The position numbers and the translations under genes are program-made. The notes beneath the pieces were generated by a model. That model ran no database searches. It was not told the origin of the DNA and saw only the letters and a list, made by a program, of their open reading frames with translations. Shown piece by piece: positions 1-64,000 of a stretch of 64,000 nt of DNA. This DNA comes from Prorocentrum cordatum (taxonomy: Eukaryota > Sar > Dinophyceae > Prorocentrales > Prorocentraceae), in contig CAUYUJ010020615.1 of the NCBI GenBank assembly GCA_963575745.1, positions 336,736 to 400,735 on the forward strand, given 5' to 3'. Numbering within the stretch: position 1 is the first letter of the stretch; each line of letters begins with the position of its first letter.

Positions 1-115
1 GTAGTAGTGGTAGTAGTAGTAGTAGTAGTAACAGTAGTAATACCAATAGTCGTAGTAGTAGTAATAGTAGTAGTAGCAGTAGTAGTAGTAATACTAGTAC
101 TCGTACTCGTAGTAA

Positions 116-149
<34 letters not shown>

Positions 150-150
150 C

Positions 151-210
<60 letters not shown>

Positions 211-306
211 AGAGTAGTAGCCGTAGTAGTAGTAGAAGTAGTAGTAGTAGCAGAAGTAGTAGTAGAAATCGTTCTAGTAGTAGTAGTCGTCGTCGTCGTC
301 GTAGTA
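1..306. repeat. (GTA)n trinucleotide microsatellite
   Basis: Almost pure GTA/AGT triplets with scattered single-base changes (CGT, AAT, CAG variants). It starts at the window edge, so its full length is unknown. The long poly-valine reading frame across it follows from the triplet repeat and is not a gene. Confidence 0.97.
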
Positions 307-905
307 ATGTCAGTCATTGTAGAAGTTCTATTCGCCGCCGAGAGAAACAGGGGGGGGGGTCAAAACAAAAGACAATGGGTTTTCCCCTGACTCCTCCCTT
401 TCTCCTCCTGAGTCGACTCGCCTTGCCCCGCGGCGCGGGCTGCCAAGCGGAGCGGCCTGCTCCTCGCTCGAGGACTGCAACCAGACCTGCCGGCCGCTGG
501 GGGCGGGACTGAACGATGGCAGAGCTGGGCCAACCCCCTCCTGCTCGTCCTGGCCCACCCCCCTTCCGCTTTCTGGTCCTCGATCCTCCTCCTCCACTCC
601 CTCCTTCATCTCCCGGACCGCCCCCTCTTCCTCGACCTGCCCCCCTTCGCCTCATCGTCCTCGATCCTCCTCTTCCGCTTCCACCTTCTTCTCCTCCCTC
701 TTCCCCCTGGTCGCCCGATAGCTGATTCTGTGACCCCTCCTCTCCCTTCTCGTTCGCCCTCCTCCATCCTTCTCCTCCTCCTCCTCCTCCTCGAGGCCGG
801 GGGATTGTGGAGTCGCTGTGGGTTTTAGACGAAAAATTACGATATTTCAGTTTGTTCCTTATCATTATGCTGATGTTTCCTTTCTCGTTTTTTCTTTCTC
901 TCTCT
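307..905. other. Low-complexity, no gene seen
   Basis: A G run near 350-358 is followed by C/T-rich sequence with CCTC and CTCCTC clusters up to about 800. Open frames on both strands are Pro/Arg/Gly-rich and mirror the base composition. I see no recognisable domain. Confidence 0.6.
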
Positions 906-3213
906 CTCTCAATCTCTCCCACTCCCATTCCCATTCCATTCCCATTCCCAATACCATTACCATTACCATTCCCATCTCAATTCCCATTCCCATTCACATT
1001 ACCGTTACCATTACCATTACCTTTACCTTTATCTTTACCTTTACCTGTACCATTACCATTACCATTACCATTGCCTTTACAATTGCCAGTGCCATTACCA
1101 TTGCCATTACAATTGCCATTATCATTGCCATTGCCATTGCCAGTGCCGTTGCCATTGCCATGGTATTGCCATTGCCAGTAGCCACCCCATTACCATTACC
1201 GTTACCATCACCATTACCATTCCCATTACCATTACCATTCGCCACCACCATTACCATTGCCATTATCATTAGCATTACCAACACAATTGCCATTACCATT
1301 ACCATTACCGCTGCCATCACCATTACAATTCCCATTCCCATTTGCCATTACCATTACCGTTACCAATAACATTTCCATTACCATTGCCATTATCTTTCCC
1401 ACTACCACTACCAATTCCATTCCCGTTCCCGTTCCAAATACTACTACGATTCCCATTCCCATTCCCATTCCCATTCCCATTGCCATTACCATTACCATTA
1501 CCATTACCACTACCATGACCATGACAATTACCATTGCCATGGCCATTGCTATTGCCATTGCCGTTGCCGTTGCCATTCCCATTACCATTGCCAATCGCTA
1601 CCCCGTTACCATTGTCATAACCATTACCATTACCGTTATCGTCACCATTACCATTCCCAGTACCATTATCATTACCACTGTCATTGCCATTACCATTACC
1701 ATTGCCATTGCCATTGCCATTCGCCACTACCATTACCATTGCCACTCGCCACTACCATTACCATTACCATTGCCATTGCCATTGCCCTTCGCCACTACCA
1801 TTACCGTTGCCAGTGCCATTACCATTCCGATTAACATTCCCATTCCCAATACCATTACCATTGCCATTACAACTGCCATTGCCATTACCATTACCATTAC
1901 CATTACCTCTACCTCTACCTTTACATTTACCCTTACCCTTACCATTCCCATTTCCGTTACCACTACCACTGCCATTTACATGCCCGTTCCCATTCACATT
2001 CCCATTCCCGTTCCCATTCCCATTCACATTACCATTTCCATTACCATTACCATTGCCATTGCCATTGCCATGGCCATGGCCATTACCATTGCCATTCCTA
2101 TTGCCATTGCCATTACCGCTGCCGTTGTCATTGTCATTGCCATTGCCAGTCGCCACCCCGTTACCACTATCATTACCGTTACCATTACCAGTACCATTAC
2201 CATTACCCCTGTCATTACCATTACCATTCGCATTGACATTGCCATTGCCATTAGCCACTACCATTACCATTGCCAGTACCATTTCCATGGCCATTCTCAT
2301 GACCATTACCATTACAATTACCATTACCATTATCACTATCACTTCCATTACCATTACCTTTACCTCTACCTTTACCTTTACCCTTATCCTTATCATTCCC
2401 ATTTCCGTTACCACTACCACTACCATTTCCATTCCCGTTCCCGTTCCTATTCCCATTCACATTCCCATTCCCGTTCACATTCCCATTACCATTGCCATTA
2501 TCATTACACTTACCATTGCCATTGCCATGGCCATTATCATTGTCATTGCCATTGCCAATCTCATTGCCATTGTCATTACCATTACCGTTGTCATTGTCAT
2601 TGCCATTGCCAATCGCTACCCCCTTACCATTACCATTACCGTTACCATTACCAGTACCAGTACCATTACCCCTGTCATTACCATTACCATCACCATTGCC
2701 ATTGCCATTCGTCACTACCATTACCATTGCCAGTACCATTTCCGCTGCCATTACCATTAGAATTCCCATTCTCATTCCCATTCCCAATACTATTACAACT
2801 TCCAGAACCATTACCATTACCATTACCAGTGCCCTTACCATTATCACTACCACTATCATTTCCATTCCCGTTCCCGTTCCCATTCCCACTTCCATTCCCA
2901 TTCCCATTCCCATTACCATTACCACTGCCATTGCCAGTACCATTACCATTACCATTACCTTTAACTCTACCTATACCTCTACCCTTACCATGACCATTAC
3001 CATTGCCATGGCCATTACCATTGCCATTGCCATTGTCATTGCCATTCCCGTTGCCATTGCCATTGCCATTAACATTACCATTACCGTTGCCATTGCCATT
3101 GTCATTGCCTCGCTACCCCGTTACCACTATCATTACCGTAACCATTACCAGTACCATTACCAGTACCATTACCATTACCATTACCATTGCCATTGCCATT
3201 GCCATTGCCATTC
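906..3213. repeat. CCATTR hexamer satellite with higher-order period
   Basis: About 2.3 kb of the hexamer CCATTA/CCATTG/CCATTC and one-step variants. On top of the 6-bp period is a longer one. The phrase CCGTTGTCATTGTCATTGCC starts at 2122 and 2585. CCTGTCATTACCATTACC starts at 2208 and 2671. The CGCYACCCC marker starts at 2151 and 2614. All three pairs are exactly 463 bp apart. Other markers recur at 451-457 bp, differing by whole hexamers. Both strands are open for long stretches (PL, HY, TI or GN dipeptide repeats) because stop codons are rare in the hexamer, so these frames are not called genes. Confidence 0.95.
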
Positions 3214-3375
3214 GAGGATTCCAGTAGGAATCATTCAGTGGAGGGTTTCAGTAGGAATCCACATGTGGAGGATTTCGGTAGGAATCATTCAGTGGAGGGT
3301 TTCGATAGGAACCCTTCTGTCGAGGATTTTACTGTGAATCCTTCTTATGGGGGCGTCCAATAGGAATCCTTCTAG
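3214..3375. repeat. 27-bp tandem repeat, six units
   Basis: Six consecutive 27-bp units begin at 3214, 3241, 3268, 3295, 3322 and 3349. The core is GAGGATTTCGGTAGGAATC followed by a variable end. The array abuts the hexamer satellite directly and becomes more divergent toward its right end. Confidence 0.93.
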
Positions 3376-4340
3376 GGGGGAGAGCAGATGTGGTCACGTC
3401 GCATTCCTTTTTTTTCGCCTTGCGCGCCCCCCCCCCCGAAAAAAAAACTGTTTTTTTTTGGATTTTTTTTTTTTTCTCTGGGGGGGGGCGCCTGGAGAAA
3501 AAAAAAAAAAAAGGCAGAGAGGTAGCAGGAGGGGGAGAGGGAGGAGGAGGAGGAGGAGGATGAGGAGGAGGGGGCGGAGGAGGAGGAGGAGGAGGACGAC
3601 ACAGAGCAGAGTTTGCACAGAAACAGTCGCGAACTCAGCGCGAAACCCTCGCGCGCGCGCTTTTGAACCCCTGCGACTCCACAATCCCCCGTTCTCTCCT
3701 CCTCCTCCCTCCCGTCTCCTGAGTAGTTAATCCCTTCCTACTCATCTCTCCAATTCTGAGATCACTCTTTATTGCTCCATCCTCCAGTGAACCAACACCT
3801 CCATGCAGCAACCCCAAACCAACACCACCCCAAACCCCTGAGCCCCCCGGAAGCCTCACGGCGTGGGGGATTGCGGTCACCGTACCTCTTGGTACAAATC
3901 CCCTCTCCCACTTCGTCCGTGCCCCAACCCAGCGCATCGAAATCCCCCCCGTCCAACTTCTTCTCGCGTCCCCCAGTCCGACCGTAGCCCCCCAACCCAA
4001 GTCCGCGGAGGTGCGGGATGGCGGGTGGATTCGGATAGTCCCTAAACCCGGGTCAGCCTGACAGGATCGAAGGAATTCGGCCAATCCCCGTCAGCGCGAA
4101 ACCCCGTTACATTTGGCCCGGCCTCCCCATAACCAAGAGGGGCAACGATAGGGGGGGACTGGCATAGGGGGGAACATCGACCTGGAACCAGCGAGAAATC
4201 GCCGATAGAGCGGCGATAGGTCCCCGATATCGAACGCGCACGCTCCTGGGCGGGAGTTGGGCCATCGGGCCCCCATCGGCGACGAATGGACGATTGAGGA
4301 TCGATGCGTCCCCCGATATGCCTATCCCCACCCTATCGGC
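3376..4340. other. Homopolymer runs, AGG array, no gene
   Basis: This stretch has poly-T, poly-C, poly-A and poly-G runs at about 3405-3512. A GAGGAGGA purine array lies at about 3528-3600. The rest is C-rich sequence without recognisable coding content. Frames on the two strands mirror each other and show no domain. Confidence 0.6.
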
Positions 4341-4365
4341 TACACGCCAGGGGGGCCCCAGCGGA

Positions 4366-5003
4366 GGCGCCGCCAGGGGGGCCCCAGCGCCGATCCGAGA
4401 AATCCGCGCGGAGCGTCGAAGGTTTCTGTTGACGCCGTTGTACTTCTTCGACCTGCAGGTGCACCCTGTTGCTGCGAGCGCGCGGCGGCGCGTGGCCGCC
4501 GCCGCCGCGTCGCCGCCGCCGCACGCGCCGCGAGCGCGGCGAGCAGCTCCACAAGGCTCCTGGCGGCGGCCCGGGCGCCTTTTTCCGCGGCCGCGAGCGC
4601 GCGCGTGAGCGCCCGCCCGCGTCCGGGCCCTACCTGTTGGTCTTCCACAAGGTCAAAGGAAAAACAACCGCATAAACATACAATCGAAACGCTGTCCTAA
4701 GGCACCCTAAATAAGGAACGAGGCACCTGTTTACCATAAGCTAGACAACTAGACGTCGATTTTCCACAGAAAACCTAAGGAACACATAAGAAACAATTAA
4801 GGACCACTGAGCCTTTCCCCAACGAAAGGGGTCCCTTCTTCAGCAGCCCGACTGTTAACATAAACTGTCGACGCTCCGCGAGGATTTCTCGGATCCGCGC
4901 TGGGACCCCCTCCCTGGCGCGCGGAGCGCGCCAAGGGAGGCGCCGGAGGCGCCGCCAGGAGGGCCTCAGCGAAGATCCTAGAAATCCGTCAGGAACGTCG
5001 AAA
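4366..5003. repeat. Foldback-type GC-rich repeat, three copies
   Basis: A segment of about 55 bp occurs three times: direct at about 4366-4425, inverted at about 4867-4920, and direct again at about 4948-5003. Its landmarks are GCCGCCAGG, CAGCG, GATCC, AGAAATCC and GCGTCGA. The second and third copies face each other across 27 bp and could form a long hairpin. AT-rich CATAAAC/TTATGTTTATG segments lie just outside the arms. This fits a decayed foldback or MITE-like element. No coding capacity is seen. Confidence 0.6.
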
Positions 5004-5015
5004 GCTTATGTTTAT

Positions 5016-6157
5016 GCAATTGTTCTTCCTCGATTCCAGCAATATATCCGATCCGAGGGGCCGGCCTTTCAAGATCCGGGAAAGTGCATATCCTACCCCA
5101 GGCGAATGAATGCATCGGCACGGCGCTCGAATATCCGACCAGAACCTGCCCAAGATCCAAGATCTAGAATGGCACATCCCTCAGATTGGTTATCTTGTCG
5201 GGGCTAGAACCTAGAACCTAGAAGCCCTTCGGCCCGTCGGGGCCCATCCCTATGCCGGGCGTCCACTCCACGGTCTCGGGCCGCTCCACTGGCAGGTCCT
5301 TCGCGCAGCAGGGGCGGCGCAGGGTGCAGGAGGAGGGGGGGCGCCACCGGGCGCGCGGTCCTCTTGAGCCTGCACCTGGTATGCTGCTCTTCCCTCCCAC
5401 GCCGCTGTATGCACACTAGATGCACGAGTTTGCTTCGCGCGCTTAGGTTCTAGCGCAGTCCAAGGCCCCGTCCTCCTGGTCCGAATCATCCCGAACGGCC
5501 GCCTGAGGCTCGATTCGCGGCCCCGAGTACCAACGAGAGGGAGAAGGCGAGAGAGGGATGTGGGAGAGAGGGAAGATGAAAGGGGCATTCGGATCGAGAG
5601 AAATCTAGATTTTGAACGGAATTTCGATTCCAGCTGAAGCATGGGCATTTCTTTTCTCGATTTTCCCCTGTTTTCTCCATTTGATCGGTTTTCCTGGTTT
5701 TCCCGGATTTCCTGATTTTCCAATTGTTCTAGGTTTTCCCGGTTGTCCCGCCGGAAGGCCCTCGATCTAACTGTTGACTTCACTTGGCAATAAATCATAA
5801 GTTAGTTGTAGCCATGACAGAAGTCGGTTATAAGCATTAGTCACGTTACTAACTCGGCTAACTCGGGTGGTGCAGTTGGAGGTAGATAGCTTGAGTTAAG
5901 AAAGTTACTCAATTCGCTAACTTTTATATGCGTACTGAAAAAAAACCAAGTTGCTGCACTGCATGTTCCTTAAATGTTACGTTCAGAAACGCAAGCATGT
6001 GTTGGGATTTTCTTGGCCATGCATATGGGAACTTATGATCCATACTTGCGTGTGAACGCATTCAGAAACTTGTCTCGAGCGTTGCAAGAATGTGGTGCGT
6101 TGCAAATGCGACATACCATATCGAAGATGCAATCCTATGTTGCATTTGGTTTGCATA
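5016..6157. other. No recognisable gene
   Basis: Mixed sequence, GC-rich to about 5560 and then more AT-rich. A cluster of TTTTCC/TTTCC words lies at 5650-5745, and a short run of GTTACTAACTCGGCTAACTCGG-like words lies near 5838-5920. Open frames are short and match no family I know. Confidence 0.5.
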
Positions 6158-6178
6158 TCCGTAGAATTTTGGCTCAAG
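6158..6178 (+). other. Relic of the dinoflagellate spliced leader
   Basis: The bases TCCGTAG-AATTTTGGCTCAAG match the conserved 22-nt dinoflagellate spliced leader except for one missing C and one C-to-A change. The leader is normally added in trans to mRNAs and is not encoded next to genes. A genomic copy therefore implies an mRNA that was reverse-transcribed and reinserted, a route described for dinoflagellates as recycled mRNAs. An ORF of 178 codons begins 70 nt downstream on the same strand, as expected for a retroposed transcript with its 5' UTR. Confidence 0.75.
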
Positions 6179-6248
6179 CCGTTTGGGCTAGGATTCTTCC
6201 ACACGGCGTGATGAACGCCTCCCGAGAAAAAAAAAACAAATAACAAAT

Positions 6249-7441
6249 GTGAGTGGTGAGATGGTGTCAATCAAGCAAGCGCATTTGCAGCCATATGCGC
6301 CTGCGGTTTCATTGTTCGAAGATGTCGGTGGGATCGCCAGGAACATCGATTGCCTCAGGGTGGAGAAGATACATTCAGATTATATGTTTGCGTGCACGGA
6401 GAATCGGTATGGGGAAGGTTTTGTACCGAGCGAGGTGTTGGGTTTGATCGTGAAGATCTTCAGGAATGGTGTCAAACATTCGGCCCTCATGAATGCAGCT
6501 TGCATGGGACGTCCACCAGTGGGCGCCCTTGGGTATGAGAAGATCCAGACGTTCAATTTCAAAACCATGAAGGATTCTGCAGGCCAGTTACCTCAGTACG
6601 AGTGGGATGCCAAGTTCGCAAGCTACACTTGCGGGCACACGAGCATGGGCTTGCGTTGCTTCAACGCAGAAGTTCCCGCGCCCACGTCAACGCCAGAACG
6701 ATTTGACAACATATCGCATGATGGTAGTTCTCATTGGCGAGATCGCGGGAGATGCAGCCCGATTGCGCAAAGGCTTGCGACGTGAGTATCGAATGGAAGG
6801 TGTTCCGATATGAGTTTGTCAAGCAGCCCCCCCCCCCCCCCCCCCCATGGGTTAGCAACCTGGCGCAAGAAGCTGGCAATGCTGGCCAGCAGGTTGCGAG
6901 GCGCGGGAATCGCATGAGTCAGCTGTTCACAATCGCAGCTATTGCGAACCGCCACCATGCAGACGACGCCACCGATTGGAACAATGTCATCCGTGAGGCT
7001 ATTCGGGGGGGGGGCCTCTCTCTTTCCTTGGGAGATCGATGGGCTAGTAAAATGTGCGAAGGTGTCGTCTGGCGGCCGCGCCAACCCGATCTTCCTGAAC
7101 GAGCTTCGCGGCTTCTCGCGACAGCTGGCCCCCAGCGCGCGGTCGCGGGTTCGTTGGCGAAGTCCCTCGCCGACGTGCAGATCAAGCGCGAGGGGGCCGC
7201 GGTGGCATTCAAGCTCGCACGCATGAGGGCGATGACATGCGCGACGGGTAAGTCCGCGATGCATGGCAACCAGCTGCTTTGGAAGCCAGGCGACGTGACC
7301 GCCTTGTCGAGCGATAAGAAGTCTACTATTGCACGGGTGGCTGATGAATCTCTTCAGAGAAGGCGACATATCGCAAGAGGTCAAGGCATCACGGCGGACG
7401 CGGTCGCGCACGGCACGCGGCACCATCGTGGGATTGGCTGA
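6249..7441 (+). pseudogene. Frameshifted copy of an unknown multi-copy-type protein
   Basis: The first 178 codons (6249-6785) give a balanced, non-repetitive protein with MSGEMVSIKQAHLQPYAPAV at the start. Plausible sequence then continues in other frames: about 6700-6813 (DAARLRKGLRREYR), then 6790-7000 (AGNAGQQVARRGNRMSQLF), then about 7020-7150 (KCAKVSSGGRANPIFLNELR), then back to the 6734 frame to 7441. Frame changes fall at or near a C run of about 20 (6828-6846) and a G run near 7005-7014. The leader relic just upstream and the frameshifts suggest a retroposed, decayed gene. I do not recognise a functional domain. Introns at the homopolymer runs are an alternative explanation. Confidence 0.5.
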
Positions 7442-7506
7442 CGCTCGCGTAGTTCATTTCGTGTTCAGCAAGCCCGATGAGCGCTTGGGCAATTCCAAGA
7501 CGCTGA

Positions 7507-7914
7507 ATGATATCGGGGTCAGCTTCGCCGCTGCGTTGGCAGCGCGCGCTGGCAGATCAATTAGCGCGCGCCCAAAGCCGCGACAACGCAAGGGCGCAGC
7601 TCAGAGTGAAAGAGTTCACCGCTTCGGGCAAGTGGCCGAACCAAGTGGACAAGCTCAGCGACAAAGGGTTTGAGGTTGGCGACAAAATCGCCATGGAGAA
7701 CGACATCTCGGGCGAGATCACATGCGGGGTGATCTACATCGACGCCGTGGCGGGCGTCAAGTTGCAGCTTCATGCCGCTGGCAGAGCGCCCTTGCACCCC
7801 GTAGACGACTTCCTACGCGGCAGGTTCGTCGTGCCCACGGTTGCGACGGACAAAAATTGCGATCTCGTCGCAAAGCATTTGAATTATCTTACGTTGCTCC
7901 CTCATCCCATTTAG
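7507..7914 (+). CDS. Coding-like segment, unknown function
   Basis: An open frame of 135 codons. The first third overlaps a competing frame (7329-7673) that also looks protein-like (TLNDIGVSFAAALAAR). The last 90 codons look like a small folded domain: KWPNQVDKLSDKGFEVGDKI followed by alternating hydrophobic stretches. It is probably the next piece of the decayed gene starting at 6249, in yet another frame. The start codon shown is only the first ATG in the frame. No known family was recognised. Confidence 0.4.
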   Translation: MISGSASPLRWQRALADQLARAQSRDNARAQLRVKEFTASGKWPNQVDKLSDKGFEVGDKIAMENDISGEITCGVIYIDAVAGVKLQLHAAGRAPLHPVDDFLRGRFVVPTVATDKNCDLVAKHLNYLTLLPHPI

Positions 7915-7981
7915 CTCACCGCGCGTCTTCAAGCCCCATCTATCTGCGTCGCTGTTCCCCCACGAAAAACGCTCGACAAGT

Positions 7982-8599
7982 TTGCTGACCATGGCCCCCT
8001 TCAAATCGGTCGACTACCAGTGGAGTATAGAGGAGGCCAAACTCAGGCTGGCCTTGGACGGTGTACACAACCAGAACAGCAACTCTCTCAAGTACTTGAG
8101 TGGGGTGGCTACGCCTATACAGCTTCGTGCCCTCACCGCATCGCGTTCGTTTGAGGCTGAGGAGCTGGTGCCTGTTCCACTCGCATCGACGATCTGCAGG
8201 AATACGCAAACTGATATAGTTCAGGGCGGGAATGCGTTCAGGGAGACGCACACAAACCCCGAGGGATTGATCTCCGATATCGCGATGGCCTCCAGTGGTG
8301 GCATCAAGCTGCCTGAGGCTGAGACGAACGCTGGCGTCGGGGGCTAAAGCAGGCACCGAGTTCGCTCGTCATCCCCATTCTGGCTCGCGCAGGATTCATG
8401 TGAGCACGGCGCCTCCAACATGAAACTCAAGACCGTCAAGTCTACAGCTGCGCCATCAGTGTCTGTACCAGGTGTGACAAACAAATGCGCCACCACTAAA
8501 GGCGGTGTCCATAGCGCCCAGCCGGCATCATTCATGCCGAAGCGCAAGGTAGACGATGTGCCTGCTGCGCCCGCGGCAAAGAAGCATAGAAAGGGCTGA
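7982..8599 (+). pseudogene. C-terminal part of the same decayed gene, with in-frame stop and NLS-like tail
   Basis: One frame runs from 7982 to a TAA at 8345-8347 (121 codons). It carries APFKSVDYQWSIEEAKLRLA and ASRSFEAEELVPVPLAST. The same frame reopens and contains a 59-codon ORF at 8420-8599 ending in a lysine/arginine-rich tail (PKRKVDD, then KKHRKG). That tail resembles a bipartite nuclear localisation signal. The TAA may be a mutation joining what was one C-terminus, or 8420-8599 may be a separate small ORF. It follows 7507-7914 closely on the same strand. Confidence 0.4.
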
Positions 8600-9530
8600 G
8601 GCATGTGTGCTGCAGCATCGGGTATACATAACATATGCTGAAAGGTGTGTGAACTGTCTGAACACATCGTCGCTGTCGTTCGTCGGCAATCGTTGCATCA
8701 TTGCTTCCACGCCTTGGCATCGCACCACAGGAAGGAGCCCGCCGGGGCCACCGCAAACCGCTGCAGCAGCCACGCAAGCGCCCGACGCGGCAGCAGCAGC
8801 AGCAGCCGCAGCCCCAGCAGGGACAGCAGAGGGCCGCGACACAGCCCCAGCACAGACAGCAAAGGCCAAGCAAATGCCGCGGCGCCTGCGCGGAAAAACG
8901 ACAGATCCTGCGAAGCCGCCACGGAAGAGGGCCCCAGGCAGCCAGCAGGGGACAGGGCGCGCGACACCGACGCCTCCTAGCCAGGAGGCGGCCCCGCCGA
9001 AACCGGCGTCTGCCGGACAGGAGGCGCCTCCGCCGACGGGCCCCAGCCAGGGGGCGGCTCCGCTGCGGCCGACGGCCCCCGCCCAGGACGCGGCTGAGCC
9101 GAAGCCGACGGCTCCCAGCCAGGGGGGCCCCGAGGCAGCGCGCGCCCCGACGACGCCCGAGAACTCGAAGGACCCTGAAGTTGCGGCGATGGCAAGGGCA
9201 GAGGCTCAGGCAGCCCGGGCAGCGCGCGACGAAGCAAGGGCCGCTGCAGGACAACAGCCTGCTGCAGAGCAAGAGAAGCCCGACGCTGCCCCTGACGCAG
9301 AGACGCCCAACTCTGCCGCTGAGGAAAAGAACCCGACTCCCCCGCTGAGGAGGGGGACCAGAACAAAAAGCGCGAGCCCGGCAGCCAGGGGCCCCACGAC
9401 GGCCCCCCCGATAGAAAACGCAACGACGACGACAAGGACGGGGGCGACGGCAGCTCCAAGAACGACGGCGGCAGTGCCCAGACCGCCTAGAGAGAGGTGG
9501 CCTCGGGCCCCAACGACGCACAGCTCCTAG
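8556..9530 (+). CDS. Ala/Pro-rich low-complexity ORF, 324 codons
   Basis: The frame is open for 975 nt and overlaps the end of the upstream NLS-tailed ORF in another frame. The first 60 residues are unremarkable. The rest is Ala, Pro, Thr, Glu and Lys with runs such as AAAAAAAAAPAG. A stretch around residues 205-235 (EVAAMARAEAQAARAARDEA) could form a charged helix. A competing frame on the same strand and long frames on the minus strand exist, so the call rests on openness alone. No domain, targeting signal or start context stands out. Confidence 0.25.
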   Translation: MCLLRPRQRSIERAEACVLQHRVYITYAERCVNCLNTSSLSFVGNRCIIASTPWHRTTGRSPPGPPQTAAAATQAPDAAAAAAAAAPAGTAEGRDTAPAQTAKAKQMPRRLRGKTTDPAKPPRKRAPGSQQGTGRATPTPPSQEAAPPKPASAGQEAPPPTGPSQGAAPLRPTAPAQDAAEPKPTAPSQGGPEAARAPTTPENSKDPEVAAMARAEAQAARAARDEARAAAGQQPAAEQEKPDAAPDAETPNSAAEEKNPTPPLRRGTRTKSASPAARGPTTAPPIENATTTTRTGATAAPRTTAAVPRPPRERWPRAPTTHSS

Positions 9531-10905
9531 TCGCAGCGCCCTGCGTAGAGCCCAGCGCGCCGCGCGCGCTTTGACTTGTGGCCGCGCGCCGCGACTCCTG
9601 AGAAAACATCGTCACAATCATAATCGTCATCACATCGGTCCCCCGTGGAGGAGGCCGCGCGTCCAAGGGGGGGCAAGGGAGGGAGGGGGGGGATAGGCAG
9701 GGCGGGGGGGGCGAGAGGCGACGGAGGAAAGGCTACATGCAGGCATCGACGCCGCACGCGTGGCCATGTTGATCCCGCAGAGGGGAGCAAAGCAGCCCGT
9801 CAGTGGAGACGCGCGCCTCGCATGGAGGAGCGCTCGCGGGGAGATGAGGCAGCTGTCAGAGGTCGCGTCGGGCAAATCCCGCCGCCGATCCGACCCCGCG
9901 CGGAAACCCCGAGAACAATTCGTCCGACAAAATCTGTTCGAAAGAATTATTCCGAGCACTTCCCCGGTGAATTCGCGCGCAACGGACTCAGAAGAATTAT
10001 TGCGACCGATTTCTTGCGAAATAATTATGTCTTGAGGTTGTGGTTCGTGTCGTGGCTCTCTCCCAACAACCCCCCTTCTGGGTCTGATCAACTCCTCCGT
10101 GGCTCTCTTTGGACAGGCTCTCGCAACGCATCCGAGTTCTGAACGGAGGTTGCATGATGCCTATCATATCTAGCATATACATGTAATGCGCATCCACACA
10201 TGTCATATGCGCCCATATGTTACCACGCACGCATGCTACATGCGCCTGCGCACGCGCACCACATCTAGGGCCATAGCGCGCTGCGCGCCGCACGCGCGCG
10301 CGCGACTTGCGCGGGCGGCGGCGTCGGCAGCGGCAGGTGATTAGGCGGGCAAGGCAATGTCGCACGCGCGCGCCTAGCATGCGCCCAAACGCCGCCCCCG
10401 TCAAATAACCCCAGCAGATGCAGCCGGCGAGCCGCCCAACCGCCACGCGGGCGGCGCCGGTGCCGCTCGGCGCTCGCAGCGCCGCGTGCGCCCCCCGCTC
10501 CTGGCATGGATCGCGTAGTTGCGCCGCGCTGAACATGCATGACTTGTCGGCAGTTCTGCGCCGATGCGCTGCGCTCGCAGAGTCTCCTCGCGCAGCCGTA
10601 TGCCCGAACGGCGCGTTCACCGCAGACGTGCCCTCTGAAAAATAAACGCAACCAGCAGCGGCTTCTTCTGCCCCCCCGCGCAGGAGGGCGTCTGAGGAGG
10701 GCGACGGGGGAGGGCGATGAGGAGGAAGAGGGCGAAGGAGGACGGGGTTCTTGCCGTTTCGGCGTTTTTGTTCGGGGGGGGGACCGCGGGCCTCCTGGCG
10801 GGGCGCGCGGCGGGACTGATTGCACATCTGCAGCCTTTTCGGATCCAGCCCTCGCGCTTGCTCCAGCCTCTTCCGCGCCGGCAAGAGTTGGAATCTTGCC
10901 CCGCG
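9531..10905. other. GC-rich spacer with alternating purine-pyrimidine tract
   Basis: No convincing gene. A G-rich block lies at 9660-9720. At about 10160-10320 the sequence is rich in CATATG, GCGC, CACGCAC and similar alternating purine-pyrimidine steps, a composition that can favour left-handed DNA. Frames overlapping 10265-11043 on the minus strand are Arg/Ala-rich composition frames. The motif GCGCTGCGCTCGCAGAG at 10566 recurs at 13499. Confidence 0.5.
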
Positions 10906-11454
10906 ATGCCATCGCAATTCCTCGCTTTCCTGGCGCGCATGCCATATTGCATGCCAGCGGCTGCCATCGGGACCTCCGTGACCGCGCCCGTGCCACAGAC
11001 GGGCAAGGCGAACGCCCAGCCCAAGCAATCCGCCCTCGACCACGGCGACTTGAATCGCATGCTCACTTCCTTGCGGTACCAGGCCAGCGACAAAGCTGTG
11101 GACCAGGACTAGAAGAAGGCCGCCAAGTTAGTCCAGGAGAAGTGGAACGCTCTTATTAACCAAGAAGATCAGAGACGGTGTCTGAAGATGTGGGAGGAGA
11201 ACGGCCGCGGTAAAACTTGTTTGGGGTGGTGTGTGTGTGTGTGTCTGCGTGTGTGTGTGTGTGCGTGTGCGTGTGTGGGGGGTGGGGGGGAGCTCGCTGT
11301 GTACTTCGAGCAGTCTGTTGATAGCCATCAAGAGGATGAGTTTTCAAGCAGGGGCAAGTATCTCATCCCCGCGCAGATCCTCAAAGAGAAGGGCTACGCA
11401 TTCATGGATTTTTGGCTCAAGCGATTGCATTTGCCTAGCTACCCCCCTTGCTAG
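10906..11454 (+). pseudogene. Coding-like segment with one in-frame stop and a GT microsatellite
   Basis: Reading from the ATG at 10906, the frame gives MPSQFLAFLARMPYCMPAAA and later LNRMLTSLRYQASDKAVDQD. It stops at TAG 11110-11112 and continues sensibly (KKAAKLVQEKWNALINQEDQ). It then crosses a (GT)n tract at about 11228-11280 read as Cys/Val, and ends with a compact charged stretch (GKYLIPAQILKEKGYAFMDF) at 11454. The same frame on both sides of the GT tract suggests either an in-frame expansion or a short intron there. Function unknown. It lies 6 nt upstream of the next ORF, hinting that both belong to one element. Confidence 0.4.
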
Positions 11455-11460
11455 GTATAG

Positions 11461-12174
11461 ATGAGCGCCAACGCTGCTGATGGCCCCTCCCTTGTGGCGG
11501 CGGCTGTGCAGGCGGCGATCCGGGAGGGCGCCCCGAGGCGCACTGTTGCTGCTGTGGCTGCGGCGGTTGCCGGCGCTGTGATGTCTGCGACTGCTCGGCC
11601 CTCCGTGCCAACGACTATGCACAAGGAGCGCGCTCAGGATGCACAGGGCAAAGCTGAAGACCCCGACGATCCTGTACAATTGTTGGAGAAACTTCGCGCT
11701 GTACGCCGTGCCCAACGACTCCGCAAGAAGGAGAAGCGCAGGACAGCCAAGCAGGTGGCTCAAGATGGCCCAGCCTCTCCTATTCTTCCTGATGGCCTTC
11801 AGCCTCTCGTTGAAGCCATTCCACCTCCAGCAGGCGCAGCCGGCCCAAGCGCAGACCTCGGGGGAAGTCTTGCTGCAGAGCCCGCTCCGGCACTTGCTCT
11901 ACGTTCAGGCGCTGATTCACCCTCGCAGTCTGAAGGTGCCCTCAATTCCCGGCACCAGCTTCCCGAATCTATTGCTGGGAGTGCAATTGGCGCCAGTTCT
12001 TGCCACGCACTGGGGCGAGAACCATCAGGGCCACCTGCACGTGCCAAAGATCCTGCACGATCTAGCGCACACCAACAGGGAGCTTCGTCAGGGAAGCCTT
12101 CCTTTGGACGTGTTGAGGGCAATGCTGGACCCAAATCTGGCCGGCCTCAGCCTTACCTGGGACGGAAGAAGTAG
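11461..12174 (+). CDS. Unknown 237-residue protein with basic central region
   Basis: A clean ORF whose ATG follows the preceding stop by 6 nt. The N-terminus is an alanine-rich amphipathic stretch (VAAAVQAAIREGAPRRTVAA). Residues about 70-100 are strongly basic and look like a coiled or nucleic-acid-binding helix (LEKLRAVRRAQRLRKKEKRR). The remaining 140 residues are Ser/Pro/Gly-rich and probably disordered. Such a layout fits an ORF1-type or structural protein of a mobile element, but no diagnostic domain is visible. A second frame at 11639-12352 overlaps and looks less natural. Confidence 0.45.
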   Translation: MSANAADGPSLVAAAVQAAIREGAPRRTVAAVAAAVAGAVMSATARPSVPTTMHKERAQDAQGKAEDPDDPVQLLEKLRAVRRAQRLRKKEKRRTAKQVAQDGPASPILPDGLQPLVEAIPPPAGAAGPSADLGGSLAAEPAPALALRSGADSPSQSEGALNSRHQLPESIAGSAIGASSCHALGREPSGPPARAKDPARSSAHQQGASSGKPSFGRVEGNAGPKSGRPQPYLGRKK

Positions 12175-12404
12175 CCTGCCCCTCTTCCGTTCATGCGGCA
12201 GTCCCGACATTGCCGTTTCCATATGTGCTCAGGTATTCCAGTTGGGTGGCTGCATATTTCGAGCAACTCGGCTACGCGTACTTCAAGTTCCTGAGGCAGA
12301 GCAACTTCTGAGGGGCGCCCTTCCTTACCTCTTCGGCTACGTTCCAACGTGAGCCCATCTTAGGCCGCGATTGCTGCACCAGGCCTCTAAGCAGCCTGAC
12401 TCGT

Positions 12405-13955
12405 TTGTTTTTCTTGTGGCTGGGCAGCCCCCAGTCTTTTCCATTTCGCGCATTCATGGATTTCGGCACCCGCAAGGAGGAGGCCGTCGATGTTGCAGTC
12501 GTTCTGCATGAAGAAAATGCGAAAGAATTCGAAACCAAGGAGACGACGCCCCCGTCCACTCATGACACGAATGAGGAGTTGAGAAGATATTTCTTCGTTA
12601 CGGATGAAGGGCATCGGACGTTCTGGAAGCAGATCCAGCCCGCGAAGAGTTCTGGCGGCACAGATGTGGAGAACGGGCGGCACCTCCTGAGCGCGCGCGC
12701 CGACATGGGCGCCCCGTCGGCAATGCCAGCCTCAGCGCCCAGCCCGAATGTGGAGGTCAAGGACGAGGGCCTCGCGATCCCCGATGTGAAGGAGGCGGCA
12801 AAAATTATCATGACCGAAGGGGGGGACTTATCTTCGCTCCTCTCCCCCCGTTCCGCTGCCCCCTGGGACAGAGCTCGCTGGCGCCAGGCGGCAGGTGGGC
12901 GGCGGGCGCGGGGGGGGGGGCTCGGAGCTTTGTTTTTTTCCCCGCCCCGGCCCCCCAGGACTGACGTGGATGCGCTGCAGAAGACCCGGGCGACTCTGCG
13001 CGAGCGCAAGAGCCAGCTCACCGCGAAGAGCCCGGCCGCCAAGGGGGATGGCGAGGGGAGGCTGTGGTCGGACTACGCGACGGAGCTCGAGAGCAGCATC
13101 AATGTCCGGGGTAATTTCGCGGACGATTGCTATTGCCAAATCGCGGTGGCCGAGGGCGCGCAATCCACGGGCGCGAAGGGGTTGCCCGCTCTCCAGAAGA
13201 AGATTGCCCACGCGAAGGAAATGCTGGGGCACCGCCTGACAAGGTCGAAGGCTTGCAAGGGGAAGTATTCCGAGCTGCTCGAGCGCGCGCGAGGCTCTGG
13301 CAGGCCGCGGCCACGCGGGCGCGCTCGAGCGGGGAGGGGGGGCGAGGGCGAGGAGGGAAGGGGGGGCACCCGGAGGACAACGAGATGGACAGCGGGGAGG
13401 GACAGGAGGGCGATTAGATGGACATGTAGGAGGGGCAGGAGGACTGTATACGGGGCAGATGGGAAGGGGCAGGTGGGCTACAAACACATGACCCATGTGC
13501 GCTGCGCTCGCAGAGCTTTCTCGCGCAACCCGGCGAGTTCGCCGCCACTTCCTCCTGGGGAAAAAGCGCGCGTCAACGATTTCGCGCGCCCTCCTGTGCA
13601 GGAGGGCGCACGCACGCATCGATCCTTCATCTTCTTTGTCTTTCGTACTAGCTTTGCGGCTCAAGAGGCGCGCCTTTGTTTTTTCCCGAGGGCCGATGTG
13701 CTCGGCAAGCGCAGGCGCCATCGCGACGCTGCGGATCTTCCTCTTGACAGGAGGTCGAGGGCAAACGAAAGCGCGCGGCTGTCGACCAATGCGCTCACCT
13801 ACGCCCAGGCCCAGTCGCTCTTCGACGACGCCCGCGCGGGGGGCTGTCGAGGGGTGATCGACTTGACCGGCGACCGAGGAGCAGGCGAGGACTCCCTGCG
13901 AGAAGGGCAAGAAAGGCGCCATAACGCGGGCAAGCGCCGGGGGCAATGTATCTAG
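12405..13955 (+). CDS. Unknown protein-like ORF, probably with introns
   Basis: The frame is open for 516 codons but the quality changes along it. Residues about 17-150 look like protein (RAFMDFGTRKEEAVDVAVVL, ELRRYFFVTDEGHRTFWKQI). The stretch at about 12840-12958 is G-rich then T/C-rich and ends CCCCCCAG, like an intron end. Coding quality returns at 12959-13280 (DVDALQKTRATLRERKSQL, KKIAHAKEMLGHRL). From about 13290 to 13690 it is Arg/Gly-rich, and a last plausible piece follows (LTYAQAQSLFDDARAGG). I read it as several exons of one plus-strand gene or element upstream of the 14002 gene. Function not recognised. Confidence 0.4.
   Translation: MFFLWLGSPQSFPFRAFMDFGTRKEEAVDVAVVLHEENAKEFETKETTPPSTHDTNEELRRYFFVTDEGHRTFWKQIQPAKSSGGTDVENGRHLLSARADMGAPSAMPASAPSPNVEVKDEGLAIPDVKEAAKIIMTEGGDLSSLLSPRSAAPWDRARWRQAAGGRRARGGGLGALFFSPPRPPRTDVDALQKTRATLRERKSQLTAKSPAAKGDGEGRLWSDYATELESSINVRGNFADDCYCQIAVAEGAQSTGAKGLPALQKKIAHAKEMLGHRLTRSKACKGKYSELLERARGSGRPRPRGRARAGRGGEGEEGRGGTRRTTRWTAGRDRRAIRWTCRRGRRTVYGADGKGQVGYKHMTHVRCARRAFSRNPASSPPLPPGEKARVNDFARPPVQEGARTHRSFIFFVFRTSFAAQEARLCFFPRADVLGKRRRHRDAADLPLDRRSRANESARLSTNALTYAQAQSLFDDARAGGCRGVIDLTGDRGAGEDSLREGQERRHNAGKRRGQCI
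13586..13609. repeat. 24-bp perfect-arm palindrome
   Basis: Eleven-base arms GCGCCCTCCTG and CAGGAGGGCGC flank a central TG, giving a near-perfect palindrome. Shorter versions of the same CCTGYGCAGGAGG phrase occur near 10677 and 15590. It may be an intron-associated repeat. Confidence 0.7.
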
Positions 13956-14001
13956 GAAGCTGCAGAGGCGACTGCTTCGAGGGAGTTGGTGGCCCAGGCC
14001 A

Positions 14002-15611
14002 TTGTTCGCGGAGGTCCGCTGTTGGAGCAAGAGGCGAAGCCGCGAGCAGAAGGAACGGGTCGCTTTCGGCCTGCCGCGCGAATATTTTGCCCAATTAGCG
14101 CACTACGGCTCGTTGGAGAAACTGGAGAGCACCAGCGGCCTGGATGAAGTGGGGAAAAAGCACGCGCAACGCTGCCTCTCGGAAATGCAAGTCGATTCGA
14201 TGACTCCTGCAAGTCTGTGGGCCGACGGCGCCCCGTGCCAGTGGGGCCGCGATCAGACAGTAGAGCTGGCGCGTTCAAATTTGCCAGGGCTGCCGAATAC
14301 GATGGAGGAGCACAAGCTGCGCCTGCCCGTCACTGGGTTGATGAAGGCTTCCATGAGCACGAACACGTGGCATGACATTTTCGAAGTGATTGCTTGGAGT
14401 TTTCGGCCCATGGCTACACGTGCATACCCCGCCGCCCGCCACGACGGCAAAGCTCGGTTAAAGTCTGACTTCCACAGGGCCAAGAAGGCATCGGCAGATC
14501 TAGGGTACAGGTCTGCGCCGGCGCAGGTGCGCGCAGACTGGGGATGCTGGAAAAATGTGTTCAGTTTCCCGCAATACAACGAGAAGGCGGGGTGCTGCTG
14601 GAGGTGCCACGTGACGCCGCAGCAGGCCCCTCCTCCTCGCCCTCCCCCTCGCCATCCTCCTCGTGCTCCTCTTCGTCCTACGCGCCCCGTTCCCCTCTCG
14701 TCTCGCCCGCGCAGGTCTTCCAGCCAGAGCGCATCTGCAGCGCGGCGCCGTGGCGGAGTCATAGGCGCACGAAGGCGCAACTGATCCAGCACCTAAAGGA
14801 ACGTGATGTCACAAGATCGCCGATGATGTCAATCCCTTGGGTTGACCAATCGGTCTGGAGACTCGAGTGGCCACGCGCAGTTGATCTGGGCGTCGCAGCA
14901 TATTGGCTGGGGCAAATGTTTTTTCAGACTGATACAACTAAAAAATTCAGTGGCTCCACTTACGACGCTCAGTGCAAAGAGTTGCGGGGTCGCCTGAGTA
15001 CTTGGTACGAACGGAACCCACAGGCGGATCGCACTCACTCCTTGACCATGAAGACCATCAAGCACAAGAAGGTAGTGCGGCTTTCAGGGCAGGCTGCCGT
15101 TATCAGGCACATGATAACCTGTGGGCAAGCACTCGCCGACGAGCTCTGCGACCCGAGGGTCACGGAAGAGGCCGCGGTGGGAAATGCGATGTTTCATTTG
15201 TCTCAGCGATATCTCTGCTTGAGAAGGGGTAGCCTGAAGGGAGACATTCTGAATGACCAGTCGGTCAAGTTCAGCTTGCAGTACACCGCCTTGCGCGGCA
15301 TGCGCCCGAAAGTGTTTCACATCATACCGAAGCTTCATCAATTGCCCGAGATTGGCCTGGAAGCTTTGCAGGGCCATCAGCCCGAGGCATGCTGGACTTA
15401 CAGAGACGAGGACTTCGGAGGCACGGGCGCTCGCTTCGCCAAGCGTCGTGGCAGCGTGCTCACGCCCAAGGGCTTCAGCGTCGCATGTCCAGATTTTTCG
15501 CGCAGACTTTCGTTAGGATCTTGTGATGGCATCGGCGCGATTCGAAAAAGAGGTCGTCCTCTCCGCCCCCCCTCCCCCTCAAATCCCCATCCTGTGCAGG
15601 AGGGGCAGTGA
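14002..15611 (+). CDS. Transposase-like protein of a dinoflagellate-type repeat family, one GC-AG intron
   Basis: The first part (14002-14625) contains FGLPREYFAQL, a WADGAP motif (Asp at residue 75), TWHDIFEVIAWSFRP, RHDGK and a CWRC pair. The frame then enters a C/T-rich stretch. Removing 14626-14714, which begins GC and ends AG (89 nt), restores one frame into 14715-15611. That part carries a VDLGV motif, long helical segments and WTYRDEDFGG. The spliced product would be about 506 residues. The three acidic motifs (DGAP, VDLG, RDEDF) resemble the layout of a D-D-E nuclease, so a transposase role is inferred, not shown. I recall similar proteins as highly multicopy in dinoflagellates. Upstream exons may exist, so the ATG at 14002 is only the first in frame. 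Confidence 0.55.
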
Positions 15612-15756
15612 CCCCCCCCCCTGTCTCCAGTCGCTCTCTCCGCCCTCGCATCTGTCGTCACATCGCCGTCGCGTCTTCCGCCTCAGCCGGTTCTGGCTTC
15701 AAATTGTTTGTTACGCGACCCTCGTCCCATAATTCATCGAATTCAGAATTCATTCG

Positions 15757-16041
15757 ATGATGGCCGTGGACGTTCGCTGCTCGGTCTGCGGCAGCCTGTC
15801 TGTCGACAGCGAGTCCTGGCGTTGGGTGAAACAGCTGGACGGCGGATCGTGGTGGTACGCATGCTGCCAGAACTGCGTCAGCAGGTTCCGCAACACCCTC
15901 ACTCCTCAGGTCCTGTGGTGGAGCGGCGATGTGGTCGAGAAGCAGATCGACGAGCGTCCCGCGATCATGGTGGAGGCTCGCTTCGGCACAAGGGACGGAA
16001 GCCAGGACGCGTACGCGAACCAACGGCGACGCCTTCACTGA
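15757..16041 (+). CDS. Small cysteine-rich protein, 94 residues
   Basis: The ORF starts at an ATG ATG pair. It has an N-terminal CSVCG (Cys 8 and 11) and a second pair in YACCQNC (Cys 37 and 40), a spacing compatible with one zinc site. Tryptophans (SWRWVKQ, SWWYAC) sit between the pairs. It lies 145 nt downstream of the transposase-like gene on the same strand. No named family is recognised. It could be an accessory ORF of the same element or an exon of a larger protein. Confidence 0.4.
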   Translation: MMAVDVRCSVCGSLSVDSESWRWVKQLDGGSWWYACCQNCVSRFRNTLTPQVLWWSGDVVEKQIDERPAIMVEARFGTRDGSQDAYANQRRRLH

Positions 16042-16206
16042 GTGGGCCGCCGCGCGCCGCCCGCGGAACCTAGAGTCGGGAGCCGTGCTCCCCCCTATTG
16101 CGCTCTTTGCGCCCGCTGAGAACAAAAAAAAGCTTGAGGGGGCGACGTCTCCTGTACAGGGGGCGCCGCGGGGAGGACGAGGAAGAGGAGGAAGGAGGAG
16201 GCGAGG

Positions 16207-16426
16207 GGTAACATTATCGGACCAACATGAAATCAACATAAAATCAACATGACATCAGCATAGAGCCAACACAAATTAACATGAATACCATATAGGAACA
16301 GCATCGAGATCGCTGGGCCGCTAAGCAGTTGGCATGGGAAACCTCTGCTTCTAATTAGCGTATGCAGCTAATTAGAGGAGACAGGCCTGCATCCCTTCGT
16401 TAGCGTATGCAGCTCATTAGAGGAGA
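16207..16426. repeat. ATCAACAT run and a 27-bp direct repeat
   Basis: Short words ATCAACAT/AACATGA recur between about 16219 and 16280. The phrase TTAGCGTATGCAGCTMATTA then occurs twice, starting at 16355 and 16400, 45 bp apart, each followed by GAGGAGA. No gene is visible in this segment. Confidence 0.7.
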
Positions 16427-16790
16427 TTGGACCCTCAAGGTACTGTGCCGATGTAAAGGAGGCTGGCTGCTGGTCCCAGCCTCTGGGGGGCTCCTCTTGG
16501 GCCCTCTTTGCGCGTCCTGGTCATCTTGGGGGACCTCTTTGGCCGTCTCAGAGCACTCTTTTTCTTCACATGCGCATCGGCACCGAGAGCGTAGCACTCA
16601 GCATTCAGCCGCTGCAACTATCACGCTCACGTGCTTCAGAGGAAGCTGATGAAGTTCAAAACGACGCTAGACTTCATCTCCCCTCTCCACTGCATCACCC
16701 TAACCCTGTGCGGGCGATAATATCCCCCTCTGGGATGATAAAGTTCGCGGTTCCCACGGGGATAATAAAGGATTTTCCCGGGGAAGGTAA
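16427..16790. other. No recognisable gene
   Basis: Unique-looking sequence with short open frames only. The segment 16720-16790 has several GGGATAATA/GGGATGATAA words next to short CCC/GGG inverted pieces, leading into the GAT tract. Confidence 0.5.
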
Positions 16791-16791
16791 G

Positions 16792-16856
<65 letters not shown>
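16791..16856. repeat. (GAT)n microsatellite
   Basis: About twenty uninterrupted GAT triplets followed by GAGATGACGACGATGATG. It is preceded by GGTAAGT, which resembles a splice donor but has no supported exon. Confidence 0.95.
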
Positions 16857-19800
16857 ATGACGACGATGATGGAGGAGGAGGTTAAACCAGGCGCACGACA
16901 GAAGCCTGACTCGAGCGATCTCGAGGCCCATAGCCCTGCCACACGCTCGTGATTGCGGAAGCTGGTGTGGTGAGACCACCATTGCCATGCTCAGCGTTCT
17001 TGATGCTGTTGCTAATCAACATGATATGATAGCAGCTTCGATCCCCGCAACTTTTCCGTGGATTATCAAGTTCGGCCTCCGCACCTTCCCCACAGATAAA
17101 TCCATGTGGTCGGGGATAAACAAATAGAGGGGGTGAAGGGGTGGGTACTTTATTATCGCCCGTGGTCGGTTACTCCCCACCCTCATCCACCCGGACCTCA
17201 CTCCCACGTCTGCGGCGCGCATAGGGCCAGACAAACGCGGGGCTTCCGCAGCGACGCAGCGTAGGAAAACTTCCGCGTTCCAAAAAAACACGATTACCGC
17301 GTTCTCGAAGTTGCGCGGTGAGCCAAAACAACGTGCACCCATTATATAAGCCGGACGACCCTGACATCTGGCGGCCCGATCTGCTCAATACGTGGGGCAG
17401 CCCACAGAGCTCCCGCCCTGCCTTCCTCTATCCTCCCCCTCCTCCTCCTCCTCCTCCTCCTTCTCCTCCTCTCGAGATCGCTAGTCGGGGAGGCTCAGGG
17501 AGCACAGCCCATGCGCCACAGCCCGCCAGGACACCTCGGCAGCGCGCCGCCGCCGCACCGACCGCGCCGCCTGAGCGGGGGACTGCGGCCGCCTCTGCAC
17601 CGCGCCGCGCCTCGCAAGACCATGCCGGGAGGCCTGAGTTATGAGTACCCCGCCGGCAGGCCTGAGTTATAGATGGCCCCATCAAGACTGAGCGGGCGGG
17701 GGAGGAGGGGGAGGAGGAGGAGGAGGAGGAGGAGGAGGAGGAGGAGCATGAGCATGAGCAGGAGGAGGAGGAGGAAAAGGAGGAGGAGGAGGAGGGGGAG
17801 GATCGGCGCGAGGGGGTCTGCAAAGGAGGCTGCCGCGCAGGACCCAGAGGCGGGGCGGGGCGGCGCTGGGCGGCCAGCCCCGTCCACCGCACCGGGCGCG
17901 AGACCCTCTTCCGCCTCCTCTTCTGCCTCCTCCTCCTCCTCCTTCTCCTCCTCCCCCCCTCCTCCTACTGTGAATTGCACTCCATACAATGTATGTTTTG
18001 AGGGTTATGACAGAATGTTATTAGATGCTTTCCCATCTCGAGGCCCCCTTGAGGCCCAGTGGCAGCACATAGCAAGCAGCAGAGATTTACGGCACGTTTG
18101 ACCATTGCCGTTTGAGCTCGAGAGGCCTCTCGACTGACCGAAAAGGTTACCATCACCACCCCCCGCATGCAGAGCAGTGTGGAGGAAGGTGTCTGAGAAG
18201 AAGTTGGCAGAGATTCGGACTTCGATTCGGAGGCGCTCGGAGACTTCGACTGCTTCGACGAGTTCACACCTGATCCCCCTCCTCCTCCCCCTGGCAAGCC
18301 ATCCCCATGCGTGGCGTCGTCCTCGGCTTTGGAATCCCCATCCGTGACACTGGGGATCGAAAGCCGCCTCTGCGGGTGCGGGTAGCATTGGCCTGGCGCG
18401 CGGCTCCAGCTGGCAGGGCGCCAGGCTTTCCAAAAGGGAGAGCGAGGACGGCGAGGATGAGGAAGAGGAGGGCGATCGGGAAACCCGTTGCCCATTGGTG
18501 GCAAACCCGTTGCCCATTGGTGACAACACTATTCCACCATCACTCGGTGACCGCGGCGTCGCGGCAAAGATCTTCCTGGACCACATGGTCCGGCGTGAGA
18601 GAGCGCTGACCTGTGGGTGTCCTGTCGGACGGTGCCTGCAAGATCAGCATGGCTAGGCCGAGTTCTGTACCAAAGACATTCGGTTGAGTACGCACTACTC
18701 ATGCTGAAACTCGGCTACGCACTACACTTGCTTTACACGGCCAACGCCCAGGAAAGCGTGCGCCTCAAGCAGCTAGCACGGATGCGTGGCCCAGCAGACC
18801 CTGACGAGCACGAGCCCAGCATTGTCAAAAAGGTGTCGACTCTCCGCCCTCGCCGTGCGGCCGCTGGCCATATCGAAGAAACGTCTCCTCCCCTCTCCCC
18901 CTCCCCAGACCTCCAACGCCGTGAGCTCTTGCCGACGCGCGCAGCCCTGGGGCTACCGGCCCCCCCTCTTCGGGAGCGGCCCTGGCGCCGCGGGCCGCGG
19001 TGCGGTGGGCCCGAGGCTGGAGGGCGGCCCCCGGACGCCGAGATCGTCAGCGGGGGGGGGGGCGGGGGACGGAGGAGGAGGACGGCGTCGGGGGCCCCCG
19101 GGGAGGAGGGGGGAGGAGGCGCCAGGCGCCCGTGGCCCATCGCCGCGCCCCGACAGCTCCAGCGGCGGCCGTCCCTGGTTCCAGGCCCGCGCAGGCTGTC
19201 GAGCGACTTGCCATTCTGGATACACGGAACGGTGGATGTACAATCAAAACGTGTATCAAGGACGGGGGGAAGGACGCCAGGCCCTTGGAGGCCGAAGTTG
19301 AGATTTTGGGGGCGGCGGGCGACCAGTGAAAACGGCAAAGGACGGGCCGCAGAGGCAAGGACACAAGGGTACCCTAGATAAAGGCGCGCGTCATCACTGG
19401 GCACGTTGACTGTATGTATCCCATCTTGCAAGTCAACGACATGCGTCAGCCGACGGTGCTCAGGAGACGAGCGTGCCGGGAGCAGAGCACGAACCAGCCA
19501 GCAGAGGGCGAACCCAAGCAGGGCAGCGCGAGGTAAAAAATCGCGGCCATCACATGAAAATACAGGCAACGTAACTCGGCGTGTGCAGCGCCCATAGTAG
19601 TAACAGGAGAGGAAGATCGAGAACTGGAAGGATGAAGAGGTCAAAGGAAAAGATGAGCGGGTGAGGGGAACACTGGCTTTCAACTCGCATCAGACTGCAA
19701 AAGGAAACCATGGCTTGCATATTCGCTTTTACGGTCATGTCTCGCTAAAGACCTGCAGCCACACAGGCGAAGCGGCCGCGTAGCCGCGTTTCGACACATG

Positions 19801-19907
19801 GGCGAGGAATGGACGGAGCGAGGAAAGAGGACGGGTGGAGGACAACGAGAGATGAGGATCAGGAACCAACCTATTGATCGCAAGGGACGTTGACAAACTT
19901 GAGGTAA
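16857..19907. other. No recognised gene; CTC and GGA arrays
   Basis: CCTCCTCC clusters lie at about 17430-17470 and 17905-17970, and a GGAGGAGGA purine array at about 17698-17800. A frame at 18617-18860 (SVEYALLMLKLGYALHLLYT) and one at 17960-18101 (RMLLDAFPSRGPLEAQWQHI) look mildly protein-like and could be isolated exons. Their ends are not defined. From 18860 to 19907 the frames on both strands are composition-driven. I cannot support a gene. Confidence 0.45.
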
Positions 19908-20909
19908 CTAAGTGGGCTTCGGGAAAGGGGCCCGAGACTTACCGACGAAGACCACAGGCTTGAAGTGTTCGGGGACGTGATCCGTCGTGATAAAGCTGTG
20001 TTGGTAACGGTCTACGTTCGCCTGAAACCCCTGAACACAAGACCACGTTACCGTACAAAGCTTTCTGCACCGGATAGGCCACTTTGTGAAGCCGTTGAAA
20101 GCACTGCTGAAGTTTATGGCGAGCTCCTCGCTGATCAAATTCACGAAAGCGTACCCCTTGCTCTGGTGGGTCTTGAAATCTATTGGCACATAAACAAAAT
20201 CGTACGCTCCTTCGAACCCTTCCCCGTTCATCGCATTGATGAACTCATCGCGTGTGACACCACAGGGTATATTTCTCAGAAGCAGCGTGGTGCAGCGCTT
20301 GTTATCAGTCGCTAAGGGTTGGATGTCAGGATCAGGCCCCTGCCCTGGAGAGGAAAGGGCGCGGCCGAACGCGCCCGTCGCCTGTGGGCACCCGGGAGCG
20401 AACACCGCAGCATTACTACCCATAGGTGTAAAGCTTCCGGCCTTGCTGCTCAGAGGCGTTCGCGCGATGGGTGAGACCAATGCCTGACAACTCTGCTTGC
20501 CAGCTGGCAGACTCTCGCCCACCTTGCTTGTAAGGTCGGCATGGACAAGCGGAGTATGAGACGACTGCCAACACGAGTAGTGGTCGATCGAGCAGCAGCT
20601 GAGTACATCATCCTCGGGCTCCTCGTGTACGACGGCCGGGTCCTTCAGAATGATGAGACTGAGGCTGCGATTGGCGTCGCTGCGCGTCTTCGTGTGTTCG
20701 AGCCTGGAACCATCAGAACCATCCTTGTTTAAAATGCTATGGTCCTTGTCCTTGCCGCGGATGGGAGGGCATGACTGAACTCGACGCGTGCCACAGCCAG
20801 AGGCTGCAAATGACTCGTCAATGGAGCTCTCGAACTCGAAGAATGTGTTTCTGATGATCACGCGGACGTCCGCCATGACCAATCTGGGAGACCGCACGCG
20901 TTCGGACAC
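19908..20909 (-). CDS. Mei2-like RNA-binding protein
   Basis: A clean 333-codon ORF. Residues about 207-322 match the C-terminal RRM of Mei2-type proteins: TTLLLRNIP (RNP2 side), the YDFVYVPIDF block typical of this family, KGYAFVNL (RNP1 side), a conserved AFNGF segment and KPVVFVG at the end. The N-terminus carries VRVIIRNTFFEFESS, a motif I associate with dinoflagellate RRM proteins. Residues 35-200 are Ser/Pro-rich and probably disordered. The likely role is RNA binding in the nucleus or cytoplasm; targets are unknown. Two starts are possible (Met1 at 20909, Met12 at 20876). Just after the RRM the sense strand reads G-GTAAGT (19937-19942), so the last ten codons may be intron and a further exon may lie at lower coordinates. 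Confidence 0.85.
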   Translation of the reverse strand: MSERVRSPRLVMADVRVIIRNTFFEFESSIDESFAASGCGTRRVQSCPPIRGKDKDHSILNKDGSDGSRLEHTKTRSDANRSLSLIILKDPAVVHEEPEDDVLSCCSIDHYSCWQSSHTPLVHADLTSKVGESLPAGKQSCQALVSPIARTPLSSKAGSFTPMGSNAAVFAPGCPQATGAFGRALSSPGQGPDPDIQPLATDNKRCTTLLLRNIPCGVTRDEFINAMNGEGFEGAYDFVYVPIDFKTHQSKGYAFVNLISEELAINFSSAFNGFTKWPIRCRKLCTVTWSCVQGFQANVDRYQHSFITTDHVPEHFKPVVFVGKSRAPFPKPT

Positions 20910-21330
20910 AAATCGCCAGACTGTTCGACAAGGAAGCGTTGAGCCTTGAGCCCACCCGTCTTGTTACGGACAGTCTCGGGGCCCTCTGGCGCCGCCTTGG
21001 GGTCGTCTTGAACTGGTCCTTAGAGCCAGCGCGTGGGCAGCCGTGACCCCCCGATTAGCTCAAGCTTGGCGGCATAGCCTCGGAAACGACCTGGCTGGGA
21101 CCTGGGCAGGCATGCTCCTTCGAACCATCCTCATCCCATCATCCGTCTGCTGCTCTGGATTCTTGTCGAGAATGTGCCGGGGAGAGGTGGAGATACGACC
21201 TCAGAAGTATTCGATATGATCCTGGGTGGGCATAGGACGGAACTGAAACGATTCATTGTACCAACCAACGCCTGGGCAACGGTGGCACCCCAGATTAGCT
21301 CAAGCGTGCCAATTGCGCACCGTGATCGAA
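20910..21330. other. Upstream region of the Mei2-like gene; 40-bp direct repeat
   Basis: No gene is seen. A phrase of about 37 bp containing TGGGCA, CCCC and GATTAGCTCAAGC occurs at about 21029-21065 and again at about 21268-21305. A weak spliced-leader-like segment lies on the minus strand at 20945-20970, 36 nt upstream of the Mei2-like start codon. Confidence 0.5.
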
Positions 21331-21860
21331 CTCTGAAATGCCTCTCGGAGGCGTCTTCCAAACAGTTGGGAAGCCTCTTGGGGTCTCGTGGGGGCCTCTT
21401 AGGGGCCCACTGCGGGCCTCCTCGGGAGATCTTGGGGCCCTCTTTGGGGCTTGCTCGTGGTCTCGGGGGCCCTCGTGGGGCGGACGTCTCGAAATGTCGG
21501 TTCGAGTTCCCCCTCCTGGGCCACACTTGGGCTCCTCCTGGGGCCCCCTTGGGCCATCCTGTGCACCTCTTGGACCGTCTGGGGGACCTCTTGGGCCGCC
21601 GAGGGCCCTTCGCAGGGGCCTCCTCAGCCGTCTTGGGGTGGTCTTAGGGCCTCGTGGGCAAGTCTTGGACGCTGGTAAAAGCCAACAGACGGACGCGTTC
21701 AGAATGTGCATCGCCGTTCGTGAAGGACACGATTTGGACCTCTTGGGGGGCCTATTGTGGGGCATTTTGGAGCCATCACAGGGCGTGATGGGCTGTCTTG
21801 GAGGCGTCTGGAGGCAGTCTTGCGATGCCTTGGGCAATTATTGAAGGTCTCGGGACCGTC
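21331..21860 (-). repeat. CCAAGA-type satellite, reverse orientation
   Basis: Runs of TCTTGGGG, GGGCCTCTTGG and GGGCCGTCTTGG recur about every 10-12 bp. This is the complement of the CCAAGACGGCC/CCAAGAGGCC arrays found at 38.6, 57.4, 59.7 and 61.2 kb. Both strands remain open for more than 150 codons for compositional reasons. No functional protein is implied. Confidence 0.85.
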
Positions 21861-22017
21861 GATGGCCGCCTTGACCTGCCTCGGGGCCGAAAGAGCGCCC
21901 CACCTGGGCAAAATCTGGCTCCGGTCCCCGCGGGCTAGATTGGATTAGCGCAGGGGGGGAAATTTTGGACAAATGTGCTGCCCCCGGGCCCGGGAGTCCG
22001 TCATATTATACAAATGA

Positions 22018-22066
22018 GGCCTCGTCCTCCTCCTCCTCCTCCTCCTCCTCCTCCTCCTCCTCCTCA
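22018..22066. repeat. (CCT)n microsatellite
   Basis: About fifteen CCT/CTC triplets. Confidence 0.95.
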
Positions 22067-22439
22067 TTCTCCCGTAGGGCGAGAGGATGAAGAGGATGAG
22101 GGTGTCAATTTGAAGGGGAAGAGGGCGAGAAAGCGAGAATCGCCCTTGCTCATATCCCCTCAAACATCGACCACTGGAGCTCTCTAGGGGCGCTGCTTGG
22201 ACCCGCAATGCGAGGAAGATCAAGCTGTGGTGACGCGAATAAGCCAGGAAGCCTGAGCATGTGTTAGGACGCCCGAACACCTCGATCCCCGAGCTATCCC
22301 CTCCATTCCTTTTCCATGTAACAACTCGTCCCTGTCGCACCCCTAAGCCAGTCGAAAAGGCGGGCCGGACGTTTTGCCTCAGACTTCCGCGCCATTTATG
22401 GCCCTAAACCGTAATATCTTGCAAGACTTTCGCGGATGC
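22067..22439. other. No recognisable gene
   Basis: Unique sequence with short composition-driven frames only. Confidence 0.5.
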
Positions 22440-22665
22440 AAAGCAGGTCGTTTCCAAAACGTGGTTCGCGCCTCAGCGCCGCGCACATTCGTTTAACACA
22501 TGTGCCACAAGAGTTTCACGGATTGAGGGCGGGTGTTTTTTTTAATGTGGTTATCGCATCAGCGCCGCGCACATTTGTCTTAGACACGTGCAAGACGTTC
22601 AGTGATTGAGGGCAGTTCCTTTTCACAATGTGGTTTTCGCCTCGGCACCGCGCGCGCTCGTATGA
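22440..22665. repeat. Degenerate 85-bp tandem repeat, three units
   Basis: The phrase AGCGCCGCGCACATTYGT and its neighbours (GTGGTT, TTTCACGGATTGAGGGCGGG) recur with markers at 22475, 22561 and about 22645, a period of 84-86 bp. The same repeat occurs at 39.98-40.33 kb, on the far side of the large copia element. Confidence 0.8.
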
Positions 22666-22784
22666 AACAAATCCCACCAGTCCTCTGGGCGCAGGTGGTC
22701 TAACGCGTTTCCCTTTCCAACCTCTTTCCTTTCCCTGCTCGGGAGGTTTACCTCCCCCCTTCTCCCTGGGTCTGAACGGGCTGA

Positions 22785-23053
22785 TTTGAAGGGGGGCGGG
22801 AGGCCCAACACGCAGCTTCGCCTAAAGCGAAGCCCAGAATCAATTCTGCTGTGCCGTAGTAACAATAATCCCACCAGTGTTGGAGATCGTCGCGGGAGCG
22901 ACGGGTCATGACAAGCAAAGATGTTTCCGCAGTCGATCTCATGTCGTGTGCCTCGCGATGAGGCGCGCTGATATGTTGGCGGCCGGCCGCTTGAGAACAA
23001 CCGGCCGCGGACAAACGCTCGCCATCTCTCGCCTTTGCCCCGGCCTCCTTTAG
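22785..23053 (-). repeat. 3' LTR-like segment
   Basis: A segment of about 269 bp shared with 38311-38583 and 59486-59739. It begins TTTGAAGGGG, includes GGGAGGCCCAAC, GCAGCTTCGCC, GCGGGAGCGACGGG and GGCGGCCGGCCGCTTGAGAA, and ends CCTTTAG. It lies directly after the RNase H end in the sense direction, while the other two copies lie upstream of gag. That arrangement is what defines it as an LTR. Confidence 0.65.
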
Positions 23054-23138
23054 CGTCGGGGGGGAGGAGACGAAGCGTGAGTCCGCCGCCCGCTATAAGT
23101 AAACACTGCATACACAAGGTAGGCAGCAGCAGGCGGGT

Positions 23139-23744
23139 TCAACAAGGAAGGTTGACCTGGACGCATATGCCTTGCAAGCAAGTTGCCTCGCAGGCAAATC
23201 GCCTTGCAGGCGATTGCTCCTCAGGCGGCTCAGACGATTTTGTCTGGCCAACCCTGTACGGAACTTGTCGTTTTAAATCGTGCTTGAAGGATTGCGTTCC
23301 TCCCGTGGCCTGTAAGAGCATATCTCTGTCGATGCTCCCTTTGGTGCGGCCGTCCGCAGTCATGTCGCGAGTGTCACACCACTGTGCACCATGCACGATG
23401 ACTCGCTCCATCTTCTGTCGTATCCAACTGATATGGCCCAGAAAAGTACACGCAGTCGGTTTCTTCAGGTCTTTGCCTGACAAAGACTTGAAGACCTATT
23501 CCGCATCGATGGCCAAGGTGACCTTAATGCCCAGGCCGCCCATCTCAAGTATACCTTTCAACTGAGTGGGTATCAGCGGCCCTGCGTGGAGTTCGCGCAG
23601 AGTGACGATCGTGGGATAGCAGTCCTCCAAGTTATGGGTTGCTGCTCGTGTTTCTGCTGAGTAGCTCGAGCGGACCTGCAATCGGTGAGACTTGCAGTGC
23701 GTCGGTAAGATGGACGACAAGCTTACCAGCAGGCGTGTTTCCAT
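23139..23744 (-). pseudogene. Copia RNase H domain with an internal stop
   Basis: A single frame holds VRSSYSAETRAA, LEDCYPTIVTLREL, KVTLAIDAE, a TAG at 23493-23495, then VFKSLSGKDLK, LGHISWIRQ, WCDTRDMTADGRTKGSIDRD and a basic tail. These match the RNase H domain that ends copia Pol proteins, with WCDTRDMTADG as the hallmark C-terminal block. The Asp after AI (TLAIDAE) and the following Asp block are kept. The nonsense codon separates the two halves, so no intact enzyme is made. The preceding reverse transcriptase segment is in other frames. Confidence 0.8.
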
Positions 23745-24745
23745 GCCGTAGCAGTTTTGACCCGCGAGTACCAGCCTTTGACCTCGCCCTCGGCATCTCC
23801 ACTACGACGCCGGTAGCCGGAGTCGCTGCGCAGGTCGACCTCGCCCGTTGGAGTCTTCGATCGGTAGACGATCTCCTTAGGCAAGCCTGCAACTTTCTGG
23901 CAATCGCGTTCAGTCGTCGCACTTCCATGTTTGTCGGTTCTTGGACACGTTGCAGGGATGCAACATATGCCATCGACCACACCTGCGAGATTAAGGCGTA
24001 CGCCAATACGCCTCTCAGGCTGACAAACATGTCAGCGACCATATTTGATGCCTTGGCGTCAGCGTCTGCGCCAGTGACTGCAGGGTGTTGTATAGGACGG
24101 CGCTGTTCTATGTATTCGTCTTGATCAAGTGTAACGTTACCGTCCCCATCCGCTGTGTACTTCGCAGCACAATTTGCACGCGTGTTTGTTGAGTTTACAG
24201 TTGCCCAAGATATCCTCCACACACTTGGCGCACTTGTCGACGGTGACCTCTGCGCCGTCCATATTGATATCATCAACGTGCTTGGCTGTAAGAAGGTTAG
24301 AACTCGTCTCGAATTCCTCGTCATAGGACGCGGGTATGAGCACACGCCCTCCCGCGGTCTTCCTGGGCTTCAGCGACAGGGCTCTAGGCGCGCCCTTAGT
24401 GCCGGTGCCTGGTTTGAGGCACTGCACGCAGTGCTTCGACTCATCGCGGTGCTCAAATCCTGGGAGGGTCCTAAGCGCAGATGCTGATCCAGGCGGCAAT
24501 GTAAAGCGCGCCGCACGTTCCTTTTCACCGGCTGCTTCAGCAAGTTCCTGGTAGGTGGGTCCCTTCAGGAAAGCCATGTTGATGCCGAGGGAAGCAATGA
24601 TCCATTGCATCTCACACGCTGCCACGCTTGCAAGTAGTCTCTGGCTTGACCGCCGTGCCATCCCTGAGTGAGCCTCCACGTCGTAGGCTTCGAGGCCCAT
24701 GAAACCCCGAAGTACTAGGCGTAGTAGTCCAATGGTCCTCTCCAT
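23745..24745 (-). pseudogene. Copia reverse transcriptase, frameshifted and catalytically altered
   Basis: The frame at 24745-24137 gives AACEMQWIIASLGINMAFLK, YQELAEAAGEKERAARFTLP, CLKPGTGTKGAPRALSL and LLTAKHVDDINMDG. These are the ordered motifs of copia reverse transcriptase. The usual Asp in the SLDINMAF-type motif is Gly here (residue 54 of this frame). The catalytic box is HVDD (24269-24280) rather than YVDD. Sequence continues in another frame (SLRGVLAYALISQ, VRRLNAIARKLQ; about 24170-23870) and then a third (RSDSGYRRRSGDAEGEVKG; about 23860-23780). At least three frame changes make it non-functional. Confidence 0.85.
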
Positions 24746-25458
24746 CTCGCCCTGCTCGTTCTAGGCCGACTTCTACTTACAAGCGCATCTTGAAGTCATG
24801 ATGTTTGACGCCTTCGATCTATCTTGCATTTGAAAACACCCGTTGTCAAACAATCTCTTCAAATCACTGTATAAGGCTTTAGCTACATTGACTGGGTTCG
24901 CCCGGATGTCGGCCTTCGCGGGTAGGTCGTCCTCCTTGACGACTGCAGCTCGTTCGGCGGCAGCGGTCGCCTATGCTCGCATAGCGGTCACGCGGTTGAA
25001 GTGCAATGTGTTGTGTTGTGATTCGGATCGGACTACCCTTGACATGTCTGCAGCGAAGCAAAGCTCTACAGACTGCCCATGCTCGTCAATGTCCAATCCG
25101 GAAGTGTCGTCTTCGTCCGCGAAGCACAGCGGGGCACGATCTGTCTCCGTGGCGTCGATGCGGGATGACCCCCCGTAGGCAGGTGCCCCCGCTGTTCTTC
25201 AGCTACTGCGACCAGCACACTGTTGTCGGTGATCATCTGCGCGGGTGCAGCGTAGAGGTCGTCTATTGGAGTTGCCTCCAGTAGCCCTTGATCCCCCCCC
25301 CCCCCCGCAGTTCAGTGCGCCGCACATCCATGATATGTGCCTTAAGGTCCGCATCTGATTTCTCATGAGTAATGGGAAGCCGCCCGTCCTCCTGTGGCGG
25401 TTCCGCTTCTGGAGCTTCTCTGGCGTCGTTGTCTTGTGTCGATGCGTCAGCCAGTTCT
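24746..25458 (-). other. Linker between integrase and reverse transcriptase regions
   Basis: No domain is recognised. The segment lies where copia elements carry a poorly conserved connection. A C run of 13 occurs at about 25294-25306, and one copy of the 14-nt hairpin motif at 25179-25192. Minus-strand frames (25263-25472, KFEELADASTQDN) are acidic and short, as expected for a linker. Confidence 0.4.
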
Positions 25459-26066
25459 TCAAACTTCGCCATGTCCTGGTCGAAGCCCGCTTGAGTGAGT
25501 GGATTTCAGACAGTGGATGATCCCCGGATGTGCTGCTACAGTTATACCGTATCTGTTTAAAGCAGCGCCTCCAGCTTCGTAGTAGTGGAAGCCTGGATCC
25601 ACGTCGTTGTCATAGTGCACCAGCGTGCAACTGCCAGCGTAAGCCACTAGAGGTAGCTTGCGAATGCTCTTAGCAAACCTGACGAAGACTACGTTCTCGA
25701 TGCCAAAGACGACCATGATGAAGTATTGAAAAGATAAATGTATTTTAGGAGATAGTCGGCTCGCACTTGTCATCTGGGACGCTCCCTGTGGTCCGGATGT
25801 AGCCAAATGTCATAACAAGTCGCCCCGCAGGTAGACTGGCGATGAATGCCAGCACCGCCCGTAGTGCAGCGTTGTCTGAGCCAATTTCTCGAGCGACCAA
25901 AGCTTCGATGCATAGTGAATGCCGTGCGTCGCCATTTGGACTTGTACATCGCGGTCTCGACACTTGCCGGGATCATTTCGTGCGACCGGGAAAGGGGCAT
26001 TCCAGCTTCCCCAATCGTCCTGTGTAGTAGTGGGACGATGGTAATCAACCAAGTCTCCTTCGTCAT
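25459..26066 (-). pseudogene. Post-integrase region of copia Pol, frameshifted
   Basis: Protein-like sequence is spread over three frames: VDYHRPTTTQDDWGSWNAPF (about 26050-25980), RHSLCIEALVAREIGSDNAA (about 25925-25850), IASLPAGRLVMTFGY (25845-25800) and FQYFIMVVFGIENVVFVRFA (about 25740-25660). Its position directly after integrase and the repeated frame changes identify it as the decayed C-terminal integrase extension of the same element. No catalytic function is expected. Confidence 0.55.
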
Positions 26067-26157
26067 GGTCGTGCTTGCTGACCAGTGATAGTGGTCTCGG
26101 TCCGTAATGCGCGGTTGGCGTTGGCTACTGCAGTGGATTGAGTGATAGCCTCAACAC

Positions 26158-26923
26158 TTACCCGGCGGATAATCTGCCCTCGAGAGTGGTCGGATGTTTC
26201 TGTCTGCTGTTCATGGCCCGGAACATGCAAGTCGGGTAGCATCGCTGGTTGCCGTCTAATACGCGAGAAACCTTACTGTAAAAAGTAAGCGCGCTGGCGT
26301 CAAATAAGCATGCAGTAATCGTGCGAACAAGACATAGGTATAAACTGTTGAGTTCAGCTTCCACGACGCGAAGTAAGTGTCGTAGTATGCCACTTCTGGC
26401 GTCGATTGTTGCAGCTAGTTGTCCACGCGCACGCATGCTCAGCTCAGCGCCTTCTGCCTTAAATGACTGCATGTGCGGTGTCGTTGTTAAGTGCGCCCTC
26501 CCCGTCGGAGTGAAATATTCTGGCGCGTCCGAATTGCATCCAGCACTGGTGATGCGCATCTAAGTTGCTGGTCATAGTTTTACCTGGTATCTTAATTCCA
26601 GCACCATGTCGAATGCAACGATCAATTATAAGTAATGGATTGTGTCCCTGTTTGTAGAACATGAGACCACATTCGGCTTCTTCGTTCAATTTGCCAGGTA
26701 GCGCAGTAGACGGATGCCCTGGCTTGTCCCAAGCCCTGCACTCCCGACGTGTATCACAGACGCCCTGTATCAAGTTCAGCCAGACGTTGTCCAGACCAGC
26801 CCTGGATAAGACGAGTCGCATCTTACGCTCTTTGGCGTGGAACCACCGTACGTGTAGTTGTCCAAACTCGCGCGTTACCACGCTTGGGTCAAGGCTGCGT
26901 AGGTTATGTAGACTAATTTCCAC
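26158..26923 (-). pseudogene. Copia integrase core with GAG-pre-integrase segment
   Basis: The first frame (26923-26459) holds RWFHAKERKMRLVLSRAGLD and VCDTRRECRAWDKPGH, a zinc-binding-type GAG-pre-integrase region. It is followed by ECGLMFYK, LLIIDRCIRH and FHSDGEGALN. The second frame (26559-26158) continues with SFKAEGAELSMRARGQ and IDARSGILRHLL. In the D-D-E integrase fold the first Asp normally precedes LMFYK; here that residue is Gly. The HSDGE Asp is kept. At least one frameshift lies near 26480. It integrates element cDNA when intact; this copy is dead. Confidence 0.8.
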
Positions 26924-26954
26924 ATCGAACCCTGGCCAGTCTGGAAGTCATGGA

Positions 26955-27639
26955 CTAGCAGCAGGGTCGCCCGCAGGTGGTGGTGGAGGCGGGTCTCCTT
27001 AGGAACACGTCACGTGCAATCTGAACTGCTTCGACGAAGAGGGACGGCATCTTCGGATTATATCGGGCTGCTCTGGCCAGTTCTTTGATACAAGCCGAGG
27101 CGTGCTGATGACGGCCCGTGCACCGCTTCCTCTCGGCGGGTGTCAGTAAGAGACGGTGGTTGGCCTTGCCTCGATAGGTTTGCGATGCCCAATGGGAGCC
27201 GGCGAAGGCCCGTAGAACATGGGTCCAAGTCAGTTTTGCAAGTGCCCTCGCGCTTGGGCGACGTAGTCCATGGTGGTATTTCGTCCACCCAAATGCCCGC
27301 TGGTTGTTCTCGTAAGTGAAACCGTCGGAGACCATTCTGCCGCGCGGCAACCCTTCCACCATAACTTGATGTGTGGAAGTTCTTCCGTGTGGTGGTCATG
27401 CCGCGTGCCGCAGTTGACATTGGAATTGAAGTGCGACGGCAGTCCAGTCGTTCTGCAGTTAGGATGCAATACAACAACGTAGACGAAGGACACATCCAAG
27501 TAGTGCATAACTGCGCACTGGACTTCCTTGCTGCCGAAATCAACATCTGAACGTTTGTCGAGGTGTCCTCCTGATGATCAACCACGGCTGAAAAACCTAG
27601 CTGCGATATTGCCCCCTGATTGCCCCCTTGCCTCCGCAA
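26955..27639 (-). pseudogene. Pre-integrase region of the copia polyprotein, frameshifted
   Basis: Two overlapping frames (27639-27058 and 27362-26955) share the coding potential. The second gives GLPRGRMVSDGFTYENNQRAFG, KLTWTHVLRAFAGSHW and ARYNPKMPSLFVEAVQIARD and leads into the integrase region. It probably covers the protease-to-integrase connection. I see no aspartic protease DSG/DTG motif in it. Its assignment rests on position and on continuity with the integrase segment. Confidence 0.45.
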
Positions 27640-28086
27640 AATTCCAGCATGTCTACCTCGTTATGTAGTCCAGAGCACAAAGTCGGGATGATAGAAAACA
27701 CATCGGCGCGTGCATTTGCAGGTGACCCCGCTGGCAGCGCGCTGATTGGAGGGCGAAGGAGGGGGTCTGCAACAGGGGGTCTTCAATGGGGGCTGAATGG
27801 CCCATGTATGCTCAATGTATCGCTCATGTATGTGATCGGGTACGATTGGCATCCAATGCTGGCGGTCATTGGTGGCCAGTCATTCGTGCCCGCGCGTTGC
27901 CCGCGCGGGCACACGAGCCGTCCATCCATTATCGTTCATGCGCGCGGGCGTTCTTGCATATTGCGCGTGGGTCGGCGAAGTGGAGTGCAAGTGTGTCTTG
28001 ATTGTGCGGTTGATGATCGCGTATGTTCCCAAACGATGACTTCTCGACCCCCAAGACAGATTTGGAATGGGCCCCGCGATTCTCCA

Positions 28087-28309
28087 AAAATGTGCATTCA
28101 CATTTTCCCTTCTCCCAAAATGTGAATTCACATTTTCCTTTTTCCCAAAATGTGAATTCACATCCTGGCCCCTTCATAAAGAATCCTACACAAAATTCCA
28201 AAATGTGAATTCACATTTTCCTTTTTCCCAAAATGTGAATTCACATTTTCCTTTTTCCCAAAATGTGAATTCACATTTTGCTTTTCCCCACAGTGTGAAT
28301 TCACATTTT
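28087..28309. repeat. 30-bp tandem array of a perfect 20-bp palindrome
   Basis: AAAATGTGAATTCACATTTT is a perfect palindrome with an EcoRI core. Copies start at 28087, 28117, 28147, 28200, 28230, 28260 and 28290. Spacing is exactly 30 bp except for one 53-bp step that holds a non-repeat insert. The spacer is CCTTTTTCCC or close variants. The first and last copies each carry a base change and the third is truncated at its right arm. The array lies within the large copia element between the accessory region and integrase. Confidence 0.97.
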
Positions 28310-28577
28310 GCCCTGGCCTTCAAGATCCCCCGAGCTGAGGCGCAGCGTTCCGCATGCCAGATTGGCTGGGCAGATTTCGACACTCACCCGACCGCTTTCG
28401 CGTGTTCCAGCCTGTTCTTGTTGCGCCCTTAGCGCACGTTGCCTTCGTCGCCTTTCCCGAGCCCCCCGCCCCCTTGCTTCCTTCCCCCTCAAGTCTCGCG
28501 CGCGGGTGCAGGCGGGGGGCTTCAATTAGTTCCCCCGCCGAACACAGCAATCGACGATGCATCGCCCATTCATGACT

Positions 28578-29198
28578 TTAGAAGACATCATTGCCGGGAC
28601 CCTGCGCCCGACCCCCACTTCCACCCTCCAAACTGAGGGTTCCCCCATCGCCGTCCTTGCCGGTGTCTAGGGGAACGTCGGTGTAAAGGGCGCCACGCCC
28701 GGAGCCCTTCAAGTCCCCGCCGCCGTCGTCGTTGCCGTCTCCGACTACTTCGGGTATCTTGCGTGGTTTGACGTCGGCTTCTTTGCCCACCTTCTGCTTT
28801 CCTTTTGCTTGATCAGGGCACCCGTTGGTGCGGCTCTGTTTTTCTGCGTCGGGCGAAGCAAGTGTCGGGAATTCGGGAATAAGGGGTTGCGCGCGGCCGC
28901 GCTCAATCGAGGGGGGGCGGCGATCGTCATCGACGGTCGCAACCCGCCTTGGACGCGGTCGCTGCCCCTCGCTTTCGAGCAGGACTGGCGCCGGAGGCTC
29001 CCAGCACAATCGAACACGAATGTTCGTCACACCATTGGGTAAAGGCGCATTGTAATTGTACCCGGTAGGTTGATCCTGAACCTGAATGTCTTGTACAATC
29101 GTATTGTCGCCGAGGGTCATCGTCACCCGTCGCGCCGCATGGCCCCATTGAGGGCCATTGTTGGGAGACTGGACGTAAGTCCGAGATGGCATGTCCAC
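28578..29198 (-). CDS. Unknown ORF inside the copia accessory region, 206 codons
   Basis: The first 85 residues look like a folded domain (RRVTMTLGDNTIVQDIQVQD, YNYNAPLPNGVTNIRVRLCW). The rest is charged and Gly/Asp-rich, probably disordered. It is intact from its first ATG, but its extent is set only by stops. It lies on the sense strand of the large element, downstream of the RING region. I do not recognise the N-terminal domain. It may be a surviving fragment of the long element polyprotein. Confidence 0.4.
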   Translation of the reverse strand: MDMPSRTYVQSPNNGPQWGHAARRVTMTLGDNTIVQDIQVQDQPTGYNYNAPLPNGVTNIRVRLCWEPPAPVLLESEGQRPRPRRVATVDDDRRPPSIERGRAQPLIPEFPTLASPDAEKQSRTNGCPDQAKGKQKVGKEADVKPRKIPEVVGDGNDDGGGDLKGSGRGALYTDVPLDTGKDGDGGTLSLEGGSGGRAQGPGNDVF

Positions 29199-30289
29199 TC
29201 ATGTGTAGGCGCTTAGGTGTACAACACATGTACGATGCCAGTGATCTGTGGTAATATATCTGGTCAAGCGAATGTTTTGTTTCTCCACTCCCTCTGGGCA
29301 CGCTGGCCATGCCAGCCTAACGCATGCTCGGCGCGTTGCGCGGGTTTCCCTGCAGTTTGCGCGTGCACTTCCGAAGGTCGGTGGGGATGCGCGCGTAGGT
29401 AAACGCTACCTGTGGGCACGAAGCGCTCGGAAAACGACTTAAACGGTCGAACTTCAGACCGAAGTGGCAGCATCGCATGCGCATGACCTGCAAGCCTAAA
29501 TATCCAATCGTATCTCGTATAGGACGTAACTTCCAGAAGTATCCAGGAGGCCCCACAAGTACGATCGACGTACGTAGAGCCCGAGCTTTGGAAAATAATA
29601 TTTGGGATGCTCTATAGCATAGAAAGAATTTGTTATCTAATCATTGGCGTCGCCAACCCCCCGGCCAACCCCGGCCAACCCTTATGAGCAACGCGCTGCC
29701 AACTTGGGCGACGACGGACCCGGCCAACTTTCCTGCCCAACCCCCGGGTCGGGAATCTTCTGGCCCGGGTCAATCCAGACCCGGGTCAGCAGGAGACCAA
29801 GAACTGCAATGCAAGGAAAAAAAAACTGCAACGCAGGTCTTCGCAAACGAGCGGCTCGCTAACCCGGATCAGCCAGAGGGGGGGGTCTTCGCGGGATCTC
29901 GCAGGATCCGGCGCCCTGGCCGAGCCCCGTTTGCACTGACCCCCGCCTCGAGGCCCCCGACCGGAGATCGAGCCAAACCTCCCGGCCAAGCCCCTCTGGC
30001 CAAGCCTGGTTAGACCAATTCTTTCCATAAGATATAATACGTTGATCACGTGGCCCCGCCCGCTTTCCAGGCAAGCGCAGATGCCAGTCAGCGGGCGTTG
30101 CCACCCACAGTAGATTGGTAATCCCGTGAAAATAATCCACCCAAGCACTGTGCACCAGTAGAGGCCATAACCTCTGCGCGAGCAATGCGATCATACATGT
30201 CTCCTCGAGCGCGGAGTTCAGCGCAAGCTGATCGCATATCTTCCACAACAAGGGCACGAGAGCGACAATGATGAGACGAGCGTTCATGT
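29199..30289. other. Accessory region, no domain seen
   Basis: Within the large element. The segment 29645-29790 is rich in CCGGCCAACC and CCCGGGTC words with several short inverted repeats (GACCCGGGTC around 29765-29785). No frame on the sense strand is convincing. Confidence 0.4.
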
Positions 30290-30826
30290 TCAACGGCTGC
30301 CGCGCAGCCAGGTCCGCCGCTGCCCCTGGCGCGCGCAGCCCGCGTGGGAAAGAATGGCTGTGGCGCGCGCCTGCCCCCGCCACTCGTTTTCAAGCGATGG
30401 GGGCGCCCAGACGCCCGTGCCACGGTTCCCTGAACCACTTCTCGAAGTAAAAATGTCACACTTCTCGGCAGCGTCGCTCACTACAGCAGGTGCCCCAGCT
30501 GCGTTGTCGGACGGCGCCCACTTGCTGCCCTCTTCATAGATAGCCAGGTAAACCATCGCCTGCAAGTGCCGCAAGGCGAAGTCCTGATCGGCAGGCGCGG
30601 GGGTGTTCCCATGCGTCGTATTCCTGCGATGCCAGTTATTGAGGGTGTTGCTCACCATAGACTGGATCACGTAGGAAAACGCCACCTCGTTGATGGAGAA
30701 ACTGATGCCCCATGTGTCGTGGGACATCGTATTTGCGCGGGGGTCGTTAGTGGCGGGTGCCCCCCCATCGCCAGAAGCAGGTGGCCCCGCCATCGGCGCC
30801 ACTTCTGCGACACCCTTGATGAGCAC
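30290..30826 (-). CDS. Unknown ORF inside the copia accessory region, 178 codons
   Basis: The central part is protein-like: DTWGISFSINEVAFSYVIQS, MVSNTLNNWHRRN and FALRHLQAMVYLAIYEEGSK. The N-terminus is Gly/Pro/Ala-rich and includes AGPPASG, which is encoded by one copy of the 14-nt hairpin motif (30777-30790); a second copy lies at 30486-30499. Likely a fragment of the element polyprotein. Function unknown. Confidence 0.4.
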   Translation of the reverse strand: MLIKGVAEVAPMAGPPASGDGGAPATNDPRANTMSHDTWGISFSINEVAFSYVIQSMVSNTLNNWHRRNTTHGNTPAPADQDFALRHLQAMVYLAIYEEGSKWAPSDNAAGAPAVVSDAAEKCDIFTSRSGSGNRGTGVWAPPSLENEWRGQARATAILSHAGCARQGQRRTWLRGSR

Positions 30827-31031
30827 GGGCGTCTCCTCGCACCGAGAGTTGGCTGCGACAGTAAAGGCTATCGAGCCATTGGCCTCTGTTGCGACCCCAC
30901 CTCGTCGACCATTGTGGCCAAGTGCCCTGGTGGTGCCTTCATCAAGTCAATCACCCTGGCGCCTTTACCACGGAGGAGCCTGTGAATGTCCGTGCCTGGG
31001 ATGACCATCTTCTCATGTCCCTGTTCAAGGA

Positions 31032-32375
31032 TCAACATAGCGCGCATGTTTGACATACTCCTAAAGCCCAGGATTGCAAGGATATTCTCGCCATGTCCCT
31101 CGGCCACACTGGCCGAGTGTCTAACCTGGCAATAGCGGGTGTCCCCGCGGAGTCGCCTCTGTCCTTGCATGCGATCCTGCAGTGCACCGACTTGCCGCAA
31201 ACGGCGGCTCCATGCCCCACTCCAGACACATGCAGCCTCTTTGTCAGATCCAACTGCTTGATACCATGACCACGGGGGCGTGGAACTCGCTCGGATGTCT
31301 GTGCAGTTGCACACCAATGGGGCCGATGTTGCTGCCGATGTCCAATCAGATACTCAGCGCACCATCCACTGCCATGCGGCGTGATGCCGTGGATTGTGCG
31401 AAGCGAGTGCATGCTTCTGTCAATGGCTCTCCCCATACGCCGCACCCATGCCTTATTGGCAGGCAACCCTGCTGGCGTCGTCCTGGCAGGTGCCCCTGCA
31501 GTAGCTGCTGATTCGGCGACCAGGGGCATTTGCACTTCAGTGGCTGGCATCGCGGCTGTTAGATCCTGCCGAACATAGGAGGATGAAGCAGGTTGCCCAG
31601 CGGATACAGCTGGCTCTGCAGCAACTGAAGTGCCTGTCATCATCGCAGTGATGCGGCCCAACTCTTCACGGAGGTCTCTGAATTCAGTTGCCCCGCGGAA
31701 TATTTCTCCATGTCGGTCCGCTCCAACGCCCCCCCCCCCCCCAAGGGCATAATGAAGTTCAGCTGCGGCGAGGCCTACGCCCCCGCAAATGGCACTTAGC
31801 GCCTCGCTTGGTGCACCTTCCAGCCGTCGATCCACGCGTGCGTGCGCCACGCGGTCTAAGCACTGCGCATGAAATATATGTTCACGCTGAAGCCTTCGCA
31901 CCTTGTCGCGGCATGCGAACTCTTCCAGGCATATGACACATCTAGCAAAACCACCGTCATTTATGGTTGGCGGCGTTGTCGATGGCCTGACACGCGTCTG
32001 TCGCTCAAGCGCGGGTTCTCCCATCTCATGCCGACTCGGTGGGAGTGCAGGTGCCATTTGCGGCGCCACAGGCATTGCTCCCATCGCAACCGCTGTGGAT
32101 AGACTCATAGCAGGTTGCCCCGCAGCCGAAGGAGCAGCGGGTGCCCCGCACGATTCGCCACGCGGCGTAGCCGTCGCTCCTGATTGCGGCGTTGGCGAGC
32201 CAGTTGCGTTGAGTGGTTGGCCTGCTGCGCCTCGTGGATGGCCAGGATCTCGGGGCGCAACTCCCCCGTCGGCGTGGGTGCCACTAACTCTGGGCCGTGA
32301 TGTTTGACCTCCTGATCCATGGGAGCTGCCAAGTACCCGCAATGGGGCACCTGGCCTGGGATGCCCGATTCGCAT
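31032..32375 (-). CDS. Element-encoded protein with a degenerate RING-H2 finger
   Basis: A 447-codon frame. Residues 146-197 read CVICLEEF, then a basic stretch, EHIFHAQC, and finally SAIC. In a RING-H2 domain eight ligands are expected. Here Cys146, Cys149, His166, His169, Cys172 and Cys197 are present, but the third position is Arg164 and the seventh is Ser194. RING domains bind two zincs and usually recruit E2 ubiquitin-conjugating enzymes; with two ligands lost this copy is probably inactive. AGQPA/AGAPA words at several places come from the 14-nt hairpin motif. A competing frame at 32105-32536 (TQLARQRRNQERRLRR) looks genuine upstream, so a frameshift near 32.15 kb is likely. It lies between gag and integrase. 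Confidence 0.6.
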   Translation of the reverse strand: MRIGHPRPGAPLRVLGSSHGSGGQTSRPRVSGTHADGGVAPRDPGHPRGAAGQPLNATGSPTPQSGATATPRGESCGAPAAPSAAGQPAMSLSTAVAMGAMPVAPQMAPALPPSRHEMGEPALERQTRVRPSTTPPTINDGGFARCVICLEEFACRDKVRRLQREHIFHAQCLDRVAHARVDRRLEGAPSEALSAICGGVGLAAAELHYALGGGGGVGADRHGEIFRGATEFRDLREELGRITAMMTGTSVAAEPAVSAGQPASSSYVRQDLTAAMPATEVQMPLVAESAATAGAPARTTPAGLPANKAWVRRMGRAIDRSMHSLRTIHGITPHGSGWCAEYLIGHRQQHRPHWCATAQTSERVPRPRGHGIKQLDLTKRLHVSGVGHGAAVCGKSVHCRIACKDRGDSAGTPAIARLDTRPVWPRDMARISLQSWALGVCQTCALC

Positions 32376-32745
32376 CCGGCTCCGCGCGTCAACTGGGACC
32401 GATAAACATCATCAGCCGTTGCCCGAACGCACGGGCTCTCGGGCTGAATGCCGACCCGAAGAACGCCAATCTCCTGAATGTAACAGTCGGAAAAACAGAA
32501 GCGCATCCATAGGCGGTGCAACATGTCTTTCAGCAACCGTTGGGTCGTACGTCGGGTGACTGAAGAATGCTGGCATGCATCCGTCTGTGAGGATGCTCAG
32601 GTGATGGATTCACGTCTGAAATGCATTCCCAAGGGGGGGTCCAGCTTGCGCTCGGGAGGTCAATGCCGCCCCGCCTCAGATTCTTCAAAACCTCGCGCGT
32701 CTGCCTGTGCATCCACTGCTGCTGCCCCAAGAGGCTCTCGGCCAT

Positions 32746-34090
32746 CTAGGCAGACCCCTGGTCTGCAATAACAGGTTGCCCCGCAGAAGCACGTGGAGAT
32801 GCACGTGGCGGTGTAGTTTGCAAGGCTTGGTAAAGCTGAAGATCCACCCTGATACTCTGGAGTCTGGCCTGCAGACTGTTTGTGCTCCCAGCGCTCTGCG
32901 GAGCGCCGAATGGGGTCGCGGCCCTGCTCGTAAGTGCGAGTGCGGCAGGTGGCCCCGCAGGTGCCGGCAACTGCTCTGCCTGGTTGCGCCGCGGGTCGCT
33001 CGCAGACAGTCCGCCGTTAGGCGCGACTCCGCTGGATGTCATGCTAGACAGGTCAGCACTCTTAGCTTGGGCCCGTGACCCATTCGAGCCTCCCGCAGGT
33101 GCCCCCGCTTGACGCGCCTCTTGCATCGTGAACGCAGAGGCGCGTTCCACCTCCGACACAGGTGTCGAGACAGGGGCCTTGAGGTTGCAAGGAGTCCTAG
33201 GCGCAATCCATCCTTTCAATGTTGAAGCATCGTGTGGGTACTCATAGTACTCCTTTGGTACGCAAGTCGATTCATGCAGGTTGCCCCGCTGGTTGTCTAC
33301 AATATAAAATTCGTTGACCCGCGCCTGTCCAAGTCGATCGTATTTGCATTGAACACTGTTAGGCTTGATGCCAAGCAGTTGACCCATATGGCTTGGCGGA
33401 ATCCTGCCACGGATACGCGACGTCATGATAACGTCGTCGGCAGACCGCCAAACAGAGATGTCGTCGCGAAGTAGATTCTTGAGGCTCACCATCGGACTCC
33501 ATCCGCAAGCCTGATTGGATCCGCCCATCTCTAGGTAAGTATGGGCATCCGTGAATCAACTGCCTGTCTCTCCCTCTGGCATTGTCCTCACTGCGGCAAG
33601 ACAGACCAACGTGTGGTATGTTCGGGACGTTTACCCATTGCGCGCCGTGGATGAAGTAGCTTGGCGCTCCCGGTTCGTTCGGGTCGGTTACCCGTGAGCA
33701 CAGATATTCTGGGCGTCTGATGCCTGGGTTGCTGCGTCCGCTGCTGGGGCGCAAGAAATAAGTCGGGCGGGCTTCCCCGCAAAATTTAAGCATCTTCACC
33801 TGAAATCTGTTCTTCTGGATGCTGGAGTCGTCGATCATTCCGCTGAGGTTGAGCACGGCCAATGCCTGATAAGCCCAGTGCCGGCCTCGGAGGCATCTCT
33901 TGATGGCGCCCGGGTGATGGCCGCGCCAGTGCTCGCGTCCTGGCGGCCAATGTTCCAGCTGATCTCCGAGGCCCACCCTCCTGCCGTCGAGCTCGTCGTA
34001 CGAGGTGACGCAACTGATGAACCGATCGGAGAGCCTATCGTGGTGCAACGCTCGTGCCGCGTGGCTCCGGTGAGCCACTCCGATCAACAA
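32746..34090 (-). pseudogene. Accessory ORFs of the copia element, frameshifted
   Basis: Two overlapping frames. The upstream one (34090-33359) holds FISCVTSYDELDGRRVGLGD and NRFQVKMLKFCGEARPTYFL. The downstream one (33528-32746) holds SLKNLLRDDISVWRSADDVI, IRGRIPPSHMGQLLGIKPNS and KYDRLGQARVNEFYIVDNQRG, then an Ala/Pro/Ser-rich tail. The last block has the look of a small folded domain (hydrophobic beta pattern around VNEFYIVD). Hairpin motifs occur at 32771, 32945, 33095, 33276 and 33767. I do not recognise a family. They are probably pieces of one long polyprotein. Confidence 0.4.
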
Positions 34091-34264
34091 CGCTTGTCGC
34101 GTTCGCTCGGGGGCCTCGTGCGGGAATGCTCATCATGCAATATCTGAACTACGCAGTCCTCCTCGGGCTCGAAGCTAAGGGCAGGTTCCCTCCGCAAAAC
34201 ACTGCGGACACGCTGGCGATCGAGAGTATCTGACGGCGCGTTCCACATTGCGTTGTGCCACCCT

Positions 34265-35303
34265 TCAGCGACCAGAGCCGTCGGGGGCCTGGGGCCTGTA
34301 GGCGGGGTTGACCAGCATCTGGTTAATGGTTCCCAGGGTCCCCCAGAATCGCCTGCCTCCTTCTGTCACTTCAAGGGTAGTAGCAGGTTGCCACACAGGA
34401 GCAGCCGCTGGTTCAGCAGGTGCCCTTGCAGGAGTAGCGGCTAGTTCAGCGGCCGCCCGCCGTGGCGCCGCAGCCGCGGCGGGCGCCGCAGATGAGCTAG
34501 CACTCTCAGGTGCCTCCCCTTTTTCGCGGATGTCGCGGCACTGGCGCCCGGTGATCTTTGGAGCAGCTCTGGGTGCTCTCGACGTGGTCTGCAGCACTCG
34601 CTGCAAGGAGGCCCCCCTGGTTGCGCCGTCCAGCGATGGATCCTGCCAGGAGTTGGGCCGCTCAGTATGCAGGGCCCTTCGGCGTAGGTGCGCTGCTGCC
34701 TTGGAACGCCGATGCTGCCGCGGCCACTGCCGGCCCCCTGGGACGCCGTCTGCCGGCGGGTTTCCCCGCAGACTTTTGTGTCTTGTTGTTTCCAGGGTCG
34801 GCTTCCGCCGAACCGTTCCTTTTCTTGTGTCTAGATGATGGGAGAATTGGTAACCTTAGCGCACTTGGTGATGGGGATGATGCGACGTCATTCTCAATCG
34901 CTTCTTTGGAGGATTCGGGAACCTGGGCGATTCATCAGCGGGCGCCCCCCGCGTTTGACGATGCCGCAGGTTCCCCCGCATCTCTTGATGGGGATCTCTC
35001 CGGAGTAGGACTCCTTTTTGATATGTAAAGTGGCGCGTTCATGATCTCGGCCCTGTTCCTGGCGGCCAACTGATAATGTACATTGTCCAACTTGCGCGCT
35101 ACCTTGGCGCCTAGCGATCGAATTTCTCCGGCATGATACGACGCCCGAGTACCAGGCGCTAAGTCCATGTCCTCCGTCACTGGTTGAGTGATGTCCAACT
35201 CCGCATCTGCTATCCCGCTGCTATAGGGATATCCTGAATCACGAGCAGCAGCATTAGGGTCAAATGCATCAGCATGGACAGGGCATCGGCCATCGGAGGA
35301 CAA
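34265..35303 (-). pseudogene. Accessory region: low-complexity and short coding-like pieces
   Basis: On the sense strand, 35303-34935 includes GTRASYHAGEIRSLGAKVAR and VHYQLAARNRAEIMNAPLYI. The frame at 34606-34265 is an Ala/Pro-rich stretch ending RRFWGTLGTINQMLVNPAYR. Both look like remnants of the element polyprotein, broken by stops and frame changes. Hairpin motifs at 34416, 34756, 34938 and 34966 fall inside. Confidence 0.35.
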
Positions 35304-36162
35304 GCACCCCGATGAAAAGAAGAAGCGGGTTGCCCCGCGGGTGATGCCTCAGCCACCATTTCATGATATCCTCGGTAGTGTCTCTTGAGGCGGCGATTAC
35401 TGTCGAGGTACTTCCACCTTCGCTCGGCGAGTTTCGCCTCGTCTTCGGTGATCGGCTGGTAATCATATTTGGTCAAGCGCCGTTTAGGGAGATGGTTAGT
35501 CGGAACCACCTTGCGAGCCAAACCATGTCCAGAAGACCAGATCCACGGTGTTTTCCCAAAGTTCGGGCTCCTTGACGGACGCCCCATTGGACGCGCGGGT
35601 CTGCGGTCTGCAAAATGCTCACAGTTGCCGACCAGGCACCTGTAGTCCTCTCGGTCCTGAATAATGACCCTTTTAGGTCCCTTCTTGCAGGCGCAGGAAC
35701 CGAATGTGTACCAAAACCTCTGTTGGCACGGACAATCTTGCCATCACCACCGCGCGTAATATTGCGAAGTGAGTGCCAGCCTTCGTCGAGTAATGGAATA
35801 CGTAGGCGAGCCAGCCCATGATCTTCGTAGCTGACGAGACGCTGCACGCCTGGGCCATCGTCCTGAGGCGGGTTTCCCCGCGAGCGTTCCCTTCTGGGCG
35901 GAGCCCTCGGGGCCCTCGCGCCAGGGGGGCGCGGGCGCTGCGCGCCACTAGAGCGAGCGCGCGAGCGCCCGCGCGAACGACTCCGACCATGGCGCTGCGG
36001 GCGGTGACTCTCAGCTCCCCATTCGTCTTCGCCATCATCTCTGCGACGCGCGCGTCTCCGAACTGGGCGGCTCGTGGACCGGTCGCGCATCGCGAACATG
36101 AAACGACGGCCTTCGCCACGCCCAAGTTCATATTGGATGCGTTCGGAAAAGGTCACCAGCAT
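35210..36162 (-). pseudogene. Accessory region with RS-rich segment
   Basis: The frame 36162-35473 begins VTFSERIQYELGRGEGRRFM. It passes through an Arg/Ser-rich stretch (HGRSRSRGRSRARSSGAQR) and then a more ordered one (LARLRIPLLDEGWHSLRN, IVRANRGFGTHSVPAP). The frame 35587-35210 continues with KVVPTNHLPKRRLTKYDYQP and KLAERRWKYLDSNRRLKRHY. The RS-rich part is typical of RNA-binding or nuclear proteins, but its role in an element is unknown. Hairpin motifs occur at 35325, 35868 and 36166. Confidence 0.4.
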
Positions 36163-36269
36163 CTCGCGGGCTTCCCCGCAAAAAGGTCGTCGTCGTATGT
36201 TTCTCCATATGCCGGATTACCGATGACCTGCGGGTGGGGCATCAATTGTAGCTCCTCTCTGCTGCTGGG

Positions 36270-36960
36270 ATTGTGGCATCAGAGTCCGCGGGTGCCCCCG
36301 CCAGCTCGCGGTCCGAACCGGCGGGCGCGTTGGAATCCTCGTCGAACGCAATCTGCGCTGGCTGCCCCGCAATGGGGGTGCCCAGCCAGTCCGCCAAGAT
36401 GATCTCGCGGTGGCCGACGTAGATCTCCTAAGAGAGCTCGCCGGCGCATCTCTCGAGGGACACGCCGGCGCTTAGGTATCTGGCGGCCGCGAAATGGACA
36501 GCGGCAGCGGGGGCGTCTTCGGGCTCGGCTAATAGCGCATCCCAATCGACATACTGAATATCCGAATCGGTTTGAGCCGAATGTATCGACGGACCCCTGC
36601 CCCCCCCTATCGCCTCGGGGGCATTCGCGACGGAAATGTTGTGCAAAGGCAGATATCGCATTCCATGGTTTTACCGTTGGCATCTTTCGGGCGGCCCCGA
36701 CGTGCCTCGCCCCTTCCCGAGGCGCGCCGACGGCCTCCACCTGCCCCCCGGGAACGTTTCTTCTCATTGTGGCCCGCTAAGGGATGCCACGAATGCCAGC
36801 GTACCTCTGTCATGTAGTCGCCGTCGTTTGCCTTTACCCTCGCCCCCCACCGTTACCCTTTGCTCTGAACTCCCGTCGGAGAGGACGTCGTATCTTACGA
36901 ACTGGATTCTTCATAAAGCGTCTCCAGCGGCGTTTCTGCCATCCTAAAGATAACCATTGC
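36270..36960 (-). pseudogene. Gag C-terminal region with remnant zinc knuckle
   Basis: The sense strand carries a very basic stretch (about 36960-36840: KRRWRRFMKNPVRKIRRPLR) and then RWHSWHPLAGHNEKKRS at about 36800-36755. The spacing of His residues resembles a CCHC zinc knuckle (C-x2-C-x4-H-x4-C) in which the cysteines have mutated. A further piece (36661-36428, QYVDWDALLAEPEDAPAAAV) follows. This is the expected place for the nucleic-acid-binding end of Gag. Assignment is by position and spacing only. Confidence 0.4.
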
Positions 36961-38262
36961 GCCTGTTGCTCTTTTGCGAGATGCGTAAGCATGTCGGACT
37001 AATCTAAGGTGCCGATTCCGTCATCTGATGACGTGTCGGCGTCTGTTCCAGAGTCAGAAACGGACCCGGCGAATTGCCCCGCTGAACCTACAATGGTAGC
37101 GGTTTGGGCAGGGACCGCTGTTGTCGACGGTCCCTGACATCGAGCCCAGGAGTCTTGCAGACCCGAAGGCTGGCCACCATGTTGAGCTAATACAGTGGTG
37201 GCTTCTGTTGGTTGTGGATCCTCGTTCTAGACAAAGGTTTCGGCGCGATGGCCATGACGAAATATACCACCGATGTTGCCAAGGGTTCGCTCGGCAATGT
37301 GAGCATAGGACCTCGTGCGTTCTTGTAGAGAGTCACATTGTTGATGAGTCCTTGGGAGTTGGTGGTTGGGTGGTTCTAGTAGACGTTGTGCACGCGACGT
37401 ACCCACTCCCAGAGCCCTGAACAGGATGACTGTCAGGATCTGGAAGTTGGGGACACTGAAACCTGCGGATTCGGCCTCGAAGAGGGCTATCTACAAGCGT
37501 GCGAACGTCCGGTCGATCCGCTCTCCCGCATAGGCGCGTTCAAGTGGCGTTCCTCCTCTAGATTCTCAAACTTAGTGCTTAGGAAGAACGTGATGTAGGC
37601 GACGCCGTCAGCTGGCAATGCTGCGGGACATGCGCACACACTGTCGCATGTTCACGCCAGAGTTGATGATTTCAGCAGGTACTCTCATGCCTATAGTCCT
37701 TGCGAGTCCTCCCAGACCTTGTGCAGCGGCCCGTTGGGAGAGGGTCGTAGCGCCCGTGGTCACGTTGATCCAGGCGTGTACCTCGCAAACGAATTCGCGG
37801 AAAAGCACGTTGCCGGCAAGATCCCAGTGGGGGCCGGTTGCGCGTGCGTCGTCTCCGCCACGCTGCATGTGCCCCACAGCGCATCCGGCCGCGACCCACA
37901 GGAGGCCGAATATGGTAATATCAATCCAGTGCCCCCCTAAGTCGCGGTCGGACGTTTGTGGCTGCGGGTTGTGGCGCGTTGTAATTCGCCTGCGTAAGGG
38001 TGGAGGCGGCACAATGTCGCGTCGAATGTTGTCATGCATTGCGTCTGCAAAAAAAGCTTCCAAGTGGAGTACGAGGGTGGGCTTCAGGAGTGTAGTAGCG
38101 TGGGGAAGCGGGACCCATGTAAGAGGCTTCCGTGAGAACGGAGGTAGCACTGAAAGTGTCCTTGCGGTTGTGCGTAGTTATGTACATTCCTCCGCGCAGA
38201 CCCACTGCACCATGATGTTCCGCCATGCTCAGTACAGTAGTCCACCAGATAATGCTGTGCAT
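36961..38262 (-). pseudogene. Gag-like protein of the copia element, frameshifted
   Basis: An ATG at 38262, 35 nt past the primer-binding site, opens a frame with WWTTVLSMAEHHGAVGLRGG. The frame shifts near an A run at about 38050. It continues as RRDIVPPPP, HWIDITIFGLLWVAAGCAVG, FREFVCEVHAWINVTTGAT and GLARTIGMRVPAEIINSGVN (38150-37608), and then decays. It is clearly related to the better-preserved copy at 58109-59404, which shows the missing middle (MLARFEIACYEAEAAGLC). A distorted hairpin motif at 37069 is shared with the 58-kb copy at the same protein position. Confidence 0.6.
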
Positions 38263-38296
38263 GGTGAGTAGAGCTAGAGCTGACCACCATAGGCCA

Positions 38297-38308
38297 GCTC
38301 CGCTACCA
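38297..38308 (-). other. Primer-binding site of the copia element
   Basis: The sense strand reads TGGTAGCGGAGC, two or three bases inside the 5' LTR edge. It starts with TGG, complementary to the CCA tail of a tRNA, and resembles the initiator-tRNA-Met primer sites (TGGTAGCAGAG/TGGTATCAGAG) common in copia elements. The identical site occurs at 59472-59483 in the related fragment. Confidence 0.6.
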
Positions 38309-38310
38309 AG

Positions 38311-38583
38311 TTTGAAAGAGGGGGCCGGGAGGCCCAACCAGCAGCTTCGCCCAAGGCGAAGCCCATCGTCAGTTCTGCTGTATCAGAGCAGCGATAACCC
38401 CAAAAGTAAGAGATCGCCGCGGGAGCGACGGGCCATGTCAAACGAATACGCTTGTGGTCCCAATGACAAGTAACGTGCCTCGCGATGAGGCGCACTCATA
38501 TGTTGGCGGCCGGCCGCTTGAGAACAAACGGCCGCGGACAAACGCTCGCTATCTCTCGCCTTTGCCCCGGCCTCCTTTAGAGT
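38311..38583 (-). repeat. 5' LTR-like segment of the copia element
   Basis: About 273 bp shared with 22785-23053 and 59486-59739. It lies immediately upstream of the primer-binding site and gag in the sense direction. Its outer edge (CTTTAGAGT) is also the edge of the 59-kb copy, and beyond it both loci run into CCAAGA-type satellite. Confidence 0.65.
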
Positions 38584-38599
38584 GGGCTCCCCCGCGATG

Positions 38600-39190
38600 T
38601 GTCAAAGCGTCCTTTTGGCCCAAAATAGCTCCTAGAGGGCTTTAGATAGCCCAAGATGGCCTCCAACATCGCCCAATATTCCTCAAGATGGCTCAAGATA
38701 GCCTCCGACACGCATCCAAGAGGTCTCAAGACGGCCCCAATGACGGCTTCAAATGCCAACCGAGCCCTCCAAGGACCCCCCCAAGAGGCGAAAATCCTTC
38801 AAAAACCAATGGCAACCAATGTGCTTGGCCTTTTGTTGTTTTCGCCTCCGATGGGTTTTTGAGGCCTCAAGATGGCCCTAAGACGGCCTAAGATGGCCCC
38901 AAGAGGGGCCCAAGAGGCCCCCAAAACGGCCCAACGAGCGCCCAAGAGCGCTCCAAGAGCGGGCCACGAGGGCCCCAAGACAGCATGTTTGAGCCTCCGA
39001 AGGGTCGATGGGAATTCAGACCCCCCTGTTTTGGAACAGTGGGGCCAAAAACGGCCCCAAGAGGCCCCCCAGACCCCCCCAAAAAGACCCAAGAAGGCTC
39101 CAAGACCCAAGAGAGCAACATGAGGGCCCCAAGAAGGCCCAAAAAGGACCCCAAAAGGCCCAAAAATGGCACCAAAATGGCATCACGAGT
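38600..39190 (+). repeat. CCAAGA-type satellite
   Basis: CCCAAGATGGCC, CCAAGAGGCCC and CAAGACGGCC words recur about every 10-12 bp. A linker with CTCCGATGGGTTTTTGAGG at 38848-38866 resembles the linkers of the larger arrays at 59.7-62.5 kb. Reading frames across it are composition-driven. Confidence 0.88.
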
Positions 39191-39979
39191 CTTCGAAGAA
39201 CCCGTCACCACGACATGTCCCAAACGCCCGAGTTTTCGTCCTCCTTGTCATCGTCCGTTCCTTCATTGCTTCTTGCCTGCCGCCTCCCTGCTCCTCTTCA
39301 TCCCCCTCGCGCCGCAATCCTCCTCCTCATCCTCCTTCCCGTCCTGCTTACGTCTTGTTCCTCCTCCTCCTCCTCCTCCTCCTTCTCCTCCTCCTGCTCC
39401 TCCTCCTACTCCTCCTCGTACCCCCAAAATGGCCCCGGGCATCACCAGCACCGGCAGCACCAGCAGTAGCACCAACATGAACACCAGCAGCAGCGGCTCC
39501 AGAGGCACAAGCTACAACGACAGAGCCAGCGATACCATCAGCTACAGCACCACCAACACTCTTCGCTACAAGGGATCTGGCAACTCACGGGTGTTGCACA
39601 TTTCAAAAAACACGCGAGTTGAATAAGATACAATCAGTGCAAGAGCTAAGATCAAGGATATCCATCGAAGTACAACTCTACTCTGCGCAACACTGGCGTC
39701 GAACTGCAGGTATAGCAACCTGCGCCAGACGTGCTTCCCACAGGGAACACCATGGCGCATCTTGCACTGATTTCTGTCCTAAACTTCATTGCGCGAAGCT
39801 ATGTGTGGTCCTTGTTTTCTGGCCCCAGGGTGCGGCCCACCCAATTGGGTCGCTCCCAAAACGGCTTTGCGACGGCGTGCTTCCAGGCGTCCCTGATTAC
39901 CCAACTCACCTGGTAATCGTTTCTGGATGGGCTGGTGGGAATACGCGGCACGTCAAGAATTGCAACAAGAATGTAAAAA
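39191..39979. other. CTC-rich and AGC-rich low complexity, no gene
   Basis: CCTCCTCCTC arrays lie at about 39350-39420. AGCACC/AGCAGC-type words lie at 39440-39545 and are read in the plus frame as Ser/Thr-rich protein. No domain is seen. Confidence 0.5.
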
Positions 39980-40335
39980 AGGTTGATGTTGGATTATTTT
40001 CGAAATTTGTCTCTCTCTCCGTAGCGCCGCGCACGTTCGGTTTCTCAAAATGCAAGAGTTTCACGGAGTGATGGCGGGTGGTTGTCAAAAGGTGGCACTC
40101 GCCTTAGCGCCGCGCATACTCGTTTTAGCCATTTGGTAGAAAGTCGCTGACTGAAAGCAGGTGGTTTTCAAAATACGGTTTCACCTCAATGCCGCGCGCA
40201 CTCGTCTGAAAAGACTAGAAGAGCTTCATGGACTGAGGGCGGGTGGTTGTCACAATGTGCCTCTCGCCGTAGCAATGCGCACAGTCGTCTTAAACATGTA
40301 TAGGTGTTTCACGGCTTCCCATGGCCAGCATGCAC
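39980..40335. repeat. Degenerate 83-bp tandem repeat, four units
   Basis: Same family as 22440-22665. Markers AGCGCCGCGCA, ATGCCGCGCGC and AGCAATGCGCA start at 40023, 40106, 40190 and 40271. Shared flanks are TTTCACGG and GGCGGGTGGTT. Confidence 0.8.
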
Positions 40336-41409
40336 AAGATGGCGTTTTGGAACAACTCTGGGTTGCGAGGGCGCAGCAATTACGATGACTCGCGGTGTTG
40401 AAATTCCAGGACAAATGTTTTGGCAAGATTCGAAATCGTCAACACTCAACAGCCACGTTGATTCGTAGATCGGGTTCCCGAAAACGGTGTTTTGGCACGC
40501 TTCAGGGTCTTCACGCGGTCGTCAGTTAGTTCCCTCAACGGAAATGAACCCTTGCGGGGGTCCATGGGGAGGCAGCTTGGAAGGAGGGTGTATTCCAACA
40601 TCGCTGACGGGTCTTGGGTTTACAGCTGTCTTCCTCTTCCTCCTCCATTCCCTCCTTCTCCTCTTTTCGTCCTTCATGTATTTGGTGCCCTTCCGCATCA
40701 TGGCCGTGTCGCTCAAGAACATGGAACCGGCCTCGGTCGTGCGGCGGCGGCGCGGAGACACCGCCGCGGGGCCCCTGACCCCCCCCCCCCCCTCCGCCGT
40801 AGCGGTCGTGAAAGCTTCACGACTTCTACGGCGTAAAGACTACGACCTGTACGACGGGGGGATCTGATTTCCTGGTCGCCAAGATCTGCGCTGCTGGTCG
40901 TAAGAATTTCACGGCCAAGAAATCTGATCCCCAAAATGGGATGTCCCACGAAACGTGGCAACGGAAACCATCGCCCCGCGGGGCGTGGAGCGAAATGTGC
41001 GGTCATCGCACATCGCAGGCACACGGACCGACGATGGAACATTGTATTACCCAGAACGGTCCACAGCGGCCTCAACAGCACAGTCAACCTGTACCATACG
41101 GATGCGCGGTACGGACGCAAGGGCAGTGGAAGGCCGTGCCGAAGTTTTTCGGGCGGGGTGCGGCCAACGAAAGAGGCCAAGGATGGACCGAACGTGGCAG
41201 CAGCAGGAGAGACAAGCGTTTTACCCTTGAGCCAAAGAGGTCACCGAACATGGTCAACCCGCTCGGATACTGAATGCTAAACCAATCCTCGACAATACAG
41301 GATCCATGCTACACAGGTCGAGATTTCTCCTAGGTTTAGCGGCCTTGTTGCTGCCAGGGTACCCTTTCACATCTGGCAGGTCTAAACCACGGCACCCCTG
41401 CCGTGCTCA
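40336..41409. other. No recognised gene; one long palindrome
   Basis: Frames here are short. A 35-bp imperfect palindrome at 40797-40831 has arms CCGTAGCGGTCGTGAA and TTCACGACTTCTACGG around AGC. A C run of about 14 precedes it. A CTTGAGCCAAAG segment at 41227-41238 resembles part of the spliced leader on the minus strand but is too short to call. Confidence 0.5.
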
Positions 41410-42350
41410 TCAAAATTGAACAAGACAAAACAGTACATATAGGAAAAGGGACAGCACAGTCAATAGAGAGAGACTATTGATAGTGGTGAGACAAGGTGGA
41501 GCGGACGACAGAGATAGACAGAGTGAGAGAAGTGAAGGAGGGAGAACCGACCGAAGCCTCACTGAGCACCGACCAGCCTTTCGACTCTCCTGGAACTCGC
41601 TCCACGTGATCAGCTGCTGGTTCTGGGACAACACTTGGCGGGAGGCGGCCTGGGATCTACACTTGAGGTCTGGGGTAACACGCCTCTCCTGTATTTCAGA
41701 GCTCTCGTCAACTAGAACAAGACGGCCGTTGATCATTAGATAAAATAGGGCAGCGTTCCCCTTATCAATGTCATATGTATTGACACGACCGGCTGGCATA
41801 CGCCCATGTGAAATCTATATGACATGTCCTCGCGCTCGTTCCAAGGATTCACCGATGATGGCCAAATTCAGTGCTGCACGTCGGTCCCGGGCGTTCGTAT
41901 TCCCTTCTTTCTTCATGGTGTCGTGGATAGACTTGGCTTCGACGACATGCACCTGGCGTTCCCGGGAGCCCAGAGACAGTCCCTCCTGAGGACCGTGGTA
42001 AAGGGACTGGAGGCCCGAACGCAATCTGGAAGGTCGACATTTCGAAACACGACGTCACGACACAACACCTGGAGGATTTGGAAGTATTCAATTTCAGCCA
42101 CTGCTGCCGACAGTGCCTGCGTTTCACCAGCCAACGTGGACGGCGCCTTGCGTCTGAGCTTGCAGCTGCGCCAGCCGAGTCTGGGCGCCCGGACTGCCTG
42201 GTTCTGGATCGCTGACTTGTTTGCTGCCAGCACCATCCTGGCTCCCTGGGTGGGGCCCACTGGCAGCCCTCAGTCATCGCCCGAGCCGTCCGCGGATCCC
42301 ACCCTTCCCGCGTCGGAGAAGGACACGGAAGCCATCTTCTGGGGTCCAAG
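41410..42350 (-). pseudogene. Second copia element: RNase H region, frameshifted
   Basis: Pieces in three frames form one domain. They are RMVLAANKSAIQNQAVRAPR, LRRKAPSTLAGETQALSAAV and FQILQVLCRDVVFRNVDL (42260-41913); ERQVHVVEAKSIHDTMKKEG and RRAALNLAIIGESLERARGH (about 41975-41815); and DKGNAALFYLMINGRLVLVD (about 41765-41705). GETQALSAAVAEIEY is a typical copia RNase H block. Sequence differs strongly from the RNase H at 23.1-23.7 kb, so this is a different lineage. Multiple frameshifts make it inactive. Confidence 0.75.
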
Positions 42351-43690
42351 CGCCAGGTAGTCAACCCGCGTGACGCCGTGGCCCGAAGGTGCCTCACGAG
42401 TTTGCTGGCATTCGTGACATCTCCAGTGGTCGGGGCTCGGAGCTTACTGGCCAGGATACTCGCTACGCCTGCGGCCTCTGGGCGCGACTCTCCCCCGACC
42501 CAGTTGAACTTGTATAACAGGGACCGCAAAGCTTGAAATTCTGATTCTTCAAGGCGAAGTCCTTGCGGGCGACACGTCCTCGGGCCATGGAGAGTGGCTT
42601 CATTCCCTCGAGAATGCATTTATCGTGTTCAATCATCGTCTTCGGGGTCGTCATGGTGATCCGGCGGCCCGCAAATTCGACTGGCCCAGCGCGACAACCA
42701 CGGCATTTCCCAAACCGAAATCGACTCTCCAACACTTTCCGGAACCGTGCTCTGGAGGCGTGGCTGTCGATGGCGATCATAAGGTCGTCTACTTCTAAGA
42801 GCATCACGTTGGACATCCTATCTTCATCGCAGCGTGTCCACCAGCACGGCTCAAGCAGACTTCGGGCGAAACCGTGATGTTCTAGATACTTGACGACAAT
42901 ACGCCTCCATGCCGCAGGTGCATCATCCAAACCGTACACGTTCACAAAGAGGCGGATGAGTGACCATGGCTCCAGGTTGATGCCTTCGCACGGTTATACG
43001 TAAACATGCCCCTTGGTGCGATGCATCGTATCTGACTGGCAGAACGCGTTCTTCACGTCTGCGACGTCTCCGAGACAGCCTTCGTTCATCATCACTTGGA
43101 TGAGCATCATTATGGAAGACATTTGCGGGGTAGGGGCGTAAATCTCGAGGGTCCCTGACTCGGGGTCACGATGGCCATGGACGCACCGCCTGGACTTTGC
43201 CGCCGGTTCCGCAAACGTTCCTTCCGTCGGCTTCCACCTGCGAACCATTCTACTGGACGCGATCCTATCGGGCTGCAGCCTTCGGATCTCCCTGGACGGG
43301 CCTGGCGGAAAGATCTCCACAGCTCCAGCGGCCTTCATGGCCCCCCACTCACTGTGATCAGCGATCTCGAACTTCGCTCCCTCAGCGGGGTAGCGGGGGG
43401 GGCCGCTTCAAAGTTACCTCCCAACCCCTGCTCGCAGCGAAGACCCCGGCCTCGTCTTGGCCCTCCTCGACAAACCACCCCGGGATCAGGTCGTGGACAG
43501 GGGGGGCCTGGTCGCCCTGGCCAAGGAACGGAACCGCCCAAAAACCCTCACTCCCCTCCTCCACCACCACTCCAGACCGGAGGGGAGAATGACTCCTCTG
43601 ACGAGGCCCTTCGATGGCTTCCAGCCGCACCAGCGCGGAGTCGGGCCTCCGCCCCAGCGGCGATGCCGCGCTCTCTCGAGTCGGCACCCG
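42351..43690 (-). pseudogene. Second copia element: reverse transcriptase
   Basis: The frame 43400-42994 gives GAKFEIADHSEWGAM, SRMVRRWKPTEGTFAEP and the first catalytic block DVADVKNAFCQS. It is interrupted by one TAA at 42994-42996. The same frame continues with VYGLDDAPAAWRRIVVKYLE, LLEPCWWTRCDEDRM, LLEVDDLMIAIDSHAS and VEFAGRRITMTTPKTMIEHD. The catalytic box is EVDD instead of YVDD. Near 42550 the frame shifts (LEESEFQALRSLLYKFNWVG follows in another frame). Upstream, 43690-43400 (EAGVFAASRGWEVTLKR) is the linker, with a frameshift at a C run near 43400. Well preserved except for these lesions. Confidence 0.85.
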
Positions 43691-43719
43691 CCTCGGGAAC
43701 TGAATCGCCTTAAGAGACG

Positions 43720-43810
43720 GTGGGAAGAGGAGGAGGAGGAGGGGAGGAGGAGGAGGAGGAGGAGGAGGAGGAGGAGGAGGAGGAAGAGGAGGAGGAGGAG
43801 GAGACGTTGG
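43720..43810. repeat. (GGA)n purine array
   Basis: GAGGAGGAGG-type triplets inside the second copia element, between the integrase and reverse transcriptase parts. It generates the long Glu, Arg or Leu runs in overlapping frames. Confidence 0.95.
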
Positions 43811-44141
43811 GGGGGGAGAGGGAATTGGAACGGCTTCCCCGAAGACCGGTCTCCAGGCTCCTCGAACATCATCCTCTTCACCTCAGGAGGGCTGCTGGCC
43901 GCCCTAACCACCCGGCCCTGGATGCAAACGGGCGCATCCAAGGGCTGCGGCAGCCTCCGTGCCCTCGAGCGCTCCTCTCTGGCGTCGGGAGCCCCGGCGG
44001 CGGAAGGTGGAGGAGGCAAAGGGAGAGAGGAGTCAGCCTCGTCGGTCATGGGAGCCGTCCGCTCTACGAGCTCTCCTGGGGGCGAGGGAAGAGGGAGGGG
44101 TGGAAAGAGGTCCCCGCTCAATACTGGACTCTACGTCCTCC

Positions 44142-44620
44142 TCATGATGGAGGGTAATCGAATCCGCTCGGGGCCTTCCTGGGCGGCCACCGATCCGGCC
44201 ACAGACGCGGGCGGTCGGGCGGCGCCGAAGGGGCGGAGAAAAGCGGGGCCAGAGGAGCCGGGAGAGGAAAGCGAGGTCGGACGAAGGTTCGAAGACTCAG
44301 GATCGCCCGCGGCAGGAGATCGGTTGGGGCCGGGAACCCAGAGGCCAGAGTCGATATCGGGAGCCCTGGCTCATCGCACGCCTCGTCGGGTGGAGACCCA
44401 TCTCGTTGGACATCAACGGCCGAGACTCTCCGGGCCCTGGCGGACCGGAGCAAGTCCTGCCAACGGGGGCCCTGCGCCAGCTCGAGACCGCGCTCCGCCT
44501 CGGGGCTGGCGAAACGCACCTGCTCCGCAGAGCACTTCCGCAAGCGGGCGCGCACGGCAACCCACGCCGTAGACCCCTCGCGCAGCACCGCGACACCAGG
44601 TCCCGCCCAACCGTCTCGAC
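44142..44620 (-). pseudogene. Second copia element: integrase C-terminal region
   Basis: The frame 44588-44142 starts LREGSTAWVAVRARLRKCSA and continues EQVRFASPEAERGLELAQGP, then becomes Pro-rich. WVAVR...KCSAEQVR is the small SH3-like end of copia integrases as found in dinoflagellate elements. It lies in the correct position upstream of the reverse transcriptase (43.7-42.4 kb). The rest of the integrase core is not recognisable upstream, so the element is 5'-truncated or decayed beyond about 44.6 kb. Confidence 0.55.
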
Positions 44621-45140
44621 GTCGGCCGAGAGCGTCAGCTCGGGAGGAAGTCCGAGAGAAGTGGCGCCAGACGAACGCCCACTACCCTGGAATGAAAAAC
44701 CCGGTGCCCGGGGCCCTGGCCCGAGAGGCCCTGGATATCTTGTCCCGGCACGAAACCTTACGGGCCAAACGACGAGCGGTGACGTTAAGGCCCAGTAGTG
44801 CAACTGGCGCGCTGACCCCCCCCTTCGCGACACGGGGTGCGTCGCGCGTTCGTCGCCCGTGCGCCGCCCGTGCGTCGGCCGCCGAAATGGCCAGCTCCCC
44901 TCGCGAACGTGCGCGTCGCCCTCGCAAGGGGGCAATTTGGTGAGTGCGTCGCCAGCGCGGCGGGCGCCCGCGGGGCGGATGACACGCGCGTCGCCCGCTC
45001 CACGGCCGCCGAAAAGGCCGGTCGCCTTCGGGGGAAAAAACCGCCCACGCAGCGGCCCTCTCGGCGACAAGGCAGCCGCTGGGCTACCTCGGCAGATCAA
45101 CAAACCCCTCTAACAGACTCTGACATTACAAATGCCGCGA
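44621..45140. other. GC-rich, no gene
   Basis: CGCGTCG/GCCGCCG-rich sequence. Frames on all strands are open and Ala/Arg-rich. It may include decayed integrase of the second copia element, but no motif survives. Confidence 0.4.
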
Positions 45141-45169
45141 TGCTGCCGAACGCACTCCGGCGCTAGGCC

Positions 45170-45660
45170 AGCAGGTCCCCGCAGCCGCCGCCGCAGCCGC
45201 CACGACCGCCGTCAGCGCCAGGACGACCACCGCCACGATCACCACAAACGGCCGCGACCGCAACCACGTCCACCGCGACGATTACGACCGCCACCATTTA
45301 CCGCCACCACCACCACGACCACCACGCTTCTCGCGACCACCGCAACGACCGACACAAGCACGATCACCGACGCGACCACCACCATCCCGCCCACCACCAG
45401 CAGCACGACCACCACCAGCGCGACCAAGGCGACAAACGCGACCACGACCATGATCCCCAACATGACTATTACAGAAGCACCCGCCCACTCCGCCCCCCCC
45501 CCCCCTCCCCCCCATTCCCCGCCGCCCACGCCTCGCACCCCTGTCTTGCGTTTAAGGGAAATACATACATACATACATACATCCATCCATCCATCCATCC
45601 ATCCATACATACATACATACATACATGTATGCATACTTGTGTATATTATACAATGTATAG
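45170..45660. repeat. ACC-type and CATA/CATC simple repeats
   Basis: CGACCACCACCA-type triplets run from about 45180 to 45450 and give a Thr-rich frame. C runs lie at 45496-45511. (CATA)n and (CATC)n tetranucleotides lie at about 45561-45625, followed by TA-rich sequence. The 189-codon Thr/Pro frame here is not a convincing gene. Confidence 0.9.
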
Positions 45661-45765
45661 TATGTAATTTAAAAAATACATGTGTACATACATTTATGTA
45701 ATATGTATACAGGGGCCTGGCCAAACGCCGAAGACGCTATTTGAAGACGCGATTCCCCCAAGGAG

Positions 45766-46798
45766 CTGCGGTGACGCCTCTATTCCGCTGACGCCTGGTG
45801 AAGCTCGTGACGCCTCGATTCGGCCTGAAACCTCTATTCCGTTGGCGCCCATTGAAGCTCGGCCTGAAGCCTCTATTCGGCCTGAAGCCTCTATTCGGCC
45901 TCAAGCCTGCATTCGGCTCGTGACGCCTCTATTCGGCCTACGAATTGCGACGCACTGGTCGGGTGGCGACCCTAGACGCGCCTATTCGGCCTGAAGCCTC
46001 TATTCCACTGACGCCCACTGATGCTCGTGAAGCCAGCCTCTATTCGGCCTGAGGCCTCTATTCCCCTGACGCCCATTGAAGCTCGTGAAGCCTCTAGTCG
46101 GCCCGAAGCTTCTATTCTCCTGACGCCTTGAAACTCGCGAAGCCTCTATAGGGCCTGAAGCCTCCGTTCCCCCGACGCCCGTTGAAGCTCGTGGAGCCTC
46201 TATTCAGCCTGGCCCTGATTCCCCTGACGCCTGGTGAAGCTCGCGAAGCCTCTATTCGGCCTGAAGCCTCTATTCCCACGACGCCCATTGAAGCTCGTGA
46301 AGAATATATTCGGCCTGAAGCATCTATTCCCCTGACGCCGATTGAAGCTCGTGAAGAATATATTCGGCCTGAAGCATCTATTCCCCTGACGCCGATTGAA
46401 GCTCGTGAAGCCTCTACTCGGCCTGAAGCTTCTATTCCCCTGACGCCCATTGAAGCTCGCGAAGACTCTATTATGCCTGAAGCCTCTATTCCCCTTACGC
46501 CCGGTGAAGCTAGTGAAGCCACTATTTGGCCTGAAGCCTCTATTCCCCTGGCGCCTGGTGAAGCTCGTGACGCCTCTATGCGGCCTGAAGCCTCTATTCC
46601 CTTGACGCCCGTTGAAGCTCGTGAAGCCTCTATTCGGCCTGAAGCCTCTATTCTCCTGGCGCCCGGTGAAGCTCGTGAAGCATCTATTCGGCCTGAAGCC
46701 TCTATTCATCTATTCCCCTGACGCCCGGTGAGGCTCGTGAAGCCTCTATTCGGCCTGAAGTCTCTATTCCCCTGACGCCCGGTGAAGCTCGTGACACC
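45766..46798. repeat. 54-bp minisatellite built from an 18-bp subunit
   Basis: The unit is CCTCTATTCGGCCTGAAG (18 bp) followed by CCTCTATTCCCCTGACGCCC and GGTGAAGCTCGTGAAG (36 bp). It is irregular at 45766-46200, then nearly perfect for about ten units. Because 54 is divisible by three, the plus strand stays open at 46182-46721 as an 18-residue repeat (EASIRPEASIPLTPGEAR). The minus strand is open too. Openness on both strands argues against coding, but a repeat protein cannot be excluded. Confidence 0.93.
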
Positions 46799-46986
46799 TC
46801 GCAGGGTTCGTGCCCCAGGGGATGGCAAATCTATAAGCAAACACGAAAAACGCGAAAGATCCGCGCTCCTGGAAAGGGATCGTGCCCCAGGAAAGAGCCA
46901 ATCACGCAAAGGATTGGTCTCCCATGATACGGCCACACTATCAGCGCGCACGTGAAGGACGACATATTCGCGCCCTAGAAGAGGGT

Positions 46987-46999
46987 CAATATATATATA

Positions 47000-47056
<57 letters not shown>
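46987..47056. repeat. (TA)n microsatellite
   Basis: Almost uninterrupted TA dinucleotides inside the 53-bp array. Confidence 0.97.
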
Positions 47057-47062
<6 letters not shown>

Positions 47063-47689
47063 TACGTAAATCAAGCACTAAGACGACTCGTGTTCCAAGA
47101 GAAGGCCGATCGATTGGCACATGCGTTAAAAACAAAAGGATTCGTGGCCCAGGGGAAGGCAGCTCTATATGCACACACGTAAGACACGAAGGAATCATAC
47201 TTCAAGAGAGGGCGAACCTATGTGGCACATACGTAAAGCACGAAGGGTTCGTGCCCCAGGAGAAGGCAAATCCATAGGCGCATACGTAAAACACGCAAGG
47301 CTCACGCCCCAGGGGAGGGCAAATCTATAAGCAAATTCGTAAAACACTGAAGATTCGTGCCCCTGGAAAAAGCCAATATTTAGGCATACGCGTGGAAGAC
47401 AAACGACTCGTGCCCCAGGAGAGGGCCAACCTATACTCACATGTGTAAAACACAAAGGATTCGCGCCCCCAAAGAAGGCAAATCACTAGGCAACACGTAA
47501 CACGCTAAATATTCGCGCCCCATGATACGGCCAATACATAAGCACGCACGTAAAACACTAAACATTCGTGCCCCAAGAATAGGCCAATCTATAGGCACAT
47601 ACGCGAAACGCAATGGAGTCGTGCCCCAAGAGAAGGCCAATCGATTGACACATACTCTTAACACAAAAGGATTCGCGCCCCAGGAGAGG

Positions 47690-47880
47690 GCCAAGACAGT
47701 TCCAGGAGGCACCGGGAGGGGCCAAGACAGCCCCAGAAGGCACCAGGAGATCCCAGGAAGCCTCGGTGAGCCCCGGGAGGCCCCAGGAGGCTCCAGGAGA
47801 CTCCAGGAAGCTCCAGAAAGCCGCAGGGAGCTCCAGGAGGTTCCAGGAAGCCCAGGGAGGCCCCAGGAAGCCTCAGGAGA
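47690..47880. repeat. CCAGGAGGC expansion nested in the 53-bp array
   Basis: CCAGGAAGC/CCAGGAGGC words of 8-10 bp fill about 190 bp. The flanks are the same phrase, CAGGAGAGGGCCAA on the left and CAGGAGAGGACCAAT on the right. Both come from the 53-bp unit itself, and the 53-bp array resumes immediately afterwards. Confidence 0.85.
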
Positions 47881-48074
47881 GGACCAATCTATAGGCACAT
47901 ACGTTAAAACACAAAGGATTGTGAAGCCACCCTGACCGCGCCGCACCGGTGACACGCTTCCAACAGATCCATCCTGCGGGCTCCTGGGGTATTCCGCCTC
48001 AAGAAAGCCCTGGGAGGCCTCGTGAAACACCCAGGAGGCCCCATGAGGTCCCCAAGAAGACCAAACGAGGCCAC

Positions 48075-48305
48075 AAGAGGCCCCAAAACGGCCCCCCAGG
48101 AGGCTTCAAAACAGCATCCAAGAGCTCGACGAGAAACCTGTTTCTCGTCGGCCGCCCCCGCCGCCGCCAGCCGCCGCCGCTAGATGGGGCTGGGTTGCGG
48201 GTCCAAGGCCTCCTGGACGTTCGTTTGGGGGTCCCTTGGGAGGTTTCTCGTCGGGCTCTTGGAAGCTGTTTTGAAGCCTCCAAGGCGGCCGTTTTGGGGC
48301 CTCTT
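48075..48305. repeat. Foldback element with about 65-bp inverted arms
   Basis: The left arm 48077-48139 and right arm 48241-48303 are inverted copies, differing at about six of 63 positions. They run from GAGGCCCCAAAACGGCC to CGACGAGAAACCT. The loop is about 100 bp and GCC-rich. Inside the left arm a smaller perfect hairpin, CGACGAGAAA-CCTG-TTTCTCGTCG, spans about 48127-48150. The element sits exactly at the junction between CCAGGAGG/CCAAGAG-type sequence and the following 83-bp satellite. Confidence 0.88.
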
Positions 48306-48309
48306 AATA

Positions 48310-50890
48310 TTTTTTAATCAACTTGGGGAGGGGTCTTCCCTAGCAGAAGGTGCCGCACAGCAGGTGGGACACGCCTAGCACCAATGATTTGTTTTTTTGT
48401 TTTATCAACTTGGGGAGGGCTCTTGCCTATCAGAGGGTGCCGCACAGCAAAGGAGCATGTCTAGCACTATGGATTCTTGTTTAATCAACTTGGCGAGGGG
48501 TCTTCCCTAGCATCAGGTGCCGCACAGCAAAAGGCATGTCTAGCACCAGGGATTCTGTTTTAGTTAGCTTGGGGAGGGGTCTTGCCTAGCAGAAGGCGCC
48601 GCGCAGCAAATGAGCTCACCTTGGAGAGGATACCGCGCAGCAAAGGGGCACATCTAGCACCAAGGATTATTTTTTTTATCAACTTGGGAAGGGGTCCTGC
48701 TCAGCAGAAGGTGCCGCACAACAGACGGGGCACGCCTAAAACCAATGATTATTTTTAAAGTAACTTGGGGAGGGCTCTTGCCTATCAGAGGGTGCCGCAC
48801 AGCAGAGGGGCATGTCCAGCACCGAAGCAAGGATGCATATTTTAATCAGCTTGGCGAGGGGTCTTGCCTAGCAAAGCTGCCGCATAGCAAACGGGCATGC
48901 CTAGCACCAAGGATTCTGATTTAATCAACTTGGGGAGGTGTCTTGCCCAGCAGAAAGTGCCGCACAGCAAAAGGGCTCACCTTGGAGAGGGTGCAGCACA
49001 GCAAAGGGGCACATCTAGCACCAAGGATTCTGTTTTAATCAACTTGGGGAGGGGTCTTGCCTAGCAGAAGGTGCCGCACAACAGATGGGGCACGCCTAAA
49101 ACCAAGGATCCTTTTTTTAATCAACTTGGGGAGGGCCATTGCCTAACAAGGGGTGCCACACAGCAGATGGGGCACGTCTAGCACCAAGGATTCTTCTAAA
49201 ATCAACTTGGGGAGGGGTCTTGTCCAGCAGAAGGTGCCGTCCAGCAGATGGGGCACGTCTAGCACCAAGGATGTGTGTTTTCATCAACTTGGGGAGGGGT
49301 CTTGCCTAGCAGAAAGTGCCGCACAACAGATGGGGCTCGCCTAAAACCAAGGATTAAATTAAAATCAACTTGGGGAGGGCCATTGCCCAACAAAGGATGA
49401 CACACAGCAGATGGGACACGTCTAGCAGCAACTATTACTGTCTACTTGGGGAGGGGTCTTGCTTAGCAGAGGGTGCCGCGCAGCAGATGGGGTATGTCTA
49501 GCACCAAGGATTCCTTTCGAATCAACTTGGGGGGGCATTGCCTAGCAGAAGGTGCCACACAACAAATGGGGCGCATCAAGCAACACGGATTCATGTTTCA
49601 TCAACTTGGGGATGGGTCTTGCCTAACCGAGGGCGCCGCACAACAAAGGGGCACATCTAGCACCAATGATCTTTCAAATCAACTTGGGGAGGGGTCTTGC
49701 CTAGCAGAGGGCGCCGCGCAGCACATGGGGCACGTCTAACATCAAGGGTTTGTTTTATCAACTTGGGGACGGGTCCTGCCTAGCAGAGGGTGCTGCACAG
49801 CAGATGGGGCACGTCAAGCACCAAGGATTCTTTTTTATCAACTTGGGGAGGGGTCTTCCCTAGCAGAAGGTGCCGCACAACAGATGGGGCACGCCTAGCA
49901 CCAAGGATTCGTTTTAGATCAATGTGTGGAGGGCTCTTGCCTATCAGAGGGTGTCGCACAGCAGAGGGGCGAGTCTAGCACCAAGGATTCATTAGTTTAT
50001 CAACTTGGCGAGGGGTCTTGCCTAGCAAAGGTGCCGCACAGCAAACGGGCATGTCTAGCACCAGGGATTCTCAAGTAATTCACTTGGGGAGGGGTCTTGC
50101 CCAGAAGAAGGCGCCGCACAGCAAAGGGGCTCACCTTGGAGAGGATGCCGCACAGCAAAGGGGCACATCTAGCACCTAGGATTCTGTTTTAATCAACTTG
50201 GGGAGGGGTCTTGCCTGGCAGAAGGTGCCGCACAACAGATGGGGCACGCCTAAAGCCAAGGATCCTTTTTTTTATCAACTTGGGGAGGGCCATTGCCTAA
50301 CAAGGGGTGCCACACAGCAGATGGGGTACGTCTAGCACCAAGGATTCTTTTTAAACCAACATGGGGAAGGGTCTTGTCTAGCAGAAGGCGCCGTTCAGCA
50401 GATGGGGCACGTCTAGCACCACAGGTGTTTGTTTTAATCAACTTGGGGAGGGGTCTTGCCTAGCAGAAAGTGCCGCACAGCAGGTGGGGCACGCCTAGCA
50501 TTGGCACCAAGGACTCTGTTCTTAATCAACTTGGGGAGGGCCATTGCCCACCAAAGTGTGCCACACAGCGCATGGGACACGTCTAGCAGCAAGGATTCGT
50601 TATTAATAAACTTGGGGTCCTAGCACCAAGGCTTTTTGTTTTAATCAACTTGGGGAGGGGTCTTGCCTAGCAAAACTGCCGCACAACAAACGGGCATGTC
50701 TAGCGCCAGGGATTCTTACTTAATCAACTTGGGGAGGGGTCATCCGATAGGGGTCTTGCCCAGAAGAGAGTGTTGCAGAGCAGATGGGGCATATCTAGCA
50801 CCAAGGATTCCTTTTTAATAAACTTGGGGAGGGGTCTTGCCTAGCAGAGGGTGTCGCACAGCAGATGGGGCACGCTTTGTGTTAGGCACG
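48310..50890. repeat. About 83-bp satellite, roughly 30 units
   Basis: The unit contains AATCAACTTGGGGAGGGGTC, TTGCCTAGCAGAAGGTGCCG, CACAGCAGATGGGGCACGTC and TAGCACCAAGGATTC, followed by a T-rich spacer of variable length. Spacing between AACTTGGGGA marks is mostly 78-88 bp. Three units are about 112-116 bp long because they contain an extra GCTCACCTTGGAGAGG piece (48614, 48975, 50129). Short frames across it are repeat artefacts. Confidence 0.95.
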
Positions 50891-50975
50891 GAAAGCGTGA
50901 AGTAAAATGGCAATTTCAAATTACAATTGGGAGGGTAGCACCTTGAATACTGGGCCTGGTGAAGAGAAATGGCAT

Positions 50976-51222
50976 CTTCAGGAATAGCGTCCTTACCGGG
51001 AATAGCGTCTTCTCCGGGAATAGCGTCTTCACCCGGAATAGAATCTTCACTGGGAATAGCGTCCTCACCGGGAATAATGTTTTCACCCGGAATAGCGTCT
51101 CCACAACGAATAGCGTCCTCACCGGGAATAGCGTCTTCACATGGAAATAGCGACTTCACCCGGAATAGCGTTTCCAACGGGAATAGCGTCTTCACCCGGA
51201 ATAGCGTCTTCACCCGGACAGG
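50976..51222. repeat. 18-bp tandem repeat
   Basis: Units of GGAATAGCGTCTTCACCC with point changes, about thirteen in a row. The minus strand is open across it and reads GEDAIP hexapeptides; the plus strand is open too. It is not taken as a gene. Confidence 0.93.
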
Positions 51223-51960
51223 CGTTGAAGGTTTCGAATGGACCAGAAATTTGGGGCGCAACCCTGGGAGATACGAAGGGGGGGCGTGCATCCTTGATGG
51301 GGGTGCGTCCGAATAGGCCCCTTGAGGTGTATCCCAGGGTTCCCCTCCTTTTCTGAGCGGCTTCACTTTTCGTCGAACAGTCGGGGGTTTGGGGAGAAAA
51401 ATCGCCTGAGAGAGATGATGAACGAACAACGGGCACCCATAATCATAGGGGGTCGGAGGGAGAGGACTGGCTGTGGCTGTGGGTGGGCTCCCGTTCGAGC
51501 GGGGAGCACCATCCGACAACACGCGCCCATCTCCCTTCGTTCCCCTCAATGGGTACGGGCGCGTGCTGCTCGTTCAGCGAGAGAGGGAGAGAGAGAGAGA
51601 GAGAGAGATGGACACGAGGAGAGAATACACGGTGAACACACTTCTGCCAGTGCTGGCCAGAGCAGCCGATTTGTTCAGGGAAAGGCGGCGTAGTGCATCG
51701 CCGCGGGAAGTAACCAGCACAACGACCCATCTCTACTGCATGCAAAATTGCCAGGTCTCAGCCGGCGCAGATCGTACAGACAAAGACCAGATCTGGGCGG
51801 TCCGAGGACCACGCCCAGGGCATGACCAACGGCGGCCGGACCGCCAGGCCCCGCATCACCTCGGGCGGGAGCGACGGGCGGAGGAGGAGCGGGAGGGGGG
51901 CAGCGGGAAGGGGGTCCGAGGAAGAGAGGTGCATCCCCAGACATTCCCCAATTAGGTTTG
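51223..51960. other. No recognised gene; short GA tract
   Basis: A GAGAGAGA run lies at 51579-51608. Frames on both strands are open for up to 160 codons but lack recognisable motifs. Confidence 0.5.
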
Positions 51961-52022
51961 CCTACGGGGTTCCTACTTGGTTAAAGGTTGGTGCCTCGTA
52001 TTCTTACGTTGCCCGTTGCCCG

Positions 52023-52375
52023 GAGGTTCCTCGGGTTCCTCGGGTTCCACACCCCCGGTGCCTCCTATTGTTATATGATTTGCCCGTTGTCCAGAGGTTC
52101 CTCGGGTTCCTCAGGTTCCCCTAGTTCCGCAAGTTCTCCGGGTTCCTCGGGTTCCCCAAGTTCCTCGGGTTCGCTGGGTTCTTCGGGTTGACCGCCCCCA
52201 GTGGCCCCAAGGGTTCCTCGGGTTCACCGCCTCCGGTTGCCCCAAGCAATGCCAAGCAATGCCAAGCAATGCCAAGCCATGCCAAGCAATGCAAAGCAAT
52301 GCCAAGCAATGCCAAGTAATGTCAAGCAATGCCAAACAATACCAAGCAATGCCTAGCAATGGCTAGCAGTGCCAA
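52023..52375. repeat. 9-bp GGTTCCTCG array followed by 10-bp AAGCAATGCC array
   Basis: GGTTCCTCG and variants run from about 52023 to 52230. They are followed by AAGCAATGCC decamers from about 52243 to 52375. The two arrays touch, with one GGTTCACCGCC-type transition between them. Confidence 0.93.
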
Positions 52376-52639
52376 ACGATGCGCCCATGCAATAGGCTCT
52401 CCCCTACTTGGGGTCGCGCCACGTTCATGTTTTTTGAGCAGGAGGACGAAGCGCCACCACCAGCGTTTGACGCGTCGGATATGTACGACCGCGGAACGAA
52501 TCAGAGTCGCCAAGCAAACCCGAACCTCCACACAAACCGACCTGCAATAAGCAAACTCGTGCAACTAACTTTACCCTGGGAGAGACAACTGGGATATTAA
52601 CATCACGGCATCAAGAGCCACCCGTGACACTTATTGCCA

Positions 52640-53450
52640 GAGCATTTTCCGTGAGATGTTTCGAATTTTCAATGCTCGGTTTCATTGCACGTGTTTGCGC
52701 GCTGCGGCTCGGATGATTCAGCCCACGCTCAGGATTTCGCTTGTGGGGTGCTAGTGGCTTGGGGAGGTTCAGGGAGGTGGTGTCAACGAGCCAACGACCA
52801 GGACACGAATCAAATATTTGTTCAGCAATGCCGCAACTGTTGCGCGTTGCAATGTATGCGTTGCACTGGAGTTGCTTGCTAATTTCAATGTTTCTTACAT
52901 TGTTGGGCTCCACCTGGCTACCGCAGACTCTGCAACCTGAGATTCTGATTCCGCGTGTACGTCGGGACAAATTGGGGGAGGTTCAGGGACGGAGGAGGAG
53001 TCAGAGCGCCAACGACCAAGACTCGAGTCTGTGCTGTTAGTCTCCTATGTGTTGCGTTCCACTGCTGTTATTTTCCATTGTATGTGTGGTATCGGTGCGT
53101 CAGGCTGCGACTCGGTGTGACATCGGTGAGCCTGAGATTCCACGTGTGAGTCGGGAGCGGCTTGGAACGGCTCAGGGTCAGTGTGTGGTGTAACAGCGCA
53201 AACCACCATGAAGCGAAACACTATAATGTCGGGTGTGTCATTGCTGCACATTGTAATTTGAAATGCGTTGATTGTTTGTGCGCTGCGGTTTGGGCGACAT
53301 CAACTCGAATATAGGGTTCCGCGTGTTGAGTCGGGAACCGGTTGATGATGCCAAGGGGGTGTTTGGCCTCAAGGCGCCAACGACTATCATGCGAACCATC
53401 GTGATGCAATTGTAGTCGCTGCCATCTGAATCCTGGCTGATGATTGAGCT
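52640..53450. repeat. Degenerate repeat of about 190-215 bp, four units
   Basis: Recurring phrases are GCGCTGCGG, CCTGAGATTC, CGCGTGT-AGTCGGGA, GGAGGTTCAGGG, GCGCCAACGACCA and TTGCGTTGCACTG. GGTTCAGGG-like marks lie at about 52767, 52979 and 53170. Identity between units is modest, so the array is old. Confidence 0.7.
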
Positions 53451-53697
53451 GAGGCATCCTTGCTTCGCGTGCAAAGCAGGAGTATGTTAGGGAAGGTCAA
53501 AGATGGCGTATACAAAACGCCGACGACCATAGAAGTGGTTCCGGGAAGAGAGACGAGGAGCATTGTGAAACAAGTGGCAGCAGATAGCATAATAACCGCA
53601 TAAGGGGGCGGAGGTGAGGACGGCGAGACACAACAACGGGAACAACAGCAGAAACGTCATCACGAGCAGCTCGTGGAAGGAGGGAGGAATACAAGCT

Positions 53698-54241
53698 CTA
53701 GGAGGTGTCTGAATCACCACTCATATCAGCGCCTCTGCCCCTGGGCAGAAGAAGACGCTGGTGAATGGTACTTGTGCGCTTGAAGTGACCGAGAGCAGCT
53801 CCGAGGCGCCTGGGGTATGTGCTTGGCCCACTCCTGCGCCTGGTCGTTCCAGTGCAGGTCAAGGCCCTTGCCCATGGCAACCGAGAAATCCGCCCAGCCC
53901 CCGCGGGCACGGGGCAGGGCGAAACCTGGTGCGGACCTCGCCCTACTCGTGTACTCGTGTGCCACATACTGAAAGAGAACGTTCGGGGGAGACCAGCTCT
54001 GGGGGGCGGGGGAAAAGCGTCGAGCTTGAATCGGTGATACATCGACGATAGATTGGCGAATTATCTTTTCGACTCCTTCTTGACGGACTGGGGTCCCACC
54101 AAAAGAGGAGAACATAACTATTGATCTACGGCGCCCGCCGCACAAAACTAATAACCTCCCGAAGCTATTTCGACCCCATTTTATGTTGCTCCCATCGTAC
54201 GACCACAACCCAGAAACAAACAAAAACAGACACCAAAACAA
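53698..54241 (-). CDS. Coding-like ORF, unknown
   Basis: A 171-codon frame that looks more like protein than its neighbours. It has an N-terminal hydrophobic stretch (FWCLFLFVSGLW), then VEKIIRQSIVDVSPIQARRF, LFQYVAHEYTSRARSAPGF and GLDLHWNDQAQEWAKHI. It could be an exon of a minus-strand gene that also includes the EF-hand exon about 550 bp upstream. No family is recognised and no splice sites are proven. Confidence 0.3.
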
Positions 54242-54779
54242 TGTCGAACGAGTGTCGCCCAGGGCCCGACACGTGGAAACCCTTGAGTTTCGGTGCTTTC
54301 CCGGTCCTCGAAATTCTTTCTGGTGGTCAAGGCCAAAGTAGGTTGGAACTCATAACATCTGACTTCCTCCCTCCTCCTCCTCCGGAGGGGGGGAATCCTC
54401 GGAACTCGCCCGCCCTCTTCTTGTCCCTGGGGTCGCAGGAAGACCCCAGCCGGGCACGATAGTGGTCCAGGGGAGCAAATCGGCGCTCCACGTGGCCCTC
54501 TACAAACGCCTTGGCCACCTCCAGCTTCAAGAGGTAGGCCACGGTCCTCGAGGGGGATTGATAGCATGGGGAGGGAGGATAGGAGGGAGAGGATCTCATC
54601 AATCTCAAACACTAGACATGAGGCCTCCGGCCAGTCCCAGCGCCGTAGGTACGTCTTCACGCAGCTCTCAGATCTCCAAGAAGACTCAATCTTCCATCGC
54701 CACACGGCGCACTTGCTCAATAATAACAATGCCGAGGGCCGCGCGCGCCATTCGCGTGAGAAGCCCTGGGAGAATGATC

Positions 54780-54897
54780 TGTCCCGGCAGTCCAAGTCCA
54801 CCCCTGTGATCACATCCTGCAGCTCGGCATCTGCGGGACGCAGCCCCAGCGATCTCAGGGCGGCGCAAAACTTCGTGGCGGATATGGCACCATCGGC
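54780..54897 (-). CDS. Calmodulin-like EF-hand exon
   Basis: The sense strand reads, after CAG at about 54900-54898, EADGAISATKFCAALRSLGL followed by RPADAELQDVITGVDLD. This matches the calmodulin pattern of a Ca-binding loop end (xxDGxIS), a helix, the ALRSLG turn, and the next helix leading into a second loop starting VDLD. Loop 1 has Lys at position 12 where Glu is usual. The upstream loop residues would come from a previous exon. GC dinucleotides after VDLD could serve as a non-canonical donor. The gene would be a Ca-sensing protein, but only this exon is supported. Confidence 0.45.
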
Positions 54898-56800
54898 CTC
54901 CTGATGGATCAAAGGGAGGCCTCCCCGTACTCCGCAATGTGTATTTGGTCTGGGTTACTGTTTGTGTAGTCTGCGCTGCCCTTGCCTTTGCCGCACCCTG
55001 AGCCCACGGGTAAGCCTTGTGGTGACATAGCGCATTCCCTCCACGCAGAGCCCAAAAAAGGGACTGCCTTGCAATAGGGAGACCTCTGACCCTAGTACGG
55101 TAGCTGACGGCAGGACTGACCTGGTGTCCGCGTCGGCGTCGGCGTCGGCGTCGTCGTCGTGTGCCAGTCCCAACGTTGCGGCTGATGACGACTGGCTGGC
55201 AGCATCGCTGCCGAGCCATGCGATGGCGATGAGCTTCCCTGGCCCTCTGCACAACGCGCCTCCTGCCATTTGTGCTGGGGATTCGGCCTTCGCTGTGCCC
55301 CCATTGACCGCACGCGCCGACTCCAACACTGCAACTGTGAAGGGGCCCAGGGACACACAGATAAATAAACACCCATCCCAGGATTACCATGCTTTGCAGC
55401 ATTTCTTTGGTTTTCGTCTTCCCCCCGATTTCCCATATGTTCCATATTTTCTGAAGGATCGACGATTGATTGCGTCTGTGTTTTTCCCTCCTGACCATTG
55501 ACCGCACGCGCCGACTCCGACACTGCAACTGATGATGGATGACGGTACGCCCATTCTCTCACGCACAGGGCACCCACAATCTCCACCGCTGTGACACTCC
55601 GAGACGGGCTCAAGGAGGGCTCTGGGATTGAGGTCAGACTCGCTGGCCATCCTTCCTGGCAGGATCATGCACATCAAGATTCTAAGACTCACTCGTGCCA
55701 ACAAGCATATCCCGGCGTACGCGCGGCGGGCGCGAATCCGCCAGCACGCTGATGTGGACAATGACGCAGCGGAGGTGAAAGGTCGCGCCCGAAGCAGGAA
55801 CGGCACCTTGTGGCTGTCGTGGACAGTCGACTGAGGACTGAAGCGCAGTACCATCGCCCAATATCACAGAGTGGTGCTGGCAAGCAGTGGCCAACACCTC
55901 TTCGATACACACAAGAACAGGCCCATGGAGAGACCGCCGTGGTTGCGCAACAGGATGTGCAGCGCAGCAGGCTAGGAATGCGCCTTGGAGGGTCCAGCTT
56001 GAGCCAAGTCCCTTCGGAGGATGCAGCAGGAGGGCAAGAGGAGCAGCAGGAGGGGAATGAGGAGGGACAAGGGGGAGGTGAAGGGGGGAACAGGTTGGAG
56101 ATGGAAGACAGGATGGTCGAGGGGGGGCGAGAGAGAGGCGGAAGAGGAAAAGGGGGAGGCGAGAGAGGGGCAAGGAAAAAGAGAAGGTGGACGAGGGAGA
56201 GCGGAGGGCGGATGTTGCGGGTTGGAGAGGGGGACGCTGTCCACAGCGTGTAGCCCGGCTCCACGATGTGCTCCGACACCTCCCGCCAGTCCCCTTCGGT
56301 CGGGCTGCGGCCGAGATCCGTCGGCCAGCCCGTACGGGCTTGGCTGGTGCAGTAGAGCGCAGAAATTCCACCCCCAAGATAAGAATCCCGACAAGCGAAG
56401 CCGTTTAGCAAACGCACCCAAGGAAGGAATCGAACAAGGTCGATTAGCAGACGCCCAGGGCCGCTTAGTAAACGCAATTTGTCGGGGTCGGAGCGGCTTT
56501 TCCTCCCATAGTGCAGACGACGCGGGATGCTCTGGGAAGCGGAAGCTCGGCCTTGATTGGCGCGGCCCCTTCGCTGTCATCGTCGTCGTCCTCATCCTCG
56601 CCCAATCCTCCTCTCCACCGTGATGTTCATATTATGTATACAATCGGACCCGAGGCAGAAAAGCATCCCTCAAGAGCACGAGACCCTTCGTCGGCCAAAA
56701 CGCACAGAACATCCAAGGCGAGGCGAGGCGAGGCGCGCGTGTCCGCCAGCTGGCCGCTAGCGGGGCCTGGGGGGCCGGCGCGGGCGGGCCGGGGCCCGTA
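54898..56800. other. No recognised gene; short direct repeats
   Basis: GTCGGCGTC triplet-like repeats lie at about 55127-55158. A 40-bp phrase (ATTGACCGCACGCGCCGACT, then CCRACACTGCAACTG) occurs at about 55303 and again at about 55497. Purine-rich sequence lies at 56020-56215. Words GTTTAGCAAACGCACCC and CTTAGTAAACGCA recur near 56400-56480. No coding region is convincing. Confidence 0.5.
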
Positions 56801-56804
56801 GTAG

Positions 56805-57355
56805 TTAGACGTTGGAGTAGGCGACGAAGTCGTTCTCCAGCGACTGCCAGAATATAGTGCCCGTAGCAAGTTCCACCCAACTTGGGTTTTTGCCCCCGGT
56901 CATAGTAGAGTATAAGAACTGCGTGATGTCGTCGCCCCAGCATTTTCGCTGACCACCATGTCTGCGGCGAGCTTGTCGCAGGTCGTGGGCGTCGGGGTTC
57001 CATGCTGAAGCGAGTCGGGTCCACCTATGTCGGGATTGTCTTGCTATGTGTCCTGCCCGTCGCCATTTCCGCTTGTGGCACAGCATCGTCCAGTCCTCTA
57101 CTCGAGAGCGCGTTGCCCGCTCCGTGGCTGCAAAGTCGCTCTGCGAATAAATTTGCCCCAAGGTTCAGGGTCGGATTCTTCGTCGGCGTCGTCGAACTTG
57201 AATTGTCGCCGGATGTCGTTGGAACTGCTTTGTGGTCCGTCGTCGCTCTGCTCTGGGTCGGATCTGGTCGTGTAGTCGGCTAGTGTAGTCTGGTTGTTGG
57301 CTCGTCGCCTGGCCGATTTTGGCCTTCTCGCAGTTTCGGTTTTCCGACGCTCCAA
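56805..57355 (-). pseudogene. 3' end of a LINE-type (non-LTR) retroelement
   Basis: The frame 57161-56805 gives DWTMLCHKRKWRRAGHIARQ, RWTRLASAWNPDA, RRHGGQRKCWGDDITQFLY and WVELATGTIFWQSLENDFVA. KWRRAGHIAR...RW...W.P...RR.G.....W.DDI is the pattern after the reverse transcriptase domain in many LINE ORF2 proteins. The part upstream (57355-57098, EESDPEPWGKFIRRATL) is in another frame but joins naturally to the W...IRRAT motif. Only the C-terminal tail remains, as in 5'-truncated LINE insertions. Confidence 0.65.
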
Positions 57356-58108
57356 GACGGCTCAAGAAGCTTCCAAGGCCGCCCCAAGAGAGCCTAAGAC
57401 GCCTCCAAGACGGCCCAAGAGGGGCCCAAGCAGGGGATCACGAACCGAACATTCGATATCTGTGCATCGAGAAGCCCCCAGGAGGCTCCAATAGATCGCC
57501 AAGAGGCCCCAAGAGGCGCCCAATACGCACCCAAGAGGCCTCCAAGAGGCCCAAAACATACCCCACGAGGCCCTCTTGAGGCGCCCAAACCGCCTCCAAG
57601 AGGGCCCCGAGAGGCTCCCCACGACACCAAAGCACATAGACAAGAGGCCTCGACCCACAACCCAGGCACGGTGGCGGGATGAACCGAAGGCCACTAGGAT
57701 CCGTCGCCCCTTGTTGCTTGCAAGAGGGGTGCCTGGCGTGCCAAATCCTATCGCTTTTGGTTTTGGTTCTCTTTCCCCCAAAACACCCCCTGGGGCTTCG
57801 GCCCGTTCCGCCAGGGTCCCAGAAGGCCGCGTAAACAACCTCAGCGTCCACACAAAATCCTCCAAGACGGCTCAAGGTGGCCTCCAAGATGGCCATATTG
57901 GCCCAAGATGGCCTCCAAGATGGTCCAAGTCCGCCCAAGATGGTCCAAGACGGCCTCCAAGACGGCCTAAGAGAGTCCAAGATACCTCCAAGTCCGCTCA
58001 AGAAGCATCCAAGACGGCCCGAGAGGCCTCTAAGAGGTCCTCCAGGAGGGCCCGAAGAGGCCCAAAGCACTGAGTTGCCTTTGGTGTTTGATGGATTTTG
58101 ACATTTGC
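57356..58108 (+). repeat. CCAAGA-type satellite with embedded unique block
   Basis: CCAAGACGGCC/CCAAGAGGCC words lie at 57356-57620 and 57860-58075. The block 57690-57830 (CGCCCC, GGGGTGCCTGGCGTGC, GGTTTTGGTTCT, TGGGGCTTCGGCCC) is shared with 61050-61160. The array runs straight into the truncated gag fragment at about 58109. Confidence 0.88.
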
Positions 58109-59404
58109 TTGGTACCCTAAGAATAACCATTGCGCCTGTTGCTTTCCCGCGAGGTACGTGGGAATATCGGAGTAGTCAAAGGTTGCGGCCTCGTCGTCCG
58201 AAGACGTGTCGACGTCAGTGCCGGAATCGAAGTCGAACTCGGCAGGCTGCCCCGCTGAGCCCATTAGGGTTGTGGCTTGCGTGGGGGATGCCGCGTCGGA
58301 CGGCCCCTGGAACCTGGCCCAGGAGTCTTGCGACCCCGACGCGGACTCACCATTCTGAGCCAGTAGTGTAGTAGTCTCAGCTGGTTGTGGATCGTCATTC
58401 CGGACGTTATTAGCAAGTTGCCCTGCGCTTGCCTCAACGTGGAAGGTCTCGGCTCGGTGACCGTGACTGAAAATACCACCAATATTGCCAGGGGTTCTCT
58501 CAGCAATGTGTGCATATGACCTGATGCGTTCAAGTAGAGAGTCAAACTGTTGCTGGTCCGTCGGCATGCGGTGTTTTAGTGGCTGCAGGAGTTGCTGTGC
58601 ACGCGACGTTCCCATTCCGAGGGCTGTGCATAAGCCTGCCGCTTCAGCTTCATAGCAGGCGATCTCGAAGCGTGCCAACATCTGGTCGATCCGTTCTCCC
58701 GCATGGACTCGGGAGTCGATGAGAGCTGTGCCAGAGTTGAGTTGGCGCTCCTCTTCTAAATGCTCGAACTTCGTGTTTAAGAAGAACATGATGCAGGTGG
58801 CGCCGTCGGTATGGCGGCCACCTGTGTTAACGCCATGATTGATAACTGCTGGGGGGACTCTCATGGCTATGGTCCGTGCGAGGCCTCCCACACATCGTTG
58901 CAGGGCTGAAGTTTGTTGGGGAGGCGTCGTGTTGCCTGTGGTCACGTTGATCCAGGCATGTACCTCGCGGACGAATTCGCGGAAAGGTACTTGACCGGCT
59001 GGGTCCCAATGGGGGCCGGTCGTTCTTGCGTCGTCTCCGCCACGCATATGTCCTACCGCACACCCGATAGGGACCCATGTGAGCCCAAAGATAGTAACAC
59101 CAATCCAATCGCCTCGCAAGTCGTGGTCGGATGTAGTCGGTTGGGGCTTTCGATGCGTGGTCGTAAGCCTGCGTGGGGGTGGAGGCGGCACAATGTCGTA
59201 TCGCATGTTTCCATGCATCATGTCTTCGAAGAAGCTTCCAATTGGAGTAGGTGGGTGGGCTTCAGGAGTGTAGCAGCGCAGGGATGTAGGAAGAAAGTAG
59301 GAGGCCTCCGCGTAGGCAGAGGTGTCACTGCAAGTGTCCTTGCTATACTGCGTCGTTATATACACTCCTCCGCGCAAGCCCACTGCACCGTGATGTTCCA
59401 CCAC
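58109..59404 (-). pseudogene. Gag fragment of the same copia family, truncated by satellite
   Basis: An uninterrupted frame of about 430 codons. It has EHHGAVGLRGGVYITT, MRYDIVPPPPPRR, GDWIGVTIFGLTWVPIGCAV, FREFVREVHAWINVTTGNT, KFEHLEEERQLNSGTALID, a capsid-like helical stretch (RIDQMLARFEIACYEAEAAG) and an acidic end (FDFDSGTDVDTSSDDEAA). It is closely related to the gag at 36961-38262 but without frameshifts. The homology stops at about 58112 and the frame then reads satellite. The ATG used by the 38-kb copy is ATC here, so its start is unclear. Hairpin motifs occur at 58242 and 58413. Confidence 0.7.
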
Positions 59405-59471
59405 GTCTGTAGTCCACCAAATAGTGCCGTGGATGGTGAGGAGTAGATCAAGAGCTTACCACCATAGGCCA

Positions 59472-59483
59472 GCTCCGCTACCA
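59472..59483 (-). other. Primer-binding site of the gag fragment
   Basis: Sense strand TGGTAGCGGAGC, identical to 38297-38308 and in the same position next to the LTR edge. Confidence 0.6.
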
Positions 59484-59485
59484 AG

Positions 59486-59739
59486 TTTGAAAGGGGTTGG
59501 GAGGCCCAACCAGCAGCTTCACCTTAGGCGAAGCCCAGCTCCCGCTCTGTTGTACCATAGTAACGATCGTCCCAGTAGTAGGGGGCGAGCCATCTCAAAC
59601 AGTGTTTTGGTACCGATGGCAAATAGTACACCTCGCGCTGAGGTGTAGTCAGATCTCTGGGCGGCCGGCCGCTTTGAGCCAAGCAGCCGCGGATGCACGC
59701 TCGTTCCACTCACATGCAACGCCCAGCTCACTTTAGAGT
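59486..59739 (-). repeat. 5' LTR-like segment of the truncated copy
   Basis: About 254 bp sharing TTTGAAAGGGG, GGGAGGCCCAACCAGCAGCT, GGCGGCCGGCCGCTT and CTTTAGAGT with 38311-38583. It is more diverged in the middle. Beyond its outer edge the CCAAGA-type satellite begins at once. Confidence 0.65.
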
Positions 59740-60909
59740 CAAGATGGCCTCCAAGACGGCTAAGATGGCCCCACGATGCCTCCAAGACGGCCCAAGATGT
59801 ACCCAAAATGGCGTAAGATAGCCTCAAGATGGCCCAAGACGGCCAAAGAGGTCTCCAAGAGATCCTCCAGGAGGGCCCGGAGAGGCCCAAATCATTGATT
59901 TTCCATAGGTTTTTGAAAGATGTTGGCATTTGCCACTTCTCGGCATTCCGACGACTCAAGACGGCCCAAGAGGTCGCCAAGATGGCCCCATGACGGCCGA
60001 AGAGGCCTCCAAGACGGCCCCAAGAGGGCCCCAAGACGGGCCAAGAGGCCTCCAAGACGCCCAAGATGGCCTCCAAGACAGCCCCGAAGCGCCCCAAGAG
60101 GGCCCCAAGCCGGTTCAGCCAGGCCCCCAAGACGGCTCCCGACGGCGTCAGACGTGCCAGGAACCTACCAAGATGGCCGAAGTTGGCTCGAAGCTGGCCC
60201 AAGACGGCCCAAGAGGCCTCCAAGAGGGCCTCCAGGGAGGCCAGAAGAGGCCAAAAGCACTGATGTTCTTAAGGTTTTTGAAGGAGTGCGACATTTGCTC
60301 ATGTTCGGCCTTCCGACGGCCCGAGACGGCCCAAGAGCCCCCAAAAATCGCCCGAGAGCCCTCCAAGATGGCCCCACAACGGCCCAAGATGCCCCCAAGA
60401 CGGCCCCAAGAGGCCCCAAAGACGGCCCAGGAGGCCTCCAAGACGCCCAAAATGGCATCCAAGACGGCCCTGGAGCCTTCCAGAGTTCCCCAAGTCGGCC
60501 CAGAGAGGCCCCCCAAACGGCTTCCGACGGCGTCCGACGGGCCAGGATCCCACCAAGACGGCCGAATATGGCACTAAGATAGCCCAAGACGGCCCAAGAG
60601 GCCTCCAAGATTGGCCTCCAGGAAGGCCCAAAAATGCCAAAATCATTGATTTATCATGGGTGATTGAAGGATTGTGGCGTTTGCTTTTTGTTCGGCCTTC
60701 CGACGGCCCGAGACGGCCCAAGCTGCCCCCAAAGATCGCCCAAGAGGCCCAAGACGGCCCCAAGAGGACCCCAAGACGGCCAAAGAGGCATCCAAGACGC
60801 CCAAGATTGCCTCCAAGACGGCCCAACAGCCCGCCAAGACGTCCTCCAAGAAGGCCCGAAAGGTTCAAAATGGCCTCCAGACGGCCAAGATGACCTTCAA
60901 GATGCCCAC
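59740..60909 (+). repeat. CCAAGA-type satellite with about 370-bp higher-order units
   Basis: The short words CCAAGACGGCC/CCAAGAGGCC/CAAGATGGCC recur about every 10-12 bp. They are interrupted at about 59905-59945, 60265-60310 and 60650-60705 by a linker with GGTTTTTGAAGGA, CATTTGC and TTCGGCCTTCCGACGGCC. A second landmark, CGACGGCGTCNGACGKGCCA, occurs at about 60140 and 60524. Spacing is 366-384 bp. Long frames on both strands are artefacts of the repeat. Confidence 0.92.
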
Positions 60910-61052
60910 GTGTTCCCCGAAGGCTTTCCAAACCGATTCGGGGAACACATGATCCGATAGCTTGGCAGGTCTGGCCTCAACGTTCGGCCACATAGGCGCT
61001 TCTAAAAAAGCAGGGGGCGGCGGTGATTCGCCGTAGGCGTCTTCGATCCGCC
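60910..61052. repeat. Array-end block with hairpin, copy 1
   Basis: It starts with a 12-bp perfect hairpin, GTGTTCCCCGAA (60910-60921) and TTCGGGGAACAC (60937-60948). CATAGCTTGGCAG-like sequence, CTCGGCCACATAGGCG and GCAGGGGGCGGCGGTGATTC then follow to about 61052. The same block recurs at 62625-62766. Confidence 0.88.
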
Positions 61053-61199
61053 GCCCCCTGTGGTCTTGTCACAGGGGTGCCTGGCGTGCTGGACCCTTTC
61101 GGTTTCGGTTTCGAGTATTCTTCCTCTCACCTGGGGCTCTGGCCCAGCCCGCTGGCCACCCGAAAGGGTGCATAAGACCCGGTTGCAAAGGTTTTCCCT
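61053..61199. repeat. Block shared with 57690-57830
   Basis: CCGCCCCCTGT, CACAGGGGTGCCTGGCGTGC, TTTCGGTTTCG and TGGGGCTCTGGCCC match the segment at 57.7-57.8 kb in order. Confidence 0.75.
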
Positions 61200-62515
61200 G
61201 CTCCAGACGGCTCCAAGATTACCCAAGATGGTCTCCAAGACGGCTACGATTGCCCTCAAGTTCCCTCAAGATGGTCTAAGATGACCTCAAAGACTGCCAA
61301 CGAGTCCAAAAAGATGCCTCCAAGTTCAGCAAGGAAGTCTCCAAAGCAGTCGAAGACGGCCCCAGAGGCCCCCGAGAGGCCTCCAAGACGGCCCAAGAGG
61401 CCCCCAAGAGGTTCTTCAGGAGGGCCCGACGAGGCTAAAACCATTGATACTCTTTAGGTGTTTAAGAGATTCTGGTATTTGCTCATTTTCGGCCTTCCAA
61501 CAGCCCAAGAGGGCCCCCAGGATCGCCCCCAGAGCGCCCAAGAGGCCTCCAAGATGGCCTCAGGACTACCCAAGATGCCCCCAATACGGCCCCAAGGGGG
61601 CTCAACAACGCCCCAATCGGCCTCTTAGACACCCAAGGAAGCTTCCAAGACGGCCCTGGAGCACCCCGAGAGGGCCACAAGTCGGCCCAGAGAGGCCCCC
61701 AAGACGGCTTCCGACGACGTCAGACGGGCCAGGAGCCCACCAAGACGGCCCAAGATGGCCCTAAGATGGCCCAAGAGGCCTCCAAGAGGGCCTCCACGAA
61801 GGCCCGAAGAGACCAGCATCATTGATGTCATTCAGGTTTTGTTGGAAGATGTTTGTATTAGCTCCTTTTCGGCCTTCTGACTGCCCAAGAGGCCCCAAAG
61901 ATCGCCCCAAGATCGCCCAGAAGGCCTCCAGGATGGCCACAGAACGGGCCATGAGGCCCCCAAGACGGCACCACGACAGCCTGAGAGGCCTCTAAGATGC
62001 CCAAGAGGGCCCCAAGTCGGCCCAGAGAGACCCCCAAGACTGCTTCCGACGGCGTCAGACGGGCCAGGAGCTTACCAAGACGGCACAAGATGGCCCTAAG
62101 ATGGCCCACGACGGCCCAAGAGGCCTCCGAGAGAGCCCCGAGGAAAGCCAGAATGACTTTCTTCAGGTCGCCCAAGAGGCCTCCAAAATGGCACCAGAAC
62201 GGCCAAAAAGGCCCCCAAGACGGCCTCAAGACGGCCCCAAGACGGCCCAGGAGACCTCCAGGACGCCCAAAACGGCATCCAAGACGGCCCTGGAGCACTC
62301 CAAGAGGGCCCCAAATCGGCCCAGAGAGGCCCCAAGACGGCTTTCGACGGCGTCAGACTGGCCAGGAGCCCACCAAGACGGCCAAAGAGGCCCCCTGAGA
62401 CGCCCCCAAAGGCCCCCAAGAGGCCCAAGGAGACCCCAAAGATGCCTCGAAGAGGCTCCCAGGAAGCTCCCATGAGGCCCCAAGAGTGTCCTTAGAGGCT
62501 CACAAGATGCCCCCT
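61200..62515 (+). repeat. CCAAGA-type satellite, second large array
   Basis: Same short words as 59740-60909. The linker with TTTTCGGCCTTCCAACAGCC recurs at about 61455-61510 and 61830-61885. The CTTCCGACGGCGTCAGACGG landmark lies at about 61707, 62044 and 62341 (337 and 297 bp apart). It ends in a (CCT)n tract at 62516-62576. Confidence 0.92.
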
Positions 62516-62624
62516 CCCCCTCCTCCTCCTCCTCCTCCTCCTCCTCCTCCTCCTCCTCCTCCTTCTCCTTCTCCTCCGCCACCTCATCCTCCGCCTCCTG
62601 ATCTTCCCCGCCATTCTCCCCCAA
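62516..62624. repeat. (CCT)n microsatellite
   Basis: About seventeen CTC/CCT triplets, then CCTCCGCC-type sequence, closing the satellite array. Confidence 0.93.
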
Positions 62625-62766
62625 GTGTTCCCCGAAGGGGGGTTCCACAACGGTTGGGGGAACACATGGTCCCATAGCTTGGCAGAGCTCTTGCGACAAC
62701 GCTCGGCCACATGGGCGAGTCTAGAAGGCAGGGGGCGGCGGTGATTCGCCGCAGGCGTCTTCGATA
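62625..62766. repeat. Array-end block with hairpin, copy 2
   Basis: Left arm GTGTTCCCCGAA at 62625-62636 and right arm TTGGGGGAACAC at 62654-62665 (one mismatch). CATAGCTTGGCAGAGC, CTCGGCCACATGGGCG and GCAGGGGGCGGCGGTGATTC follow. It starts 1,715 bp after copy 1. Confidence 0.88.
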
Positions 62767-64000
62767 GTTCCAAAATATCCATATGCGCTGATGATTCCTA
62801 TCCGCCCCCGCATGATTTCCCCGATGCGCCAAGGCAGAGCCGAGACGCACCGACGCGACTCTGATGCATCACATTATGATAGAGAGGGGGCCGGCAGCAG
62901 GGGGTGAAGCCCTTACGGATAATGAGATTGGCGGTGTGTCGGCAGATAAGTCGATGGTGATATTGATAGCGTGATCGGTAGATAGTGAGTGGAAAGATGA
63001 AAGGCAATCGACAGTGGGATCGATGGTGAGACCGATCGATATCGAGATCAATCGTGAGATCGAGAATAATGTACCGTGGTGTCCCGTGGAGTCTCGCGGT
63101 GCCCGTGCTCCGGTATGTTCTGAGAAGGTTCTTATGAAGGAAAGCGCGCGGGCAAATACATCCGAAAGCTGAACTCCCCCCCACACAACCTCCGTGTCAC
63201 CGTGTAGGTAATAATACAAGTCAGCTCAATGGGAAGGAGTGGTTGCGAGGGGTAGGAAACCTGGTACGGAGCGAGCGCACATAGCGTAACTTTCACCCCC
63301 TCCCTTCTCATCCACCCCTTCCCTCTCCTATCCTTTCCCGTTACACCCTCATCATCCTGTTTCTCCTCGCACCTCTTCTCGTCGTCGTCCTCCTGATCCT
63401 CCCGCTCGTGCTACTCCTCCCCCTACTCTTTCTCAGCATCCCCTTCGTTCTCCGCCCTCTCCCTGTCCCTCCCCTTCACATGCCCCCTCTCATCCCCCTC
63501 CTTCCCTTTGCCGTCTTTCCCTTCCCGCTGCTCATCCTCCCCTCCATCCCCCTCCCTCGATGACACTATCCCCGGCCTCGAGGACGCTCTGACGCGCGTG
63601 ACAGGACAACGTGAGGTTACACAGCGTGTGCATATCGCGATGCCACTTGGGGGGCCTCTTGGGGAGTGTGTTTAGACCCTCTCGGGGGCTGAGACCAAAC
63701 GTATGGGTGAAATCTCGGGGTCGCTGGACGGAATCGTGGAAATGTCTTGGCGGGGTCGGGGCTGCCTCGAGAGCCAGTCTGCAACCGCTTCGAGCCGTCC
63801 TGAGATGGTCTTTCGGTGGCAACTCGTGGGATCCTCCCGTACCATCGATCTGGCTCTTGGGAATCGACGCAAAAATCGACCCAAGCAGCCGCTATTCGAC
63901 GCAAACGTGTCGATGTCCCATCGGCTACCAGACGCTAATCGACGCTATTGCAACTAAGGCGCTCTAGAGATGGAACTGCGAGGGTGCACAATGTTGTGTT
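62767..64000. other. No recognised gene
   Basis: GATCGATGG/GATCGAGA-type words recur at 62935-63070 with no clean period. C/T-rich sequence fills 63295-63560. Frames at 63530-63960 on both strands are about 95-118 codons and show no motif. The window ends inside this region. Confidence 0.5.

Follow-up and report, generated by a model that had tools for sequence, protein, structure and literature searches.

One RNA stem-loop dispersed through the sense RNA of giant copia-like LTR retrotransposons from Prorocentrum cordatum

Retroviruses carry their Psi packaging hairpins, one or a few in number, in the 5' leader; those of MLV have GACG loops. The GNRA tetraloop hairpin is a textbook motif, and short mobile palindromes include the GC clusters of yeast mitochondria and the palindromic elements of Rickettsia. 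The Psi packaging hairpin of HIV-1 has a GGAG loop (PMC7395439). Multiple dispersed packaging signals with proposed coat-protein binding are described for MS2 and for HBV pregenomic RNA (PMC6281560), and such signals are discussed for STNV-1 (PMC6475782); the role of dispersed stem-loops in virus and retroelement assembly is debated, with the former paper arguing for it and the latter against it. Here, we describe a single RNA stem-loop that recurs along the sense RNA of giant copia-like LTR retrotransposons, a clade with two members in a 64,000-nt stretch of the dinoflagellate P. cordatum (contig CAUYUJ010020615.1, positions 336,736 to 400,735; the window). The array is unusually clean: its geometry is fixed, each RNA holds dozens of copies, and variable stems covary in several diverged families within a single genome. 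The dispersed-signal idea therefore becomes directly testable by sequence statistics and simple binding assays.

The host elements and their hairpins

The array lies in e1, a decayed copia-like LTR retroelement at 22790..38590 whose sense strand is the minus strand, as judged from a direct repeat (22790-23059 and 38319-38586; 270 bp, 81.5% identity), an RVT_2 match at 24140-24760 that falls below the cutoff, and gag homology. Its gag-like region (36943..38548, minus) shares 69% DNA identity with positions 58116-59703 of a second element, e2, whose gag region (57990..59703, minus) has relatives elsewhere in the genome (39 other copies at 83-90% among 40 scored, from 2399 first-look candidates). 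The related family C1 has an RT ORF that matches RVT_2 (PF07727, E = 2.5e-11), as expected of a copia host element.

Within e1, the sense strand has 18 occurrences of GCRGGGNNRCCYGC (0.0 expected) and the antisense strand 1 (0.05 expected); elsewhere in the window this motif is present once, in e2. The pattern without its loop, GCRGGNNNNCCYGC, is found 20 times in the window versus 1.04 expected, and 0 of 100 shuffles held at least 20. The initial annotation, which had reported a recurring GCGGG-loop-CCYGC on the sense strand, is thus borne out, and the genome-wide count of GCGGGGNMACCCGC (28,106) lies far above that of its reversed control (1,521), so the excess that the annotation proposed as a check is present. 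GCRGGGNNRCCYGC is a special case of a 14-nt hairpin, GC-NNN-[G N M R]-N'N'N'-GC, in which the stem triplets vary and complementarity is kept: the stem has five base pairs, the outer ones G-C and C-G and the inner ones variable, and the tetraloop is GNMR, often GNRA or GNCA. The GCGGG/CCYGC stem is therefore not obligatory, as other complementary triplets also serve, and the suggestion of GNRA loops holds strictly for part of the copies, most being G-N-(A/C)-(A/G). All five element families examined carry the hairpin, with up to about 50 per RNA, and GNMR-loop hairpins in C1, e1 and e2 are found on the sense strand only. No array of this kind is present in the remainder of the window, where 4 minus-strand hairpins stand against 0.57 expected (C1 flanks counted in), some of them in satellite. 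Rfam gave no match at gathering score among 4227 families across 22700-38700.

Across the families, the hairpins are spread throughout the gag, ORF2, integrase-region and RT ORFs and do not sit in a 5' untranslated leader, a distribution of shared-loop stem-loops expected of dispersed packaging signals. The copies in e1 and e2 given below are all on the minus strand. The pol part of e1, from which the motif had been reported absent in the reverse transcriptase portion, holds several with other stems: GCGAG-GCAA-CTTGC at 23178..23191 (C1 2061407, GCGAG-GAAA-CTCGC; near the homologue, though not aligned base to base, L3 1228294 has GCATG-GCCA-CATGC), a weak GCGTG-GCAG-CGTGT at 24614..24627 (homologous C1 sequence with only 2 of 5 pairs), GCGTG-GTAA-CGCGC at 26870..26883 (only 3 of 5 in C1), GCGAG-GGCA-CTTGC at 27238..27251 (C1 2056659, GCAAG-GTCA-CTTGC) and GCGCG-GCCG-CGCGC at 28889..28902 (C1 2055865, GCGTT-GCCA-AACGC, two compensated pairs). 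It also holds GCGGG-GGCA-CCTGC at 25179..25192 (C1 2059386, GCAAG-GCCA-CTTGC; L3 1226544, GCAGG-GACA-CTTGC) and GCGGG-GTCA-CCTGC at 27718..27731 (C1 2056193, GCGGG-GCAA-CCCGC). GCGGG-GCGA-CTTGT at 25815..25828, with three G-U pairs, corresponds to GCGGG-GAAA-CCCGC at C1 2058748, and a similar protein context, matched by eye, surrounds GCAGG-GAAA-CCTGC at C26 429996.

Further copies are GCAGG-GAAA-CCCGC at 29340..29353 (one A-C mismatch), GCGGG-GCCA-CCTGC at 30777..30790 and 32945..32958, GCGGG-GACA-CCCGC at 31135..31148, GCAGG-GTTG-CCTGC at 31459..31472, GCAGG-GGCA-CCTGC at 31486..31499, GCGGG-GCAA-CCTGC at 32110..32123 and 33276..33289 (the latter read as RGNLH in the longest ORF), GCGGG-GCAA-CCTGT at 32771..32784, GCGGG-GGCA-CCTGC at 33095..33108, GCGGG-GAAG-CCCGC at 33767..33780 and 36166..36179 (both CGEAR in the longest ORF), GCGGG-GAAA-CCCGC at 34756..34769 and 35868..35881 (both RGNPP), GCGGG-GGAA-CCTGC at 34966..34979, GCGGG-GCAA-CCCGC at 35325..35338, GCGGG-GGCA-CCCGC at 36288..36301 and, at gag site 4, GCGGG-GCAA-TTCGC at 37069..37082 (two G-U pairs). 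In e2, where the initial annotation saw none, the gag region has four: site 1, GCAAG-GACA-CTTGC at 59330..59343 (C1, GCGGG-GCAA-CCCGC); site 2, GCATG-GAAA-CATGC at 59203..59216 (C1, GCGGG-GCTA-CCCGC); site 3, GCAGG-GCAA-CTTGC at 58413..58426; and site 4, GCGGG-GCAG-CCTGC at 58242..58255 (C1, GCGGA-GTCA-TCCGC). When the 26 coordinates of the initial annotation were reread on the minus strand in a 14-nt register, 20 had all five pairs (G-U allowed), 4 had four, 34938 had three and 32137 had two; the array is larger than that list, which lacked 29340, 31135 and 58242.

Selection on RNA structure

Watson-Crick GC-starting tetraloop hairpins far exceed expectation in C1 (52 versus 1.7) and C26, a related element of the same genome (36 versus 1.0), and are also in excess in e1 (15 versus 2.4) and L3 (12 versus 1.9); e1 and L3 were each read from one decayed copy, and C26 from one copy except for 1.2 kb of a relative. 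Pairing frames number 46 of 58 in C1 versus 18.7 after re-dealing, 31 of 39 in C26 versus 7.3, 13 of 33 in L3 versus 2.6 and 21 of 44 in e1 versus 12.0, and 0 of 34 on the antisense strand. Some of the C1 hairpins overlap within tandem runs, eight in an Ala/Pro-rich one (2057279-2057355) and three in another (2055923-2055966), and in decayed copies other loop lengths are also somewhat raised (five-base loops in e1, 8 versus 1.9; seven-base loops in L3, 9 versus 2.5).

Homologous sites of diverged families show compensatory changes, as expected of dispersed packaging signals. Across the 33 rows of a gag alignment, pairing extends to 94.4% of cells, versus 26-41% in slid versions and a level reached by 0 of 500 shuffles, and the three gap-free sites rank 1-3 among 935 windows. 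Both sides changed in 7 of 20 pairs, although such changes alone are not distinctive: the slid structure gives 2-6 such pairs, shuffling yields at least 7 in 8 of 500 trials and at least the observed number of pair types in 95 of 500, and other C1 and e1 hairpins likewise show two-sided changes. In one family, third-codon columns of the motif hold no shared polymorphism (0 of 56, versus 224 of 1678 elsewhere), although singletons there are about as frequent (4 of 56) as elsewhere (154 of 1678).

An origin in protein sequence, in which AGxPA would be a protease cleavage site or linker and would give rise to the DNA motif as a by-product, might be suggested by C1 ORF2, which reads 19 of 19 canonical copies as AGxPA. 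However, 23 of 25 AGxPA are written GCG GGG NNA CCY although the same ORFs freely use other codons, and the base following the 14-nt unit is free. Gag and RT use other frames, which dominate in C26 with reverse-complement codon covariation: 24 of 31 xGNy cases have x and y codons compatible with being reverse complements, versus 5.7-7.3 expected. Reading in three frames, as the initial annotation had proposed, is confirmed in the ORFs, and some hairpins are not within long ORFs: C1 2061426 begins on the final base of the RT stop, and C26 425655 and 425744 lie outside ORFs of at least 300 aa. Codon choice and the other frames refute the protein repeat as a full explanation, and we regard it as highly implausible; protein conservation does not account for the motif. 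Tolerance for small residues probably does decide where hairpins settle.

A self-inserting 14-nt element, also raised in the initial annotation, would be in keeping with many copies in unrelated flanks and with occupied sites that differ between families. Insertion should occur in both orientations, yet copies run one way in e1, as counted above, and in C26 (31 sense versus 0 antisense); moreover, stem letters vary by site, some sites are common to several diverged families, the number differences read are 24- or 30-nt tandem units with flanks included, and the comparisons made, which were not genome-exhaustive, showed no clean 14-nt presence/absence pair. A mobile hairpin is accordingly extremely unlikely. 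A functionless mutational origin, in which fold-back template switching by RT perfects near-palindromes into hairpins, is slightly less remote while still very improbable. Perfect stems do appear in many unrelated sequences, and reverse transcription takes place every cycle, with a strand bias conceivable; such a process does not predict the fixed GC outer end, the GNMR loop, the strong preference for four-base loops, a stem mostly ending at five pairs (the sixth is complementary in 15 of 98, with no expectation computed) or third codon positions lacking shared polymorphism.

The hairpin lies on the sense strand and in several reading frames, and what is conserved is its structure. The strand, compensatory, third-position and three-frame evidence therefore indicates that selection acts on RNA structure, which agrees with the earlier proposal that selection or spread acts on nucleotides. 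This structure bends coding sequence so strongly that the protein shows reverse-complement codon pairs.

Candidate readers of the stem-loops

We tentatively propose that Gag of the element itself recognizes the dispersed stem-loops and thereby packages or condenses the genomic RNA. The earlier suggestion of an RNA packaging signal or protein-binding stem fits the sense-only strand, paired variable stems and compensation. One RNA-binding protein would recognize each stem-loop, and the most likely reader would be Gag, in which a CCHC zinc knuckle matches weakly, narrowly missing the Pfam cutoff (E = 0.0016). The predicted Gag structure is of low confidence (mean pLDDT 30.5) and does not establish a capsid fold. 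With many sites on a genomic RNA of roughly 15 kb, Gag could choose, condense and package that RNA into particles. By eye, hairpins lie mainly in inter-domain linkers, in the frame that each family can accommodate at that point (AGxPA in C1, xGNy in C26), and copy number shifts in part through short tandem duplication.

Alternatively, the stem-loops could be read in another process, such as by a host RNA-binding protein, in nuclear export, in translation pausing between polyprotein domains, or by the element's KptA/Tpt1-like or RING protein; selection would then favour the structure for a purpose other than packaging. All of the structural evidence fits such a reader equally, and the position by eye of many C1 copies in inter-domain linkers also suits a role in translation. 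C1 encodes both a KptA/Tpt1 match (PF01885, E = 9.4e-15) and, in ORF2, a clear RING finger; in e1, the window ORFs tested in the region homologous to the former (33386..33760, minus; aligned to C1 2050715-2051106) had no match in Pfam, and an ORF at 31035..32408 (minus) has a weak RING-finger match below Pfam cutoffs. A pure role in translation does not need copies inside the gag and RT frames, at or beyond the RT stop or in stretches without long ORFs, and a signal used host-wide should also turn up in other sequence, yet the array is peculiar to the elements within the window. We consider another reader a real possibility, somewhat less likely than Gag.

Returning to Gag as reader, the genomic RNA of this retrotransposon clade may be a string of up to about 50 putative protein-recognition hairpins laid over protein code, a distributed, shape-based assembly code that we advance with some reserve. 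If the recognized object is the shape (5 bp, outer GC, GNMR loop), then the stem letters would be free, and free stem letters would in turn yield the reverse-complement codon pairs in the proteins. Such a code would offer a genome-wide natural experiment with tens of thousands of copies.

Comparison with known systems

Like short mobile palindromes, the hairpins are short, numerous and partly within ORFs; unlike them, they have one orientation, variable stems, compensatory change and shared sites. As for GNRA tetraloops, that loop accounts for 31 of the 36 Watson-Crick GC-stem tetraloops in C26 (GAAA, GCAA, GAGA, GTAA, GGAA), whereas 31 of 52 in C1 are GNCA (mainly GCCA and GTCA) and not GNRA. 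With retroviral Psi, they share a short stem and a G-rich tetraloop; Psi loops fit G-N-M-R, and the Psi reader is a zinc-knuckle NC. In contrast to Psi, many copies run throughout the ORFs rather than lying in a 5' untranslated leader. The hairpins are also like the dispersed packaging signals of RNA viruses (PMC6281560, PMC6475782), in which many short stem-loops with a common loop motif and variable stems extend through the RNA. The present array differs in belonging to dinoflagellate LTR retrotransposons and in its strict geometry of five base pairs and a four-base loop, with covariation.

Recurrence of the motif in the window and genome

The recurrent motif described in the initial annotation is present: the window holds 20 copies of GCRGGNNNNCCYGC compared to 1.04 expected (expectations are from our own shuffles, using a first-order chain). 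With the loop rule added, GCRGGGNNRCCYGC was found within 22790-38590 18 times in sense (0.0 expected) and once in antisense (0.05 expected). This interval holds e1, a decayed LTR element of copia-like type; it lies on the minus strand and has a 270-bp terminal direct repeat (81.5%), an RVT_2 trace below cutoff and a gag-like region common to a second element, e2, at 57990-59703. The flanks of the motif copies appear unrelated to each other, and the frame of the longest ORF varies among copies; the motif is therefore read in three frames, as first reported. None of 4227 Rfam families matched window 22700-38700 at the gathering score. Outside the elements (C1 flanks included), hairpins with a GNMR loop and a Watson-Crick stem numbered four on the minus strand (0.57 expected) and none on the plus strand (0.53 expected). 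A looser rule gave 12 and 3, respectively, several of them within a satellite at 1.5-3.0 kb. In this satellite-like array (window 1524-3012), the minus-strand hits include several GCCATGGCAATGGC-type sequences that fit the hairpin rule, probably as a product of the repeat itself.

DNA comparisons covered the window and its own genome, an assembly of 4,128,499,153 bases in 21,875 contigs. There, GCRGGNNNNCCYGC, a pattern identical to its reverse complement, occurs at 144,794 places, and the reversed pattern at 78,071. A genome-wide count had been proposed in the initial annotation, and the directional GCGGGGNMACCCGC stood well above the backwards-pattern control (13,459 + 14,647 versus 766 + 755); among the first places listed, it lay mostly in dense clusters, each with its copies on the same strand. 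One hairpin cluster, at C1:2045000-2061700 (on contig C1, 3,562,531 bases), belongs to a related, less decayed element with long ORFs: a gag ORF with a weak zinc knuckle, a 2306-aa ORF2 that matches KptA/Tpt1 and also encodes a RING finger, an ORF that, from its position, is presumably the integrase (the part tested had no Pfam match) and a fourth ORF with an RVT_2 match. The KptA/Tpt1-like RNA 2'-phosphotransferase match (PF01885, E 9.4e-15, C1:2050658-2051077) spans profile positions 56-177 only, and the homologous e1 region is at 33386-33760 of the window. To our knowledge, an RNA-repair enzyme domain within a copia-like polyprotein is unusual. A protein search with a 458-aa RING ORF gave no match at E 0.001 among 8000 scored.

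Geometry and pairing of the hairpin

The motif is a hairpin, not a sequence. GCGGG is not required, as the C1 element carries a further 38 5-bp hairpins in sense with the loop G-N-(A/C)-(A/G), compared to 8.0 expected (antisense, 9 versus 9.1). Four-base loops on stems starting with GC are in excess in all four elements counted, with one copy each: 52 versus 1.7 in C1, 36 versus 1.0 in its relative on contig C26, 15 versus 2.4 in e1 and 12 versus 1.9 in L3, a third old family with 14 sense and 2 antisense hairpins. Loops of other lengths show little or no excess in C1 (at most 6 versus 2.0) and C26 (at most 5 versus 1.1-1.3), and a larger one in the decayed copies (five-base loops in e1, 8 versus 1.9; seven-base loops in L3, 9 versus 2.5). 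Hairpins combining a GNMR loop with a Watson-Crick stem number 37 in C1 versus 0.03 expected, 13 of these with stems beyond GGG/AGG; eleven C1 hairpins, which fall within two tandem runs rich in Ala/Pro, are possibly non-independent. The pattern is clearest at C26:415001-431000, with 31 hairpins in sense and 0 in antisense (0.2 expected), whose stems vary by site: GCTCG/CGAGC, GCTGG/CCAGC, GCCTG/CAGGC, GCAGG/CCTGC, GCACG/CGTGC, GCGTG/CACGC, GCGAG/CTCGC and GCGGG/CCCGC.

Pairing was assessed over every GCnnnGNMRnnnGC frame, paired or not, with G-U allowed and with re-dealt 3' triplets as the null. The inner triplets pair in 31/39 frames in C26 (7.3 when re-dealt), 46/58 in C1 (18.7), 21/44 in e1 (12.0), 13/33 in L3 (2.6) and 4/4 in e2 (2.2). 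In antisense, none of 34 frames is paired. A sixth pair is possible in 15/98 hairpins (raw count).

Homologous sites show compensatory change, several keeping their pairing with different letters. Between C1 and e1, in blocks with DNA identity of 0.57-0.65, the corresponding stems are GCGTT/AACGC and GCGCG/CGCGC, GCGGT/ATCGC and GCAGT/ATTGC, GCAAG/CTTGC and GCGGG/CCTGC, and GCGAG/CTCGC and GCGAG/CTTGC. Among 16 C1 motif hairpins with a gap-free e1 alignment, seven keep five pairs, all with altered stem letters, compared to 10/57 other sense hairpins and 9/67 antisense hairpins; from e1 to C1, five pairs are kept in 5/7 motif hairpins versus 12/61 and 9/65. Control hairpins show two-sided changes too. 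The misses are genuine; e1 is decayed, and gag is partly poorly aligned. In an alignment of reverse transcriptase regions, one site reads GCAGG/CTTGC in L3, GCAAG/CTTGC in C1 and GCGGG/CCTGC in e1, and at a second, GCGTG/CACGC is common to L3 and C1 and mismatched in e1. Across 1.2 kb (70% identical) of C26 and C78, one site differs as GCTGG/CCAGC and GCTCG/CGAGC, three hairpins have unchanged stems, one is lost and one stays paired with an altered first loop base.

In the e2 family, of which 40 relatives were scored including e2, the gag region has four sites with four distinct stems, intact in 18, 18, 17 and 19 of 28 rows (e2 plus 27 of the 39 other copies); C1 has GCGGG, GCGGG, GCGGG and GCGGA there. 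Adding e1 and five C1-family stretches gave 34 rows, reduced to 33 by dropping L079 because it was non-homologous over most of its length. In this alignment 94.4% of cells are paired, compared to 26-41% when the sites are slid (0/500 shuffles reach this), and the three gap-free sites rank 1, 2 and 3 among 935 windows of 14 columns; the remaining one, site 3, includes gap columns and is 92.9% paired. Two-sided changes affect 7/20 pairs (8/500 shuffles reach 7; slid versions, 2-6) and 25 cells (0/500; slid, 3-14), the cells representing few events because four C1-family rows that are nearly identical supply most of them. Pair types are not distinctive (95/500 shuffles reach 18). Another well-paired 14-column window, at column 1411 (0-based) of gag alignment A2, reads GGGTC-GCAA-GACTC in e2, with two two-sided pairs and a stem that does not start with GC; it is possibly a hairpin of a different stem type.

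Coding context and multiplication of copies

The C1 element has 27 canonical copies, and all 19 in the 2306-aa ORF read AGxPA, with some copies in gag and RT in other frames. Across four C1 ORFs, however, 23/25 AGxPA are encoded by GCG GGG NNA CCY, compared to usage outside the motif of 118/491 for Ala GCG, 64/364 for Gly GGG and 60/403 for Pro CCC, and the base following the 14-nt unit is unconstrained, which argues against conserved protein alone. We also compared the best 30 of 40 scored C1-family copies (787 candidates; query included; 94-100% identical, ~5.2 kb each), which hold 14 motifs in 28 copies and 13 in two. Third codon positions within motifs show shared polymorphism in 0/56 columns versus 224/1678 elsewhere, and singletons, expected to be mostly later decay, in 4/56 versus 154/1678. 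In the frame that C26 mainly uses, the x and y codons of xGNy peptides are reverse-complement-compatible in 24/31 cases versus 5.7-7.3 expected, a count in which some ORFs overlap and a few peptides may be in the wrong frame. Codon choice, third positions, the C26 stems and these reverse-complement codons led us to reject a protein linker or cleavage site as the full explanation.

The micro-mobile hairpin first suggested is disfavored. The motif occurs in sense only, its sites are shared between families, and a clean 14-nt insertion was not seen in the comparisons made. Hairpin number differs by tandem units that include flanks: at two places with two hairpins each in C1, a relative on contig C2 carries three and four, the difference being units of ~30 and ~24 nt. 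These units, at C2:1702390-1702510 and C2:1707730-1707860, encode linker peptides.

Relatives elsewhere and candidate readers

A pair-pattern scan of IMG/VR gave 13 stretches, of which five were inspected and eight counted only. All five look unrelated: L002, L011 and L012 were short tandem repeats, and L007 and L008, two viral contigs, both repeat a different, longer sequence built around GCGGGGACGCCCGC, whose flanks hardly vary (GGCGG on the 5' side and CCCACC on the 3' side in almost every copy). L007 and L008 each hold at least 20 copies, many of them common to both, in one orientation and all frames, and so represent a separate hairpin-cored repeat family. An RT search of viral contigs turned up three pattern-matching stretches and no confirmed relative. 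Among protein relatives P0003-P0013, xG[ND]y is consistent in 16/43 cases versus 7.0-8.6, with the control xG[KEST]y likewise raised (21/60 versus 9.4-14.0). P0005, P0006, P0008, P0009 and P0011 (RT/integrase relatives; ENA, JGI) contain HGNV, HGDV, RGNV or HGNL peptides, which could be a protein shadow of the same hairpins. Judged by title and abstract opening, the open-access matches listed included no such array.

The coding RNA of these elements is under selection throughout for a sense-strand hairpin of fixed geometry, which a protein presumably reads. We tentatively place Gag first, because the signal is the element's own, extends over all its genes and has one orientation, and because retroviral nucleocapsid can read short-stem G-rich tetraloops such as the GACG loop of MLV. 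Readers other than Gag are nearly as likely, and our Gag structure model is of low quality, too poor for fold comparison. In HIV-1, the GGAG loop is a nucleocapsid-readable G-rich tetraloop on a short stem; on the opposing side, packaging reportedly survives its alteration (PMC7395439), and a study of STNV-1 argues against its AxxA loops as in vivo packaging signals (PMC6475782). A dispersed-signal model has been proposed for RNA viruses, and its authors name Gag-like proteins as possible users (PMC6281560).
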